From the IMG/VR virus record IMGVR_UViG_3300035698_005082, positions 1-64,000 of that record: DNA of 64,000 bases. The stretch is one strand, 5' to 3'. Positions 1-64,000 of this stretch are shown here, one piece after another (within the stretch, counting starts at the first letter, position 1; each line of letters starts with the position of its first letter). A program made the translations under genes and the position numbers. The DNA is from a virus. Below the pieces are notes generated by a model. It had not been told where the DNA came from. It did no database searches and saw nothing but the letters and a program-made list of their open reading frames with translations.

Positions 1-1
1 C

Positions 2-235
2 AATGGTTCTGATCCCTTCGAGGGGTCAGTAACTTACGTTTCGGTGCATGGCAGAGCTTTGTCAAACGAGGAAGTTAAGTCATTCGTACTAAATCCATTT
101 CAGATATTACAACAAGTAGCTAACCAGTCGCCATATTTTATACCAATCAATTCGGAAGTGTTACAGATATCTGGATACTACACTGGATCACCGATATTAC
201 TAGAATATTATGGTGCATCATTAATTTCAGGATAG
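2..235 (+). CDS. C-terminal end of a LamG (concanavalin A-like) domain virion protein, partial
   Basis: The frame is open from the left edge, so only the last 77 residues are seen. They contain the pattern that closes LamG/concanavalin A-like lectin domains, here VHGRALSNEEVKSF followed by an NPFQIL stretch, which resembles the usual 'RALS..E...L..NP.....' ending. A beta-rich tail of about 40 residues follows. LamG domains in phage virion proteins usually bind surface glycans or build fibre and decoration proteins. The in-frame ATG at 44 is internal, because coding similarity continues upstream of it. The next gene begins 9 bases after the stop. A second LamG protein lies at 19930-25140. The fold is fairly clear; the exact virion role is not. 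Confidence 0.7.
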   Translation, partial: NGSDPFEGSVTYVSVHGRALSNEEVKSFVLNPFQILQQVANQSPYFIPINSEVLQISGYYTGSPILLEYYGASLISG

Positions 236-244
236 AGTTTTAAT

Positions 245-721
245 ATGATTAAAATAGCATTCTACAAAGGTAGTGGATCATCACTACTTCTTAAGGCAAC
301 CAATCTTTTAATAAAAGTATGGACTATGGGAAAATATTCTCACTGCGAGTTGATAATATCTGATAGTAAATCAGATAGGTGGTATTCGATATCAGGAATG
401 GGTCTTGGTATAATAAGGCGCAATTCTAATTATCAATATGTTGATTCTGAATGGGATATATATTCTGTAAATACGGAAGCGTCTGATGGCGAATTAGAGA
501 AACTTCTGATTCTAGAGATGGGTAAAAAGTATGACTGGGTAGGAATATTCTTTTGTCAGATATTCAGCATAAATATGGAAGATCCAAAAAGGTGGTTCTG
601 TTCTGAGTATTGTATGGCTTCATTAAAGAAGGCGTTGATATTGAAAAGCAACAATTCTGCACAATCGACTAGCCCAAATGATCTAGTTCGGATCATGTCT
701 GATAATGGAATATTATCATAA
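245..721 (+). CDS. Permuted NlpC/P60-like (YiiX/LRAT-type) papain-fold hydrolase
   Basis: This 158-residue protein fits the circularly permuted NlpC/P60 papain-like fold. In that fold the catalytic histidine precedes the cysteine. Here the His lies in KYSHCELI (H33) and the Cys in WFCSEYCMASL (C119, with the frequent Ser-Glu after it). The length matches a single catalytic domain. No signal peptide or membrane segment is seen. Family members are amidases, peptidases or acyltransferases; in phages the substrate is usually unknown, and cell-wall peptide or lipid are both possible. It directly follows a LamG structural gene and precedes a terminator, so it is the last gene of its transcript. Assignment to the fold is good; the substrate is unknown. 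Confidence 0.6.
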   Translation: MIKIAFYKGSGSSLLLKATNLLIKVWTMGKYSHCELIISDSKSDRWYSISGMGLGIIRRNSNYQYVDSEWDIYSVNTEASDGELEKLLILEMGKKYDWVGIFFCQIFSINMEDPKRWFCSEYCMASLKKALILKSNNSAQSTSPNDLVRIMSDNGILS

Positions 722-735
722 CATCGCGTAAATAC

Positions 736-764
736 TTGAAATTTATAACAGAAAGTTGTAAAAT
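736..764 (+). promoter_or_regulatory. Sigma70-type promoter (TTGAAA - 17 bp - TAAAAT)
   Basis: A -35 element TTGAAA (736-741) and a -10 element TAAAAT (759-764) are separated by exactly 17 bases in the only substantial gap between two genes here. The predicted start of transcription is near 770-773. That falls inside the upstream arm of the terminator hairpin at 766-799. Transcripts begun here would therefore lack a complete terminator stem and could read into the packaging/head operon that starts at 827. Confidence 0.55.
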
Positions 765-765
765 G

Positions 766-799
766 AAAATCCCCCTTTCTTATGACAGTGGGATTTTTT
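766..799 (+). terminator. Rho-independent terminator
   Basis: AAAATCCC (766-773) pairs with GGGATTTT (790-797). The loop is 16 bases, and the downstream arm runs into a T-rich stretch ending at 799. It lies between the NlpC/P60-like gene and the packaging operon and would end the upstream transcript. Confidence 0.65.
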
Positions 800-826
800 G
801 CATATATGCACAACTAAAAGGTAAAC

Positions 827-1705
827 ATGAAAAATCAATTTTCCAATCAAACTGAAATACTACAGATGCTTAATAAGTCTGTAAAGATAAGAGAAGAGCA
901 GGAAGCTTCCCCTATAGTTGCGGAGCCAGAAGAGACTGAGGTCTTAACATCACCAAGTGTGGAAACCGAGCAAGCATTGGTTGGTCTTAACGGTATAAAG
1001 GTTGAAAGTAATGGTCAAATGTCTAAAACAAGATATTTTGAAATGCTTGATTTTGACAAAGAGAAATATTCAGATGTAGTATTTACAGAAGAAGAAGCCA
1101 AGAAGGTCTCTATGTCCATAAGGCATCTGTCAACGGGTATAAATGCAGCTGTGCCATTAACATGTGCAGGAAGCGCATGCCCATTCGCAAATAGCTGTCC
1201 ATATATAGAGATAGGTAAACCACCAATAGGTAGACCATGCCTTGTAGAAAACCAGTTGATAAAATACTGGACCAGACAATTCATAGAGGAATTCGATGTA
1301 GATGGTACAAGCATAACAGAGATACAGCTCGTATCAGAGCTTGCTGAATTTAACATATATGAACTTAGAGTTACCAAGTATCTAGCAGAGCATCATCAAA
1401 CGCTAATGCAGAATGTGGTAACAAGCATAGATCAAACTGGTGAGGTAATAGAAAATCAGGAGATCTCTAGAGCATTCGATCTAAAAGAAAGGATAAAGAG
1501 AAATAGAATGAAGGTCTTGGAGGCACTTATGGCTACCAGGAAAGAGAGGGTTAAGATTGATGCACAAAAGAATACTGGACAATCTACAGCTGCTAAGCTA
1601 ACAGAAATGAGAGAGAAGCTAGAGGAATACCTAGGTGATATCAAAAAGCAGAAGGCAGTAGATGCTGAGGTAGTAGAAAATGAGAAAGGTAAAATTAACT
1701 CTTAA
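827..1705 (+). CDS. Cys-cluster protein at the head of the packaging operon (function unknown)
   Basis: This 292-residue protein has an acidic, low-complexity N-terminus (about 1-65), then a compact cysteine cluster with spacing C-x4-C-x5-C-x13-C. The cluster includes the motifs SACPFANSCPY and PPIGRPC, and could bind zinc or an iron-sulphur cluster. The C-terminal half is strongly helical and charged (about 160-285), with coiled-coil character. An AAAGG-type ribosome site precedes the ATG. It is the first gene after the promoter at 736-764 and lies three genes upstream of the large terminase. A small-terminase or DNA-binding role is therefore plausible, but no sequence motif proves it. The next gene overlaps its end by 26 bases. 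Confidence 0.6.
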   Translation: MKNQFSNQTEILQMLNKSVKIREEQEASPIVAEPEETEVLTSPSVETEQALVGLNGIKVESNGQMSKTRYFEMLDFDKEKYSDVVFTEEEAKKVSMSIRHLSTGINAAVPLTCAGSACPFANSCPYIEIGKPPIGRPCLVENQLIKYWTRQFIEEFDVDGTSITEIQLVSELAEFNIYELRVTKYLAEHHQTLMQNVVTSIDQTGEVIENQEISRAFDLKERIKRNRMKVLEALMATRKERVKIDAQKNTGQSTAAKLTEMREKLEEYLGDIKKQKAVDAEVVENEKGKINS

Positions 1706-2222
1706 ACATCACAAGGCATTAAGAAGAAGAATAAAAAAGAAGAAGTCTATAGAAAAAAGCAGTCAAGTTAGGGAAAAGGGCTTTGTTAGAAACAAGAATA
1801 AAGGATTATATATATCTGGTATGTTCTGGTCAGTAAAGAATAAGAAGGAATATGTATTTAGATCTACATATGAATTTGCATACTTCTACATACTGGAGAG
1901 GGATACTAGTGTTGAATCTTACATAGTGGAACCATTCCATTTGCCATACAAGCATCCCTTTGATGGAAAGATAAGAAAGTATTATCCAGATATAATTGTA
2001 TTATACACCGATGGAAGCATGAAGCTTATCGAAATAAAGCCAGCAAGCATGGTTAACGACCCAGTTGTTTCAAGAAAGGCCACAGCAGCTAAGCTATATC
2101 TAAAGAGAGAAAAAATACCAGCTACGTTCCACTTCGTAACAGAAGAGGATATATTCCACACATCAAAAGATTACAGGAATCTAAAAGACTTACTACTAAA
2201 AGATCCGAACTATGTTTTTTAA
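1680..2222 (+). CDS. TnsA-like endonuclease (head-completion nuclease candidate)
   Basis: The 180-residue protein has a very basic N-terminus (about 1-40, rich in Lys/Arg) followed by a PD-(D/E)xK nuclease core of the TnsA N-terminal type. Visible pieces are STYEFAYFYILE (the Glu before the core), then YYPDIIVLY with the active-site Asp, then LIEIKP carrying the E-x-K signature. T4 gp4 and related phage head-completion proteins are reported to have this kind of fold, and the position just upstream of the terminase supports a DNA-end or head-closure role. The ATG at 1680 overlaps the previous gene, but a GAGG ribosome site lies about 10 bases upstream. Nuclease fold is confident; the head-completion role is inferred. 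Confidence 0.72.
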   Translation: MRKVKLTLKHHKALRRRIKKKKSIEKSSQVREKGFVRNKNKGLYISGMFWSVKNKKEYVFRSTYEFAYFYILERDTSVESYIVEPFHLPYKHPFDGKIRKYYPDIIVLYTDGSMKLIEIKPASMVNDPVVSRKATAAKLYLKREKIPATFHFVTEEDIFHTSKDYRNLKDLLLKDPNYVF

Positions 2223-3678
2223 CAATATAAAAGAAAGATTATCATCATTAGACATAGAGACATCTGGCCTATCTGAGAAGAAGGATTGGATCTGGTCTAT
2301 AGGCAGTTCTAAGAATGGAAAAGAAACAGAACGGTTTATACAGCAAGCAGATAAAGAAAAGCTGTCAGCCCTATTTGAAAATAAGATATTCAATATAGAG
2401 GGATACTTCGATCCATACAAAGAAGCTATGAAAGATAGAAGAGTTATGCTAAAGGATACGGCGATACAGAAGCTGTTCAACGATATAGATAAAGAGTCTG
2501 TAATTCTTATACAGAATATAAACTTTGAAAACAAGTTTATAGGAGAAGCACTAGGGGATATTCAGGCAGATGCATACTCAGAGAAGTTTGCATTCGTATC
2601 CAGTAAGCATAAAGGAAGACTATTGTATACACCACCGGAAGTAACACAAGCTAGGCATCAGGCAGCAAGAGAGAGCACATTACTTAAGTATGCAAAGACG
2701 GATAGCCAGAAGAATAAGATTATTAATAATATTAATAATATATACACAGGGATGATGAAATCTTACGATGAAGCCATATCCAGCAAGAGTGGTGCAGTAA
2801 CAGTGGAGCTGATGGATATATCAAGGGCAACATATGCAGCAGCAGCACAAAAAGGGTTTATATCACCAGAAAACATGAGGACAGGATTGTCTGTAGATTT
2901 TTTATCAAAGGTGTTTTTCGGTAAGGCAGAGAAGCATACGGCAGCAGCCGATGCTACGTTACAGTTGAAGATATTCAATAGGCTGAATCAGATAAGGGAA
3001 GAGCTAGGAAGTGGAAACTTATCAAAAGAAACAAGATCACAATTAGCAAAAATAAAGGCAGTTCAGCCATTTGAGTCAAGTAGGACATTCTTCTCATCAT
3101 TAAGGAATACTCTTGAGGAAATACAAAACAATGGATCAACCCGCGTAATAGATCCGCTTAAGGCAAGTGCTAGAAATATAACTGTAAATGGTAAAGACTA
3201 TAATATAGCAGCAAACACATCTAGATCTACATCTATACCAGGCGAAGCCACAGCACATGTAGCTGAAAGATATTTCGGCATGAATACACCTGGTGTTAAT
3301 CCAGAATCTTTTATAGAAAAGCTGGACGGCAAGACATTAGATGAACAGATAGGAATTGTCAAAAAAGCAGAAGAGGGCTTCGCAAGCAGAATACAGAAAA
3401 AATTCTTTGATACAGAAACCTCTATAGATAGAATTAAGAATGTATATGATGGCATATCTCGTAAGTCTAAGAGGAATATTGGACTTGGAGTAGCTGGTGC
3501 AGTAATATATGCAGCTACATCTTCAGAAGAAGATGATCAAACATACAAAGAAAAGAAAGACGAAATGATGTATGCGAGAAGTAGTGATCGTACATTTAAA
3601 ATGTTTTCAGAGCCAGAAGTATATCATGGAACTGGATTATATCTTTGGGAAAATGCAGTAAAACACCATGAGTATTAA
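2212..3678 (+). CDS. DEDDh-type 3'-5' exonuclease with long C-terminal extension
   Basis: This 488-residue protein starts with a DnaQ-like exonuclease domain. Exo I is SLDIETSGL (D14, E16). A likely Exo II is IQNINFENKF (N104-F105-E106, with Glu where Asp is usual). Exo III is EKHTAAADA (H242 and D247, H-x4-D of the DEDDh subgroup). A helical region follows, then a short glycine/alanine hydrophobic segment (about 421-435, GLGVAGAVIYAA), an acidic run, and a distinctive end GTGLYLWENAVKHHEY. Most family members remove 3' nucleotides. Here the gene sits among packaging genes, not replication genes, and the extension resembles segments in other likely internal virion proteins of this window. A virion-borne nuclease is one inference. 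The changed Exo II residue may reduce activity. Confidence 0.65.
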   Translation: MFFNNIKERLSSLDIETSGLSEKKDWIWSIGSSKNGKETERFIQQADKEKLSALFENKIFNIEGYFDPYKEAMKDRRVMLKDTAIQKLFNDIDKESVILIQNINFENKFIGEALGDIQADAYSEKFAFVSSKHKGRLLYTPPEVTQARHQAARESTLLKYAKTDSQKNKIINNINNIYTGMMKSYDEAISSKSGAVTVELMDISRATYAAAAQKGFISPENMRTGLSVDFLSKVFFGKAEKHTAAADATLQLKIFNRLNQIREELGSGNLSKETRSQLAKIKAVQPFESSRTFFSSLRNTLEEIQNNGSTRVIDPLKASARNITVNGKDYNIAANTSRSTSIPGEATAHVAERYFGMNTPGVNPESFIEKLDGKTLDEQIGIVKKAEEGFASRIQKKFFDTETSIDRIKNVYDGISRKSKRNIGLGVAGAVIYAATSSEEDDQTYKEKKDEMMYARSSDRTFKMFSEPEVYHGTGLYLWENAVKHHEY

Positions 3679-4457
3679 TGATGAATAGTGAAAATTTTTT
3701 TGGTCTAGGCGATAAGGCTAGGGATAAGTATAATAATTTCAAGACAAGGCTAGCCCGACAGATTAGGGATAATGTAGTTAATCCATCACATTCCAATTAT
3801 AGTGAGTCTAACTATGGATACAGAGACAAGGCTGCTAGAGAAGGACAAACTGCTCCTGGGCATTTTAAGAAATCTGCTGTTATGGCATTTGGTGGATCCG
3901 GTCTAAAAAGGGAAACATTATTGAACTCAGTTGGATTCCTTACTAAAAATCAAAAAGCATCAGCAAAGAATGGTCCCTTTATGTCTAGGATACAGAGATC
4001 GATAATACCAGGAGGTGCAGCGCTTGGTGGTGCATTAACCCTATCGGATGGTGGTAACGCATTAGACTTCGTAGGAGATTTTGTAATACCAGAAATAGGA
4101 ATGTTTACAGGATGGCACGTTGGTAAAAACGCAGGATTTGGAACAGCTAAAGCTTTAGGTTTTGGAGGTAGAGCTGTGCTAGTTGCTGGAGCAGCAGGCG
4201 GCATAGCAGCAGCAGCAACTGGATTAGGAATAGGAATAGGATTAGGAATGGTAGTATCAGAAATGAGCGATTCAGACTCGATAGTAAATTCTACTGTGGA
4301 AAAGATAATGCATGCTGACTTTGACTTGTCCATAAACAATACACAGAACACATTAACACACAAGCAGAGAGCACTAAATAAGCTTTCTAAAAGTGCCCTG
4401 AATGACAGGGGAGCACTTCTTGGAAATGAAGCACAAGTCATCGCAGGAATCTTATAA
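3678..4457 (+). CDS. Glycine-rich membrane-like virion protein, function unknown
   Basis: The protein has 259 residues. The first 90 are polar and basic. A long glycine/alanine-rich hydrophobic region follows (about 110-196, clearest at 160-196 with repeated GLGIGIGLG), resembling glycine-zipper membrane helices. An acidic patch (SEMSDSDS) and a polar end with the motif THKQRALNKLSKSALNDRG come next. The TAATG overlap with the exonuclease upstream and with TerL downstream suggests translational coupling. No enzyme motif is seen. The composition fits an internal or ejection protein that can enter a membrane, but that is inference only. Confidence 0.6.
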   Translation: MMNSENFFGLGDKARDKYNNFKTRLARQIRDNVVNPSHSNYSESNYGYRDKAAREGQTAPGHFKKSAVMAFGGSGLKRETLLNSVGFLTKNQKASAKNGPFMSRIQRSIIPGGAALGGALTLSDGGNALDFVGDFVIPEIGMFTGWHVGKNAGFGTAKALGFGGRAVLVAGAAGGIAAAATGLGIGIGLGMVVSEMSDSDSIVNSTVEKIMHADFDLSINNTQNTLTHKQRALNKLSKSALNDRGALLGNEAQVIAGIL

Positions 4458-6355
4458 TGGCTACCGAAGAAAAAGAGTTTAGAAAAGGATTCGCGAATAT
4501 ACCTCTTTCCCAAATACATTGGAAAGATTATATGGAGGCAAAGAATTATGAAGATGACATTAACGGCATGTGTGGGAAATGCATAAGGGATCAAACTCTA
4601 AAGTTTGGTGAAGCCAAAATAGAATGTAGAGGTTTAGCTGGTGCAAATATGTTAATAGACGAAAGCATCAAGCATCTATTCTCAGAAGATGATATGGCAG
4701 TTGCGGAGCAATTGGCTAATCCATACGCTTGGGCTGAAGCAAATATAGATAAAAAGAAATTCACAAGTAGATGGTATCAAGAACAATTTGTTCGGTGTAC
4801 GTCAAAAAGATTGACACTGAGATGCGGTAGACGTGCAGGAAAAAGTTTTTCATTAGCACTAAAGATGCTGCATCGTGCAATGACAACAGAATGTAAAGTT
4901 CTTATTGTTACACCATATGAAATACAGGCAGAAGAATTAGTTAATCTAATGCTAGAGTTCTTATGGGCGCTAAATCCAGAATACGGAACATATGATTCCG
5001 TAGTTGAAAGATATGTTAAATCTCCAACTCACTTAATAAAGCTAAAGAATGGATCAAGAATAAGAGCATTCACTACTGGATCTTCAGGAGCTGGTTCTGT
5101 TCGTGGACAGGCAGCAGATGTAATAGTCCTGGACGAAGTAGATTATATGAGTGAAGCAGATTTCAATTCCATATTAGCCATATTAGCAGATAACGCAGAT
5201 GTCGAACTATGGGTTGCATCGACTCCAAACGGAAAGAGTCAGCTATATAGACTAGAAAGCCTAGAAGACTATAGATCGTTTCATTTTCCATCATATGTAT
5301 TGCCTCATTACAATGAGAAGCTGGATAAAGAATTTAAGGGCCAGTTTACAGACATCGGATATGTTCAGGAAGTAATGGCAGAATTCGGTGAAACAGAGGC
5401 AGGTGTATTCCAAGACTTTTTTATAGAAAAGAATACGATAGCAGATATAGATAGGGCGGATGTTCTAACGAATAGAGCTAGATATATAATAATGCTTGGA
5501 GGCGATTGGAATGATGATAAGAATGGCACCAGGCTATTGGCTATAGCTTTTGACAAAGAGACTAAGCAATTCTTTGTGTGTGATAAAAGAAGAGTGTCGA
5601 AAGAGGGATGGACTCAGGTAGAAGCAGTAAAAGAGATTATCCAATTTAATAGAAAGTATAGATTTGATTATATATATCTTGATGAAGGGTACGGAGTATC
5701 CAATATTCAGTTTATAAAACAGTACGCAATAGATAAAAGAGGTTCTTTACCAGTAGGGCATCCAGATTTAAATCTATCAGAAGTGGTTGGTATAAACTTT
5801 TCAAGCAAAGTAGAAGTATTGCCAACTGAAGGTGGCGATACTATAAAGAAAGATATGAAAGTATATCTCGTAGAAAACACTGTGCGCCTATTAGAAAGAG
5901 ATGCGATAAAGCTGGATATACAATTCGACAAAGATCTAATAGCGCAGATGAGAAACTATGTAGTATTAAGAAAGACGCCAACTGGTAAACCAATATTTGG
6001 TACAGATGATTCTAAAGTTGGAGACCATGATCTAGATGCATTTATGGTTGGACTGCTTGGCTGGAGTATGGAGAATTCTTCTTTTTTAAATCATGAAATA
6101 AGTGATGTACTTGTTAAGCTTGTATCTAAGGAAGACATGGGCCAGACCGATCACACTGCTACTGATGCAGGAAGTCAGCTATTTGCAAGCAATTTTGAGA
6201 GAAAACCAGTATCAAGACTATTCAACGAGAAGATAAACCGCTATAATAGGGCAACTTTTAATAAGAATCATTATAATAGCCCATCAAAATCGAATGGGCA
6301 AGGCAATGTTTTAAATATTGTAAACAATAATTCATCCAGGAGATCTGTCTTTTAA
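4457..6355 (+). CDS. terL: Terminase large subunit (packaging ATPase-nuclease)
   Basis: This 632-residue protein shows the whole TerL layout. A variable N-terminus carries a small Cys pair (CGKC). The ATPase has a Walker A motif in CGRRAGKSF (C123-S130), a Walker B motif in VIVLDEVDYM (D226, E227) and the coupling motif VASTPNG. The RNase H-like nuclease has metal ligands at GGDWND (D350), YIYLDEG (D409) and GDHDLDAFM (D523/D527). It would power DNA translocation into the prohead through the portal and cut the concatemer. The last 70 residues are polar, Asn/Ser-rich and probably disordered. It is coupled (TAATG) to its neighbours on both sides. Length and motifs are normal for myovirus terminases. 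Confidence 0.97.
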   Translation: MATEEKEFRKGFANIPLSQIHWKDYMEAKNYEDDINGMCGKCIRDQTLKFGEAKIECRGLAGANMLIDESIKHLFSEDDMAVAEQLANPYAWAEANIDKKKFTSRWYQEQFVRCTSKRLTLRCGRRAGKSFSLALKMLHRAMTTECKVLIVTPYEIQAEELVNLMLEFLWALNPEYGTYDSVVERYVKSPTHLIKLKNGSRIRAFTTGSSGAGSVRGQAADVIVLDEVDYMSEADFNSILAILADNADVELWVASTPNGKSQLYRLESLEDYRSFHFPSYVLPHYNEKLDKEFKGQFTDIGYVQEVMAEFGETEAGVFQDFFIEKNTIADIDRADVLTNRARYIIMLGGDWNDDKNGTRLLAIAFDKETKQFFVCDKRRVSKEGWTQVEAVKEIIQFNRKYRFDYIYLDEGYGVSNIQFIKQYAIDKRGSLPVGHPDLNLSEVVGINFSSKVEVLPTEGGDTIKKDMKVYLVENTVRLLERDAIKLDIQFDKDLIAQMRNYVVLRKTPTGKPIFGTDDSKVGDHDLDAFMVGLLGWSMENSSFLNHEISDVLVKLVSKEDMGQTDHTATDAGSQLFASNFERKPVSRLFNEKINRYNRATFNKNHYNSPSKSNGQGNVLNIVNNNSSRRSVF

Positions 6356-6792
6356 TGGCTACAATAATACTCTCACCACAGTCCGCAGTTATAGATGTAA
6401 ATACTGTTAGCGAATCAGTGGGTCTGTGCTATTTCGATCCTGAAACAGAATCGCTACTAGAGCTAGATACTCTACCAGATATGTTTCTTGCCGTAGAGCC
6501 AGGGAGCTATGCAATACGTAAGTTTTACATGGTAATGGATCCGATTGACATAGTTACATATTCAAAGATATCAATAGTATCTACGGATTATAATTCTGCT
6601 GCCTACTCAGTAAAGGTAATAATAAGCGAAAATGAGCCTCCTATCGACTCATTTCAAATACTACCTTCATACAATGGATTCGTTGTGACAAATCCTCCTC
6701 AGGGAGATTTCTTGTCTGTATGGCTACTAGTAGAAAACATATCAAAAGTTAATGAGATAATTAATATCGACATTGAGCTAGAATATGAGTGA
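6355..6792 (+). CDS. Small beta-rich protein, function unknown
   Basis: The 145-residue protein is made of short alternating hydrophobic stretches typical of a beta-sandwich, with no membrane segment, signal peptide or catalytic motif. It begins with the TAATG junction from terL and its end overlaps the next gene by 8 bases. Its position between terminase and portal suggests a virion component. I do not recognise its family. Confidence 0.6.
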   Translation: MATIILSPQSAVIDVNTVSESVGLCYFDPETESLLELDTLPDMFLAVEPGSYAIRKFYMVMDPIDIVTYSKISIVSTDYNSAAYSVKVIISENEPPIDSFQILPSYNGFVVTNPPQGDFLSVWLLVENISKVNEIINIDIELEYE

Positions 6793-7069
6793 CCTAAGCG
6801 ATTACGTTTCACAATCCAAGGATGCCATAAGAGCACTCAAGGAAGTTAAGAGATCTATGGGCGATGATTTGTCTGAGATACGAGTTGTTGTAAATAGCGA
6901 AGATAGCCCGTCTGTAGCTAATGCTATAGACGAAGTATTCGGAGAAATGGAAAGTGATGATCCTAGAAAAGGATACATAACATTTGACATGTATATGCAG
7001 TGTATGAGAATAATAAATGCAGCAGGACAAGCAAAGGCCTCGTCAATACTAGATAAGGACTTCTCTTAA
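6785..7069 (+). CDS. Small acidic helical protein, function unknown
   Basis: The 94-residue, mostly helical, acidic protein contains the segment PRKGYITFDMYMQCMRIINAA. It has no recognisable motif. It overlaps the genes on both sides (8 bases upstream; TAATG downstream), so it is translated as part of the terminase-portal operon. A chaperone or small structural role is possible but not shown. Confidence 0.55.
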   Translation: MSDLSDYVSQSKDAIRALKEVKRSMGDDLSEIRVVVNSEDSPSVANAIDEVFGEMESDDPRKGYITFDMYMQCMRIINAAGQAKASSILDKDFS

Positions 7070-7527
7070 TGCTGCCTATAGTTTTCATAGACTATGCGTC
7101 TTCATTTTGGCAAGCAAAAGTCGAAGCAGAGATATACATGAGATTATATCAGTATGCCGCTGAAGACTTTCGGACGGTTGCAGATTGTAGAGTCGGACAT
7201 ACATTAGTCAATACATGGATGGCTAATACTAATACAAGTATTAAGGTTTATCAGCAACAGGTTCAGTCTCATACGCACATTGCTCCGCATGGTGCTACAT
7301 CAACACCAATAAGCCCTATGCAGTTTCAGCAAATACTTCCACCTATGATACCCATATCTAGAACTCTTAGACCAGAAAATCACTTTGCTAATTATGTAAT
7401 ACCGGGTGCCAATTTGTCTTATATAGATTTAAGCATAACAGGTGTGAATATACCATTCCCCACATTTAGAAGAGCCATGCAGATACCTATTGCATATGGC
7501 CCAGTATCCTTAGCGTTGAAATTGTAA
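7069..7527 (+). CDS. Virion protein candidate with a His-rich loop, function unknown
   Basis: This 152-residue protein has a helical first part and a central polar His-containing segment (QSHTHIAPHGATSTP) followed by a Pro-rich beta region. Short H-x-H loops of this sort are common in phage baseplate, spike and head-tail proteins, where they can bind metal, but this is only a resemblance. The gene is coupled to the previous one (TAATG) and lies 2 bases before the next. Function is not assigned. Confidence 0.5.
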   Translation: MLPIVFIDYASSFWQAKVEAEIYMRLYQYAAEDFRTVADCRVGHTLVNTWMANTNTSIKVYQQQVQSHTHIAPHGATSTPISPMQFQQILPPMIPISRTLRPENHFANYVIPGANLSYIDLSITGVNIPFPTFRRAMQIPIAYGPVSLALKL

Positions 7528-7529
7528 AC

Positions 7530-9323
7530 ATGATAGAAGCAACAGTGGATCAAGAAAAGATTGGCCTAAGCGAATCTTTGTATCATGCGCAAATAGTAGT
7601 AGATGCATTTGCAAAAGCATTACAAAACAAACAGTGTATGTCACGAATACCAATCGCCGTGTATACGGAAGCTGAACTATATGAATTAAGACTGCAAAGC
7701 ATATTAAGATCTGTAGGTGAAGATACATCTGGTGACCCAGAACTGGAACCAGAGTTTTCATTTGATTACGTAGTGCCCAATCCTGATGGCTCAACGGTTA
7801 TATCTAATAATACATATACCGAAATAGATCCAGAAATAGTAGACATAAAAAGAACCTATGGCGACGACTGTTTTAATTGTGGTCTAGAGTCTGTAACAAT
7901 GGATTTCGGAAGAGTTTTTGATTCTATATTAAATAGGATAAAAGATTTCTTTGATCAGATAGCTAGCTTATTTAGTTTAAATGTACCAAATCTATGTCAG
8001 CTATCATATATGCTATCGTATGTATGCATACCAGACTTAGTCGCTATGTTAGCAATGATCCTGGCTGCGATAGTAAAGCTAATATCTGCAATATTTATCG
8101 GAACATTCAGCTTGGCTTCTTTTATTATGGGCATAATAATGCAAATAATAAATGCAATATTGAAATTTGCCTTGGCACTAATATCCGCCGCACTTAAGCC
8201 AATTAGCTGCCTATTGGACACCTTAACAGATATAGCCAACAGTATCCCTACAAAGGATGTTTTAGAAAAAAGACTTCCAGATGAAGAATATGAATTTTTA
8301 TATGGAGAACCAAGAGTAGATTCAAATACTCCAGACCCAATAGGGAATGCTAAGTCTCAATTATCAGCAACTAATGAAAGCCTCAGCAAGTCTCTTAAGG
8401 AGTCAATGGGCACTATAGCTTCACAAGTAGAGACAGCAGTAGAGATAGTGGATGGTTCTATAGAGGACATGTTTGCTTTATTATCATTTATGGAATGTGA
8501 GCCAACCAGAAGTGGCTCTAGTATATTTGAAAAGATTGCGTCGATAGTAGAGCTTATGCAGATTGCCAATATAATAATGGCAATAATAGATGCAAAGTCC
8601 AGAAATTCAGACATTAATGGCAAGTGTGAAGTTCGCGATTCAGACGTTTCCATAGTGACATCTGAAGGAGACGACCTGTTTGATGATGCTCTGGATGGCG
8701 ACATACCAGAAGACACTGCAGGGTTTACCTCTGATGATATAGCAGACATAATAGAAGATGTATTCGGAGTAGAATCTGAAATAGTAAGAAGTAATAACAA
8801 TGACATAGCTCTTATTATAAAGAAAAATACTGACTTTAGAAGTCAGTTGAACTTTTACGATTGTAATCTACCAGAGCTAGTGAAGGACTACCACTTAGAT
8901 GCGGTAATAGAAAGATCTATAGTTACAGAAGATAATCTTATTGGAGAAGGGAAGGGTCCACGAACCACAAACAGAAGAAGAATAAATATAGTAGATGTTG
9001 ATAGAGATGATACATCTATACAAATATTGCCATTAGAGATACCAACTGGCGATGGTGAAACAATAAATACCATAATAGCAGATGTAATAGCTACTAAAAA
9101 AAGAGCCAGCAAGAATGTAGATGGCCCATTTTCAGATGACACTATTAATACAGATGGTACTGGATTAAAAAATGCTGATACAAGAATTAAAAACGAAGAC
9201 TATTCATTAGGAACAATCCCTAATAATGCCATGCCTTCTACAATATTTAATAAACCAGTGGAATTACAATGTGGATCTATAGATAGTATAGAAAGACAAT
9301 TTTCCATCCTACAGGAATCATAA
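7530..9323 (+). CDS. Large membrane-like virion protein between terminase and portal, function unknown
   Basis: The protein has 597 residues. After a polar N-terminus with several Cys (CFNCG near 113; CQLSYMLSYVC) comes a continuous hydrophobic block (about 150-235) with several predicted helices rich in Ile, Ala and Met. A second shorter hydrophobic helix lies near 335-355 (VELMQIANIIMAIIDA). The C-terminal third is acidic and polar. There is no N-terminal signal peptide. Such helices next to portal and head genes suggest an internal head protein or one that enters the cell membrane during DNA delivery. No enzymatic motif is seen and the family is not recognised. Confidence 0.6.
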   Translation: MIEATVDQEKIGLSESLYHAQIVVDAFAKALQNKQCMSRIPIAVYTEAELYELRLQSILRSVGEDTSGDPELEPEFSFDYVVPNPDGSTVISNNTYTEIDPEIVDIKRTYGDDCFNCGLESVTMDFGRVFDSILNRIKDFFDQIASLFSLNVPNLCQLSYMLSYVCIPDLVAMLAMILAAIVKLISAIFIGTFSLASFIMGIIMQIINAILKFALALISAALKPISCLLDTLTDIANSIPTKDVLEKRLPDEEYEFLYGEPRVDSNTPDPIGNAKSQLSATNESLSKSLKESMGTIASQVETAVEIVDGSIEDMFALLSFMECEPTRSGSSIFEKIASIVELMQIANIIMAIIDAKSRNSDINGKCEVRDSDVSIVTSEGDDLFDDALDGDIPEDTAGFTSDDIADIIEDVFGVESEIVRSNNNDIALIIKKNTDFRSQLNFYDCNLPELVKDYHLDAVIERSIVTEDNLIGEGKGPRTTNRRRINIVDVDRDDTSIQILPLEIPTGDGETINTIIADVIATKKRASKNVDGPFSDDTINTDGTGLKNADTRIKNEDYSLGTIPNNAMPSTIFNKPVELQCGSIDSIERQFSILQES

Positions 9324-9328
9324 TTAAA

Positions 9329-11152
9329 ATGTCAGACTTACTTTTTTATACCAACTATAGTCCTGATCCTGGGAATTATTTCCTGGGTGATCAGATTAAA
9401 ACTGTAAAGATGTATAGGACTAAAAACCCAACACTATCCTTCTTCGCACCTCAAGGCGGTAGATTCGCTGCCACTGGTAGGCCATTTCAAGACGGCGAGT
9501 ATGATCTATATGAAGCTGGTAGAATAATAGACACAGAGTCATTAGTATCTAGATCATTCAATAAAAAGAACACCCTAGTGTTCAGAGACGGCTTCTCTAT
9601 AAAGTCGAAAAACGAGAGAAACTTAGAATATATAAAAAGAAGAATATCTGAAATAGAATACGTATCCCAAAAGTCATTCGATGAGATATTAAGAGAGTAT
9701 ACATATAATCTTATTGCATTTCATAATCCCTACATTGTAAAGGTTAGAAAGAAAAAAGCTTCATCTGGAAACATTAGAAAATATAGGGGTAAGAAAGAAG
9801 TACAGCCAGTAGCAGCCTACTATTGCTTGTCTCCAGAGACAATGCAAAAGAGGGTAGACAATGCTGGAGACCCAGTAAGATATAGGCAGTACATAGGTAG
9901 TGGTGGAAAGTTCAGAGAATTTGCTGAACATAATATAATATATACACCGTTCAATAAGCGCAGCGGCTTCACAATGGGCACACCGCCCCTGGAAGCTGTA
10001 AAAGAAGATATTCTTGCACTAAGAAGAATAGAAGAGTCGGTAGAGACCCTTATATATAAATCACTATTCCCGATAATACATGTAAGTGTTGGAACAGATA
10101 AATTCCCTGCAAAGACATTACCAAATGGAATGTCTGAAGTAGATGCAGCCACAAAGCTTCTAGAAAGTGTTGACGATAATGGTGGAATCGTAACATCTGA
10201 AAGGGTAGAGATAAAAGCAATAGGTGCAGAATCTCTTGCTCTAAGAGTAGAAACATATCTTGAATACTTCAAGAAAAGGGTTTTTGCTGGTCTAGGCATG
10301 TCTGCAATAGATTTTGGCGATGGAGATTCTACAGGTAGAGCAACTGGAGAAGTACTATCCTCAGCTCTTCGTGATTCTGTAATAACCTACCAGTTTATAG
10401 TGTCAGAAATGATAACTAAAGAGATATTCACTGAGCTTCTATTAGAGTCAGGTAGATATGAACATCCATTTGAAATAGATGATAACGACATCGTTGAGCT
10501 AATGTTCAACACAGTTGACAGAAGAGAAACTATTAAGATAGAGAGCCATACCTTAAACAAGATGGCACATGGGATACTTAAGGTAAACGAAGCTAGAGAA
10601 GAATTAAATCTACCACCATTGGAAGATGATGATCTACAGGAATTGCACATGATTAAAATGCAAGACTTGGCTAATAAACAAGAAATAGAGCTATTAAAGG
10701 AATCTATTAAGGCGCAGCCTAAACCTACCGCAACAGGCGCTACCCTTAGTAAGACTACTACCAAGACCAAACCTAAACAATCTAAACAGTCTGGGGCTAA
10801 AAATAATACTAAGTCGATTACAAAACCAACTAATCAAAATTCTGATAGCGCTATACTTGTAAACCGGTTGTCAGTTTATGTAGATAACGTAGGAGATATT
10901 GGCTTAGTCATGAACAAAATCCATAGAGAACTTGTAGACTATGCAGTAAAGAAACTATCTCATGGCCTAATAGATGCTAGAGATTATATTCCAGAAGAAA
11001 TAGACGACATAGTGAATCAGTATACATCAGAACTATTTGACTTCATATCGGAACCATCTAATGGATTTATCCAAATTAGACAACAGTTAAAGAAAACTGT
11101 TGACAAATTAAGCATATACGTAAATAATATAGACTCAGGACTACAACAATGA
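9329..11152 (+). CDS. Portal protein
   Basis: The 607-residue protein has the length, order and signature stretches of phage portals. An N-terminal wing is followed by a region with FREFAEHNIIYTPFNKRSG and GTPPLEAVKEDILALRRIEE, which matches the segment between wing and stem. A long helical stem/crown region follows, with FAGLGMSAIDFGDGDSTGRA. The C-terminal part (about 450-500) is a Lys/Thr-rich flexible linker, followed by a helical end. Its partners would be TerL during packaging and the neck adaptor (25565-27436) later. The gene order terL, portal, protease-scaffold, major capsid is the standard head module. The stop overlaps the protease start by 4 bases. Confidence 0.88.
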   Translation: MSDLLFYTNYSPDPGNYFLGDQIKTVKMYRTKNPTLSFFAPQGGRFAATGRPFQDGEYDLYEAGRIIDTESLVSRSFNKKNTLVFRDGFSIKSKNERNLEYIKRRISEIEYVSQKSFDEILREYTYNLIAFHNPYIVKVRKKKASSGNIRKYRGKKEVQPVAAYYCLSPETMQKRVDNAGDPVRYRQYIGSGGKFREFAEHNIIYTPFNKRSGFTMGTPPLEAVKEDILALRRIEESVETLIYKSLFPIIHVSVGTDKFPAKTLPNGMSEVDAATKLLESVDDNGGIVTSERVEIKAIGAESLALRVETYLEYFKKRVFAGLGMSAIDFGDGDSTGRATGEVLSSALRDSVITYQFIVSEMITKEIFTELLLESGRYEHPFEIDDNDIVELMFNTVDRRETIKIESHTLNKMAHGILKVNEAREELNLPPLEDDDLQELHMIKMQDLANKQEIELLKESIKAQPKPTATGATLSKTTTKTKPKQSKQSGAKNNTKSITKPTNQNSDSAILVNRLSVYVDNVGDIGLVMNKIHRELVDYAVKKLSHGLIDARDYIPEEIDDIVNQYTSELFDFISEPSNGFIQIRQQLKKTVDKLSIYVNNIDSGLQQ

Positions 11153-12876
11153 AACAACACTCTTTTAAATTAAAACTGAACAAGACATCTAGGGATCTAT
11201 TAGATAGTGCTAGATCCAAAGGGAAGCTGAAAAAGCTTACTGCTAAAATAGAGGCTACCCATTCAGGTATAGTTAATAAAAATAAATGGTTTTATACACC
11301 TGCTGGTATGAGAGATGGAACGTCTACGTTCACTGAGCCTAATAATAAACCAATATTATTGAACCATGATTCTTATAGCGATGCTTTAGGAAGAGTGACA
11401 GAAGCTGAATACATATCATATTATGATATTGAAGAAGTAGGCCTGAAAGATACTATAGACTCAGCATCTTATATTAGTAATATTAAAGATTTTGTAAAAG
11501 GCGACCTCTTTAATGAGGACACCTATAAAGGTCTTGGACATATACTTCTAACTGTGCAGATAACAGATGAACTAGCCATTGAGAAACTTCTCGATGGAAG
11601 ATATCTAACTGTATCTATTAGTGGAGATACAGAACAAGCTGTTTGTTCTGTATGTGGACAAGATAATAAAAACCTAAAGGATGGCGAAGAGCCATGCGAG
11701 CATCTCAGGGGCGAGATGTATGATGGTGAAGAAGCATTCCTTATAGGCGGCAAGATGTTATTCGATGAAGTATCATTCGTTAACAAACCAGCAGATGAGA
11801 ATGCAAAGGTTAGCTCACTTGGTGACAGCATTAGCCTAGAGGACAGTACCTCGCTTCAAGATTTAATAATCTTGGATTTTGAAATTGATAAAACAGGAGA
11901 TGAGAAATTGAAAATTAAATTATCCGATCTAATTACAGATGATAGTCTGTATAGTAAACTGGATGATGCTCTTAAGTCCCTCAACTTGAGCCATCTTTTG
12001 GCTGATGATGTGACTTTAAATAAACTAAGAAAAACAAGTTTTCTTTTTAGTGATGAAAGAGCACTACCTATTCATTCAGGAGCATACGTTCTAGCTGCAT
12101 ACGCAATACTGGATGAAGTAGAAGATAGTAAAGAAAAAGCAGATGCATTAGCTGTGCTTGACAATAAGTTCGCTAAGTTATTTGGCAATCTGTCTATAGA
12201 AGATGCAACTAATTCCATAAAAAAAGAAGAAGAAGTCATTAAAGATGATAAAGTAGTTGAAAACATACCCGCTTTTGATGTAGACTATGATCTTATTGTT
12301 GACAAGATCACTGAGAAGCTAAAAGATCTCTTTAATCTAGACGACTCCTTCTTAGCTAGAAGAAACGAATCTCTTGAAGATGAAATGTCTTCACTGGAAG
12401 CAGAGAATGTAAAATTGGTTGATTCATTAAGATCAACAATTATCTTGCAAATTCTTCAAGCAGAAGATAAGATTTCAGATGAAGGTTATAGAAGTAAGCT
12501 TCAGTCAAGAACACTAGATTCGCTCAAGGATAAACTTGACGACCTTTTGCCTAGCGCAAATGTCGAAGATGATGGTGCAACTGATGGTGACGATAAAGGC
12601 ATTTCTGATAGTCAAAAGTTAGATTCTTACGGAAACGTTATTACAGATACAGACGCCAGCATCCAAGATGCGGTAGAAAACGAAGGTGAAGAGACTCAGC
12701 TTGCTGATGAAGCACCCAATAAAGATTTGGATGACGACGAAAGCGACAAGCTGACGATTAACCAAATCAGAGATGAGTATAAAAAACTCATTCAAAAGAA
12801 AGGAATGAGAGCAGCTTCTGGTTACTTATCAGATCTAAGGGAAGCTAAAAAGCTACCTACTAATTTTACCTTTTAA
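11149..12876 (+). CDS. Prohead protease fused to scaffolding domain
   Basis: The protein has 575 residues. The N-terminal 230 match herpesvirus-type/S80-like prohead proteases. The catalytic His lies in PILLNHDSYSDALGRV (H73) and the nucleophilic Ser in LTVSISGD (S156 or S158). A domain-closing FDEVSFVNKPAD follows. Right after the Ser strand is a C166-x2-C169 ... C183-x-H185 group that could bind zinc. Residues 240-575 are acidic, helical and coiled-coil-like, as in scaffolds, with an acidic disordered stretch (about 470-540) and a basic end. It would assemble the prohead and then digest itself and the capsid N-termini. ATGA overlap with the portal. Confidence 0.82.
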   Translation: MKQHSFKLKLNKTSRDLLDSARSKGKLKKLTAKIEATHSGIVNKNKWFYTPAGMRDGTSTFTEPNNKPILLNHDSYSDALGRVTEAEYISYYDIEEVGLKDTIDSASYISNIKDFVKGDLFNEDTYKGLGHILLTVQITDELAIEKLLDGRYLTVSISGDTEQAVCSVCGQDNKNLKDGEEPCEHLRGEMYDGEEAFLIGGKMLFDEVSFVNKPADENAKVSSLGDSISLEDSTSLQDLIILDFEIDKTGDEKLKIKLSDLITDDSLYSKLDDALKSLNLSHLLADDVTLNKLRKTSFLFSDERALPIHSGAYVLAAYAILDEVEDSKEKADALAVLDNKFAKLFGNLSIEDATNSIKKEEEVIKDDKVVENIPAFDVDYDLIVDKITEKLKDLFNLDDSFLARRNESLEDEMSSLEAENVKLVDSLRSTIILQILQAEDKISDEGYRSKLQSRTLDSLKDKLDDLLPSANVEDDGATDGDDKGISDSQKLDSYGNVITDTDASIQDAVENEGEETQLADEAPNKDLDDDESDKLTINQIRDEYKKLIQKKGMRAASGYLSDLREAKKLPTNFTF

Positions 12877-12887
12877 AAATAAATATT

Positions 12888-12893
12888 AAGGAG
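12888..12893 (+). promoter_or_regulatory. Strong ribosome binding site (AAGGAG)
   Basis: AAGGAG precedes the ATG at 12905 with an A-rich spacer of 11 bases. It is one of the few full Shine-Dalgarno sites in the window and sits in front of a probable high-copy capsid component. Confidence 0.7.
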
Positions 12894-12904
12894 AACAAAT
12901 AAAA

Positions 12905-13843
12905 ATGGCTAACAATCCTTACAGTCTAATTCACAACCAAGCTGGTGGTGTCAAGTATAAGCAATTTGACGAACAGGGCCACATTACACCAAACTTCGAA
13001 TTCTCAGAAGGTATTCGTCCAGCTGGTTCTTTTATGCCAGCACCTTATCTTCCTGCCGTTCGCTTCAATGTTTACTTTGAAGAGTTCATTGTGCTTTCAG
13101 GTGGTAAAGTAGTATCTTTCGATTCATCTGGCTATGTAGTACCTGCAGGTTTAAGAAAAGAAGCTGCAGCTTATAAAGCTGACTTTGATGTAAATGGTGA
13201 AGTATCTGCCGATGCACTAGTGACAGTTCGATATTCACAAAATGACGTAACTCGCGGAGTTTTCAACTCTGCCGGTGTTGCCGTAGTTGATGGTGAACCA
13301 GTAGTTAAATCAATGTTCGATATCGCAACTGGTGCGCCACTTGCTGAGTTTGTAACTATTTCAAACCCTGTTGGGCTTGCATCATATAACTACTGGACAC
13401 ATCCAGGTGGTAACGGTGAAAACCCAGCACAATATAATGTTCAAAACTATAACTTGCAAAACAAGGTTGCATTCTTGACCGACTATGTCGTTCAGATGCC
13501 AGCAGTAACAGATAAGGCTACATATGATGCAGCTCCATACGCAGGTATGGGAGCATTGGTAGCAACAGTTGTTAAGCCTGGCATGTTTGTATCTTATGAT
13601 GCGGACTCTAATTTCTCAGTCATTGGCTATGAGATTGGTGCAGTTGATGCTGGTGAAGTAATCGGACAAGTACTAGAAGTTGATACCAACTTTCCAAAAG
13701 ACCTATTAGATCAGGTTAGAACTAGATACACAGAATTTGGTGAACTAGAAAAAATGCCAGGTAGTGCCACAGAAGGCAAGCCTGACACAATTACATACTC
13801 TGGTGGGTATGGACTAGTTACAATCAATCTAATTAATAGATAA
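12905..13843 (+). CDS. Probable head decoration/stabilisation protein
   Basis: This 312-residue, beta-rich protein lies between the protease-scaffold and the major capsid gene, the classical position of a head decoration protein. Notable segments are RPAGSFMPAPYLPAVRFN and a glycine-rich C-terminus (SGGYGLVTINLINR). It has a strong AAGGAG ribosome site, and its codons use ATC/ATT and CGT more than the AUA and AGA common in most of the window. Both features suggest many copies per virion. No signal peptide or membrane helix is present. Decoration is inferred from position and expression signals; another high-copy shell protein is possible. Confidence 0.65.
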   Translation: MANNPYSLIHNQAGGVKYKQFDEQGHITPNFEFSEGIRPAGSFMPAPYLPAVRFNVYFEEFIVLSGGKVVSFDSSGYVVPAGLRKEAAAYKADFDVNGEVSADALVTVRYSQNDVTRGVFNSAGVAVVDGEPVVKSMFDIATGAPLAEFVTISNPVGLASYNYWTHPGGNGENPAQYNVQNYNLQNKVAFLTDYVVQMPAVTDKATYDAAPYAGMGALVATVVKPGMFVSYDADSNFSVIGYEIGAVDAGEVIGQVLEVDTNFPKDLLDQVRTRYTEFGELEKMPGSATEGKPDTITYSGGYGLVTINLINR

Positions 13844-13849
13844 TAGGAG
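13844..13849 (+). promoter_or_regulatory. Strong ribosome binding site (TAGGAG)
   Basis: TAGGAG lies 11 bases before the ATG at 13861, with an A-rich spacer, and supports that start for the major capsid protein. Confidence 0.7.
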
Positions 13850-13860
13850 CATAATAAAAA

Positions 13861-15075
13861 ATGACAGTTTTAAGAGACTACTGGACTCCAGAAGAGCTAG
13901 CAATAAAAGACGACATCCAAGATTTCCGTTTTGTTTTCCGTAATGGTGGTAAAACACCAGATGGCGACAAGATGAGCATCGAAGATGCTATCTCAACCCC
14001 TAGTTCTCCTATGATGTTCAAACGAGTAATCACAGAAGTGATTCAAGAGGCAATCGAGCCTAACCTAATCGGAACTTCACTGCTTAATCGTATTGACTAC
14101 GACGGCTATGGAAATACGATCACCTTTGGCACCATGGGTGCCATCTCTGGTGAGTTGGATATGGCAGAAGGTCAAGAATATCCAGAATTCGGCGTTCAAG
14201 TCGGAAATGGTACAGTCACTGCAAACATCGGTAAGTCCGGTCTTGCAATGAAGATAACCGAAGAAATGATCAAGTACTCTCAATGGGATGTTATCGGTCT
14301 TCACCTTCGTGCAGCTGGACGTGCTCTAGCTAGACACAAAGAAAGAAAGATTTTCGATATGCTAAATTCTATGGGTGTAGTTGTCTTTGACAATGCTGCT
14401 CCTACTACTTCTGAAATCGGACGTACTACAGGTCGTGACTTGACTGGCGCTGGTAACGGTTCCATGACAATGGATGACTTGTTCGACATGTATGCTAAAA
14501 CACTTGAAAGAGGATTCACACCGGATACAATCCTGGTGCATCCACTTACTTGGGCAACATGGCTTAAGGATCCAGTTTTAAGAGAATTCGCTCTTAATTC
14601 AGGCGGCGGACAATGGTATGGTGGTTTCAATGGAAGCCTATCACCACAGACTCCTGCTGTTTGGAATAACCTAGGTAAAATGCAAGCTCCTTCGGCAGCT
14701 GATGCACCACTAGGAGAGAGAGTCGGAACTCAGAACTCTACTCCAGTAATTCCTTCATACTTCCCATTCGGTGGTTTGAAGATTATTGCTACTCCTCAGG
14801 TTCCTTTTGATACAGCGACCAAGACCACTTCTATCGTAATGATGGACTCGAAAGAGCTAGGTGCTTTGGTTGTTGCAGAAGATCCAATGATGAAAGAGTG
14901 GAACGATCCAGCTAGAGATATCCTAAAGATCAAGCTTAGAGAAAGATATGGAATGATTTTATTCAACGAAGGTCTTGCAGTTTCGATTGCTAGAAATATC
15001 AGCGTTGAATCAAATGAAATCGTACTACCTCCTCAGGCTACAATCGCAGGGATAGCTCCTATAGTACGCAAGTAA
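13861..15075 (+). CDS. Major capsid protein (HK97 fold)
   Basis: The 404-residue protein is in the canonical place after the protease-scaffold and decoration genes and directly before a strong terminator. Its layout fits the HK97 fold of SPO1/T4-type phages. An N-terminal arm (about 1-60) that could be trimmed by the protease precedes a region with GYGNTITFGTMGAISGELD and the long spine helix LRAAGRALARHKERKIFDML. Later beta-rich P- and A-domain segments include YFPFGGLKIIATPQVPF and LRERYGMILFNEGLAV. Codon choice (CGT, ATC, GGT) differs from the AUA/AGA-rich neighbours, as expected for the most abundant virion protein. Confidence is high from context and composition. Confidence 0.88.
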   Translation: MTVLRDYWTPEELAIKDDIQDFRFVFRNGGKTPDGDKMSIEDAISTPSSPMMFKRVITEVIQEAIEPNLIGTSLLNRIDYDGYGNTITFGTMGAISGELDMAEGQEYPEFGVQVGNGTVTANIGKSGLAMKITEEMIKYSQWDVIGLHLRAAGRALARHKERKIFDMLNSMGVVVFDNAAPTTSEIGRTTGRDLTGAGNGSMTMDDLFDMYAKTLERGFTPDTILVHPLTWATWLKDPVLREFALNSGGGQWYGGFNGSLSPQTPAVWNNLGKMQAPSAADAPLGERVGTQNSTPVIPSYFPFGGLKIIATPQVPFDTATKTTSIVMMDSKELGALVVAEDPMMKEWNDPARDILKIKLRERYGMILFNEGLAVSIARNISVESNEIVLPPQATIAGIAPIVRK

Positions 15076-15105
15076 ATAGAAGCAATATCTTAGGGATGAC
15101 CTAAT

Positions 15106-15138
15106 AAAGGGGTGAGCATGAAGCTCACCCCTTTTTTT
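15106..15138 (+). terminator. Strong rho-independent terminator after the capsid gene
   Basis: A 12-bp perfect stem (15106-15117 with 15123-15134, AAAGGGGTGAGC) with a 5-base loop continues into seven T residues (15132-15138). It would end the packaging/head transcript right after the major capsid gene. Confidence 0.95.
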
Positions 15139-15159
15139 GTTAGGTGTAAAACATTTTTA

Positions 15160-15168
15160 TGGTATACT
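15160..15168 (+). promoter_or_regulatory. Extended -10 promoter (TGGTATACT)
   Basis: The sequence TG-n-TATACT (15160-15168) is an extended -10 element just after the capsid terminator and 30 bases before the ATG at 15198. No good -35 is found at 17 bases; TTGTTA (15137-15142) lies at a 20-base spacing. Extended -10 promoters can work without a -35. It would restart transcription for the long operon that follows. Confidence 0.6.
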
Positions 15169-15197
15169 AGAAACAATTAAAACATTAGAGGAAAATC

Positions 15198-15698
15198 ATG
15201 TTAATTAAAATATCTTTACTAAAGAAGTCGTTCTTCTTCCTAGATGGTCTAAATTTAAAAAAGGCTGATGGTGAAGTTGAGATAGAACTATCTACAAAAA
15301 CAGATGCGTTCAAAGCAACAATAGCTAGATCCATATCATCTGGCATACTTAGGTCTGATACAGATCCATCAGAAGTATTATCATTGATTGAAGATAATCT
15401 ATTCAAAGATAATCTTAAGGCAGTAATACTGCCAATAGGAAATGACTTTATTGATGTAGTGGAATCAGAAGTGGAAATAATGGACGTAGAAGTAGAGGAA
15501 GTTATAGCGCCCCCAGAAGCGGAGCAAATAGATGCTGCAGTAGATGGCAAAGTGTTTGATATCTTGAAGGGTACAAACAAGAGTGTTTCTGCAAAAATAA
15601 GAACAGCTAATCTATCTGACTCTGATAAAGAGACGCTTCTTAATAGAGAAATTAGTACTAAGAATAGAACGGTTATTAAAAAGCTACTAGGGGCTTAA
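15198..15698 (+). CDS. Small acidic protein opening the second operon, function unknown
   Basis: The 166-residue protein starts with a short Lys/Phe-rich segment (LLKKSFFFLDGLNLKK). It then has an acidic centre rich in Val/Glu (MDVEVEEVIAPPEAEQ) and a basic helical end (NREISTKNRTVIKKLLGA). An AGAGGA ribosome site precedes the ATG. It is the first gene after the promoter at 15160. The helical tail with basic end resembles small phage head or peptide-linker proteins, but no family is recognised. Confidence 0.55.
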   Translation: MLIKISLLKKSFFFLDGLNLKKADGEVEIELSTKTDAFKATIARSISSGILRSDTDPSEVLSLIEDNLFKDNLKAVILPIGNDFIDVVESEVEIMDVEVEEVIAPPEAEQIDAAVDGKVFDILKGTNKSVSAKIRTANLSDSDKETLLNREISTKNRTVIKKLLGA

Positions 15699-15699
15699 T

Positions 15700-16812
15700 G
15701 TGTATAATTCACTAAGAGTAGAAGATGTACTCAATAGTGATGAGGAGTTACTAGCTTTTCCAATTGAAGGCACTATTAGAATTGCCTTTGACGGAAAGCC
15801 TGACTCTTATCTTCTTGATAGATACACTTATATAATAAGGCATGATTCGGATATAGATACCGCATTGCCTAATATTGGTGATAGATTTATTAGGGCTATT
15901 GGAGACGTAAATGTAGATAGATATGACGTTGTGCCAACTAGATCAGAGTCTAGTTTGGTTGATGGGTTATGGGTATTGTCATTGACGCCGGAAGAAGCAC
16001 TTATTCCAAATGCGGAATACTATGCTGTAATAAGCAAAAACTTACTACCGGAATACTACTCTAGTGAAAAAATAATATCACTTGGAAGTTCTTCTATACA
16101 GATACAGACTGACACGTCTGGAAATGGGGAAGATGCAACATACGTTGTAAACATAAGTACACAATCAGAGTTATCAACAGGATCGCACATAATAGAGTTT
16201 TCTGTCTTAAAAGATGGATTGTCTTATGCCGCATCTGTAACTATGGATATCAGGAAAGATCGTTATGAACTTTCTGATGGTGTATGGGTTTACTTCGATC
16301 CTAACGTGCCTTTCCTTGTAGGGGAAAGTTTTAGAGTAATCTGCACAACGTTCACAAGAATTGGTGAGACGCTACTACAACCAATTTCAACAAATATTCA
16401 GTCTAACCTCATCCAGCCTAGTCCTGAGATCCAATCTCAGCGTGTTGGAGAGTCTGATATAATAAAGTTTTATGAGGATAACGGTTGGGCATCAAGAGTC
16501 CCTGACAATGGCCCTGTGGCCGTTGGAAGCATAGTTGACTTAAGCTATGAATTCGTATACCCGAATACTATAATTATAGAGACTGGATCAGTCATAGATC
16601 CAGCTACATTGACTACAGATAAGATAAGTGTAGAAATTAGCTATGCCTTCGGCAACTACATGCTTACAAACATGGGGCTATATAATGAGGATGCAAAATA
16701 TAGCATAACATACTCAATACATAGTGGAACTAAAATAGTTATTATAGTAGATATAAGTGATGTGGTACCTAGTGGTCAAGACTTTATAGTGATTAATGGT
16801 GATGCTCCATAA
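15700..16812 (+). CDS. Beta-rich virion protein with Ig-like composition, function unknown
   Basis: The 370-residue protein begins at GTG (15700), directly after the TAA of the previous gene; no nearby in-frame ATG fits as well. It is made of beta-rich stretches resembling two or more Ig-like domains (for example GSHIIEFSVLKDGLSYAAS and YVVNISTQSEL). Such domains are common in phage shell, neck and fibre proteins that touch cell surfaces. Its stop overlaps the next ATG (TAATG). It precedes a run of similar beta-rich genes up to 25535. Function is not assigned. Confidence 0.6.
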   Translation: MYNSLRVEDVLNSDEELLAFPIEGTIRIAFDGKPDSYLLDRYTYIIRHDSDIDTALPNIGDRFIRAIGDVNVDRYDVVPTRSESSLVDGLWVLSLTPEEALIPNAEYYAVISKNLLPEYYSSEKIISLGSSSIQIQTDTSGNGEDATYVVNISTQSELSTGSHIIEFSVLKDGLSYAASVTMDIRKDRYELSDGVWVYFDPNVPFLVGESFRVICTTFTRIGETLLQPISTNIQSNLIQPSPEIQSQRVGESDIIKFYEDNGWASRVPDNGPVAVGSIVDLSYEFVYPNTIIIETGSVIDPATLTTDKISVEISYAFGNYMLTNMGLYNEDAKYSITYSIHSGTKIVIIVDISDVVPSGQDFIVINGDAP

Positions 16813-18326
16813 TGAGTGAAACATATGAAAGCTTATTTGATGCTTATATTTCTCATAAGACACATCAACATTTGGACTTCTCCGTTATTCATTATGAGAA
16901 TGCAGGTGAGCTAGTTGCAAAGTACAGATATGATCCCACATCATTGTGGGATACAGACATAAGCCAATGGGTGGGGATACCAGAGGATACAACCAGAACC
17001 TCAATTGAGGCAGAGCCATTAACAAATATGCCATCATTCTTTGATCAGGATGGGATAAAAATTAGACCATTCAGGGCAAACACCGGAGCCACAAAAAATT
17101 TCTTGTCTTCAAGATTTGCATGGATGGATGGATTCGATGCAACACCATACCTTTCTTTTGTACACAGAAACAATCTTAATGGAACAACATCCCTAGCCCT
17201 ACTAGACGGCTCTCAGATTAATGAGAACATAGAGATCAAGTTTGGGGAATTCTTTCTTCTTACAAATAACATAAAAAGTATTAAACGATTTAATATAAAG
17301 ACAGAGTTATTACAGGATGATAATAACTCAACTGCATTTGTTAATCTAATATCTGCTCTAGACTATCCAGACTCAACAGAGAAGGGTAAGCCAGACTCAT
17401 TTATTAAATGGGAACTAGGATATGGACCCATAAGTAAAGATCAAAGACCGACATTCCTCAAAGAATACCCAGATATAAAACCAAGTGTAAACAGACTGGT
17501 TCACTCAGAAAATAGAAGAAGATGGGATAGCTTAAGATCTGATTGTATGACATGGATAGATATATATGATAAGTCTAATATAAATTATGACTTGGCGTCT
17601 AAGGCAGCTGATCCAAAAAGTACAATATGCAATATACGAGCAACAGTAGATGTTGCTAAACTAAAGATATATTTAGAAGAAAAGTTTGATCATGATTCAT
17701 ATGCTTCTGGATCTATGCAATATGACATTATATTATATCCGCCATCTATGTATTTATATCCTGCAGATTCTGTAATATCCGTAATAGAGCCATTAGTTAA
17801 TAACTCAAACGTATTCGCTGATAAAATAATATTCGAAGTTCAGAATTCCTTTAAGTCAGATGGTAATTTTCATTACAAGATAGATTTTACACAGTTTGAT
17901 ACTAAAGCAAAACCAGTATATACTACATCTTCATTTGGTGCTCACTCTAATCATGAACCAGATAACTGGTTCTTTTCTATAGATGGTATGGAAACATGGA
18001 ATCCAATATTAGGGTCAAAGCCAACCTTTGACAACTTCTTTAGGGAAGGACACGGTGCAGACGCAAACTTCACAACACACATAAAATATGTTTTCACATC
18101 TGATGTATTTGATATAGTAAGAGATTCATCAGTAATAACATTTAAAATAAGTCAGCTGGATGGAACACTTGTTCACTTCGCTGGAAGAAAGTTCTCCATG
18201 CCATATGAAAACGATATGGCAGACGGAGTACTAAGAGAGGATAAATTTTCATTACCTTATTCAAGCTTCATGCTTCTTGATAGTGAAAATAACTTTTTAG
18301 TTAAATATCTAAACGAAATCTCGTAA
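16812..18326 (+). CDS. Large beta-rich virion protein, function unknown
   Basis: The 504-residue protein has no membrane segment and no catalytic motif. It is rich in aromatic residues and short beta strands (for example ATPYLSFVHRNNLNGTTSLA, WELGYGPISKDQRP, PDNWFFSIDGMETWNPI). It is coupled to the previous gene by TAATG and followed by a 24-base gap with a weak AGGA site for the next gene. Position within the structural operon supports a virion protein; nothing more can be said. Confidence 0.55.
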   Translation: MSETYESLFDAYISHKTHQHLDFSVIHYENAGELVAKYRYDPTSLWDTDISQWVGIPEDTTRTSIEAEPLTNMPSFFDQDGIKIRPFRANTGATKNFLSSRFAWMDGFDATPYLSFVHRNNLNGTTSLALLDGSQINENIEIKFGEFFLLTNNIKSIKRFNIKTELLQDDNNSTAFVNLISALDYPDSTEKGKPDSFIKWELGYGPISKDQRPTFLKEYPDIKPSVNRLVHSENRRRWDSLRSDCMTWIDIYDKSNINYDLASKAADPKSTICNIRATVDVAKLKIYLEEKFDHDSYASGSMQYDIILYPPSMYLYPADSVISVIEPLVNNSNVFADKIIFEVQNSFKSDGNFHYKIDFTQFDTKAKPVYTTSSFGAHSNHEPDNWFFSIDGMETWNPILGSKPTFDNFFREGHGADANFTTHIKYVFTSDVFDIVRDSSVITFKISQLDGTLVHFAGRKFSMPYENDMADGVLREDKFSLPYSSFMLLDSENNFLVKYLNEIS

Positions 18327-18350
18327 AGACAAATACAATAGGATAAAAAT

Positions 18351-18869
18351 ATGGCTAACATAGTCTTAAGATTAAGCTCTGGCGATCTAGTAACAACTAC
18401 CTCCAATGGAGCAAACAGTTCACTCGGAGGCCAAATGGGTACTGATAGTAATGCAATACTCACCACGGCAAATACAACATTAAATAACCTTTTTGATAAT
18501 ATATCTAAGCTGGAAAATGGCAATGGTGTAACTGATTATAGGTGTGTATATATACATAACGATACAGCAGTACCAGGAGAAGTCTTTGCTAATGGCGTAA
18601 TATTTCTACAAGCAAGCACAAAGGCGACTATTGAAATAGGTGTTGGCACTAAGGGTGTTCTAGATGAGCTGATTGCCTCTGAGACCACAGCCCCTGCGGC
18701 AATAGTGTTCTCTTCTCCTACAGAAGGGGCTCCTCTACAGATAAGCGTAGATGACATTATAGACGTTGGAGAATCTGTACCAGTATGGATAAAAAGAACT
18801 GCCAATAACGTAGCTGGCGCAGGAACTATAACTGATATTATATCAATGGTTGTTAGAGGAATTGAATGA
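18351..18869 (+). CDS. Conserved phage virion structural protein
   Basis: The 172-residue protein has a layout I associate with a widespread small structural protein of tailed phages. A glycine/serine N-terminus (SSLGGQMGTDSNAI) is followed by LNNLFDNISKLENGNGVTDYRCVYIHN and GEVFANGVIFLQ. The end contains PVWIKRTANNVAGAGT. These match the recurring 'SLGG..S...', 'NLFD..S..E...G..DYRC.Y..N' and 'VWI.RT....A' pattern of that group. It is beta-rich with no membrane segment. Its stop overlaps the next ATG by 4 bases. Its place in the particle is not established by the sequence. Confidence 0.65.
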   Translation: MANIVLRLSSGDLVTTTSNGANSSLGGQMGTDSNAILTTANTTLNNLFDNISKLENGNGVTDYRCVYIHNDTAVPGEVFANGVIFLQASTKATIEIGVGTKGVLDELIASETTAPAAIVFSSPTEGAPLQISVDDIIDVGESVPVWIKRTANNVAGAGTITDIISMVVRGIE

Positions 18870-19927
18870 ACCTATGGGCGCATGAAGGCGCAGGCTTTCT
18901 GTTTCCGGACTACATAGTAGGGCAGCTTGAGAAGCTTCCGATAGATGGATATGTAGTTGATTATCAAGAGCCAAGATCCTCAGACAGTGATCTATATGCA
19001 AATGATATAAACTATTCATGGTATGGTGACATAGACGATCTAGAATTCGATATAGGTAGTCCAGATATTGAGATGAATAGTATTGCATTCAGTATATCAA
19101 AGTTATCTTCGAGTCATCCTGTCACTAATGGTGGTGATGATACTTGGGGTAATCGCGTATTTGGATATCCTCTAGCTATAGCTAATATAACTGGTGAAAT
19201 TCAGTTTGGGCAAACAGACACTTCTGCTGCTATAACAGTATATTATCAGTTTCAACATTCATCTTCGTTAACTGTAGAAATCATAAGCTTTGACGCTGCC
19301 ACCAATACTGCTGTATACAATGTAGTCAATGGAGAAATGCGTACACCATTAGATGTATCTCTTTCTGATCTAATAGGTAAGCCAGCAGTGGTAGCATATA
19401 GGGCAAGAGAAGAAGACAGAACTCAAACTATACTAAGACAGATAGATCAACCTGCTCCAGGCTTAGCTGGTGTCCTGCAGGCTGGAGATATATCTATATT
19501 TTCAGAATACGGAGAAGCAGATTGTATTATATCAGGAGTTGTAGATCTGGGTGGTGGAAGCTTTAGGGTTACAGTAACTGCATCTGGGGAATACGAACAA
19601 TGGCAGTTTGAAACTGCTACAATATTCGCACCAGATAATCAAGAAATAGCTATAGCATGCCTTGGTTCTGGAACTTTGGCAGCAGATAATAATAAGTGGA
19701 CTTTGGTTAATGATACATTTACAGACTCCCCTGGAACTATTGGATTAGAAGGTTTCTCGTACATACAAGATTCAACAATACTTACTACTTCTAGGAAAGC
19801 TGTATCTCCAATAATAAGATTGGATCTACAGCCATTAGAAGTGCAAAAATTAATGGTCATAACAATAAAAGATCCCGCAAGAAATACATTTTCTGGCGGA
19901 GTACATTTTAGACTGTTCCAAGGATAA
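18866..19927 (+). CDS. Virion structural protein, function unknown
   Basis: The 353-residue, beta-rich protein overlaps the previous gene (ATGA) and ends 2 bases before the adhesin gene. Its N-terminal half is polar (EPRSSDSDLYANDINYSWYG) and the C-terminal half has a beta-sandwich character. The final segment (SPIIRLDLQPLEVQKLMVIT) would suit a subunit interface. The tight link to the adhesin suggests it could anchor or adapt that protein to the particle; this is inferred from order only. Confidence 0.55.
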   Translation: MNLWAHEGAGFLFPDYIVGQLEKLPIDGYVVDYQEPRSSDSDLYANDINYSWYGDIDDLEFDIGSPDIEMNSIAFSISKLSSSHPVTNGGDDTWGNRVFGYPLAIANITGEIQFGQTDTSAAITVYYQFQHSSSLTVEIISFDAATNTAVYNVVNGEMRTPLDVSLSDLIGKPAVVAYRAREEDRTQTILRQIDQPAPGLAGVLQAGDISIFSEYGEADCIISGVVDLGGGSFRVTVTASGEYEQWQFETATIFAPDNQEIAIACLGSGTLAADNNKWTLVNDTFTDSPGTIGLEGFSYIQDSTILTTSRKAVSPIIRLDLQPLEVQKLMVITIKDPARNTFSGGVHFRLFQG

Positions 19928-19929
19928 AG

Positions 19930-22900
19930 ATGAGTTCATTATATTACAGTAAATCAGATGTATGGAATCCATATAGTTACTATAAACTAAATGAGGTTTC
20001 CCTATCTTCAACAATAGTTGATTCAAAAGGTGTAGCAAACGGAACAGTGGTAGGTACAGGCCTAACACAGGCCCCGGGATTAATACAAGAATCAGTTCCG
20101 TCCCACCTATTAGATGCACAAATATTTGATGGAACAAGTGTAATAAGATTCGACAATTTAATAGCAGATAAGCTTATAGGTTCAGACAGTATAACTATAG
20201 AATTCTCTATGAATATAGCGACTCTTGTAGATTCATTCATATTTCACATTCCCTTAAGTGCTACTGATGAATTAGATTTTAACACTGTAACAGAAGTGAT
20301 GTCTTTACATCTAGACCTTGCTGGTACACTTACCCTAAAGTCTTCAACATCTGCAAGTGATACAAAGACCCAAGTAAGTATCGCGACAGTTTTGCCAGCG
20401 ACAACTTATTGGATAACTGCATCTGTAGATTTCTTAAATGGAAAACAATCAATATCAATTGACAATACGACTGAAGAAGTATCTGGACTACTGTTTGATA
20501 ATGAGTACTCAAGCGTAGTTAATAAGGTCTCTCTTGATAATAATTTTGAAGATACTATCGGCGGTCATCCAGAAGTAGGATCAGAATCTACTCTGGGATT
20601 TGATGGAACACTTGATGAATTCAGGATATATCCAAGGTACTTAGATTCAGCAGAAGTAGCTGGTCACGCATATATAGTAATCAATACTGGAGTTGCGGAT
20701 TATAAGTTTTCACATAGATTCACATCTCAACCTTTCATAGTTGAATGGCTACCATTATCATCAATATATCTAGATCTAGATCTTTCTGTCATAGAATTCC
20801 CATCTTCATTCAGTTTTGAAATAGAGACATACACAGAAGACTATAACCTATTTAGCTTTAAGTGGGTTGATGATAGCTCAGATTCAGACAGTATATTTAG
20901 TATAAGATATAAGGACGGGATAGTACAAACAGAGGAAGATCATGATTTTAAATTGTTATTTAATCTAGATTTTTTTATTGAATATGATCATGTCTTCAGA
21001 ATGCAATATCAAAATAAGCAAGATATTGAACCTAGTGTAAAGACACATAGATTTAATTTCTTAAATAAAACCTCATTCGTTAAGGATGAGGATCATATAT
21101 TCACGTCTGGATATAATAGTATAGGATATATTGATAGTGATTATCCATTTGATATAGGATATTTCCTTAGAGGAAATTCTGAAGGTACACCAGAAACATA
21201 TACCCTCACTCCAAATGGTTCACAAGTTGATTTTGAATTAACAATATCAGATACTGATATAATAGATGGTCTATATACTGCAATAGTTGATAGTGGATCG
21301 GCATACTCTACTTATTTTGCAGAGTTCACGGTATTAGAACCAGCATCAATACCTGCATCAGAGATACTATTCAATAAGGATGGTATAACTATAGAAATAG
21401 AATGGATAACGTCTATACAGCAGAATATAATATTTACAGTATCAAATGTTGATACTGATTCATCTCTATCTCTTTCCTCTTATATGGACGGAGCAAGTAG
21501 CTATGTAATAATGTTTAATGAATGGCCTAACTGGGCATCTATAATGGGATCTGGAAATGTAGAACACATATCCCTAGTAGAGCTAGGATCTGAGGTGTTT
21601 AAAATACTACCCTTACAAGGTGACAAGTGTTGCATATTACAGAATACGGTTACAGGGATAGACTTATGTAGACTGCCAGAATATTCCATTGATGCCATAA
21701 CCGCCCCATTAGCATTACCAGTGCCTGTGAATATTGCACCTACTGCTACCAACGACACAGTAGTTATGGATCAAGATACTATTGTAGACATAGACGTAAT
21801 ATCAAATGATAACGATCTTAATGGAGATACTATATCTATAGTAAGTGTATCTTTGGCAACAGAAGGCTCAGTTATTGTAAATGGGGATGATACTATAAAG
21901 TACACTCCAGATCCGGGGTACATAGGCTCAGATAGTTTTACATATATAATAACTGATGGCAATGGAGAACAGGACTCTGGAACTGTAAATATAACAGTCC
22001 TAGAAGTGTCTAATATCGTAAACTATATAATGTCTGGAATAGAATTAAATAGCGAAGTTGACAGAACCTTGAAGTCGGCAAATGGTGTAGATTGGGATGT
22101 AATACCAGATCCAGTAGTGGACATTGATAAATTAAATATGTTTTCAATAAGCAACGGCCTGGATGGAATATCAGGAAAAGGCCTGGTGGCATATATGGAA
22201 CGAGGAACTGCTGCAGTTCAGGGTGGAATATACCCAATGACTGAGAAGATACATGTAGTATCTGAGGGAAGTACAGATTCATGGTCTGTGATATATGATC
22301 CAATACTAACTAGGACTGTACAGTATTTTCAAACAGCAACAACATGGAGAGTCTCATCTATAACTCCGCCACCAGGAACATTTAATGCTGGAGACGTCAA
22401 TGGAGAGATACCAGAGGGGACAGTTATAATACTTCCCAACTATGTACCACCAATAGAAATGGGTCAAGTCGGTTTAACATTGGAGCCAGGAAAACTTATA
22501 GTATATAGTAAGACTAATGATGCATGGGAGGATCAAACAGCATCAATGCTTTCCATGTCTATTGCAGCTGGAGCATATCCATTAGGAGTAGGTGGTGAAG
22601 ATGCTAGATATCACGGTGGTGGATATGGCGGTGGAATTAGTTCATATATAATGATGTTTAGAAGCAGAGCTGGTGATCTTAAGATAGTAAGCGGAGCTGG
22701 TGCTATAGCATCTAACTCATGGACAATTGGATCAGAGAGCTTGGCAGAGTTTGACACATATTCAGATACTGAATCATCTATAGCAGTAAGCCCAACATCT
22801 ATAATAATATCAGTATATTCAAAGGCTGCTGAAGACCTTATAGATAATTATAATGTTCAAACATACGGTGCTGGTTCATACGGAAGTCCATATGGTGGCG

Positions 22901-25140
22901 ATCCTGCAAGTACAAATACTGCTGGATACCAGAGTGTAGCAATATTAAAGAGATCAACTGATGGTGGTAATACATTTACAGACGTATTCAATAATAGCAA
23001 TCTATTCAATGAATTAGGTAATGATGAAGCACGCCCTAAGTATATTAGGGGAACAGTTATGTATGGACATGATGGAACTACTGGTAGATATGTAGGATTA
23101 GCAATAGATAATGGGACAGGTAGCGGAATACAGTACGCACTAGTTTCAATTGATGATGGCATAACATGGTCTATAAATGAAATAGGATATTCAAAAGGTG
23201 CTGATAATCCACATGAATTCGGATTTGATGGAGAAAAATTCTTTGTAGTATTTAACGAAAGATCAGATCAATACGGACAAGTATTTAAACGCATATTGTA
23301 TGAATCGCAAGATGGAACAGTATGGACAAGAGGCTCTGCATCTACCGGAGTATTAGAAGCAGAGGCATCAACACGTTCATCGTTTAATGCCGATGCAGCA
23401 TCTTCAAACATGATAATAAAATCAGCAGTATATTCTACTACAGAGTTAGACAATGGGTATAGAAATATTATGCCAGGCGCTGAGCAGTCTGGCAATGAAT
23501 ATGCAGATGTAATACTATCGGGTCTTTCTTTAAATAAAGTGGTATATATTGATACAGTCACTTCCTTAGAGAAGGGATTCTATGGTCTATTCAAGCAGGC
23601 GAACGGTGATACAGAAGTATACAGTGTGTGGAGTAAGGACACTCAGGACATATATGCTATACATAGCATAGCCTATACAGATCCTGAACCATCTATATAC
23701 TATTACGATGGTATAGATATAGTAGCTGGATGGATAAATGGATCTAATATGGAATTGTATAGATCTACAGATATGTCTACATGGACACTAAGTAGTAATA
23801 TCGTAGTGCCTAACTTCAAGGCTTTTGCGGAAAGTTCTGTTACTGGAACAAGCCTACATGTGATAAATGATAGCATATATAGATCTACGGATAGTGGAGC
23901 TACATGGAACGAAGTGTATGACGCTGGAGCTAGAATACTTGGAACCAGCACTATAGCAAGATTGTTCTTCTTTAGCACTATTAGTAATGGAGACATATTC
24001 ATATCAGCCGAAGAAGATGTAGCTACGAATTCTATATATGTATTATCATCTAACGACGATGGGTTAACATGGTCTTCTAATTACATAATGGATACATCAG
24101 ATACTACGACTAAATTGAATCCACTATCTATAACATTGGATTCATCTGGCTTAAACATGTCTGTTGATAGATCTATTGGTCAGAGTAGCTATAGATCACA
24201 AGATGGAATATCATGGTTTCACAGCTCTTCTTCTGGAAGTAGCAATGGTAGATCATTTGCATCTTCTCCAAAAGAAGTGTATATTACTGGGGCTAGATCA
24301 GGACACCAATACATAGACATTGGAAGATTCATAACCTCTACTGGAGAGGCTACATGGTCAGAAGATTTTGATGGATCACTAGTGGCTCCGTCAATAGATT
24401 CAATACATGGACTAGGCAATGCACTATTAGATTTTGGCCTGACAGTAGCCGTTGCAAAACAGTCAGGTGCATATGTAGCCATAACAAAGAATAAGATTAG
24501 CCATGATTGGGGAATATACCCTATTGCTGGTACAAATCCATTATGGTCTTTAGTTAAGCTGTCATCAGACAGATTAGCTATAAATGCAATTTTTACAGAT
24601 GACACAACAGTGTATATGATGTCTTCATCAGATGGACAATCATGGAGTCAGACAGTATCAAAGCCTAAAAAACCTGGACTAGAGTATTCGTATGATTCAG
24701 GGAATGGGCAAATGTGGTCAGCAGACGCTGCTAATCTATACAGGGATGAATCTATAACAGATTTGTCTTCTGACAATGTATTATTCACCGGCCATGTTCA
24801 GTCTATAGTCATGAACAATACTTCTACATCTTCAGTAGCAATAGCCAGAGATACTATAGATACTCATAAATGGTATGCTTACCAATCATACAATAACGGT
24901 GATCCACATAAGCTAGCGTTAATATCTGATCCATCTATATCAAGCATATATTCTTTCACTGTGGAAAGATCTGTATTTACCATAGTAATGAAAAAGGATG
25001 ATAATTCATTTATGACAATATACTCAAGGAATGGAGAAGAATGGTCTTCTACACTGGAAGGAGTAATATCAAATGATGAAACTGCTAAGATATATTCGTT
25101 CGTAAAGACAGCACTTGAGGTTACAGAAGTTATACCGTAG
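19930..25140 (+). CDS. Giant adhesin: LamG, cadherin-like and BNR/Asp-box repeat domains
   Basis: The protein has 1736 residues. Residues 1-250 form a LamG domain (DSITIEFSMNI ... FDGTLDEFRIYPRYL). A beta-rich linker follows. Residues about 602-695 form a cadherin-like/tandem-95 domain with NDTVVMDQDTIVDIDVISND and GYIGSDSFTYIITDGNG. From about 710 to the end there are repeated Asp-box signatures of the type S-x-D/N-x-G-x-x-W: STDGGNTF, SIDDGITW, SQDGTVW, STDSGATW, SNDDGLTW, SQDGISW, SSDGQSW and SRNGEEW. Asp-box proteins fold as sialidase-like beta-propellers. The architecture suits a host-surface or glycan-binding decoration. It sits between capsid and neck genes, so it may be a head or neck fibre. 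No sialidase catalytic residues were identified. Confidence 0.8.
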   Translation: MSSLYYSKSDVWNPYSYYKLNEVSLSSTIVDSKGVANGTVVGTGLTQAPGLIQESVPSHLLDAQIFDGTSVIRFDNLIADKLIGSDSITIEFSMNIATLVDSFIFHIPLSATDELDFNTVTEVMSLHLDLAGTLTLKSSTSASDTKTQVSIATVLPATTYWITASVDFLNGKQSISIDNTTEEVSGLLFDNEYSSVVNKVSLDNNFEDTIGGHPEVGSESTLGFDGTLDEFRIYPRYLDSAEVAGHAYIVINTGVADYKFSHRFTSQPFIVEWLPLSSIYLDLDLSVIEFPSSFSFEIETYTEDYNLFSFKWVDDSSDSDSIFSIRYKDGIVQTEEDHDFKLLFNLDFFIEYDHVFRMQYQNKQDIEPSVKTHRFNFLNKTSFVKDEDHIFTSGYNSIGYIDSDYPFDIGYFLRGNSEGTPETYTLTPNGSQVDFELTISDTDIIDGLYTAIVDSGSAYSTYFAEFTVLEPASIPASEILFNKDGITIEIEWITSIQQNIIFTVSNVDTDSSLSLSSYMDGASSYVIMFNEWPNWASIMGSGNVEHISLVELGSEVFKILPLQGDKCCILQNTVTGIDLCRLPEYSIDAITAPLALPVPVNIAPTATNDTVVMDQDTIVDIDVISNDNDLNGDTISIVSVSLATEGSVIVNGDDTIKYTPDPGYIGSDSFTYIITDGNGEQDSGTVNITVLEVSNIVNYIMSGIELNSEVDRTLKSANGVDWDVIPDPVVDIDKLNMFSISNGLDGISGKGLVAYMERGTAAVQGGIYPMTEKIHVVSEGSTDSWSVIYDPILTRTVQYFQTATTWRVSSITPPPGTFNAGDVNGEIPEGTVIILPNYVPPIEMGQVGLTLEPGKLIVYSKTNDAWEDQTASMLSMSIAAGAYPLGVGGEDARYHGGGYGGGISSYIMMFRSRAGDLKIVSGAGAIASNSWTIGSESLAEFDTYSDTESSIAVSPTSIIISVYSKAAEDLIDNYNVQTYGAGSYGSPYGGDPASTNTAGYQSVAILKRSTDGGNTFTDVFNNSNLFNELGNDEARPKYIRGTVMYGHDGTTGRYVGLAIDNGTGSGIQYALVSIDDGITWSINEIGYSKGADNPHEFGFDGEKFFVVFNERSDQYGQVFKRILYESQDGTVWTRGSASTGVLEAEASTRSSFNADAASSNMIIKSAVYSTTELDNGYRNIMPGAEQSGNEYADVILSGLSLNKVVYIDTVTSLEKGFYGLFKQANGDTEVYSVWSKDTQDIYAIHSIAYTDPEPSIYYYDGIDIVAGWINGSNMELYRSTDMSTWTLSSNIVVPNFKAFAESSVTGTSLHVINDSIYRSTDSGATWNEVYDAGARILGTSTIARLFFFSTISNGDIFISAEEDVATNSIYVLSSNDDGLTWSSNYIMDTSDTTTKLNPLSITLDSSGLNMSVDRSIGQSSYRSQDGISWFHSSSSGSSNGRSFASSPKEVYITGARSGHQYIDIGRFITSTGEATWSEDFDGSLVAPSIDSIHGLGNALLDFGLTVAVAKQSGAYVAITKNKISHDWGIYPIAGTNPLWSLVKLSSDRLAINAIFTDDTTVYMMSSSDGQSWSQTVSKPKKPGLEYSYDSGNGQMWSADAANLYRDESITDLSSDNVLFTGHVQSIVMNNTSTSSVAIARDTIDTHKWYAYQSYNNGDPHKLALISDPSISSIYSFTVERSVFTIVMKKDDNSFMTIYSRNGEEWSSTLEGVISNDETAKIYSFVKTALEVTEVIP

Positions 25141-25535
25141 TGCCAGATGTTGTAAGTCCAGACCTATCTCTAAGTAAGCAGATAAGTATAGATTCGGGAG
25201 TTACATTGTTTGATGCTGATCATCAGATAACAGCACCAATAGCAGTGGCACCTAGCGGTGCTGAATATAGATACATAATAGCAACAGGAGATGTTTTCGT
25301 TAATAATGTACTCTTCTTTGACCCAATACTTCTTGGGCCTACTGCAATAACTATTGGCGATTTACCACCCAATTTCTCCGTTATCGCAGATAAGTCTATA
25401 GGATTCCCAGCAACCGAGATACCATTGGTATGTCCAACTTCTGGAGTTTATGAGAACGTGGCAGAGGTGCAAGGGACCGGCCCTGATTCAGGTATAATAA
25501 GGGCAACTAGTACAGCACACATTGTGTGTGTATAA
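25140..25535 (+). CDS. DUF11-like Ig-fold accessory protein
   Basis: The 131-residue protein starts at GTG (25140), one base inside the TAG stop of the adhesin. It begins with VSPDLSLSKQISIDSG and ends with YENVAEVQGTGPDSG and a final TSTAHIVCV. This resembles a single DUF11/SpaA-like Ig domain ('dlsltK......G' at the start, 'NtA.V' near the end). Two Cys lie at the C-terminal end (VCPTSG, HIVCV). It may be a small companion of the adhesin, produced by coupled translation. No catalytic motif. Confidence 0.55.
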   Translation: MPDVVSPDLSLSKQISIDSGVTLFDADHQITAPIAVAPSGAEYRYIIATGDVFVNNVLFFDPILLGPTAITIGDLPPNFSVIADKSIGFPATEIPLVCPTSGVYENVAEVQGTGPDSGIIRATSTAHIVCV

Positions 25536-25564
25536 TATAATAATATTTATAATCGAGACTTAAA

Positions 25565-26203
25565 ATGAATATAAACACAACAATATCTATAAGCACTGGA
25601 GTATTGGATACAGATGGTAATGAAATATCCTTAGCTGGTTCTGCCAGTGTGGATATGCTTCTAAATCCATTTTACGCTACAGAGAACGACATATTATCAA
25701 TAATAATGGATGAACCGTCTCAAGAATATAGCACTAGAATTAGAGAAATAATATTCAATAGTTCAGTTATGGCAGACGATAAGATAACAGCGTCAATGAT
25801 AATTGAATCTGGTATGACTACAGTTCAGGCATTTAGAATAAAAAGACAATATGTAATATGCCTCTCAGCATATGAATTTTCAAAGGCTTTCTATAGAGAC
25901 TATCTAAGATCTATAAAGAAATCAAAATTCTTGGGAGATGTAAAAGTATCCCTAGATATAGAAAAGGATCCCTCATTCATAATGCAGATATCTGCAGATG
26001 CAAAAGAATGCTTTGAGTCAATAGAGACAGCAATGGGAGTAGGTGTTGGGATGGCTTCTTTTGTTAAAGGCAGAAATAACAGCTGTGGTAAGACTAGCTC
26101 TAGAGAATGGTATCCAAATATAGGCAATGGTTCCCCAAGGGTACCGATTGCAGCTAATAAAGCAGTGGGATTTTGCAACAAGTATAAAATTGGTGTGGCA
26201 TGA
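25565..26203 (+). CDS. Neck/head-tail connector candidate
   Basis: The 212-residue protein opens the cluster that leads to the tail sheath. It begins with beta strands (TTISISTGVLDTDGNEISLA). It continues with helices (STRIREIIFNSSVMADD; AYEFSKAFYRDYLRSIKKS) and ends with a Gly/Asn/Arg-rich stretch. Three genes between head and sheath normally encode adaptor, head-closure and tail-terminator proteins. I place this one first by order only. Its ATGA overlap with the next gene supports joint production. A TATAAT-like box lies at the end of the preceding gene, but no clear -35 is visible. Confidence 0.45.
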   Translation: MNINTTISISTGVLDTDGNEISLAGSASVDMLLNPFYATENDILSIIMDEPSQEYSTRIREIIFNSSVMADDKITASMIIESGMTTVQAFRIKRQYVICLSAYEFSKAFYRDYLRSIKKSKFLGDVKVSLDIEKDPSFIMQISADAKECFESIETAMGVGVGMASFVKGRNNSCGKTSSREWYPNIGNGSPRVPIAANKAVGFCNKYKIGVA

Positions 26204-26736
26204 AGTACTCAGACCTAAAATTGAATCCCTATACTGACCTAGAAGAAATTTCTATAAGAGGAGAGGTAATAGATTTCATTTCTGGATCTGACTTTGGACA
26301 ACAGAAATACACTCCATATATACATAGAGCATTACGTAGAAATAAATATGGTAAAGCTGAAAAATGCATCTGTTGGGATAAGATAGCTAATGAAGGACAA
26401 TGTGGATGCCCATACTGTGATGGGGTAGGATATTACTGGGACGAAACAATAGTGCCTGGTGTAATATTCCTTCTTAATAAGCGTAAGCTTGTTAGTGCTC
26501 TAGATACGGAAATAGCAGCAGGTCGTAAAGGTGATTATGAATTAGCATTCATATCACCATACTCAATAAATATTGGACAACAAGACTACCTATTAGAGCC
26601 AAATCTTAACGATGATGGATTTTTACAGTATCCAATAAAAACTAAATCTAGATTCCTAGTAATAGAAGGAGTCGAAAGACGCATGGATTCAGCAAATAAA
26701 GAATACACACTATCAGTAATATCTAAGGTTTTATAA
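26200..26736 (+). CDS. Zinc-ribbon-like neck protein (head closure candidate)
   Basis: The 178-residue protein contains a cysteine group C-x-C ... C-x-C-x2-C. The last part, CGCPYCDGVGYYWDE, resembles the C-P-x-C-x-G-x-G motif of DnaJ-type zinc fingers. The rest is beta-rich, with YELAFISPYSINIGQQDYLL and a final RFLVIEGVERRM strand region typical of small barrel connectors. Similar Cys motifs occur in neck and connector proteins of large myoviruses, so head closure is a reasonable but unproven role. It follows the previous gene by ATGA overlap and is followed after 1 base by the next gene. Confidence 0.5.
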   Translation: MKYSDLKLNPYTDLEEISIRGEVIDFISGSDFGQQKYTPYIHRALRRNKYGKAEKCICWDKIANEGQCGCPYCDGVGYYWDETIVPGVIFLLNKRKLVSALDTEIAAGRKGDYELAFISPYSINIGQQDYLLEPNLNDDGFLQYPIKTKSRFLVIEGVERRMDSANKEYTLSVISKVL

Positions 26737-26737
26737 C

Positions 26738-27436
26738 ATGGCTGCTCTTACAGATAACGAAATATCACAGATAATAAGAAACTTAATAACTAGCTCTCAA
26801 CAACAATCTCGCAATGTTCGTAATATTGATGAAGAATTTATGTCAGATTATATTGACATTGACAAGTTTATTGAGGTATTATATTCACTGTTGGAATCTA
26901 ATGGATATTTAATTGAAGGAGACAAGCAAGAAGAGGAGAATAATACCTGTAGTAAGTTTACTTTTACTCAGGAGTTTCCGAACTTTCTTGTCAACTCTAA
27001 TACAGTCGTTTCTGTCGAGGTAGAAAAAAGAGTACCAGCGAGTCTATCTGCTAACTCTGAGCCATTTTCAGGAGTCAAAAGTTATAGACCAATGTATCTG
27101 GGACAGGAAAAAGACGAGGTAGATGGTGGGATAAACATAGACCTACAATCCATTTATGATAACGAAATAAAACTAGTCTGCTGGTCAGACAGTCTAATAA
27201 TGGCGAGGAATTTATCTTCATTATTCGAGTCTATTATGCAAAAGTATTACTGGGTTCTGCGGAAGTATGTACCGGTACTAGTTTACACAGGAAGACAAAA
27301 CACGATTGTTACTGACAAATACGGTGATTCGAGATACTTCGGTATACCTCTTCATTACTTTGTTAGGACAAACGAAAGATTCATTCTCAAAGAGAGTGAA
27401 CTTAAGAACATAAATATAAGCCACACTGTTGGCTAA
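26738..27436 (+). CDS. Tail terminator / tail completion candidate
   Basis: The 232-residue protein has an N-terminal helix pair and an alpha/beta body with DLQSIYDNEIKLVCWSDSLI and LSSLFESIMQKYYWVLRKY. A strand-to-helix order followed by YFGIPLHYFVRTNERFI resembles proteins that cap the tail tube, and the position immediately before the sheath is where terminator genes usually lie. No catalytic motif or membrane segment. Codons differ slightly from the AUA-rich average (more GTT/GTA). The role is inferred from order and size. Confidence 0.45.
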   Translation: MAALTDNEISQIIRNLITSSQQQSRNVRNIDEEFMSDYIDIDKFIEVLYSLLESNGYLIEGDKQEEENNTCSKFTFTQEFPNFLVNSNTVVSVEVEKRVPASLSANSEPFSGVKSYRPMYLGQEKDEVDGGINIDLQSIYDNEIKLVCWSDSLIMARNLSSLFESIMQKYYWVLRKYVPVLVYTGRQNTIVTDKYGDSRYFGIPLHYFVRTNERFILKESELKNINISHTVG

Positions 27437-27452
27437 GTATAGGGGCACAAAA

Positions 27453-29435
27453 ATGCGCAAATACCAAAATTTACCAAGCATTAACGTTGAGTTACTTGAT
27501 GGTAACCTGCAAATCGATCAGCCAATCTCAGGACCAGTGGTTCTGGTTGTTGGCACAGCTTTTTCTGGACCATCTAACACTCAATATCTAGTATCTGATA
27601 GTAATCTTGCATCTGCAATTTATGGATCTGAATCTCAGTTGATTCAAAAGATGTCAGAAGCTAAAATGGGCGGTGCAAAAAACATCCTTTTATATAGAGT
27701 CGGTGGCCTAGCTGCTGAGATCTCAGGACTGTTTGGCGACAACACTTTAATATCAACCAGAGAAGAGACTTCTTCTGCAGGCTCTAAGTATGGAATGTAT
27801 GTTGGTCCAAGACCAAATGATGCTGGAAATGCTGGAATGATCATATTCGAAGGAGACACTATTGTTTATTCAAATATGCCAGGCGCTGAAGTAGACCTAG
27901 GAAAATTCAACGTTGTTGGATTTGATACGGCTTTCCCTCATGTAATCGGAACTCCAACTGCTCCAGTCTTGATGAAAGACGTACTAGCAAGTGTTGTTGA
28001 TGAAGCAATACAAAACGAAACAGGCGATGGAATTCTTACAACTTTCGATCTTGCCACAGCCGGAATAACAGCAGTTACATCTGCCACAGAAGATGCGGTA
28101 CCAGTTGCATACACAGTAGTTGGAACAGACATCGTATTCGATGTTGCTCCCGCCAATCTATCTGCGATAATCATAAATGGTACAATACCTCTTGACGTAA
28201 ACACTTTAACGCCAGTTCCAGTATATGTTCCTGGAGAAGACAATGTTAATGCTTCACTACAGAAGTACTACGAACTTCTTGATGCTGCATATGAAGACCT
28301 TGAAACGACTATTGCCACACAAATTGTTACTGGTATTGCTTATCTTGATGCTCCTAACATAGCAGACGGAAGTGTAGCAGTAGACAGACTAGATTACTTT
28401 AGAAAAGAAGAAGTGTCTGGCGAGACTGTGTATACATGGAATACCAACAAGCTAGTATATGTACTTGGTGGATCTAATGAGACCAATGATATACTACTTG
28501 CTGATCTTGACGAGAATGGTCAGCCGATAGTTAAATATGTATATTCTGAAGTGAACTTTGCACATCAAATGGGGATGTGGTTACACGCCATAACCGAGAA
28601 TGATAGATTTGTTCTTGGTTCAATTGGCACAAGTAAGCCATTGTCTAGTACAACTTCTTCAGTATCTAATTGGGTTGGCTCTCTTCCACAGACCGATATT
28701 AATGGTGTAATAATTGCTAACGGTACCGGCTTGCTGGGTAATAGATACATGACAGGAGCAATTGGCCAATTAGCAGGTTTTTATGCAACAGACTCTGGAT
28801 TTCCAGATGGGAATGTTGAATCTGACACTAATGGAGCACCAATAGATTTAGGTAAATACTTGTCAGTGGCAATGGGTGTAGCGGTAACGCCTAATAACCC
28901 TACAATAGGCACTGTTCTAAATCAAACGAATATGGATGCTTTATATATCGGACTCTTATCCGGAATTGTTCCAGGCGATTCAACAACAAACGCGGTTATT
29001 CCATATGTAACATTACCTTTCACAATAAAGAAGACTAAGCTTGATGAACTAACATTTGCTGGTTACGTCTCTTTATCAGATAGAACTCGTGGAACAACTG
29101 TCGTATCTGGAGAGCTAGCTACCGCTGAAGGCTCTGATTATGATTATGTATCTACAGCAATTATAATTGCAAGCGTAGTTAAGAACATAAGAGAAAGATC
29201 GGAACCATTCCTAGGAAAGGGATTAAATCAAATAACCTTAGCAGCAGCAGATACTGCTGTTGAGTCTGTATTCAGAGAAGCAGTGGCTGATGGATCAATT
29301 GTAAAATATGGTTACCAAGTTATTTCAGATACAGCAGAAAGAGGTAGAGGTCAGTTAAGAGTTCCAATAACTATCGTACCAGCATTCGAACTTAGAGAAG
29401 TTTCTGTACCAATCAAGCTTGCTTACGATATCTAA
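27453..29435 (+). CDS. Tail sheath protein
   Basis: The 660-residue protein contains sheath signatures. These are a start SINVELLDGNLQIDQPISGP followed by VGTAFSGPSN, a long middle domain, and the conserved C-terminal part (YVSLSDRTRGTTVV, then VVKNIRERSEPFLGKGLNQI and GRGQLRVPITIVPAFELREV). It polymerises around the tube and contracts on infection. An in-frame TTG at 27429 would overlap the previous gene, but the ATG at 27453 has AGGGG (27441-27445) 7 bases upstream, so I chose the ATG. The next feature is a hairpin before the tube gene. Codon use is intermediate between the capsid gene and the rest. Confidence 0.92.
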   Translation: MRKYQNLPSINVELLDGNLQIDQPISGPVVLVVGTAFSGPSNTQYLVSDSNLASAIYGSESQLIQKMSEAKMGGAKNILLYRVGGLAAEISGLFGDNTLISTREETSSAGSKYGMYVGPRPNDAGNAGMIIFEGDTIVYSNMPGAEVDLGKFNVVGFDTAFPHVIGTPTAPVLMKDVLASVVDEAIQNETGDGILTTFDLATAGITAVTSATEDAVPVAYTVVGTDIVFDVAPANLSAIIINGTIPLDVNTLTPVPVYVPGEDNVNASLQKYYELLDAAYEDLETTIATQIVTGIAYLDAPNIADGSVAVDRLDYFRKEEVSGETVYTWNTNKLVYVLGGSNETNDILLADLDENGQPIVKYVYSEVNFAHQMGMWLHAITENDRFVLGSIGTSKPLSSTTSSVSNWVGSLPQTDINGVIIANGTGLLGNRYMTGAIGQLAGFYATDSGFPDGNVESDTNGAPIDLGKYLSVAMGVAVTPNNPTIGTVLNQTNMDALYIGLLSGIVPGDSTTNAVIPYVTLPFTIKKTKLDELTFAGYVSLSDRTRGTTVVSGELATAEGSDYDYVSTAIIIASVVKNIRERSEPFLGKGLNQITLAAADTAVESVFREAVADGSIVKYGYQVISDTAERGRGQLRVPITIVPAFELREVSVPIKLAYDI

Positions 29436-29446
29436 GTAGCATTATG

Positions 29447-29466
29447 GAAAAGGAATGATCCTTTTC
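29447..29466 (+). promoter_or_regulatory. Intergenic hairpin between sheath and tube (attenuator or RNA-processing site)
   Basis: GAAAAGGA (29447-29454) pairs perfectly with TCCTTTTC (29459-29466) across a 4-base loop. No T-run follows directly, so it is not a full terminator. In phage sheath/tube pairs such a hairpin could stabilise or separate the mRNA so that tube and sheath are made in different amounts. Confidence 0.5.
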
Positions 29467-29479
29467 TAATTAAAATTTT

Positions 29480-29484
29480 AGGAG
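29480..29484 (+). promoter_or_regulatory. Strong ribosome binding site (AGGAG)
   Basis: AGGAG lies 10 bases before the ATG at 29495 with an A-rich spacer. It marks the start of the tail tube gene and matches the strong sites before the two capsid-shell genes. Confidence 0.7.
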
Positions 29485-29494
29485 AATAAAAACT

Positions 29495-30085
29495 ATGGCA
29501 ACTTTTCAAAGTTTCTCTGGTGTAGACATTCATGCAGTTTTTGGTAATACACAATTTGGAGAAGTCCAAATGGTGTCTTACAAATCAGATCGTGAAAAAG
29601 CACCAGTATTTACAATGGGATCTGCTGATCCAAGAACTATCGCTCGTGGAAAACGACTTATTACAGGGGCTGTAGTCTTTGTGGTATTCGAAAAAGATAG
29701 CCTTTTATCTATTATGAATACAGAAAAAGGAGTAAATAATCCACATCTGTCAAATGAAGAAACAGCCAACTATGACACTACAGGTGGCTTCATTGGTCCA
29801 GATGGTGGAAGCAGAACTCTTAGCGGTGAAGCAGCAGTAGGCTCATTGACAACACCGTCGGCAGCACGTCTTGCTGATCAGTTGCTTCCATTCGATATAA
29901 CATTAGTTGGCGCAAATGAGTATGGTAATACTACAAGTATGACTATACAGGGCGTAGAGCTTATGTCTGAATCTGGTGGAATATCAATAGATGACCTTGT
30001 TATTGAAAAACAAATGTCATTCATTGCTAGATCTATCAAGAATTGGGATAAGGGTACCTTAGTGGTAAGAACACCAGGGGCTTAA
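29495..30085 (+). CDS. Tail tube protein
   Basis: The 196-residue protein directly follows the sheath gene. It has the beta-sandwich pattern of phage tubes: SGVDIHAVFGNTQFGEVQMV at the start, RGKRLITGAVVFVVFEKDSL in the middle, and IQGVELMSESGGISIDDLVI with QMSFIARSIK at the end. It forms the inner channel of the tail. A strong AGGAG site, a preceding hairpin and less AUA/AGA use indicate high expression. Two shorter-spaced relatives follow (30092 and 30687). Of the three it is the best candidate for the main tube because of its expression signals. Confidence 0.8.
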   Translation: MATFQSFSGVDIHAVFGNTQFGEVQMVSYKSDREKAPVFTMGSADPRTIARGKRLITGAVVFVVFEKDSLLSIMNTEKGVNNPHLSNEETANYDTTGGFIGPDGGSRTLSGEAAVGSLTTPSAARLADQLLPFDITLVGANEYGNTTSMTIQGVELMSESGGISIDDLVIEKQMSFIARSIKNWDKGTLVVRTPGA

Positions 30086-30091
30086 ATAACA

Positions 30092-30682
30092 ATGCCAACA
30101 CCAAGTAAAGGGAGTCCTGTAAGGGCTATTGGTGGAACGCATACACATATACTTCTAGAACTTTCTGGAGAACAATCAGGTGAGGCGCTTTTCTATTTGG
30201 GAAGCGCCTTAACTGTTTCTTACTCTGTGCATAGAGATAAGGTACCTGTGTTTAACTGCGGTTCACATTTGATAGATGGCTTTTCAATAGCTAATAAGTA
30301 TGTAGCTGGATCAATTATTACTATAATGTATGACATAGATGAATTTGCAGAAATCATATCTGGCATAGTAAAGGGTAATAATGATAATCCATATAAATCA
30401 GCATCCGGAATAAAAGAGTCACACACTTTTATGAGAGACGATCTAGTACCATTTAATATACATGCTATATTTACAAATGAGTATGACGATAAAGCTAGAA
30501 AGATAGTTATATATGATGCTACATTTATAAACAATGGTCAGGTAATGTCTATAAATGATATAATAACAGAAAACACTCTGTCATTTGTTGCAAGAGACAT
30601 GTCAGAACAAAGCGAAATAGGTGATGTGAATTCATCGCTTACAACACGAGAAACCATACTGAAGGCTTCAAGCCTAGTCTAA
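30092..30682 (+). CDS. Second tail-tube-like protein
   Basis: This 196-residue protein has exactly the length of the tube protein upstream and the same order of elements. SALTVSYSVHRDKVPVFNCG aligns with the tube's MVSYKSDREKAPVFTMG. ANKYVAGSIITIMYDIDEF corresponds to RGKRLITGAVVFVVFEKDS. VMSINDIITENTLSFVARDM corresponds to GISIDDLVIEKQMSFIARS. It is therefore a paralogue. Codons are AUA/AGA-rich and its ribosome site is weak, so it is probably made in few copies, for example as a tube initiator or terminal ring. It starts 6 bases after the previous stop. Confidence 0.75.
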   Translation: MPTPSKGSPVRAIGGTHTHILLELSGEQSGEALFYLGSALTVSYSVHRDKVPVFNCGSHLIDGFSIANKYVAGSIITIMYDIDEFAEIISGIVKGNNDNPYKSASGIKESHTFMRDDLVPFNIHAIFTNEYDDKARKIVIYDATFINNGQVMSINDIITENTLSFVARDMSEQSEIGDVNSSLTTRETILKASSLV

Positions 30683-30686
30683 TTAT

Positions 30687-31256
30687 ATGAGCGCATATTC
30701 CAACTATTATACATCAGCTGACACATTGCTGTTTATCGAATCTTCAGATTCCAATAGCACCGGCCAGCAGGTTATGATTGACAAGTTAGATACTATAGTT
30801 TTTTCCGAAGGAGTATCGGCAAGACCTGTATATGGGGTCGGAAATCCCATATTTGGCTTTACGAATGTAGGGAATGTAATAGTGTCGGGAGAGATAGTCG
30901 TAAGATTTATACATCAGGATTATATGCTAAATGCAATAAAGCAAGCAATAACTGGCGATAAGACTCCTCAGACAAATAAGTTGAATAACTTTATGAGCTC
31001 ATCTGCTAGTGATGTTAGAGCAGCGCAACTGGAAGATAATAGATCTGCAAAAGTATTCGGGTCACGCCTATTAGATATGCCATACTATTTTGATTTTAGA
31101 CTTGTATTCAATAATGGAAACCTTTATCATAATGATATCAACAAAGAACTTGTAGTTAAGGACGTTCGTATTCTAGGATCAGAATTGATATCTAGCGTCT
31201 CAATGACCGGACCAGTTAATATAAAATACAAGTTTATAGCAAGAACAGTGAGATAA
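30687..31256 (+). CDS. Third tail-tube-like protein
   Basis: The 189-residue protein again shows the tube pattern. DTIVFSEGVSARPVYGVGNP replaces the strand around 'PVF..G', and VGNVIVSGEIVVRFIHQDYM replaces the central hairpin. The end (VKDVRILGSELISSVS; YKFIARTV) matches the closing strands. It is more diverged than the second copy. Together the three suggest duplication of the tube gene and specialisation into tube, initiator or baseplate-proximal rings (in T4, gp48 and gp54 are tube-like). It starts 4 bases after the previous stop and ends 2 bases before the next gene. Confidence 0.65.
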   Translation: MSAYSNYYTSADTLLFIESSDSNSTGQQVMIDKLDTIVFSEGVSARPVYGVGNPIFGFTNVGNVIVSGEIVVRFIHQDYMLNAIKQAITGDKTPQTNKLNNFMSSSASDVRAAQLEDNRSAKVFGSRLLDMPYYFDFRLVFNNGNLYHNDINKELVVKDVRILGSELISSVSMTGPVNIKYKFIARTVR

Positions 31257-31258
31257 GA

Positions 31259-31741
31259 ATGTCTGAAAATGAAATCAATAGTGTACAAGGAATGCCTGTT
31301 AATAGTGGGGATGTAATCATGGATGATAATGATGAATTTCTGGAAGGTATTGAAGAAGAAGAAGTTGTAGCGCAGACTCCGCTAGAAGAACTAGAAGAAT
31401 TAGTATCAGGATTAGAAAATGCACCTAATAAACTTGACTTAGAACAGTGGAAAGATATACATGGACAGTTCTATGCATCTTCCGTAAACGGAGACGATGT
31501 ATTTATATGGAAAACATTAAGAAGGTTAGAATATCGTAGCATAGCAGCTAGTGGAGCATTAGAAAAGCAGGAGTCATTTGAAAATGCAGTTGCAAGAAAA
31601 TGTTTACTTTGGCCTAGTCCATCTCCACAATTTTTTGCTGGAGGAGATGCTGGAACTATACCAACATTATTTAAACAAGTAATGCATCAGTCTGGATTCA
31701 TATCAGATGAAGTAGCCATATCTATGATAAGAAGAGTTTAA
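31259..31741 (+). CDS. Tail assembly chaperone-like protein (first of a pair)
   Basis: The 160-residue protein has a long acidic N-terminus (about 10-60) and a helical core with QWKDIHGQFYASSVNGDDVFIWKTLRR. It ends in MIRRV. The position between the tube genes and the large internal proteins is where tail assembly chaperones lie. These coat the tape measure during tail assembly. Two in-frame stops, TAA TAG (31739-31744), separate it from the next gene, which is in the same frame. A frameshift product of the usual kind is therefore not expected. Role inferred from position and composition. Confidence 0.5.
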   Translation: MSENEINSVQGMPVNSGDVIMDDNDEFLEGIEEEEVVAQTPLEELEELVSGLENAPNKLDLEQWKDIHGQFYASSVNGDDVFIWKTLRRLEYRSIAASGALEKQESFENAVARKCLLWPSPSPQFFAGGDAGTIPTLFKQVMHQSGFISDEVAISMIRRV

Positions 31742-31744
31742 TAG

Positions 31745-32257
31745 ATGAACTTAGTCTCGTTAGGTAGCGAGAAGATGGCAATATCATTCAATGATCTAGA
31801 GATTACTATAAACGATATGTTATATCGTAATCTAACATTTATAGTAAGATTGCTTACCTATGATGAGTTATCTAGGGTTAATATGATTAACACAGATAAT
31901 AGTCTCATAAATATAGTTATAGAAGAAGATATTTACAATCTTGCTGTGGAGCAGGTTGTTGGCATAGACGAAGAGATAGATGTTGAGAGTATGGAGGCTG
32001 GTATAGTATCAACTATATCAGGCATAATACTTAATAGTAGCAACTTCTATTTCAATGACCCATTAGCATCAGTAGATAAAGAATCAACTGGTTCTACAAT
32101 ATTCAACCAGATGCAATTAGTAGTTGCAAAGAATTATAATATCCAGTTCAAAGACATATTATCTATGCCAATAGATGAGCTTGTCCGCAAGTTTTCTTTA
32201 TATCAGACAACATATCCCAATGAAGCGTTGAGCTTCAGCAATAATCAAGATGCATGA
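31745..32257 (+). CDS. Tail assembly chaperone-like protein (second of a pair)
   Basis: The 170-residue, mostly helical protein contains FNDLEITINDMLYRNLTFIV and a final KDILSMPIDELVRKFSLYQ helix, which resembles the helical ends of T4 gp26/gp51-type chaperones and of Mu-like tail chaperones. It starts immediately after the double stop of the previous gene and overlaps the next by 8 bases. No catalytic residues. Assignment is by context. Confidence 0.45.
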   Translation: MNLVSLGSEKMAISFNDLEITINDMLYRNLTFIVRLLTYDELSRVNMINTDNSLINIVIEEDIYNLAVEQVVGIDEEIDVESMEAGIVSTISGIILNSSNFYFNDPLASVDKESTGSTIFNQMQLVVAKNYNIQFKDILSMPIDELVRKFSLYQTTYPNEALSFSNNQDA

Positions 32258-34226
32258 TACAGAATATTCCACACCTATCATACAAATCGCCTCAGCCAGT
32301 ACAATCTCTAAGCAAAGAGAGGAAGAAAGGCGTAAGGACGCTTTAGACAAGTTTCTTATTACGGGTGGCACAGTAATGGGTGCTGCATATGCATCTAAAA
32401 AACTACTTAATAATCCAACAATTAGTAAGTTCTTCAAGCTATCAGTTCTTGAAGCTTCACTAAATGAGACAGCCCAGGGAACATCCTGGAATGACTTATT
32501 TTCAGATAAATCAAATACAAGAAAGCCATCACATTTAATACTGGAAGCAGTAAGAAAAGTTGAGGAGCTTTCTCCTTTCAGAATCTTTAGAACTCTACAG
32601 CTATCCCATGTCATGACCCCATTTGTAACGGGCAAAGATGTAGCAGTAGACATAACTGGAGACATGATAGTATCACAAGAAAAATACTTTAAAAGCCTAC
32701 TGTCTTCAAGAGGGGAAGTAGAGCTGTCTGATAAACACAAGGTTTATGGCCTAAGATTAGAAAATGGTAAACTGTATGAGAAAACAGCAGATGGAAAAAC
32801 TGGAAGCCTAGTAGCAAAAGAAGCTAGATTAATACTACCTCACTTTGCATTACCAAAAGATGATAATTCTAAAGAGCTAGTCTATGCAAATAAAGTGCTT
32901 AGACATTATCAAGAGATAGTGGGTGGAGGAGTAAAGGATCAATTTCATAATCTGGTTGGATCAGACATATCTCCTTTTACAGTCATTGCAGGCAAGTCTC
33001 AATCTCAAATATCATATGATATGTTCAGATCATATTCAAGAGTAGTGATGGAGCGTGGAGCCAAGGTGTGGGATAACCCACTAGAATCTATAGTAGACTT
33101 CCTACCACATGCTGAAAATGCCAAGTGGCATAAAAACTTAAAGAAATTTTCTCAGATAAATATAGGAACTGGTGGTCAATATAGGCAATCAGTTCCCAAG
33201 TCATTACTAATGATGGCGAAAAATCAGAAGAAGGTTCTTGCAGCAGTGGCTGGATACAATATCTTAGATGCAGTAGTTTCTTCATCTGCTACGGAAGATG
33301 GTTCATTTAGTGGTGGCCTATTAGAAGGTACTGCTACGGCTGCAGTAAATACACAAATAGCGTTTGCAGAAGTGTGGTCTGATAAGTTTCAAGATTATAG
33401 GGATGCGCAAGAATATTTAGCACCCGGATCTACATCTTTAATGACGATGGCAGGACTACCATTAGCATTAGGCACAGCAGCAGGTACAGCTTCTTATGCG
33501 ACAAGGCTGTACCAAAGTGCAAAGAGTGGAATAGATGCATCGGAAGTATCAGCAGAAAAGCTAATAAAAGTATTCCCAGAGAAGATGGATAAATATCTTC
33601 CAAAAGTCATATCATCTCTTAAAGCATCAAGATCAAAGAGATGGGGAATAAGAGCTGGCCTGATTGGCCTAGCTCTTGAGGCACCGTTCATACCAGGAGC
33701 ACTAATAGGTGAGGGTTCAGAAAGCTTAAAGGATAAGTATTCTGGAAAAGAAGATGTTGCAGTAAGAGCAAATAGATGGTGGTTTACAGGTTCTGGAGAT
33801 TATGGTGGAGATCATATAAAGTACTTTGATAAACATTGGTATGCAAAACTGATGGCCAAAACAAAGACGAAATCCCTATATGGAGATGACGAAACAAAGG
33901 CTGGTCTTAATCCAATACTACACCCATTAGACTTTTTAAAAGATCCATACAAATTTGAGAAGATGCATTCAGAAGATAGACCATACCCAGTTTGGGGAAT
34001 GGACATATCTACTGGATCATTTCTAGGAAAGGCATTTGAAAAAACAGTTGGTGCATTGTTAAAGCCAGATGTAATAAATCCTAGATTAGCAGAAGAACTT
34101 AGAGATGTAGAACCAGGAACCGTAGTCCGTAATGATCACACAATAACTAATAAAGGTATTAGTAGAGCATTGGCAACAGATACATTCTCTGTTGCTTACC
34201 AATATCGGAAGGTGATGTTTCATTAA
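32250..34226 (+). CDS. N-terminal part of a large internal virion protein (tape-measure region), interrupted
   Basis: The 658-residue reading frame starts with an ATG that overlaps the chaperone gene. It is helical and charged, with several short hydrophobic glycine/alanine segments: about 327-343 (VLAAVAGYNILDAVV, followed by an acidic run), 397-417 (LMTMAGLPLALGTAAGTAS) and 466-487 (GLIGLALEAPFIPGALIG). Later parts are aromatic (VRANRWWFTGSGDYGGD). No enzyme motif is seen. The order after tube and chaperones is that of a tape measure or other tail-lumen protein. The frame ends at 34226 after AYQYRKVMFH, yet coding continues at once in the -1 frame (next feature). The product is probably one protein broken by a frame change. 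Confidence 0.6.
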   Translation: MHDTEYSTPIIQIASASTISKQREEERRKDALDKFLITGGTVMGAAYASKKLLNNPTISKFFKLSVLEASLNETAQGTSWNDLFSDKSNTRKPSHLILEAVRKVEELSPFRIFRTLQLSHVMTPFVTGKDVAVDITGDMIVSQEKYFKSLLSSRGEVELSDKHKVYGLRLENGKLYEKTADGKTGSLVAKEARLILPHFALPKDDNSKELVYANKVLRHYQEIVGGGVKDQFHNLVGSDISPFTVIAGKSQSQISYDMFRSYSRVVMERGAKVWDNPLESIVDFLPHAENAKWHKNLKKFSQINIGTGGQYRQSVPKSLLMMAKNQKKVLAAVAGYNILDAVVSSSATEDGSFSGGLLEGTATAAVNTQIAFAEVWSDKFQDYRDAQEYLAPGSTSLMTMAGLPLALGTAAGTASYATRLYQSAKSGIDASEVSAEKLIKVFPEKMDKYLPKVISSLKASRSKRWGIRAGLIGLALEAPFIPGALIGEGSESLKDKYSGKEDVAVRANRWWFTGSGDYGGDHIKYFDKHWYAKLMAKTKTKSLYGDDETKAGLNPILHPLDFLKDPYKFEKMHSEDRPYPVWGMDISTGSFLGKAFEKTVGALLKPDVINPRLAEELRDVEPGTVVRNDHTITNKGISRALATDTFSVAYQYRKVMFH

Positions 34227-36028
34227 TAGAAGAAGGAAAGCTCATAGCCCCAGCAGCAGCTACATATGATCCAGCAAGTGAAGCATTATCATGGTCGTGG
34301 GAAGCTTTTAAAGACTTCATAGGTATAAAGGGTTGGTTGTTAGGTGTAAGTGAAGAAGCGTTAAGTGTACCATCCTCTCAGGTGCCACCACAGCTAGCTA
34401 GGTCGGGCGAAATGACCAACATTGGTAGACGCATTAAGGATTCTAATGTAGGCGGCTTATTTGGCCTTACAGAGCCTCAGAGAAGATTCATACCAACATC
34501 AGCAGATGTAACAAGAGATAGGATAAATCCATTAAGAAATGATATGCCATCATGGCTTCCTGGCGATGATGATAACTTCTGGCTAAATTTGCAGAAAGGA
34601 GATCCTTTCACTAAAATAGAGCATTCAGAATCTAGGCTACCAGGTGCTGGATATGAATCATTACATAAAGAGATTACAGGTATTAATCCAGAAGACTATC
34701 CAGATATATTTAAACTAAAAATATTATCTGACGTAGCAATGGGTTCTGATGCATATTATGATGTTAGGAATAGAGTAGAAAAAAGAGAATCAGAAAATGG
34801 ATTAACTAAATACGAGTCAGGTATGCTGTCTACTATAAGAGAGCAGGAATCCAAAAGGTCTGTAAAAAGACAATTCTCTGAATATAAAACAGACAGAGAA
34901 CTTACTGGAACTAGTTTTGTACAAAAAGTTGCTAACTCTTATTGGGAATCAGTATCACATGGCGCAGAAAGAGTTTTGCCATCAGAATTCCTAACATTCT
35001 TTAGACCCGCAGGCAAGCTAATTCATCAAAGAACCGCAATAGAAGACTATGAAAGAACCCAGCTGGAAGGATCAGACATGGCTATTTGGACAAAGCCATT
35101 CGATCACTTTATTAAACCGGCAGCAGTATCCGCAAGAAGAATGGTTGACGGAGACTTTATATCAGAAGAGGTAGACAACAGAAGAGATATAGATAGATAC
35201 TTCGATACTCTTGAATATGTTAAGCAAAGAAGATTGTATAAAGAAGCTGTAAGGTCAGGCAGTTCTGGAGATGCCAGAACAGCTCAGGCAGCATATCAGA
35301 AAACTGTAGAAGGCGCATTAACTTCTAGTATAGACACTGATACTGAAATCCTAAGATCATATATATCTCTACCAGATCAAGAGAAGCCATATTTCTCATC
35401 ATTTGTAAATGCCAAGTCCGGAGATAGACAAAAGATATTAGACATATCTCCAGACAGAATCTCTGATCTATACAAAGTCATATGGTCAAGAAAAGATATT
35501 CTAGATAAAGCAATAGAGTCTGGAGCAACTGCTGAGAATGCAAATTATGAAGTTAAAAAAAGGGTGGCTGAAGAAGAGTCATTATTACAATCTGAATATA
35601 GTGACGAATATAAAGCTTGGCTAGATATGAAAGACAAAAGAGCTAGTACGTTTAGAGAACATTTGGCTGATACAAATGCTGAAGCATATTTAACTAATAC
35701 TGCTGGCATACCTGGGAAAGATTTTTCTGGATGGGATCCAAGAATAGATATGGACAGGATAAAGCTGCGAGCATTAACAATAGGGAATGAAGATTTCTTT
35801 AAGTTTGGGTTTTGGAAAAGTGATATAAGCGAACTAGAAAGATATACTTCTGTAAATAGCGACAAGGAAGTAGAGGACATAGCAGAAAGAATAAGGGATG
35901 AGCAAAGAGCGAAAATACATATACAATCCCAGATGGAAGACGCACTATTTAGCGAAGGCTATGAAATTAAAAGAATCTCTATAGAAGAAGGACGTGGAGA
36001 TATTGACATGAGTATAGAGAGAACGTGA
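34205..36028 (+). CDS. C-terminal part of the same large internal virion protein (no proper start codon)
   Basis: This frame is open from 34166 to 36028. Its upstream portion (SEGDVSLIEEGKLIAPAA, then ALSWSWEAFKDFIGIKG) looks fully coding, but contains no ATG, GTG or TTG before a TTG at 34337. That TTG sits in the middle of the coding-like stretch and has no good ribosome site. Joining the upstream protein at ...FSVAYQY to SEGDVSLIEE... by a -1 step gives a smooth sequence of about 1,265 residues. The rest is helical and charged (RRDIDRYFDTLEYVKQRR; FREHLADTNAEAY) without enzyme motifs. It may arise from an indel, a sequencing error or recoding. Its end overlaps the next ATG (TGATG). Confidence 0.55.
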   Translation, partial: SEGDVSLIEEGKLIAPAAATYDPASEALSWSWEAFKDFIGIKGWLLGVSEEALSVPSSQVPPQLARSGEMTNIGRRIKDSNVGGLFGLTEPQRRFIPTSADVTRDRINPLRNDMPSWLPGDDDNFWLNLQKGDPFTKIEHSESRLPGAGYESLHKEITGINPEDYPDIFKLKILSDVAMGSDAYYDVRNRVEKRESENGLTKYESGMLSTIREQESKRSVKRQFSEYKTDRELTGTSFVQKVANSYWESVSHGAERVLPSEFLTFFRPAGKLIHQRTAIEDYERTQLEGSDMAIWTKPFDHFIKPAAVSARRMVDGDFISEEVDNRRDIDRYFDTLEYVKQRRLYKEAVRSGSSGDARTAQAAYQKTVEGALTSSIDTDTEILRSYISLPDQEKPYFSSFVNAKSGDRQKILDISPDRISDLYKVIWSRKDILDKAIESGATAENANYEVKKRVAEEESLLQSEYSDEYKAWLDMKDKRASTFREHLADTNAEAYLTNTAGIPGKDFSGWDPRIDMDRIKLRALTIGNEDFFKFGFWKSDISELERYTSVNSDKEVEDIAERIRDEQRAKIHIQSQMEDALFSEGYEIKRISIEEGRGDIDMSIERT

Positions 36029-39000
36029 TGGCATATGACCCATATAAAGAACTTAATAAAATAAATAAATTCTTGGGACCAAAAGCTCCGATATTGGCCG
36101 GTGTTGCTTTTGGTGCTTGGTCGCAAGATGGACAAGATAATCCGTATGCTTCCGTAGCAGCGGCAGCGATAGGTGCATATACTGCACATGCAATAGCTCC
36201 AGATATTCAGAATCTATACAAGGCACTAACTCCAGAAAGGGTAAGTCTTGATGCCTTGAGGTCTAGAGAAATAGATATGAGTAATGCTCGTAGTACAGCA
36301 TTGGGAAATGCTTTAGACTCTATGAATAGGGCATTTGAAACTAATATAGTTAACGAGCCAATGCCATTAGATATATTAAGACACAATATGTCTGTAATGT
36401 TTAATGCTGCATTCTCGTCTATGACTGACGATGAATTAATACCTGGAGTACAGGCATTAATGTCTTCTGTATCTACAGATAGAAAGAAGGCTCTAGAGAT
36501 AAGGGATGTTCTCATTAATAGATCCAAAATAAATTCTATTAGTGGTGCAACGATACCCGATACGGAAAGAAAGACAATACCAATAAAGCCTAGTGATAGC
36601 ATCGAGAATATAAACGAAAAGCTATTTAAGCACTTTAGCCAAGAATTAAACAATCCAGAATCTATTGCTAAATCAAAAGCAGACAGTATGTCTAAGGCAC
36701 TACTAGGTAAGAATGCAAAAATAGAAGGGCACTCTCTGACTATAAAGACACCAGATGGTGCAAGGTCTAGCGAGAGGATATCATTGACTGGCTATAAAGC
36801 AGATGGTACCAAGTTCAGTAGAAGAAACGGAGTAGATTTCATATCGAGATCATTTAATCCACTAGGGGAAATGTTCGCAGATGGTAAACAAATAACAGAC
36901 TACGAGACAGGATCATCTAATAATACTAGAATAAGTGTTGGGATGGCAACAGCCAAACATGACCCAGAAGAGTTAATAGGCCTTTTCCATAAATATAATA
37001 ATGGAATATCTGATGCCGAGTGGGCAAAGATATCTAATAAGACAGATTCATTAAATATATATTCAGCAACAGACTCAAGAGTTCCAGAAGGAATGTCATT
37101 TTATGAAATGGATAGTTCTGGATATGGCAGACGCATATCTGGAACAATAGACATGAATGTAACATTTTCTCAATCAGAAGATACTGGCAAGGTGACTATT
37201 GGTTCAATGGATACCTCAATAGAGATAGGCGAAGAGAGTTCTAAATACAGTAAGTTTCTGGATAGGGTATCTAAGCAACTAGGCTATGACCCGCAAGTTG
37301 GGCAGAGCCCCAACTCTTTAGGCTTAATAACAGCATATTCAGATAAGGATAATCTATATAATCCTGGTCTGTATCACGCAGAAGCACGAGGAGCAACATC
37401 TGTGAGCTATAGAGACCATTTACCGTTTTCAGTATCATCTTCTGAATACCTTAAGCAAATAGCCGGAAAAGATTCAAGAGTAAATGCATTGAGAACATCG
37501 GCATCACATGGATACAGAATACATATGTCTGAAACTATGGGAGAAGCTGTGTCACAATTATTTGGCAATAAGCTAACAATAGCTGATGGGCATGGTATAG
37601 CGAACCCAGGAGAAAGAAAAAGCTTTAGTGGTAGACAGCTAACATCGGTAAGTATTGGTAACACTGGCGATTCAATAAATCCAAAATATCTCTTATCTAT
37701 GGGCCTACCAGAAGAAGTTCTAAATATGACACCAGTACAGCTAAAGACTTATTTGCAAAATAATTCAATAACTGTACAAGCAGGACAGGTGCTAGGATAT
37801 GACGAAAGCAGAAGAGCTTCTAGATTGAAATCCCATTTTACTTCCGGTAGATTAATAAACATAGTAAAAAATGATAAAGGAATAAAACTTGTTTTTTCTG
37901 GTAAATATAGACCAGAAGATTGGATCAAGATATTTGGAGCATCGTCTAAGTCTGGTTTGACTTTTGCTGACACTCGTATGCAGTTTCAGGAAATGGGAGC
38001 ACTAGCCCTAGCAGAATCAAGGGGAGATATAACTATAAGAAAAGATGGACCAGGGAATATCAGAGTTCTTGCCTCAACAAGAGTATTGGGTGTTAAATCT
38101 AAAAAAGATAAGGTAGAGAATTTGGATCTAAACACATTCATGCAGCGATGGAAGAATAGTCCAACACGTAATAGATATATCAAGGAAGCAGCCGGGGCAC
38201 ATATGATACAAGGCTGGGATGAGGTTGGACAAAAGAATATATCTACATTATTAAACGGAAGTGCTGAAGAAGGGCTAGAAATAGTAAGAGGATTAGGACA
38301 ATCACTTAAGGGAAAAGGTCTAGATGATGAGATCCTAGAGATGGCATTGCTGGGGGATTCTAGAGGAGACAGAATAGAAAAAGCTAATATAATGAGAACC
38401 ATACTTATGACATCTAGTGAGAAGTCTTCTCAAGATATGTTTCTGACTGCAGCAGAGTACTCTGCAAGATCTGGTAATACAGAAGATGTAAACTTCTTAA
38501 GCGGTCTAGAGAATAGAAATGGACTAGTGTCAACAGATGAAAGGGATAGACTGAGGGGGATAATAACTCAGGCGTATAAGGGGACAGAGGGTAAATCATA
38601 TACACAGTTTACACCGGATATGGGAGAAGCCATACATGGTGCTGGAAAGTCTGGATCTATGTCTAGACTTGAGTATTCAATGCTTAAAGCAATAGGTCAT
38701 AATATGAGTATCTTTGATGCTGTCACACAGCAGAATTCAGAAGCATTATATGAGTTGTCGATGATACACAAGTCCGATAGAAGCGGAAACTTCTCTGCTA
38801 AATCATTTTCTGAAGGCACCGATATATCAGAGGTAATGAGACAGGCATTTAGAACTAAAGCAGAAGATAGGCTTGGGTATCTATCTAGGGCAGGCATGAG
38901 TGAAAACATAGCTGATGAAGCCGCTAGGTACACACTGGCTAATCCCATAAAAGGGATAGCATCTATACCACTGGCCCTAGTAGAAACTGGGCATAGTGGG

Positions 39001-40671
39001 CTTAAGGAGTACGGTGGAAAAGAAATACTAATGAGCATAGAGAAGGCAAGAGAAGCAGTGATTAATGCAGACATTGACGTATCAAATGCTAGAAGTAGTA
39101 AGTATAAAGATGGAGCAATGGTTAGACTATCAGCAGCAGCTGATGAGTTAATAGGATACCAGAAACAAGCCATGTCTGGAGATAACAATATAAAGAAGAC
39201 TGCAGCAAAAAGAGCTGCCGATGGTTCTTTACTATTAACAGCACGCCCAGTAGGTGGTAGTGCCGACGCGGCAGTTGGTAGTGTAAAGAATATAGCTTAT
39301 ATATCAGAAGGAATGGCTAAGAGATTATATTCAAATCATGGTTTTAAATATGAAAATCTATCTGAAGATATGGGTAATGGCATTAGTAGACTAAGGACTG
39401 AGAATGGCAATAACTTCATGGCACAGATATCAAGAGAGCCTGTACAGGGCCCATACTCTTCGATGGGATATGAGATCAGAGTAGACAGTAGTCTTAGAGA
39501 TAATAGTCAACACATATATATACCGCAAAGCGGAAAGCTAATAAATGCCTTTACATTTTTAGACTATGACGCTGACCATCTTAGAATGTTACCACTATTA
39601 GGCCTATCTGCTGCTGAAGAAAAAGCTTATATTAGCACCAATGAAGCGCTAGTAGGACACGCTCAAGATGCTATAGAAATACAGAAGAGCCTTGGTATAA
39701 AAGGTGTATCTAAGCATATCGATGTATTATCTCAGTTCGGATCAGTAGGAGAGAAGATTAGGCAAATGATGAAAGCTGGAGAGACGGCTAGGATTAGAAA
39801 GATAGATTCTCCAGAGGTAACAAGGATAGTTGAAGAGTTTGGGGCCGCATTAGACATGAAAGATATTGAAGGAGCAAGAGGACTTATGCCAAGAGTCCTT
39901 GCTCACAATCTTACAGAAAATCTTATAAAATCTTCCCATAAAGAGGTTGGTGGAAATATGTCTGGAGCAGTGCAGGCGATAGAAGCGGCACAATCCAGGT
40001 TCGCTTCAGATAAGAATAAAGATATATATAGAGCATCCATGATAAGGATAGTAGACGACACCATTGGCGGAGAAGTTGAGAACCTATCTCCAGAACTACA
40101 GGCTAGATATACACAGGGATTGGATGATTTAATTGATGCACACATACAGCATGGTCCAGATGTTAAAACATTTATGGGTGATAAGAATTCTAAGAGAATA
40201 GTGGATCAAATTGGAATATCGGAAATGATAGAAGACACAGTATTGCAAGATGGCAATGGTCCAGTACCAAGTTCAAGAGGTGAAATAACACCGAGAAGCG
40301 CAGGTACGGCATCAAAAAAGATGCTAAATGATTCTATTCGGGATACAATGGGGATGCTATCCAAGAACAAAAGATTGCTTACAGCATCAGCAGTCGGACT
40401 TGGCGCTCTAAGTATACTGACCAGGGATACGCCAGATCAACTAGCATCAAGCTCTCCAGGATCTTCAAATGGGGCACAGCCACTACAGCCACTTTCTAAC
40501 GAAACAGCTTATACTAGAAAGTATAATCCAAAAAAACAATACTCAGCATCAGCAGATGTAAGATCTCCAAGTTCAAATATAAATACAGCCTCTATAGATA
40601 GAGCATTATTTGGTGACAGGATAGGACAAGTATCTGTGAATATAAACGATAAGAATAGAGACTATTTATGA
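36028..40671 (+). CDS. Candidate single-chain double-psi beta-barrel RNA polymerase, possibly virion-packaged
   Basis: The protein has 1547 residues counted from the ATG at 36028, which overlaps the previous stop; a GTG one codon earlier is less likely. Motifs in order are: KLTIADGHGIA (D520, DGxG as in YonO/RDR-type polymerases); WIKIFGASSKSG (K634 and K641, like the paired Lys of the beta-subunit barrel); ISREPVQGPYSS (R1136-x-P1138, like NRAPTLHR of beta'); FLDYDADHLRM (D1179, D1181, D1183, like DFDGD); and PLLGLSAAEEKAYISTN, like the beta' helix ending in STNN. The R-to-Asp spacing is 43 (35 in E. coli beta'), and the Asp-to-STN spacing nearly equals that of beta'. Short hydrophobic segments lie near 21-55 and 1450-1466. 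It would transcribe phage genes, possibly after ejection. Motif reading only; Gly of DxDGD is Ala here. Confidence 0.6.
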   Translation: MAYDPYKELNKINKFLGPKAPILAGVAFGAWSQDGQDNPYASVAAAAIGAYTAHAIAPDIQNLYKALTPERVSLDALRSREIDMSNARSTALGNALDSMNRAFETNIVNEPMPLDILRHNMSVMFNAAFSSMTDDELIPGVQALMSSVSTDRKKALEIRDVLINRSKINSISGATIPDTERKTIPIKPSDSIENINEKLFKHFSQELNNPESIAKSKADSMSKALLGKNAKIEGHSLTIKTPDGARSSERISLTGYKADGTKFSRRNGVDFISRSFNPLGEMFADGKQITDYETGSSNNTRISVGMATAKHDPEELIGLFHKYNNGISDAEWAKISNKTDSLNIYSATDSRVPEGMSFYEMDSSGYGRRISGTIDMNVTFSQSEDTGKVTIGSMDTSIEIGEESSKYSKFLDRVSKQLGYDPQVGQSPNSLGLITAYSDKDNLYNPGLYHAEARGATSVSYRDHLPFSVSSSEYLKQIAGKDSRVNALRTSASHGYRIHMSETMGEAVSQLFGNKLTIADGHGIANPGERKSFSGRQLTSVSIGNTGDSINPKYLLSMGLPEEVLNMTPVQLKTYLQNNSITVQAGQVLGYDESRRASRLKSHFTSGRLINIVKNDKGIKLVFSGKYRPEDWIKIFGASSKSGLTFADTRMQFQEMGALALAESRGDITIRKDGPGNIRVLASTRVLGVKSKKDKVENLDLNTFMQRWKNSPTRNRYIKEAAGAHMIQGWDEVGQKNISTLLNGSAEEGLEIVRGLGQSLKGKGLDDEILEMALLGDSRGDRIEKANIMRTILMTSSEKSSQDMFLTAAEYSARSGNTEDVNFLSGLENRNGLVSTDERDRLRGIITQAYKGTEGKSYTQFTPDMGEAIHGAGKSGSMSRLEYSMLKAIGHNMSIFDAVTQQNSEALYELSMIHKSDRSGNFSAKSFSEGTDISEVMRQAFRTKAEDRLGYLSRAGMSENIADEAARYTLANPIKGIASIPLALVETGHSGLKEYGGKEILMSIEKAREAVINADIDVSNARSSKYKDGAMVRLSAAADELIGYQKQAMSGDNNIKKTAAKRAADGSLLLTARPVGGSADAAVGSVKNIAYISEGMAKRLYSNHGFKYENLSEDMGNGISRLRTENGNNFMAQISREPVQGPYSSMGYEIRVDSSLRDNSQHIYIPQSGKLINAFTFLDYDADHLRMLPLLGLSAAEEKAYISTNEALVGHAQDAIEIQKSLGIKGVSKHIDVLSQFGSVGEKIRQMMKAGETARIRKIDSPEVTRIVEEFGAALDMKDIEGARGLMPRVLAHNLTENLIKSSHKEVGGNMSGAVQAIEAAQSRFASDKNKDIYRASMIRIVDDTIGGEVENLSPELQARYTQGLDDLIDAHIQHGPDVKTFMGDKNSKRIVDQIGISEMIEDTVLQDGNGPVPSSRGEITPRSAGTASKKMLNDSIRDTMGMLSKNKRLLTASAVGLGALSILTRDTPDQLASSSPGSSNGAQPLQPLSNETAYTRKYNPKKQYSASADVRSPSSNINTASIDRALFGDRIGQVSVNINDKNRDYL

Positions 40672-43600
40672 TACTAAAGAATAACGGATCAGAAAAAATA
40701 AGAATAAACAATGTCAATCTGGAAATCAATCCAGTTGACATACTTTCTATACAGAAAAGAAGACTGATCTCAGAAGAATTCATAAGAGAAAACTCTAACT
40801 ATACATACATGGGTAATTATGGAGAGGCAAACTTTAAGATAATATTGCAATTTGATATAAACGAAGTATTATCTGAGCCAAGCTCAGCAGAGAGTCCATC
40901 TGACTTCATCCAGCTACTTGCACAGATTAATAACTATCCATTCTTATTTATAACCTCTAATAGAATAGAATCTTATTTAACGACACACGTAAAGACTGGT
41001 ACTAGTGGGGAGATAATGTTTGGCATAATGTCATTCGAGCTAAGAACAGATTCTTCTGCACAAAACATAGTTACGTTAACATTGCACCTTTCATACTTTA
41101 ACCATGCACCATATGCAAAAGAGATATCGTTCTATGATGCTATAGAGGACAAGTCTCAGCCAGAAAGAACAAAAGTATTAAAAGGGAAAAAGAATATAGA
41201 GTATATAGCAGAAGATACGTCTAGCCTTGTTGGCAATCAGCTGTTTAATAGATATTTCACTTCAGACTATTCCGCAATAATGGGTAGGCTAGATAAGTAT
41301 ATTAGTGGCGCATCGTCAATAGCAGATGTAAAGTTGAGATATCCAGTATTCTTAAACGACGAACCTGAGTCTGGCGACTATGAAGAGATGGTATATTCTG
41401 AGATAACTGCAGAAAAACTCATTGTAAAAGCCAAGGCGTATACATTATGGCCAGACCTTGGTATTGCTAATAACATTAACACCAATGAATCCCCAGTTAC
41501 CTCAATAGCCCTAGTGAGAAGAAATAATTTTGCATCACACAGCATGACAGCATGGTCATATCCAACTTTGCAATACATGGGTAGAGGAGGAACGACAGTC
41601 GTAACAACAATATCTCAAGAATCTAATACTGGAACAAGTATAGATTATGTAAAGCTGTGCTTAGGAAAGCTTGATTCAAATCATAGAAAGTTTGCAAAAT
41701 ATTCTCAATATAATGTATTAAAGCTTGATCATATAATCTTTGATTTAGTACCGGTTTTCGGGATTGTATTAGATAGAGAAGAGATAGGTACAAGTTCTAG
41801 TTTTCAGGATGTAGACAATGGTGTATTTATATTTTCAGAAAAAAATCTTAAGGAATTAATACAAAGGAAAAAACCTAGGGCATCTGGATTCAGGGCGGAT
41901 AATCATGATATAGATAGAGTAATTGATATACTAACAAATCTTAGTAATGGAATACCAAAGACTAAAGAATTCGATTGTAGTTATAGTTACAGCAAAGAGG
42001 ATGAAACTACCAGGTATAGACAGATGCAAATACCTAGCCCTTTAACATCTGCACTGCTAAAGGAGCTAGAAAGACAGTATGATCTACCTGCACACACTTT
42101 ATATAATGTAATGTGGCAAGAGAGTAGAGGTGATCCTAATGCGGTATCTCCATCTGGGGCTGAGGGTGCATTCCAATTTATACCAAGCACAGCTTCAAGA
42201 TTTAACCTAGAAGACAGAACAGATCCTGTAGCATCAGCAGCAGCAGCGGCTGAGTATTTATCTTGGCTAAAGAATAAGTTTAACGGCAATATGAACCTAG
42301 CACTTGCTGGATACAACTGTGGTGAAGGATGTGTAGGGAAAGCTATAACAGAATCTATAAATAGTGGTGGGTCTGGCAGCTGGGAAGACATAATACGCTT
42401 AGTACCTAATGAAACGCAAAACTATGTTGAGCCAATAATGAATGGGATAGTAGCAGATGGTGCTAACCCTTCTCTGTCTAGACAAAATTGCCATTCCCTA
42501 TTGCATATAGATAAAGCAGAAGTAATCTTGGAAAAACTATCAGATGATCTTAATGGAACAGAATCTATACTGAGATTTTTCCCTGGAGGTTTAAATTCTT
42601 ATAATTATGGATCTTTAGGCAAAAGAACTTCTGGTGCAGTAACCGATGAAATGAGAACGATATCTAGCTCTTTAGAATTTTATAAAACACTCAGAGACAA
42701 TCAAGAGGGCAACGAAGTAAAGCTTGCTAAGGCTACAAGAGATATACAAGATGCATTCATAGACATTCTCTCCGAAGGCACTAGATCAAATAGGCTTGTT
42801 AAAGCATACATAACAGACTACCTAAGCTTTCTTGATGAAAATTATGATCAGATAATAAACTCATTCGATGATGAGGCATATTCTGACCTATCGCTTGGTT
42901 CTAGGATATTTAATTCTGGCCCAGCGATAGGTGAAGATGGTAAAGGTGCTAGGGATGCTAGAGATATAAATCCGTTCTTCTTCATGAAGGCAGGTGCATA
43001 TTATACTCCAGGAATACTAGAAAGATCTTATAGGTTGTCAGCTAAGAATTTAAGAAAGAACGCTCATGATATATCAGATGAGATAAATAGAGTAATAGAG
43101 CTTGATACTAAAATAGGAACAATTGGTAAAGCGAAAGGTGAGTTTAGCAATGATGATTCACAGCCTGAAAGATTAATTAACACAAAAATAAGTAAAGCAA
43201 TAAATGACTTAGCTGATCAGATAGATAAAAAGACTTTGTCTAGCGCAAGGGGAGACTTCCCATTAGACATGGCTACACAAGGACCCGAAGCTGAAGAATT
43301 GCAGGCATCAATACATTTTGAAAGATCAGCAGAAAGCCTTAAACGTGGCATTAATCAAGCATTCCCAGTATTAAAAGTCTATTTAGTAGAGGGGGATGAA
43401 GACTCAATTACATCAAATCTTAGAAATCTAAAGCATGAATATTATGAGCTTCCAGGTGTGATATCATCAAGGATAGTTCATCAAGATGATGATTCACCAG
43501 TTGATCTAATGTATCTAAAGATAGCTAACCCAGGATCAATGTACAGCGATAGTACAGTTACTATGGATCAGTTTTATCCAAAGAAAGACTGGAAAGCAAT

Positions 43601-45398
43601 AAATACAAATCATGAAAATTCTATACCGCTAGATAAGGTCTTCTTAAGACCTGGTAATAGACTACATGTTAAAGCAGGATATTCTAATGATATCAATAAC
43701 TTAGAAACAGTATTTAATGGGATTGTTACAGATGTTTCTGGCGAAATGACACTTGAAGTAATATCAGAAAGTTTTGGCAGAGAGCTTATAGCAGTAGAGC
43801 ATGGAGACGATCCAGAAGTTAGCAACTTTACATTTGGTGCTGATACATTCGAAGTTGTAGCCAACTTTGTATACTCTGGAGAATTGGAGCATTTCGGTAA
43901 TATAAAATTCTTTAGCAATCTAACAGACATAGAAGGTAGAGATAGGCAGCAGCTTACAGTAAATGATATACTTAAATACCATGGTTCTGCAGAATTATTT
44001 GTCAACATATATACTGATAGCATAATACAGGAAGGATTCGAATATGGATTCAATGTAAATCTAAATAGCTTATTTGGAAGTAGCCAAATAATGCCACACT
44101 TTCCGATATACAAGACGACACCATGGGCTGCTCTAAAAGAAATGGAGTTTAGACATCCAGGATCATTAGTAAGATCTCATAACTATGGAGATAGGCAGAC
44201 TGTATTCTACGGAATAAAAGAACAATTATATGTATACAGGAATACACATTATGCCATACAGTCTAGAGCTAGTAAGAATCTATACAATAGGTTTAGAAAG
44301 AACAGACTGAAACCAGCATCTGATTTCCATATATTAACATCTGATAATAACATTATTTCCAATGGTCTTAGGGTTACTAGTGATTTCAAAACTGCAGTAA
44401 GTGTAAGATATTATAACGATGTCGATGATATAAAAAGTCAGGATTTTGAATGGTTTGATGTTAAAATAGATGATAACTTAAAACCGATGTCCCATAGATT
44501 GGGAAGGTGTGAGATGTCTGGAACACATGGTAGATACTCGGCATTATCATATGCATCTACATATCTAAAGAAGGAAGTAGAGAAAATGTATGATGGCACA
44601 ATATTAGTTATTGGAAATCCATCTATAAAGTCTGGTGACTATGCATTAATAGATGACTCCGTAAGAGGCATGAACGGAATAGTGAAGATAAGGGGATGTA
44701 TACAACATTTCGATGTACATAATGGATTTGTTACTGAGATAATACCTGGCCTATATGCAGAATCCTCTCACATAGATTATTCGATGTTATTTACAAAATT
44801 ATATCTTGGGTATATGCCAGCCATAACAATTGCAAGATCAATAGCATCAGAAGATAATAACTCTGTTATAAATAGAGATATCACACTAGACATTCTTGGA
44901 CTATCAAATGATCCATTGGGATCTGTATTTGGGTCAGGAGATTTTAGTGGAGGATTAGCTTCTGTATCATCCCTACTAGCCGGTACTGGTTATGCTGGAA
45001 CTAAGGCCATAAGTGGCCTGCGTTCTTCTAAAACCATTGCAGATAGTAAAGTCTTTAATTCAGCCAAGTCTACATATGATGCACTAATAGCAAGAGGTAG
45101 ATTAGCAACATCATCCATATCTCCTGAAGTTTTTGCATCTATAAGAGTCGCGAGATGGGCAGTGGGTGGAAGCATAGTAGGGGTTTTACTATATGCATTC
45201 GTGTCTGAATACATAGATGAAATAAAGAAGACAAGGCAACCCATAAGAATGTTCCCGGTTTCACTTAATAGTAAACAATATATAGGTGGGATATGGGGAT
45301 ATAATGAGGGATCATACTGGGATGACTTTGGCAGTAATATATCTGAGAGCTTTAATAATGCAGGCATATTATTTAATCACATTTGGGATTCATTCTGA
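40668..45398 (+). CDS. Multidomain baseplate hub with lytic transglycosylase domain
   Basis: The protein has 1576 residues. The N-terminal 440 are beta-rich and include a baseplate-type LQYMGRGGTTVVTTI segment. Residues about 463-600 form an SLT lytic transglycosylase: LPAHTLYNVMWQESRGDPNA (catalytic Glu E485), SGAEGAFQFIPSTA and LALAGYNCGEG. A helical linker follows. Residues about 900-1370 resemble the gp27/gpD-type hub: LRPGNRLHVKAGYSN, FNGIVTDVSG and LEVISESFGREL. A membrane helix lies near 1499-1515 (VGGSIVGVLLYAFVSEY). It would form the central baseplate and cut peptidoglycan during penetration. ATGA overlap with both neighbours. Confidence 0.82.
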   Translation: MILKNNGSEKIRINNVNLEINPVDILSIQKRRLISEEFIRENSNYTYMGNYGEANFKIILQFDINEVLSEPSSAESPSDFIQLLAQINNYPFLFITSNRIESYLTTHVKTGTSGEIMFGIMSFELRTDSSAQNIVTLTLHLSYFNHAPYAKEISFYDAIEDKSQPERTKVLKGKKNIEYIAEDTSSLVGNQLFNRYFTSDYSAIMGRLDKYISGASSIADVKLRYPVFLNDEPESGDYEEMVYSEITAEKLIVKAKAYTLWPDLGIANNINTNESPVTSIALVRRNNFASHSMTAWSYPTLQYMGRGGTTVVTTISQESNTGTSIDYVKLCLGKLDSNHRKFAKYSQYNVLKLDHIIFDLVPVFGIVLDREEIGTSSSFQDVDNGVFIFSEKNLKELIQRKKPRASGFRADNHDIDRVIDILTNLSNGIPKTKEFDCSYSYSKEDETTRYRQMQIPSPLTSALLKELERQYDLPAHTLYNVMWQESRGDPNAVSPSGAEGAFQFIPSTASRFNLEDRTDPVASAAAAAEYLSWLKNKFNGNMNLALAGYNCGEGCVGKAITESINSGGSGSWEDIIRLVPNETQNYVEPIMNGIVADGANPSLSRQNCHSLLHIDKAEVILEKLSDDLNGTESILRFFPGGLNSYNYGSLGKRTSGAVTDEMRTISSSLEFYKTLRDNQEGNEVKLAKATRDIQDAFIDILSEGTRSNRLVKAYITDYLSFLDENYDQIINSFDDEAYSDLSLGSRIFNSGPAIGEDGKGARDARDINPFFFMKAGAYYTPGILERSYRLSAKNLRKNAHDISDEINRVIELDTKIGTIGKAKGEFSNDDSQPERLINTKISKAINDLADQIDKKTLSSARGDFPLDMATQGPEAEELQASIHFERSAESLKRGINQAFPVLKVYLVEGDEDSITSNLRNLKHEYYELPGVISSRIVHQDDDSPVDLMYLKIANPGSMYSDSTVTMDQFYPKKDWKAINTNHENSIPLDKVFLRPGNRLHVKAGYSNDINNLETVFNGIVTDVSGEMTLEVISESFGRELIAVEHGDDPEVSNFTFGADTFEVVANFVYSGELEHFGNIKFFSNLTDIEGRDRQQLTVNDILKYHGSAELFVNIYTDSIIQEGFEYGFNVNLNSLFGSSQIMPHFPIYKTTPWAALKEMEFRHPGSLVRSHNYGDRQTVFYGIKEQLYVYRNTHYAIQSRASKNLYNRFRKNRLKPASDFHILTSDNNIISNGLRVTSDFKTAVSVRYYNDVDDIKSQDFEWFDVKIDDNLKPMSHRLGRCEMSGTHGRYSALSYASTYLKKEVEKMYDGTILVIGNPSIKSGDYALIDDSVRGMNGIVKIRGCIQHFDVHNGFVTEIIPGLYAESSHIDYSMLFTKLYLGYMPAITIARSIASEDNNSVINRDITLDILGLSNDPLGSVFGSGDFSGGLASVSSLLAGTGYAGTKAISGLRSSKTIADSKVFNSAKSTYDALIARGRLATSSISPEVFASIRVARWAVGGSIVGVLLYAFVSEYIDEIKKTRQPIRMFPVSLNSKQYIGGIWGYNEGSYWDDFGSNISESFNNAGILFNHIWDSF

Positions 45399-46129
45399 TG
45401 AACGACAAGAATATACAAAAAATACAAAATCAAATAAATAGCCTAAGGGATACTGAATTACAGAATCTTAGATCTAGGGATAGATATGAGAAAGGTATAA
45501 TAAGAGCAGTCTCTCCTCAAGGAGATAACTTGTTTCTCTTAATACAAAGGTTGCCTCATGAGGAGTTTAATAAAGATAAGGACATAATAGAAGTAGTAGA
45601 CGGAGAATATTTCGGAAATGAACAGGGCCTATCGGAAGAGGAGATAACACTTACGGAGCTTCTAATAGAAGCGGATGTAAATTTATCAATAATTAAATAC
45701 GATCCATCTCATTGGATAGGTAAAGACGCTTTAGTATGGATGGTAAATAAGAGGCCGATAAGAGCCATGATACAATCACCCCTATTAGACCCAAGAGCTA
45801 TATCAGCAGAAAATATAAAGCTGGCCAGAGTTCATTCACCTGAAAGAAAGCTGAATAGTCCAGGACCAATAGAGTTCCTTAGAACTCTTGGATACTCAAG
45901 AGAACAAGTATCAGCTACAATTGAAGAGACGTTTTCAGATACAGAGCCAAAAGGATATGTCTTAAGATATGGGGACTCTGCTACATGGCATGATGTAGTC
46001 GCTGCGAGCAATAATGAATCAAAGAATCTAGAGTCATCACTAGAGGATGGAATAGTAACAAACTTATATGGAGGCTCACTAGATGACAGTGAATGCTTCC
46101 TACCAGTAAAGGCAATAACAGCAAGATGA
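45398..46129 (+). CDS. Baseplate hub/spike-associated protein candidate
   Basis: The 243-residue protein starts at the ATG in the ATGA junction with the hub; an upstream TTG at 45383 is less likely. It begins with a helix (IQKIQNQINSLRDTELQNL) and continues with a beta-rich domain (KGIIRAVSPQGDNLFLLIQR) that resembles an OB-like fold. It ends in an acidic loop region. Location between the hub and the gp25-like wedge gene is typical for spike or hub-accessory proteins. No enzyme motif. It overlaps the next gene by 4 bases. Confidence 0.5.
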   Translation: MNDKNIQKIQNQINSLRDTELQNLRSRDRYEKGIIRAVSPQGDNLFLLIQRLPHEEFNKDKDIIEVVDGEYFGNEQGLSEEEITLTELLIEADVNLSIIKYDPSHWIGKDALVWMVNKRPIRAMIQSPLLDPRAISAENIKLARVHSPERKLNSPGPIEFLRTLGYSREQVSATIEETFSDTEPKGYVLRYGDSATWHDVVAASNNESKNLESSLEDGIVTNLYGGSLDDSECFLPVKAITAR

Positions 46130-46440
46130 TTTTAAAAAATTCAATTAGTGGTAAATCAAGCTTAATATTATCGGCAGATAATGCTATAATCTCAGCTGGG
46201 CCAAATTCTTTCTCTTCCACTACTCAAAGTGGCAACTTCATAAATGGACCAGTTTCTATTTCTTCTCCATTTACAAAGATAAGAATGGGAGGGATATATA
46301 AATTCAATTCCCTTTTGGCAAACACTATTCCCTCTACAGTAATTACGCCAATACCAACACTCGAAATAGATCTACCTGCGCCAGAGGCAGCAGGATTAAT
46401 AGCGATAACGTCTATGGTATTAAGCATAGCGGCAGGATAA
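46126..46440 (+). CDS. Small baseplate/spike protein candidate
   Basis: The 104-residue protein starts at the ATG in the ATGA overlap; an in-frame ATG at 46093 would extend it by 11 residues into the previous gene. The N-terminal half is a run of short beta strands with Ser/Asn turns (SISGKSSLILSADNAIIS, SGNFINGPVSISSP), like a small beta-helix or spike tip. The C-terminal end is Pro/Ala-rich and hydrophobic. Its place in the baseplate cluster fits a puncturing tip or plug. The role is inferred. Confidence 0.5.
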   Translation: MILKNSISGKSSLILSADNAIISAGPNSFSSTTQSGNFINGPVSISSPFTKIRMGGIYKFNSLLANTIPSTVITPIPTLEIDLPAPEAAGLIAITSMVLSIAAG

Positions 46441-46444
46441 TAAT

Positions 46445-46858
46445 GTGTCAGACATTTTAGATATAGAATTCGATAGGTATGGGGATATATCATTTATAGG
46501 CAATGATATATCAGTAATACAGGATAAGATTGATCATGTATACCAGTCAGTCATAGATAGGCTTATAACAAATTTTGATGATTACTATTTGTATAGAAAC
46601 TTCGGTGCAAATATATCATCATATATTGGACAAAATAATACTGCCTCACTTGAAGGCAGAGTGGTTACATCAATAAGGCATGCATTAACTTATGATGGAT
46701 TTATACCATCAGCAACATTAGACGTAGTATCACTACGCGATAATGAAAGCCTATTACTAAAGATAGAAATAGGTAATACTGGCCTAGGGCTAGAAGAGAA
46801 AATAGTAATCAACTCAATATTTAATACATCTTCAGGACTCTTGTATGTCACTAATTGA
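46445..46858 (+). CDS. gp25-like baseplate wedge protein
   Basis: The 137-residue protein begins at GTG (46445); the overlapping ATG at 46443 runs into a stop. It has the gp25/W-like pattern: DIEFDRYGDISFIGNDISVI, then IDRLITNFDDYYLYRNFGAN and SSYIG, and a final strand IEIGNTGL. In T4 and P2-like phages this small protein joins the wedge to the hub and primes sheath assembly. The next gene is a J/gp6-like wedge, the usual partner, and overlaps it by 14 bases. Confidence 0.8.
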   Translation: MSDILDIEFDRYGDISFIGNDISVIQDKIDHVYQSVIDRLITNFDDYYLYRNFGANISSYIGQNNTASLEGRVVTSIRHALTYDGFIPSATLDVVSLRDNESLLLKIEIGNTGLGLEEKIVINSIFNTSSGLLYVTN

Positions 46859-48029
46859 ATTTAACAAAGAGGCTGCCTCAATAGCAGTAACAGATAGAAT
46901 CTCTAAGGCAACAGGAATTAGCAATTTTTCCCCATCATCTAAGACTAGGTTAATATCTGATATAATCGTAGATGAGATTAGTAATATATCTACAACTATT
47001 AATGAATCCATAAACTCATTATATCTTGAAACTGCTAAAGGCAATGATCTAGATTCTAAATCATCTCAATATGGTGTATATAGAAATATACGTAATTCAA
47101 TATATATAGATAAAATTGATTACATAATAAAGCTTGAACCCAAGATAGATGGTCAAACATTTGGAGATACCATAGGGGAATCATCCACAATAAGAAGAGG
47201 TGAGACATTACAGCTTGGGTCTTCGTTTGAAATAGTCATAACTGAAGACGTAGTAATATCACCTGGTTTATCAGAGTTGTTTATATCCGGTACTATTCAA
47301 TCAACTAGTGTTGGAGGGTTTACGGTTAATGAGAATGATGTATTTAAACTTGATACATTGTCTACATCAATAGGCATAAGTACAAATACTATACAGGTAA
47401 GATTCCTAAAACCAGTAAGTATAGATGGTAACAGTGAGACGGATGGGAACTTAAGAAGTAGAGCAATGCTGGCTAGAGACGGAATGGGTACTGGTACTGC
47501 ATCTTCAATAGAAAATGCATTGGTACAGTTACCGGACATATCCGGGTACATAGTGCTACAGAACTTGAGGGGTTCCGGATCTATAGATATAGGCTTTATA
47601 ACACACACTCTTCAAGATTCATTAATAGACTATAATATATCTCAAATTCATACATTACTATTGGCTGAATTAACAGATGTTATGCCAATAGGTAAAGATG
47701 TCAGAATATTTACTCCATTACCATTATATTTAAATATAGCATTCTCTTCAGATCTGTCTTCGGATATGGATAGAAACATAAAGGATATGATTAGGCAAGC
47801 TTTTAGTGACAGATATAGATATGGTGCTAACAATACTATTTATTCTGCAAATATTGAATCCATAGTGAATCAAACAATAGCAGACGCTAATTTGCATATA
47901 ACGAATATGTCTTTGTATGATCCTTCTATCGGTGCAGTAGTGTTCACATCATCATCAGTAGCTATATCACCATCGTCATATTATATATATACAGAAAATG
48001 ATATCATAAATAGGATAGCAAATGTCTGA
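46845..48029 (+). CDS. J/gp6-like baseplate wedge protein
   Basis: The 394-residue protein fits the baseplate J family. It has an N-terminal helical part (ISDIIVDEISNISTTINESI) and a central GDTIGESSTIRRGETLQLGS barrel. A conserved SETDGNLRSRAMLARDGMGT segment corresponds to the 'G.d.ES...lr.R......' part of the family. A C-terminal strand set includes IGKDVRIFTPLPLYLNIAFS. It builds the wedge ring around the hub and contacts gp25-like protein. Overlaps both neighbours (14 and 8 bases). Confidence 0.8.
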   Translation: MSLIEFNKEAASIAVTDRISKATGISNFSPSSKTRLISDIIVDEISNISTTINESINSLYLETAKGNDLDSKSSQYGVYRNIRNSIYIDKIDYIIKLEPKIDGQTFGDTIGESSTIRRGETLQLGSSFEIVITEDVVISPGLSELFISGTIQSTSVGGFTVNENDVFKLDTLSTSIGISTNTIQVRFLKPVSIDGNSETDGNLRSRAMLARDGMGTGTASSIENALVQLPDISGYIVLQNLRGSGSIDIGFITHTLQDSLIDYNISQIHTLLLAELTDVMPIGKDVRIFTPLPLYLNIAFSSDLSSDMDRNIKDMIRQAFSDRYRYGANNTIYSANIESIVNQTIADANLHITNMSLYDPSIGAVVFTSSSVAISPSSYYIYTENDIINRIANV

Positions 48030-49815
48030 TATTGAATTTTCAATCGTATACCTTAATGAACTAGAATTGTTCAATAACGGATATGGAATATCAGTAAACA
48101 TGTCTAATAATGGACCTATTAAGGCAGGGGATATTACAGATCTTGAAGTAATATTTATACTAGATGATCTACTGATACCATCTAGCGCATCCCCAACGAC
48201 ATCTATAGAGTGGACGAATGGGTCTGGGGATATAATAGGTAGCTCAGCAAGCATATCTCATCTACCATTATCATCTGGGCTATATTCAGTTACAGCAACT
48301 GTAACCATAGAAGATGTACCTAATAATTTCGAACTAGTTATATCTGATACATATTCATTTTACATAGAGCCACCAAATGCAGCAGAGTATAAGTTCAGCA
48401 TATCAAGCCTTTCTACTAATAGTAAGCTAATATATTCTAATATGGATATATACAGATTCCTTACATACTTTCCGAAATGGTCTTCTGCTAATTCACAATT
48501 CTATAGTAATACATCTAAATTCCTTTCTCCGCATTTAGAAAGATTAGGCTTCATGCTTAATGATATGGATGAAATATTGGTAAACGAAAGTTCCGGAGAT
48601 AAGATTACTCAATTCGGATACAAGGACCATACAAGAAGCATTCTTACTATAACAAAGCCAGAATATATAAAGACAGAATATGGAATATGTTCAAATTATG
48701 GCGAAGCAACATCTATGTCGCTAGATTCTATACCAATAGGGGCATTTAATAAGCACGAATCAAATAGTATAAATAAGGTTACTCATCACATATTTGCTAG
48801 CGAGGTAACTATTAGATTCATAAAGGCGTCTATAGCATACATCTATTCAGATAGGGCATCTGTGCAAGCACCAGAGAGCGTATTTATAACCGGTATAGAT
48901 GCTAATGGTTCATCAGTATCGGAAACTATAAGACTAGATGCATCGGTTCCTGTGGAAACTATGAATGAGTATTTGATAATATTCGGAGTTACAGGGAATA
49001 CCGGTGAGATAGTAATATCAAACTTTTTAGACAATTTGATCTCATCCACAAATAGGTCCTCCGTTGGAAAGAGGATAGTGTCAAAGGCTGGAGTATACTT
49101 TACTCCAAGATTTGAATTGTCTGGGACTAATCTATATATATTAAATGGGGATAAATTTTCCAAGAACGAAGAATTTAAATTCTCTCTACCATTTATTCCT
49201 GATAAGTTATTAGTTTCAAACCTGCTAGATGTTATTGCACTAAAGGATAATCAAGTTTATTCTTCAAAGTTAATGCTTGATTATTACGACATAGAAAGTC
49301 CAGGATCTTCTGTAAACAATAATTCATTCATATGGGTTGATGAAGAAAATCCCGAAGTTGGTTCATCTGTCAATATAACAATGAATACAGCACTATTGAT
49401 GAAAGACACAACCGCAACTGCAATACGTATATCAATAGAAAATAACGGAACTATTGAATACATGACAGAGCTAGGAACCTTAGTGTCGTCATCAGATACA
49501 TGGGTTAACCTTAGTAGCGTTGGTCGTATATCGTTTAATGTATTAATACAGAATGATGGCCCATATATATTTAAGATTGATAACAATGCAAGGCCAACGT
49601 CTATGTATGCAATGTCATACCAGAATATGATACATATGACAAAAATACATGAAGATGTATCAGATATGTTTATACATAATAGGGAATTATATATGGTAGA
49701 CATGGTTGATCAAACTAGTAAGATGGAATCCGTCAGGCTAGGATTTGTAACCGGTAAAGATAGGACATATATACAATTTCCATTTGAAACATTGGAGTTG
49801 ATTTATGAGCTTTAA
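48022..49815 (+). CDS. Baseplate peripheral protein with N-terminal PKD/Ig-like domain
   Basis: The 597-residue protein begins with a domain resembling PKD/Ig repeats (AGDITDLEVIFILDDLLIP; SIEWTNGSGDIIGSSAS; LSSGLYSVTATVTI). A segment IYRFLTYFPKWSSANSQFYS follows, reminiscent of tail proteins of the P2 gpI type, then beta-rich domains. It sits directly after the J-like wedge gene, where the gpI/gp7 wedge component is expected. Overlaps of 8 and 11 bases with neighbours. The wedge role is inferred from order. Confidence 0.55.
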   Translation: MSDIEFSIVYLNELELFNNGYGISVNMSNNGPIKAGDITDLEVIFILDDLLIPSSASPTTSIEWTNGSGDIIGSSASISHLPLSSGLYSVTATVTIEDVPNNFELVISDTYSFYIEPPNAAEYKFSISSLSTNSKLIYSNMDIYRFLTYFPKWSSANSQFYSNTSKFLSPHLERLGFMLNDMDEILVNESSGDKITQFGYKDHTRSILTITKPEYIKTEYGICSNYGEATSMSLDSIPIGAFNKHESNSINKVTHHIFASEVTIRFIKASIAYIYSDRASVQAPESVFITGIDANGSSVSETIRLDASVPVETMNEYLIIFGVTGNTGEIVISNFLDNLISSTNRSSVGKRIVSKAGVYFTPRFELSGTNLYILNGDKFSKNEEFKFSLPFIPDKLLVSNLLDVIALKDNQVYSSKLMLDYYDIESPGSSVNNNSFIWVDEENPEVGSSVNITMNTALLMKDTTATAIRISIENNGTIEYMTELGTLVSSSDTWVNLSSVGRISFNVLIQNDGPYIFKIDNNARPTSMYAMSYQNMIHMTKIHEDVSDMFIHNRELYMVDMVDQTSKMESVRLGFVTGKDRTYIQFPFETLELIYEL

Positions 49816-50485
49816 TATACTTAGTACTAGAGTATCTACATTAGAAAAGAATGACTCCATAATAACAAAGACTCATGCTAATACAGAATCTATGAAGGAT
49901 GCATTTCCCTCTATATACATAGAATCTTCAGAAACAATATCTATATCTAATACAGTAATGACCATATCTGATAATGTCTTTAGCATTATAGGTATGACCA
50001 TAATAGAACTTGTTATAAAGATTAGGTCATATGGAATATTGGCATATATAACCAAACAAGAGGTTGGTCTTTTACCAGCAGAGCTGTTATTGGATTTTGC
50101 TAATGAATCAGTCATATCTAGAGACATAGATCTTTCACCCAAGAAGCTATCTACTATACATGATAAAATATTACTCAATGTTCCCGCCCTAGATGAATCA
50201 AGTATATACAGAGAAGTAATATCTGTATATTCAAAATCAGAAGATGTGATGTATGGAGATAGCGATCAAAGATTCTCGTTCTTCACAGAATCTGATATGC
50301 TATATATAAATGGTCTGAGAGAGGATACTAAGGCAATAATACTATATAGAATCGATAAGTTCTTTCTATTCGCATCAAGGAAAAACTCTATAGAATTAAG
50401 CATGGCCCTTTCTGTTGAAAGTGAAAAAATAAATGGATCTTTACTGATGGAAACATCGACAGCGCTAAATTGGAATAAGGTATAA
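49805..50485 (+). CDS. Baseplate or fibre-adaptor protein, function unknown
   Basis: The 226-residue protein has a short coiled-coil-like start (ILSTRVSTLEKNDSIITK), then beta strands and helices without catalytic motifs. It overlaps the previous gene by 11 bases and is coupled to the next by TAATG. A trimeric adaptor between baseplate and fibres would be consistent with the coiled coil, but nothing proves it. Confidence 0.45.
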   Translation: MSFNILSTRVSTLEKNDSIITKTHANTESMKDAFPSIYIESSETISISNTVMTISDNVFSIIGMTIIELVIKIRSYGILAYITKQEVGLLPAELLLDFANESVISRDIDLSPKKLSTIHDKILLNVPALDESSIYREVISVYSKSEDVMYGDSDQRFSFFTESDMLYINGLREDTKAIILYRIDKFFLFASRKNSIELSMALSVESEKINGSLLMETSTALNWNKV

Positions 50486-52476
50486 TGATAAAAAAAATAT
50501 ATAGTGCAAAAATAAAACCATCAGAGATAGTATCTCCGATAAAGCTACACACAGCCCATGTTAACATTGGTGAATCATTTAGTGATTCAATCCCAGTAAT
50601 GCAAAGCGATATAATTAATGATCCATACGTATTAAGTAATGGATGGAATTCAGATCAAAACTTTGTACAGTCTACCTCCAAAATAGGGTTTTCCAATATA
50701 TCAAGAATATCAAATGGAAGAAAGACAATACCTAATCTAGACGGTCCAGTCATAGTTGCATCCGATGAAATACTAATAGATTCAGATGAATTCATAAATA
50801 ACATATCTAATAATCCTGTAATGGGTGTTAGATCGCTAGGTTCTGGTGCGTTATCAAGGGCATTCATTTTCAAAAGAGAGAATGGAAAGATATCTATAAA
50901 TAAAGAATATCAATTTACACACATAGGCTCAATAAGAAACAAACTGCAGGATGGGCAGTTTACAGAACTGACTAAGGATTCAGAATCATTTATAGTATTT
51001 CAGGAATTATCTCCAACTCCCATAAGTTCATTCAAGAATTCCTCTTTATCGCTAAGTATGACTGATTACCTAAGTAGCTCTATAGACTATAACTATATAA
51101 TAAATAAGTATTCAATCCTTGAACATGACTTCTTGTCTATGTGTGACTATATTCCACTATCTGATTCATCAATTGACTATACTTCATTTCAGGAATTCGG
51201 AGTATCTATCTCATCAGAATATTTTCCTATACATAATCAAGCAACTGTAATTGGTAAATGGGCAGATGACATATCGGGCGATATTACGATAGTCCAAGCT
51301 AGCATTGGGTCAATTGTTGACATAGACAGTATAAGTGGAACCATAGAGATATCTAAAAACTATGCAAATCAGTTTGATTCTACAGGACTAACACTTCAGG
51401 GATTCTATATATTCTATGGTGTATCACCATCTATATATGTTGCACCAAAAGACCCTATAATTAAGATAGGCGAAATGCTTGATGAATATTCTTCTTTGTC
51501 ATATATGTCAATAGACAATAATGATTTTGGTGGGAATGTTTCGATAACACAGCAGCTTATAGATGTTACAAATTCATCAGTGTCAGGGTCTGGAATAACT
51601 GACTTAACCGTACCTCTTAAGCATAGCAAATTCTTTCTTGAGCCAAGTTCTAATATAATCATAAATCATAAAATGGTCAAAGCCGGATCAAGGCATTGGA
51701 TGAATAATGAAGAAGTAAACAGGCTAGAGGTAGAAGCACCAAGTCATGTGCTAGACATTCTTGAGCCTTCTGTGCTTCTCGGAGATTCAATATTAACACA
51801 AAGTGACCTGATATCAGCAGATGTTGCTGCAGTATATGGTATCTTCAAGTATGGTGATGTTACAAGAGCGTCTCTTGCTTCCGCCATAGAATTCAATAGT
51901 ACGATAGCCAATCCATTCAATGCAGGCGCACTAGGGCATGGAGAGCTTCTATCTAATGCTGGAGTATTATATTACTCCGTAATATCTGATCCAATAGCTC
52001 CATTGCAAAATAGTATATCAGTACAAGTTAAGCCAGTTGATACTGGATATGAAGTAATCCTTCCAGCTTGGGCTGTTGAAGGAAGTATACAGGTGGTAGA
52101 ACTCACTCCCACAGATTCTAGGGCGTTTAGTCATTGGAGCTATATAGAACCAGATATACTAATACTAGATAAAGAATATGCAGATATGAACACTGCTTAT
52201 GTTATTACGTTCGACATGTCTGTTCATCCAATTATAACGAGCATCAATGTTCCAGAAGGAACTATTGATATATCTAAAACACATGATCCAGAAATTATAT
52301 ATACATCATTCCAGGGGTTCTATGTATTGCATAGTAAGCTCATAAAAATAAGGATTGGTTATATAGATGACTCAGGAATCAGGCACTACTATCCAAAAAC
52401 AATATCTGTTAATGCACTACTAGAAAAAGAATATCTAGAACGTATAGTAACGGGAATGAAAACAATCCTAATATAA
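50485..52476 (+). CDS. Baseplate/tail-fibre protein, function unknown
   Basis: The 663-residue protein is beta-rich with many Ser/Ile/Asp turns (ISGTIEISKNYANQFDS; DSISVQVK-type strands near 510). It has no membrane helix or enzyme motif. It lies between the wedge proteins and the long fibre gene, coupled to the previous gene (TAATG) and 18 bases before the next. The context suggests a fibre-attachment or short-fibre subunit. Family not recognised. Confidence 0.5.
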   Translation: MIKKIYSAKIKPSEIVSPIKLHTAHVNIGESFSDSIPVMQSDIINDPYVLSNGWNSDQNFVQSTSKIGFSNISRISNGRKTIPNLDGPVIVASDEILIDSDEFINNISNNPVMGVRSLGSGALSRAFIFKRENGKISINKEYQFTHIGSIRNKLQDGQFTELTKDSESFIVFQELSPTPISSFKNSSLSLSMTDYLSSSIDYNYIINKYSILEHDFLSMCDYIPLSDSSIDYTSFQEFGVSISSEYFPIHNQATVIGKWADDISGDITIVQASIGSIVDIDSISGTIEISKNYANQFDSTGLTLQGFYIFYGVSPSIYVAPKDPIIKIGEMLDEYSSLSYMSIDNNDFGGNVSITQQLIDVTNSSVSGSGITDLTVPLKHSKFFLEPSSNIIINHKMVKAGSRHWMNNEEVNRLEVEAPSHVLDILEPSVLLGDSILTQSDLISADVAAVYGIFKYGDVTRASLASAIEFNSTIANPFNAGALGHGELLSNAGVLYYSVISDPIAPLQNSISVQVKPVDTGYEVILPAWAVEGSIQVVELTPTDSRAFSHWSYIEPDILILDKEYADMNTAYVITFDMSVHPIITSINVPEGTIDISKTHDPEIIYTSFQGFYVLHSKLIKIRIGYIDDSGIRHYYPKTISVNALLEKEYLERIVTGMKTILI

Positions 52477-52494
52477 TCACTAGGCTAACAAAAG

Positions 52495-55400
52495 ATGAAT
52501 TATTTAAATAACTTATACGTAAAACCCCCAATACACTTAGTCGATGGGGTTGTTAAAGACGGAACTCTGATTAATTTCGGATTCCAAATTGAAACTGGAT
52601 TTGATAATGTAGGAAATGCATTAGGCAACCTATATGGTAATGCCTCTGGAACTACAGAATATGCGAGGTATTTCAATAGCATATCCTCAGCAATAGGTAA
52701 TATTGGCATTATGTCTCCAGACGAACCTTTCGAGGAAGTGTTCGTATCATATCAGCAAGTATTCTCCCCTAGTGGAAATAGAAAGGAGTTTATTTTAGAC
52801 CTGATAGCTGACCCTATAGAAGCCACAACTACTGTTACTGATTTAGTATCAACAGTATATTCATGGGTTGCTAGTCCTGAAGCCCTAGATACCGAAGGTC
52901 AATATACTCTGGTTGGTAAATCATTAATCTTCTTTAAGGTTCCGGATACTGATTTTACCATTGTCTACAATGGAACTTATCCATCGTTTATGTCATACCC
53001 AGGATATGCCCCAAATGTATATCCACCTCCCCACCTAATAGAGACGGGAGACGTAACTAAGCCAAGCATAGCGCTTACTATTGCTGGCAGATATAGAGTA
53101 ACTATAAATAAATCAAATAAGAATAATGACGAAGATATATTCGGATCTGATCTAACATTAGCATTTAATCCTATTATCGATACATATGTATCTCCTGCTG
53201 GAGATGTGGAAGTTCCATCTGAATATGTGAACGCATGGATAAAAGAGGGGACAACATATAGGCAAATACTTTCTAGATCTATATACATACTAAGCGATAC
53301 TGAATTTGAGATAGATACAGATGAAGAAATAGATGTAAATCTAGATATAATAATATTCTCTATAGCAAATGTTACCGTCTCTGAAATGTTAAAAGAGCTG
53401 TACTCTGTAGTTAAAAATCACAACCATGACAAGAATGATATTGTTGCGACAATAGACCATTCTAGTCTAGTTAATCTCATACCTAGCTCTATTAATCCAG
53501 ATATAAACTATTCTAAGTCTGTCATTACCAATAATGATCATCCTGAATACATGCATAGAGAAGGATTGAGAACTGATGATAGTGGCTCATATAACAATGC
53601 AATGCTTGGTGACCTACTTATTGCATCGACTGATTCTGCTGCTTTATTTAATAATGTAGATGCTGACTCTAATAGTTTAATTTTTGGCTCATCTACGAGT
53701 GGCTCATCAATTAGGTTTAGAAATGTGGAAGATGATCTATTTTTATATCATGCTGGTAATGGACTTACAATACATTCACTATTGGGTGCTGGTAAAGCCA
53801 GCGTAGCCTTAGACGTAAACGGTCATCAGGTATTTAATTATAGAGATGCCCTATTGGTAGATAATTTAGGCATATCTTCAGACTCTGGAAGAGTATTAAT
53901 ATTAGACAAGACTGACCCTTCTGTGTTTGCAGACATGGAAATGAAGCAACTATTTGCAAATAGCATTACACTAGATGGTGTTATGTCAATAGTGAATGAT
54001 GGCGTAATAAAGATAGGAAATATAGAGTTTGCAGAAAGCAATGATCATGTAATAGTTACATCTGTAGGATCTGAATATATAGATTTTCAAACAACTATAA
54101 AGTTATCACAGGTTCATGTTGCAGAGCTAGAAGTAGTAAATACAATAGTAACAGATATAGTAGAGATCAGAGATAGGGATACAACTATCGCCTTTACTGA
54201 TAATGGAAAGACTTCTGAAATAAAGAATACTCCAGATGCACAGCTAGAGATATCATCAGATATGCCTGTAATAATAAAGGCATCAATAGATCTTGAGGGA
54301 GTTTCTGGAAGAGATGACTCGTCTACTCACCCCGCTAGTAGACTAATAAATGGAATATCATTTACAGATAGCAGCTATGGATCACTATCAGAATTTGCAG
54401 CACTATATGTATCTTCACAAGGTGGTACAGCAGCAAGCCCATCACAACCAACTACATACTTAGAGATGCATTATCCAGAATCTTCTGAATTAGAAGATGC
54501 TGTAAATGGACTTTATCTATTAAGGACGACAAGAGTTGATCAGATAGAGAAGGGAATAAAGTATTCATGGAAACAAGACACCGGTGATCAGCGTGTAGAC
54601 GATCTTACAAAATGGCCTCGCGCTAAAATAGCAGCTGGATTTGGAGATTTTTATTCAATAAAAGTTGGATTATCTAGTATAGGTGAAAAAGAAGGGGTTA
54701 AATTTGGACAGTTTAATAACATATATGTAACAGGTGAAGGTGGTAATTGCCCAACTGGTCTAATGGTTCTTGAATCTTTAGCTGGTGTAGCACTAGTAGC
54801 ATCCGGGGCAGACCCTGATGACTGCTCTAATGTATCCTACTCGTCTTTAATTCTTGGAGATATGCAATCAAGAGGATCGGTATCGGTATCAGAAGACATA
54901 AGTGCTGGTAGATTAATAAATGCTGGTGGTCAGCTAGGTGGTGAGACTCTTAGCATAAGAGGACTTGCATCAATATTTGGTACCACAAGGATATATGAAG
55001 ATCTTTCAGTAGATGGAAACCTCGACATATTAGGATCTGTTAAGCTCAATTCTGATGTAATTATAAACGGAAAGATAAAATCAACTGGTAGCTTAGAAAT
55101 AAGCACACTCGCTGTACACGGAACATCTGAATTTGACGAGATAGCAAGGTTTAGCGGCGGAATTCAGGTAAGTAACAATTCAGACTTTAACGCTCCAACA
55201 ATATTCCATCAAAGAGTATCTGTAGACGCTAAGATGACTGCCAACGAGATAGATGCAGGACCAGTAAAGAGTACTACATTTGAAGCTTCTGAAACTATCT
55301 ATGCTAAATCTGGAATAGATGTGGTATCCAATGCGCTGTTCCACGGAAATCTTACAGTCGAAGGATCAACCGACATATCTGGTGCAATAGTTGCAACAGG

Positions 55401-56409
55401 CGCTTCATATTCTGATGGTGTAAATTCTACTGGAGATTTAAATGTATCAGGTGTTTCTAATTTTGAGGGCGATTTATATACTAAGGCGGATGTAGTATTC
55501 ACAGGATCTGATGGATCACTATTAGCTAATGTTCCATCAGTGTTTGGTAGAACAGTATCGTTTAATGGAGAGGTAACCGTCGGTGCCCCAGTAACCATAA
55601 ATGCCCCACTAGAAGTTAGATCGTCAGTAAGCGTTGTGTCAATAACTTCTGATTCAGAAATAACCGTAACAAGTGGTGGTATATCAGCATCTGGTAATAT
55701 TAAAGGTGGAGGCATTGTATCTACAGGAACCATAGAAGCTAGTGGCATAGCTAGTCTAGGAAGCAATCTTAACGTAGGAGGTAATCTTGTTGTATCAGGA
55801 TTCACCAATATGGATGGAGACGTGGTTGTAAATGGAGATATAGGCGCTAGTGGTAACATTAGTTCTAGTGGTAGAATTACGGCAGTAGATGGGTTCGAAG
55901 CCTTAAATGACTCTGTGTCAGCATTTGGTGACGTATCGATAAGTGGAATATTTACACTAGATGGTACATCGGTGGTATCCGGCAAGGCGGAATTTACAAG
56001 CGATGTAGATATCGGTGCAAGCTTAGACATATCAAGCTCAATAACGGTAGGAACGACAACTCCAATAACAATTGGTGATGGAAGCATAACCATAGGAAAC
56101 AGTGGAGCACATGGCGAAATAACTTCTAACTCTGGAACATTCGATCAGATAAAGGGAACATTGCCAGGACATGAGATAATGCTTCCTTCTGGATCCAATC
56201 CAGAATATCAGTCATTATATAATTCAGTAAGACAGCAGAACTTTACTCAGCATGAAAACTCAGCATTCGATGGATCAGCAGTATTCGGTGGACAGGTCAT
56301 AATGAACCAAGACATCTGGGTTGCTGGAATTAAAAGGATTGATTTAGGCTCTTCTGGGAATCTAGAATGGGTGGATATAATTGCAAGAGAGGCATACTAT
56401 GCCCCATAA
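52495..56409 (+). CDS. Long tail fibre with beta-helical repeats
   Basis: The protein has 1304 residues. The N-terminal 300 would attach to the baseplate. Around 305-360 there is a His-rich joint (VVKNHNHDKND; NNDHPEYMHREGLR) of the type seen in phage fibres. Residues about 800-1220 are a long array of short Gly/Ser/Val strands (GNLTVEGSTDISGAIVATG, GDLNVSGVSNFEGD, GNLVVSGFTNMDGDVVVNG) that would form a triple beta-helix, as in T4 gp34/gp12-like shafts. The end (SGNLEWVDIIAREAYYAP) may be a tip. It would recognise the host surface. Confidence 0.75.
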   Translation: MNYLNNLYVKPPIHLVDGVVKDGTLINFGFQIETGFDNVGNALGNLYGNASGTTEYARYFNSISSAIGNIGIMSPDEPFEEVFVSYQQVFSPSGNRKEFILDLIADPIEATTTVTDLVSTVYSWVASPEALDTEGQYTLVGKSLIFFKVPDTDFTIVYNGTYPSFMSYPGYAPNVYPPPHLIETGDVTKPSIALTIAGRYRVTINKSNKNNDEDIFGSDLTLAFNPIIDTYVSPAGDVEVPSEYVNAWIKEGTTYRQILSRSIYILSDTEFEIDTDEEIDVNLDIIIFSIANVTVSEMLKELYSVVKNHNHDKNDIVATIDHSSLVNLIPSSINPDINYSKSVITNNDHPEYMHREGLRTDDSGSYNNAMLGDLLIASTDSAALFNNVDADSNSLIFGSSTSGSSIRFRNVEDDLFLYHAGNGLTIHSLLGAGKASVALDVNGHQVFNYRDALLVDNLGISSDSGRVLILDKTDPSVFADMEMKQLFANSITLDGVMSIVNDGVIKIGNIEFAESNDHVIVTSVGSEYIDFQTTIKLSQVHVAELEVVNTIVTDIVEIRDRDTTIAFTDNGKTSEIKNTPDAQLEISSDMPVIIKASIDLEGVSGRDDSSTHPASRLINGISFTDSSYGSLSEFAALYVSSQGGTAASPSQPTTYLEMHYPESSELEDAVNGLYLLRTTRVDQIEKGIKYSWKQDTGDQRVDDLTKWPRAKIAAGFGDFYSIKVGLSSIGEKEGVKFGQFNNIYVTGEGGNCPTGLMVLESLAGVALVASGADPDDCSNVSYSSLILGDMQSRGSVSVSEDISAGRLINAGGQLGGETLSIRGLASIFGTTRIYEDLSVDGNLDILGSVKLNSDVIINGKIKSTGSLEISTLAVHGTSEFDEIARFSGGIQVSNNSDFNAPTIFHQRVSVDAKMTANEIDAGPVKSTTFEASETIYAKSGIDVVSNALFHGNLTVEGSTDISGAIVATGASYSDGVNSTGDLNVSGVSNFEGDLYTKADVVFTGSDGSLLANVPSVFGRTVSFNGEVTVGAPVTINAPLEVRSSVSVVSITSDSEITVTSGGISASGNIKGGGIVSTGTIEASGIASLGSNLNVGGNLVVSGFTNMDGDVVVNGDIGASGNISSSGRITAVDGFEALNDSVSAFGDVSISGIFTLDGTSVVSGKAEFTSDVDIGASLDISSSITVGTTTPITIGDGSITIGNSGAHGEITSNSGTFDQIKGTLPGHEIMLPSGSNPEYQSLYNSVRQQNFTQHENSAFDGSAVFGGQVIMNQDIWVAGIKRIDLGSSGNLEWVDIIAREAYYAP

Positions 56410-58306
56410 GAAAAGTTACTCATTAAAGGTTGGACCTAAGTATGACTTGTTTGGATTGGAGAAATCTAATCCCACAGATCCAATACTAGTATCTGACAAT
56501 AGTATGTCTAAGTTTTCGCTATCTAGAATACAGCGCCCTGAAGAGAGCACTTATGTTAAGGTAATAAAAAGCATACAAAGTACGGCTAGGAAGACTAGAA
56601 TACTTGCCAATACCACAGACGTTAAGATGACTAATGTGTTCAACACATATGGTGATCCATTATTCTATAAGGCGGTAATAAGGAATATTCCTGGGTCTAT
56701 CATATATGTAAATGGAGAAGTGGCAGAAGCCACAGACTCTGACTTTATATACTTAAACAAGACAGCGGCAATAATAGACTATAGAACTAGTGACTCCACA
56801 GTATTATCAGAAGTTCCTGAGATATATCCGGTATTCATATGGGTAGAACAGGAAAATCTATCCAACATAATATCTATTGATAATAGGAAGTATGATTATA
56901 GACTATCGAAAGAAGACATAATGATATCTGTTTCCAAGACTGCTGTTCACGCAGAAGTTGATTCTGGTTCCGTTGTCGATATACATAGGATAAAACATGA
57001 CAAAATAAAGGTAGAGCCATTCTACATAAGAACGTCTAGGCCAGGAGAAAACGGTAGAGTATATTTTGAATACGACTATACTAATATTATAGTCGATTAT
57101 GTGAGTAGGAATTTCGAGAATATATCCAATATAGATGGTGGATATATAAACTTAGAGAATACAAATATATTTAAAGATTCGGTAATTATATATACACTTG
57201 TTGATAATATTGCTACACCAATTGTAGACAACTCTAATGGTGGATATGACGATATTATATTCTCTATAGATGGAAAGATTAATATTGCTACCCTAATAGG
57301 ATCGGCTGTAATAGGGTATTCAGATTTATTATGTGTATCATATAGATATATAAAAACTAATAATATAGTTAATCTAGACAGTGAGGATATGGATATGTCT
57401 AATTCTGAAATCAAGTTTAAGGTGGATCCTACCAAGGTAATTAGTGGTGGCGTTGACGCTATATTTGAACCACAGATATCGTATAGCATACTTGATATAA
57501 ATGGAGATACTGTAATGTCTAGCAAGGAAGACACTCCGACATACGAGTATAGATTACCAGTATATCTTGAGTATGGTAATGTAGGAGATTTCTCTTGGGG
57601 ATGGAGCGATGAATCATTTGGAAGTGGTCCATATGATGGACCTTCAATCGGAGATGTATTAGAAGTTAAGAATTTTATAGATATAAAATCTAGTAGTGAG
57701 AGTGGTGTTATAGATATAGGATCGCTAATCTTTAGGTCTGAGATAGAATCTGCAGACATATACACTTATGATAATGTAGCGTCCATAAAGGGGTCTGATC
57801 TTCCAAGAAGACTAGGCAATTACTCTAATGTAGTATGGAATAATTCACTAGATGGGATATCGTTCAACAAGATAGATGTAGCTTCGGTAGACACATTCGA
57901 TACCTATGCAACTGTATATTTTGAAGGCTTTGTATTATTTAAAGATGAAGCAAAGGTCATAGTTGAATTCGACTTATCGCCATTATATCCTGCACTTGAC
58001 ATAGCTGGATCAATAGATACAGACTACATTTTAGATAACTCAGTAAGCACACTGGCGGTAACCGATGTCTCAAGGTATAATAAAGAGACTCCAGATGCAC
58101 CCAATTCGCTAACAGATCTAGCACTATTTACATACATCAATCAAGAATACATTATAGTGGATTCTGATATATTAATATCAAGTGACCTTAGTAGAGCAAC
58201 TGTTACATTCTCTGGTATTGGCATATCAACAATGCCAGATAATATAGGTATTGGATTTAAAAATAGTGAAGAGTCAATATACCCATCGGTGGCGGTAGAG
58301 ATATGA
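56399..58306 (+). CDS. Tail fibre/baseplate-associated protein, function unknown
   Basis: The protein has 635 residues from the ATG at 56399; GAGAGG ends 6 bases upstream and decides against the TTG at 56381. The N-terminus is basic (PHKKSYSLKVGPKYDLFG). The rest is beta-rich with many Ile/Asp/Ser turns (IIYTLVDNIATPIVDNSN; FSWGWSDESFGSGPYDGP). It overlaps the fibre gene by 11 bases and the next by 4. It is likely part of the fibre/baseplate set. No family recognised. Confidence 0.5.
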   Translation: MPHKKSYSLKVGPKYDLFGLEKSNPTDPILVSDNSMSKFSLSRIQRPEESTYVKVIKSIQSTARKTRILANTTDVKMTNVFNTYGDPLFYKAVIRNIPGSIIYVNGEVAEATDSDFIYLNKTAAIIDYRTSDSTVLSEVPEIYPVFIWVEQENLSNIISIDNRKYDYRLSKEDIMISVSKTAVHAEVDSGSVVDIHRIKHDKIKVEPFYIRTSRPGENGRVYFEYDYTNIIVDYVSRNFENISNIDGGYINLENTNIFKDSVIIYTLVDNIATPIVDNSNGGYDDIIFSIDGKINIATLIGSAVIGYSDLLCVSYRYIKTNNIVNLDSEDMDMSNSEIKFKVDPTKVISGGVDAIFEPQISYSILDINGDTVMSSKEDTPTYEYRLPVYLEYGNVGDFSWGWSDESFGSGPYDGPSIGDVLEVKNFIDIKSSSESGVIDIGSLIFRSEIESADIYTYDNVASIKGSDLPRRLGNYSNVVWNNSLDGISFNKIDVASVDTFDTYATVYFEGFVLFKDEAKVIVEFDLSPLYPALDIAGSIDTDYILDNSVSTLAVTDVSRYNKETPDAPNSLTDLALFTYINQEYIIVDSDILISSDLSRATVTFSGIGISTMPDNIGIGFKNSEESIYPSVAVEI

Positions 58307-58704
58307 GAGAATTTTTAGAAAATAGATTAGACAATAGGATAGATCAGGACATATCGTTACAATCAGATATATTCAATGATGCAATCAGGACTAGCGCCAT
58401 GCTGGATGTCATAAGCGATAAATCTATAGAAGTAAAAGGGGCGGTAGAATTTCTTACTGATAACATTTCAATACTAGAAAATTCTATAGATGGAGCATTC
58501 TTCTCTATAGAAGAAAAAATAGCCTATCTAACATCATCTATAATACATATAAATAAAATAAAAGTATCTATAGCAGCTACTGCTAGAAAGATAGATGTAA
58601 AATTAGTCAATCTTACAAATGGATTGTATGACAACATGTCATACTCTGCAACAGACAGAGGCTTAATAATGAGTACAGTATATACAACAAGGTTTAGAGA
58701 GTAA
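58303..58704 (+). CDS. Small helical protein (fibre assembly/adaptor candidate)
   Basis: The 133-residue protein is almost fully helical (FLENRLDNRIDQDISLQSDI; IEEKIAYLTSSIIHINKIKV) with coiled-coil spacing. It lies among fibre genes and overlaps the preceding gene (ATGA). It could be a fibre chaperone or a coiled-coil connector. Nothing more is visible. Confidence 0.45.
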   Translation: MREFLENRLDNRIDQDISLQSDIFNDAIRTSAMLDVISDKSIEVKGAVEFLTDNISILENSIDGAFFSIEEKIAYLTSSIIHINKIKVSIAATARKIDVKLVNLTNGLYDNMSYSATDRGLIMSTVYTTRFRE

Positions 58705-58707
58705 GAT

Positions 58708-59550
58708 ATGCCTAGAAAACAGTATTGGGTAAGCGGAAATAAGAATACACCACATAATTATATGGTTCTCAAGTCACTAGAGAATAGTCTCAATATAAAC
58801 TCAATATCTGTGACTGGTATAAATGGAGAGAATATAGAGATAGTTAAGAATCCTATAAATGTAAGTGGTCATATTACCTTTAGGTACCCACTTGTGTCAT
58901 CTGATAAAGTAAGGGTCGTTATAGATCATCCTCTATCAGAAGTTCTCACTGCAAGTGACTTGTTCACCTTAAGGGTGGGATTGGATAACTATGAGACGAT
59001 AGGTAAATACATCTCAGAAGAAGAGACTATTACATTTAATAATAATATGTCATTGGTGTATGACGTTTCTGGAACCCTAGATTCTCTTATGCAATGTACT
59101 ATACATATGAATACACTGGATGATTATGATAATATTGTGTATTCTGCCTCTATTCCAGTATCCATGAATGATGATGGATGGATGGTCGGGCATACTAATA
59201 CGGGCGATGGACTAGAACTTCCATATGAACCAGTCGAAGATACCTTATATATTCTTGCTGGCGAAGGTAGAGTTGATAATTTCACAATAGATGGAAAGGT
59301 TATTAAATTCTCTGTACCAGAAGGATTTGACTGCTATGTAGTCTATAAGCCTAGGTTTACGGAAGAAGGTAATATACATCAATTCTCTAACAACATACAT
59401 ATTTCCCCATCATACGATATGATACTTAAAGATAATTATTGTAAAAAGATAATATTCTACTTAACTGTCGAAGTGTTCAATCCAGACGCTACATCGATTA
59501 ATCATACACCAACTATAAAATCCCTTGGACTACTGACATCTGACAAATGA
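58708..59550 (+). CDS. Beta-rich tail/baseplate protein, function unknown
   Basis: The 280-residue protein starts with a basic segment (MPRKQYWVSGNKNTPHNYMV) and continues with beta-sandwich-like stretches (INVSGHITFRYPLVSSDKVR; LVYDVSGTLDSLMQCTI). The end (HTPTIKSLGLLTSDK) resembles the closing strand of baseplate/fibre modules that carry 'TP.I..l.l'. It overlaps the next gene by ATGA. A peripheral virion protein is likely from context. Confidence 0.5.
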   Translation: MPRKQYWVSGNKNTPHNYMVLKSLENSLNINSISVTGINGENIEIVKNPINVSGHITFRYPLVSSDKVRVVIDHPLSEVLTASDLFTLRVGLDNYETIGKYISEEETITFNNNMSLVYDVSGTLDSLMQCTIHMNTLDDYDNIVYSASIPVSMNDDGWMVGHTNTGDGLELPYEPVEDTLYILAGEGRVDNFTIDGKVIKFSVPEGFDCYVVYKPRFTEEGNIHQFSNNIHISPSYDMILKDNYCKKIIFYLTVEVFNPDATSINHTPTIKSLGLLTSDK

Positions 59551-62339
59551 GTATAATTAACAATAAAGCAGACTTCCTTAATAAGGATATACCTACATTA
59601 AAAATAAGCCAGAGCCATATTGATGGATTATTTACTAACGCTTCTAACTATGTGAATGCAAACATAGAAGACATCAATACCATAAGCGATAATATGCTAA
59701 TCGCATTAGACTCTACAGCATCAGCGAGCAAGGAGGCTCTTAGGTCTTTAAGGCCACTAACTAATTCAATAGCAGATATATTTGCAACAAGTGGTGCATC
59801 TCGTGATTCTCTGAATATATTCAATGAGGGTATAAACTATTCTTCAGAAGGAGTAGTTATAGATTATGACATAAGGCAGATTAAGCTAGAGTCTTCGCCT
59901 ATAGCTATATACTCAATAAGGAATATAGACATCAATGTAGAGAATGGAAGCCTAGGTAATAGCATAGGTGCAAAGAATCAATATTTTGATATTAACAATA
60001 TAGTTGGTACATCATCAAGATTAGAGATAGAATCATTCGTATCAGAACTGGATGCCACCATATCATTGGATATGGGTGAAAAAGTTGCACTTAATAATAT
60101 CAAGTTTAGCTTAGTTAATTTTGGAACAAGGATGCCTTCGATAGAATCCATAATGGTTTCTGAAGATGGATGTATATATACCCCTGTTAGAATAACTACT
60201 TCCAATTCTCTATCAATGAATATAGAAGACTTTAATTTTAAGGATGGCATTATAAACATACACACTGAAGAGTTGTATGTCCGATATATTAAGCTTAACA
60301 TATTGCAAAAGCTACCATATGATACTAATAGTACACTAGGTAAGAGATATGCTATAGGCATTAATGCTCTTGAGGTGGGATTTTACTCTGCTACTAATAG
60401 CGGAACTATGGTGGTTGGACCCTTCAAATCTAAAGATGAAATATTTAAGGTTGCCATATTTGGCGACATGATTAGATACAACCTAGATGAGCCTAATATA
60501 AGATTATCTATTTCCACTAACGGTGAGTCATGGATACCTGTACAGAATTCTGAATTGTTTGATCCAGGTTCTGAGATCTCTAAAATAATCAACTTCAATA
60601 ATATAAGCAGTGATTCTTTATCTACAGACGGTCCTGTATTAGAGTTATATATAAAGGTAGAGATGGACGCTATAGATGTGTCATATGTATCAGAAGATTC
60701 GAGGTTTGTAAATAGAGAAACTGTATTAGTTTCTCGTAATTCAAGAAATTTTAGTTTAAATACTAGAGATGATTATGATTATTTGAAGGTGTTTAAGGTT
60801 TCGGGTGTTAGGTATGGAAGTAGAATATCGTTCCCACCAGTAGGAGGAAACTTATTCTCTATACCAACTAGAGATGCGGTGTTCATTAGAACAGATAGTG
60901 AATTAGTGTATAAAGGATTAGACGATGAATCGTCAACTTCTATAGATGTTCAGAAAGACACACTTAAAGGGAAGGAGTTAGAGGGTGTAACTATACAATA
61001 CAAGTATGATAAGGTACATGTTAAGAGGAATGATATTATAGAGAACATACCAAGTATGGAATACGATCCATTTGGAATATCTTTAATATCCATGTCTAGA
61101 CCTATTGATTCTCCTATTAATATAGAGACAAGCAATTTGTCGTTTAGTTATCAGAACTTAATACCAGTGATTCCATTCAGTAAGAATGCTGGTACATTTA
61201 CTATTAGGTATAATAATAAGGTTTCGCATATTGACTTGAAGTCTGGATTTGTACTCGATAATAGAGAGTTGTTGTATATAGTGGGCGAGACTGTAACTAG
61301 CGTTACGGTTGAAGACCATATTGGTATTAAGATTGCGGATGTTTTGGTTGAGGAAGTTAATGGTCAGAATGTAATTTCATTACATGATGCCCTTGGTGTT
61401 AATATTCCTGACACTTCTGGGTTGAGATTTAATAAGTACTATCCTCTATCACCCCTATTAGATAATGAGTTTGCTATAGTCTTTGGAGAAGTAGTATTTG
61501 GTAAATACTTTAATGGACAACTATCAATACCAAGAGTTATAACTACACCATTAGAAGTAAAGATAGATAAGACAGTAGATGACTTGAGAATAGTAACTGC
61601 TAGTTCTAGACAAATAAAGCATTCACAAACTCTTCTAGAGTTTGATTTTGGCAATATAATAAATCTAAATAAGACTGACATATTAGAACAGAGTTTAACA
61701 TTCGATACTTCTTCTGCTTCTATTAATACGTTCTTGAGGGAGGTTGAGTTTATAAATGGCGGGGATGAGTTCTTGCTTACTGAGCGCTATGTTGACATAG
61801 GGCATAGGGGAGTTAATGAGCTAAGTATTAATGCTGCATATGTTGATAATGGATCTATAAACTTTAAAGCATGTGCTGGTGTATTTTCAAACAGGGTTTA
61901 CTCTGAGTATGAACTCATAGACCTTGGTGATTACTTCATTGATGGCACCACTATTAGACTCCCAGAAGACGTATATACAGATACTACTAATGATATAGAG
62001 ATAAGATATGATATAGAACCTAGTAACGTATCAGCCTCCGGCCTATACTCAGTAGACTATGTGAATGGAATAATATATTCATCTGCAAAGATAGATGGAA
62101 ATACTATTGCCAACTATAAATATTCAAGTGTGTATGCTTCCTACAATGGACTAATTAAGATAGATAATAATGACTATCAAGTAAGTGGTCAAAGTATAGC
62201 CATAAATACAGAAGAAGAAACACAGGAAGAATATATGGTAATTTCATCCGGTAAGGAATCTAATAATACTGAGTACCTAGAAAGCCCAGTTCTATATAAT
62301 TTAAAAATAAACATAATTGATGCGGAAAGTTCAGTATGA
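59547..62339 (+). CDS. Large virion protein with discoidin-like segments (first of a pair)
   Basis: The 930-residue protein has a helical N-terminus (about 1-85) and then beta-rich modules that recall F5/8-type (discoidin-like) jelly rolls. These are SEDGCIYTPVRITT with VRYIKLNILQ, and SISTNGESWIPVQNSEL with LELYIKVEMD. Each has the 'S.dG..W.pv' strand followed by a 'RYIKi' strand. The next gene has the same pieces (SSNGIEYVS, RFIKIVFHK; SINEQEWIPI), so the two are probably paralogues. Such domains bind carbohydrate or other surface ligands. It is probably part of the baseplate-fibre network. Confidence 0.55.
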   Translation: MSIINNKADFLNKDIPTLKISQSHIDGLFTNASNYVNANIEDINTISDNMLIALDSTASASKEALRSLRPLTNSIADIFATSGASRDSLNIFNEGINYSSEGVVIDYDIRQIKLESSPIAIYSIRNIDINVENGSLGNSIGAKNQYFDINNIVGTSSRLEIESFVSELDATISLDMGEKVALNNIKFSLVNFGTRMPSIESIMVSEDGCIYTPVRITTSNSLSMNIEDFNFKDGIINIHTEELYVRYIKLNILQKLPYDTNSTLGKRYAIGINALEVGFYSATNSGTMVVGPFKSKDEIFKVAIFGDMIRYNLDEPNIRLSISTNGESWIPVQNSELFDPGSEISKIINFNNISSDSLSTDGPVLELYIKVEMDAIDVSYVSEDSRFVNRETVLVSRNSRNFSLNTRDDYDYLKVFKVSGVRYGSRISFPPVGGNLFSIPTRDAVFIRTDSELVYKGLDDESSTSIDVQKDTLKGKELEGVTIQYKYDKVHVKRNDIIENIPSMEYDPFGISLISMSRPIDSPINIETSNLSFSYQNLIPVIPFSKNAGTFTIRYNNKVSHIDLKSGFVLDNRELLYIVGETVTSVTVEDHIGIKIADVLVEEVNGQNVISLHDALGVNIPDTSGLRFNKYYPLSPLLDNEFAIVFGEVVFGKYFNGQLSIPRVITTPLEVKIDKTVDDLRIVTASSRQIKHSQTLLEFDFGNIINLNKTDILEQSLTFDTSSASINTFLREVEFINGGDEFLLTERYVDIGHRGVNELSINAAYVDNGSINFKACAGVFSNRVYSEYELIDLGDYFIDGTTIRLPEDVYTDTTNDIEIRYDIEPSNVSASGLYSVDYVNGIIYSSAKIDGNTIANYKYSSVYASYNGLIKIDNNDYQVSGQSIAINTEEETQEEYMVISSGKESNNTEYLESPVLYNLKINIIDAESSV

Positions 62340-64000
62340 GACAAGAACAGATAGATCATTTAATAAGAAATAATATACCAGTTACTGAGGCTTCCATAAA
62401 GCATCTATCCAATACTGGTAACAATGACTTATTTATATCTGACATGAGGAATGGTTATATTTCATTGGGAATAGACGGCATTAATAATGCCTATAGTTTT
62501 ATAGCTAATCTATTCTCAGACTCTATGGTGGATAAGATTAGTCTACGGAATAGAGTTAAATACCTTGGTGATTCGATAGCAGAGCGCACAAGCGATATAG
62601 TTCTAGCTATAGATAACTTAAGAGAAGAGGTCGCCGCCGCAACAGTTCTTGAATCTACTATGAGCGGACAAACAGAAACGGTTCTAATGGACTTCTCTGA
62701 TCAATCATTAATATCTCATGAATCAGAAGGAGTAACCACACAAGGTGGAATACTTACAGTAGAGAATATAGATAACAAGGCTATTAAAAGTTCTGTAAGA
62801 ATAGAAGAGTATCCATTTTCCTCTATGAGTGCAGTTATGAGGTCTAGGACCTCTATTGACGACGCTAAGATAGAAGGCGTGTCTATTAGTGGAATTGGTT
62901 ACTTACCTAGTGTTAATGATATGGTTATAAATGCCGATAAGGCATTTAGAATTGAAGCTATTGCTGACCTCGACATCGAGAGAAGGATAGACTTAGTTAT
63001 TGATAGGGCCGACTCTAGTATGTTTAATCAAATTGAACTTGAAACTGAGCGTGCTCAGATGATATCTATATACTCTTCTAGTAATGGTATTGAGTATGTC
63101 TCGCGCACAGATAGTCCTAGATATATTAAAGACTCTGCAATACAAGTTGGCGCAATAACAGATAGGTTTATTAAGATAGTATTCCATAAGAGATCTAGAG
63201 ATGGCATTAAGAATGGAAACAATATCTATAATGTGTCTATTAAAGAACTATCATTCTTGAGAACTACATTTAGTGGTATGTCTACATTGGTAACTAATCC
63301 TATATCTGTCGAAGGTGCCTTTAGTAAACTAGCAATTAGTTCTTGTGACTCTACTAGCGAAGGTCTAGAGACAAAGATAGAATATAGTGTATCTATTAAC
63401 GAGCAGGAGTGGATACCAATACGCCCTGCCGGACGCACATATGGAGAAGATATAAATAAACCTTCTTACTTAAGTATAAATTCAAATGCTGAAAATAAAT
63501 TCATGGTTCTTAAGGATCAAACTGTTGTTAATAACACGGGCTCCTTTACCTCGCCCCTACCAGCAGACTTTATTAGATCTAATTATATAAGAATATTCGC
63601 AGACAACTTAACAGACTCATCTTCTGATTGGATATATAGTAGAGGAGTGTATAAGTCAGTAGGAATGTTATACAACACTACAACAATAGACTTTGGCACT
63701 AAAGAAATATCTTTAAATGGTAAATGGGTATCTGGAGAAGTAACATTATATCCAGACATATACCTAATAGAGGTAAAAGCAGAGAGCTATGCCAATATAA
63801 TACTTAATAAAGCAGGGAATATAGAAGACCTCGGCGGCGGAGAGTATGCCGTTGAATCAGCTACAGGAGTAATACACACAGTGTATGATCCAATCTTTCC
63901 ATACAATCATAGATACATAGTAGATACAATGTTTGATCTAGTATTTGGTAAAGAATTAATTGATAAAGATAACTATAACATTTATAATAAGGACTCGGAT
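62336..64000 (+). CDS. Paralogous large virion protein with discoidin-like segments, partial
   Basis: The reading frame starts with the ATG in the ATGA overlap at 62336 and stays open to the right edge (555 codons seen). It begins with a helical part (EQIDHLIRNNIPVTEASIKH; GINNAYSFIANLFSDSMVD). Beta-rich modules follow, with SIYSSSNGIEYVSRT and FIKIVFHKRSRDG, and later VSINEQEWIPIRPAG. The same order occurs in the previous protein. A later segment (EEVAAATVLES) suggests a coiled coil. It continues the fibre/baseplate-periphery module. The C-terminus is outside the window. Confidence 0.55.
   Translation, partial: MRQEQIDHLIRNNIPVTEASIKHLSNTGNNDLFISDMRNGYISLGIDGINNAYSFIANLFSDSMVDKISLRNRVKYLGDSIAERTSDIVLAIDNLREEVAAATVLESTMSGQTETVLMDFSDQSLISHESEGVTTQGGILTVENIDNKAIKSSVRIEEYPFSSMSAVMRSRTSIDDAKIEGVSISGIGYLPSVNDMVINADKAFRIEAIADLDIERRIDLVIDRADSSMFNQIELETERAQMISIYSSSNGIEYVSRTDSPRYIKDSAIQVGAITDRFIKIVFHKRSRDGIKNGNNIYNVSIKELSFLRTTFSGMSTLVTNPISVEGAFSKLAISSCDSTSEGLETKIEYSVSINEQEWIPIRPAGRTYGEDINKPSYLSINSNAENKFMVLKDQTVVNNTGSFTSPLPADFIRSNYIRIFADNLTDSSSDWIYSRGVYKSVGMLYNTTTIDFGTKEISLNGKWVSGEVTLYPDIYLIEVKAESYANIILNKAGNIEDLGGGEYAVESATGVIHTVYDPIFPYNHRYIVDTMFDLVFGKELIDKDNYNIYNKDSD

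Follow-up and report, generated by a model that had tools for sequence, protein, structure and literature searches.

Tail-protein-fused virion RNA polymerases are, as far as the literature that we found goes, known from no phages other than Thermus phage P23-45 and those closely related to it; gp96 of P23-45 is a virion RNA polymerase fused to the tape measure protein (PMC10770324). Other single-chain polymerases with two double-psi barrels include the YonO and eukaryotic RDR-type enzymes (PF05183), among them 0305phi8-36 orf99, and gp66 of the crAss-like phage phi14:2, a giant RNA polymerase found in virions whose gene lies among other virion genes. In contractile-tailed phages, orf146 of Bacillus phage 0305phi8-36 has been assigned as the tape measure (PMC2147016). 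Annotations of it and of its counterpart in Acinetobacter phage ME3, gp036, read tape measure or hypothetical protein, and the literature that we found proposes a polymerase function for neither.

Here we describe a tail gene in a 64,000-nucleotide stretch of a viral record (IMG/VR IMGVR_UViG_3300035698_005082, positions 1 to 64,000), which we call the window. Its product is distantly related to cellular RNA polymerase and probably travels in the phage tail, so as to start transcription when the DNA enters the cell (Table 1). Like P23-45 gp96, for which delivery with a tail protein has been proposed, it would be a single-chain, two-barrel polymerase specified by a tail gene in the tape-measure slot. 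In both, an R-x-P motif is followed about 40 residues on by D-x-D-x-D (FRNPVMG...DFDGDTLVVLP in P23-45, SREPVQG...DYDADHLRMLP in the window). The tail of P23-45 is long and non-contractile, and gp96, at 5,002 aa, carries its polymerase at the N-terminus, whereas the window phage has a contractile tail and a 1548-aa protein with the Asp triad about 370 residues from its C-terminus. Sequence kinship of the window family to P23-45 gp64 or gp96 was not significant; we keep the functional analogy and claim no membership of the gp96 family.

Table 1. Features of the tail module and of the predicted polymerase gene in the window
Feature	Position	Strand	Basis or remark
Tail sheath	27429..29435	+	phrog_16991, E 9e-70; 39% to ME3 sheath
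Two small ORFs, slot of the two-gene tail chaperone (0305phi8-36 orf143/144 type)	31259..32257	+	Position relative to ME3 gp033/gp034
ME3 gp035 / 0305phi8-36 orf145 homologue (virion structural protein)	32250..36028	+	Directly upstream of polymerase gene
Predicted two-barrel RNA polymerase gene of the tail module (1548 aa)	36025..40671	+	ORF, family profile, AF2 and Foldseek, synteny
Predicted lysine-bearing barrel, beta-type equivalent, residues ~523-672	37591..38040	+	AF2 strands; conserved G591, K635, K642, G667
Two-lysine motif I-K635-I-F-G-A-S-S-K642-S-G	37924..37956	+	Conservation; K-x-F-[GS]-x(n)-K in relatives
Predicted Asp-bearing barrel, beta'-type equivalent, residues ~1120-1190	39382..39594	+	Profile alignment to beta' NRAPTLHR...NADFDGD; AF2 strands
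Arg-x-Pro motif S-R1137-E-P1139-V-Q-G	39430..39450	+	NRxPT in Bacillus branch, NRAPT in beta'
Predicted catalytic Asp triad D1180-Y-D1182-A-D1184	39562..39576	+	Present in 61/63 genes next to the hub; no variation in alignments A8 and A11
LIKSSH, residues 1300-1305, E-x-x-I-K-x-K-H type, downstream of Asp barrel	39922..39939	+	Common to Bacillus branch; hhalign of A11 vs A5
Baseplate hub, lytic-transglycosylase domain ~464-592	40668..45398	+	Directly downstream; PHROG matches, tblastn to ME3 hub

The ORF can start equally plausibly at GTG 36025 or ATG 36028; the latter is a plausible start because it overlaps the stop codon of the upstream ORF, as TGATG. The first-pass annotation, which had read 36028-40671 as a gene between the tail chaperone and tube genes and the hub, is confirmed in this respect. 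The upstream gp035 homologue is interrupted by a frameshift near 34.2 kb, with both halves at 33-34% to ME3 gp035, and the hub is at 34.5% to that of ME3. The sheath gene shows that the tail is contractile. With sheath, gp035 and hub homologues in the ME3 order, the window phage falls within the contractile-tailed lineage of 0305phi8-36 and ME3. Its polymerase gene occupies the slot of 0305phi8-36 orf146, and the order of chaperones, gp035/orf145, polymerase gene and hub is the same in the window, 0305phi8-36 and ME3. ME3 gp036 is a sequence homologue (E = 4e-20) that keeps all catalytic motifs, and orf146 may well contain a polymerase too, to judge from the related loci L017-L021 and phage KLEB27-3 rather than from its own sequence. 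Moorella phage MTATph1, which has the sheath in common, carries no such polymerase gene by motif or profile. Weak matches were also seen to a glucosyltransferase family (phrog_2888, E = 0.15) and, on a neighbouring ORF, to PF21655.

Assembly of the polymerase into the tail or tail lumen is most likely, because its gene is part of the tail module, in the tape-measure slot of 0305phi8-36. It is unlikely, in our judgment, that the enzyme is instead made during infection and left unpackaged, its place in the tail operon reflecting late expression only. Non-virion two-barrel RNA polymerases do exist, and some phages of the Bacillus branch of the lineage additionally carry one of the PF05183 type elsewhere, but a late polymerase would be redundant with that second enzyme. 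Throughout the lineage the gene is also strictly flanked by the structural gene gp035 on one side and the hub on the other, the KLEB27-3 counterpart was deposited under the name "structural protein", and orf146 has been treated as the tape measure (PMC2147016), all of which argue for a packaged polymerase.

Relatives were gathered by the neighbouring hub gene, with hub and gp035 as anchors, and not by polymerase sequence. Patterns from the polymerase gene found no relatives among viral contigs at first and later only ME3 and one other, and two scans of genome contigs gave no match and no prophage of this type. D-x-D-x-D occurs in 61 of the 63 distinct genes that immediately precede a related hub. 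An R-x-P lies 30-62 residues before it in 46 of the 63, compared with 4 of 338 other ORFs at the same loci and a shuffled expectation of 0.94 in 63. In the 35 loci fetched after the motifs had been defined, D-x-D-x-D is present in 33 and the pair in 25. The aligned relatives are only 12-28% identical to the window protein. The most conserved columns of the alignments (40 to 42 proteins) are D1180/D1182/D1184, R1137, P1139, several Gly, K635 and K642, which on alignment evidence are the active-site signature of two-barrel RNA polymerases. Among 42 proteins, R1137 is kept in 93% and P1139 in 98%, and the profile aligns both to beta' NRAPTLHR; K635 is kept in 88%, and K642 and F637 in 79%, in a motif that lined up without supervision. 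The two basic residues from the predicted second barrel are recognised by residue conservation.

All motif strings quoted in the first-pass annotation were located in the protein (DGHG at residues 521-524, IKIFGASSKSG at 634-644, SREPVQGPYSS at 1136-1146, DYDADHLRM at 1180-1188 and STN at 1204-1206). Two of them, DGxG and STN, had been cited as polymerase motifs; both occur in the window, but the closest relative (L025) reads DGYS and ANN at these sites, neither is a conserved column of the family, and we rejected them as diagnostic motifs. The spacing of 43 residues from R1137 to D1180, described as close to that of beta', is confirmed here and recurs in ME3 gp036, but ranges from about 36 to more than 62 in the family. 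The reported replacement of the canonical Gly of DxDGD by Ala is true (DYDAD in the window, DFDGD in L025) and lies within the normal range of the family, in which the fourth position can be G, A, K, R, Q, D, E, N or F.

The variability and loss of this Gly, the very high sequence divergence and the tail-module location at a tape-measure site (PMC2147016) would also suit a purely structural tail part, such as a tape measure or tail-lumen protein, that has the two-barrel fold and no catalysis. We find this less plausible still than an unpackaged enzyme. The near-universal retention of the three Asp, with R-x-P and K635 among the best-kept positions at so low an identity, is the opposite of what a decayed active site would leave, and phi14:2 gp66, a recognised RNA polymerase, is likewise without the Gly (DFDID).

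The window protein alone gave no match in Pfam, PHROGs or the PDB. When the family profile (A11, window protein first) was searched against the PDB, the best 11 of 177,635 distinct sequences were all RNA polymerase beta'/gamma subunits, with NRAPTLHR and DFDGD as the aligned sites and a best E of 1.1e-5. Subunits of the phiKZ and AR9 polymerases ranked lower, and a control profile of the hub had no match. Profile searches, from which an absence of polymerase hits was to count against the first-pass annotation, returned such hits. Members of the Bacillus branch match phrog_2987, "RNA polymerase beta subunit" (1.1e-6), and PF00623 (7.6e-4 and weaker) at the DxDGD site, and in a whole-record search PF00623 matched the tail polymerase gene only. 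The window and Bacillus branches are related to each other with an hhalign probability of 98 (E = 1.5e-13).

The structure predicted by AF2 for residues 486-1345 from 40 sequences has a pLDDT of 70 and a pTM of 0.67. All 50 PDB matches listed by Foldseek are RNA polymerase largest subunits (probability 0.96-1.00), whereas a confident barrel-free structure had been named beforehand as evidence against a polymerase. Over the whole model, TM-scores to the PDB are low and do not exceed 0.19, and the fold match is therefore based on the Foldseek probability over parts of the model. In BFVD the model finds ME3 gp036 at 5.5e-25, a minor tail protein of a phage at 4.7e-8 and numerous viral RNA polymerase subunits. 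An earlier model from 13 sequences was poor (pLDDT 47), and its best PDB match was already the AR9 polymerase.

Judged by profile comparison, no relatives could be detected nearer than the cellular beta' subunits. These, with the beta' subunits of the non-virion polymerases of the jumbo phages AR9 and phiKZ, give the best profile and fold matches and share the NRxP...DxDGD core. The cellular enzymes are multisubunit, whereas the window family joins this core and a lysine motif in a single chain and does not require the Gly. Of the proposal that both barrels lie in one chain, the second barrel is backed by conservation and by the model, but its profile alone had no match in the PDB. Placement with the YonO, RDR and crAss enzymes, the single-chain layout and the phi14:2 Asp motif apart, found no support: DGxG is not conserved, PF05183 has no match at the tail gene in related records, and no sequence match to phi14:2 gp66 was found, nor does the gp66 gene lie between tail chaperones and hub. 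A profile comparison of the tail family with the orf99-type enzymes of the same phages was not significant (probability 2.5, E = 0.019), though in the correct register.

The two-barrel superfamily also includes PolD and RNA-dependent enzymes, and the N-terminal DnaQ-like exonuclease present in the polymerase protein of the Bacillus branch would suit a DNA polymerase. Another nucleotidyl transferase of this kind, PolD-like or RNA-templated, is nevertheless more improbable again than a structural part, as both sequence and fold searches lead to the largest subunits of DNA-dependent RNA polymerases, not to PolD, and single-sequence domain searches found no exonuclease domain in the window branch. 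That a long structural protein contains these motifs by chance, as their shortness and the empty single-sequence searches might suggest, is practically negligible in view of their conservation in hub-selected relatives and of the fold matches, and is refuted to a high degree by the A11 profile result.

The profile, the model, the Asp triad, Arg-x-Pro and the two lysines together support the first-pass reading of RNA polymerase double-psi barrels. The protein is very probably a single-chain, two-barrel RNA polymerase; it is most likely assembled into the tail or its lumen and would be delivered ahead of or with the DNA. Its active site would be formed by D1180/D1182/D1184 and R1137-x-P1139 on the beta'-like barrel and by K635/K642 on the second barrel. 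Upon infection, the sheath would contract, the hub transglycosylase would open the cell wall, and the delivered polymerase would transcribe the first phage genes to enter. The gene, its motifs, their conservation across the family, the profile homology to beta', the predicted fold and the synteny are what the analysis shows; catalysis and delivery we infer, and virion presence and transcription on entry we infer from the gene position and the P23-45 precedent. A bolder proposal, which we put forward tentatively as somewhat short of probable, is that the tape-measure protein itself is the RNA polymerase across an ancient contractile jumbo-phage lineage, setting tail length, being threaded into the cell on contraction and starting transcription there. 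In the Bacillus branch, the same chain would add the DnaQ-like exonuclease and be paired with a second, non-virion polymerase of the RDR/YonO type.

Across a large contractile-tailed lineage of deep divergence, these results assign a two-barrel polymerase to the tail module, in more than 60 distinct genes whose products have gone by the names tape measure, structural protein or hypothetical protein. The known variety of active-site sequences is thereby broadened to DxDGD motifs without the Gly. For the phages themselves, the finding offers a concrete answer to how transcription may start, testable in the isolates ME3, KLEB27-3 and 0305phi8-36, and it suggests that tail-mediated coupling of genome entry to transcription emerged or persisted in phages whose tails differ greatly in type.

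The open reading frame that the first-pass annotation had called a polymerase gene of the tail module was recovered as called and in the tail context described; it lies in a contractile-tail module with sheath, gp035-like and hub genes, and we consider it very likely that it encodes a two-barrel RNA polymerase homologue. The source virus record is 73,366 bases long, the window being part of it. Judging by its sheath, gp035-like and hub sequences, the virus is distantly related to Acinetobacter phage ME3 and, through it, to Bacillus phage 0305phi8-36 (PMC5000817).

Tail-module genes of the window and two further reading frames
Feature	Position	Strand	Remarks
ORF in head region, between terminase and portal	7530-9323		Weak 'tape measure' PHROG matches (E = 4e-6), misplaced for a tape measure
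1736-aa ORF	19930-25140		Between head genes and tail genes
Tail sheath	27429-29435	+	phrog_16991, E = 9e-70; contractile-tail module
Small tail and chaperone-position ORFs			Between sheath and gp035-like gene
gp035-like structural gene	32250-36028	+	Directly 5′ of polymerase gene
Tail polymerase gene	36025 (GTG)/36028 (ATG)-40671	+	ORF, 1548 aa
Hub with lytic transglycosylase domain	40668-45398	+	Directly 3′ of polymerase gene; domain is an insertion at residues about 464-592, ahead of the conserved part of the hub

The gp035-like gene, a single ORF in ME3 and at the related loci L023 and L025, is broken in the window into ORFs 32250-34226 and 34337-36028 by a frameshift near 34.2 kb (34190-34340), which may reflect misassembly, a genuine interruption or recoding.

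Searched alone against Pfam, PHROGs and PDB, the polymerase protein gave no meaningful match, and its sole match in 50,697 phage records is its ME3 counterpart gp036 (24% identity, E = 4e-20), with SREPxQGxxSS, D-x-D-x-D, the two lysines and DGxG kept in the pairwise alignment. Because the polymerase gene diverges fast, relatives were collected through the adjoining hub and gp035 rather than through polymerase motifs. The Asp triad proposed from the single sequence recurs as D-x-D-x-D in 61 of the 63 distinct genes directly 5′ of the hub, and 46 of the 63 have R-x-P 30-62 residues ahead of it. This pair occurs in 4 of 338 other ORFs (at least 300 aa) at the same loci, and would be expected in 0.94 of the 63 genes after shuffling. 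The spacing rule was fixed after the first loci had been seen; among 35 loci fetched later, 33 have D-x-D-x-D and 25 the pair. Several genes scored as lacking the pair carry R-H-P at longer spacing, and the two genes missing D-x-D-x-D (L082, 749 aa; L099, 439 aa) are both short and apparently interrupted.

In a 13-protein alignment covering 1121 window residues, one Gly, R1137, D1180, D1182 and D1184 are invariant, and the nearly invariant columns include K635, K642 and P1139. Across 42 proteins the Asp triad is conserved in 100%, a figure biased by rows partly picked for D-x-D-x-D at the expected place, whereas the columns of P1139 (98%), R1137 (93%), K635 (88%) and K642 (79%) are unbiased and bear out the R-x-P and lysine motifs of the first-pass annotation. 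These conserved columns are the defining set of a two-barrel RNA polymerase, in which one barrel supplies an Asp triad and the other two basic residues (PMC7824862). Comparison with the closest relative, L025 (27% identity over 1429 residues), did not sustain DGxG and STN as diagnostic features, nor did the proposed placement with YonO/RDR/crAss enzymes hold. At the site of the window's DYDAD, L025 has DFDGD; the Ala for Gly is no anomaly, being ordinary in the hub-adjacent family, and crAss gp66 itself reads DFDID, likewise without the Gly.

Profile searches also point to RNA polymerase, as had been read from one sequence. With profile A11, built from 40 sequences with the window protein as its first row, the top 11 of 177,635 distinct PDB sequences are RNA polymerase beta′/gamma subunits (best E = 1.1e-5), aligned in register at NRAPTLHR and DFDGD; phiKZ and AR9 subunits rank lower, and the hub profile as a PDB query gave zero matches. 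A second, Bacillus-type branch of relatives (L010, L017-L022 and KLEB27-3 gp034) reads NRYPT...ADxDGD, and at exactly this site its members match PF00623 (7.6e-4 to 0.015) and phrog_2987, annotated 'RNA polymerase beta subunit' (1.1e-6); when ten whole records were scanned with PF00623, the hub-adjacent gene was the sole match. The two branches are homologous, both by profile-profile alignment (hhalign probability 98, E = 1.5e-13) and by the A11 HMM, which matches syntenic genes only (E = 1e-12 to 4e-6).

An AlphaFold2 model of residues 486-1345 built on 40 sequences (pLDDT 70.3, pTM 0.67) is mostly above 80 pLDDT from about residue 870 up to the Asp triad. A Foldseek search of 350,542 PDB chains listed 50 matches, every one of them the largest subunit of an RNA polymerase (E from 1e-5); superposition is confined to parts of the structures, which keeps global TM-scores low. 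The lysine-barrel profile alone had no PDB match, so that barrel rests on conservation and the model. Among predicted viral structures, the best matches were ME3 gp036 and a phage 'minor tail protein', together with many viral RNA polymerase subunits. The 'minor tail protein' (BFVD A0A8S5SD80, Siphoviridae sp. ctnpt50; Foldseek E = 4.7e-8 to the window polymerase model over 629 columns) may be a further polymerase carried in a tail, here that of an unrelated siphophage.

In the literature searched, which comprised sources other than the supplementary survey of PMC10770324, no description of a polymerase function for the hub-adjacent family was found. ME3 gp036 is annotated between the orf145 and hub homologues, and KLEB27-3 gp034 in the same slot, which carries KADYDGDFL, was deposited as a structural protein. 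The 0305phi8-36 occupant, orf146, was assigned as tape measure from tail length, its last 60 residues being the sole part alignable between relatives (PMC2147016). The polymerase protein may itself be the tape measure, or it may be a separate lumen protein beside gp035.

Some Bacillus-branch phages carry PF05183 (RDR/YonO-type polymerase) elsewhere (E = 5e-14 to 2e-10), and ME3-type records gave no PF05183 match. The records of L017, L018 and L021 contain separate 1134-1179 aa genes of this type (L116-L118) with D[NVC]DGD, resembling 0305phi8-36 orf99; these phages therefore carry two different two-barrel polymerases. A DnaQ/RNase_T-like 3′-5′ exonuclease domain lies at the polymerase N-terminus (residues about 100-400) in L017-L020 (FDIETLGD, YNGxxFDLP, HSAxHD; phrog_192, 8e-6 in L017; PF13482, 2.5e-5 in L019) and, by eye, in KLEB27-3 gp034 (L004:3764-11065); an exonuclease-virion RNA polymerase fusion would be unusual.

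Thermus phage P23-45 has a tape measure-fused polymerase that is found in virions and transcribes pre-early genes (PMC10770324), and its pairing of a virion with a non-virion polymerase may recur in some Bacillus-branch phages, with the PF05183 gene as the second. By this analogy the window polymerase is quite probably packaged and active on entry: it would be delivered through the tail and would then transcribe the first genes to enter.
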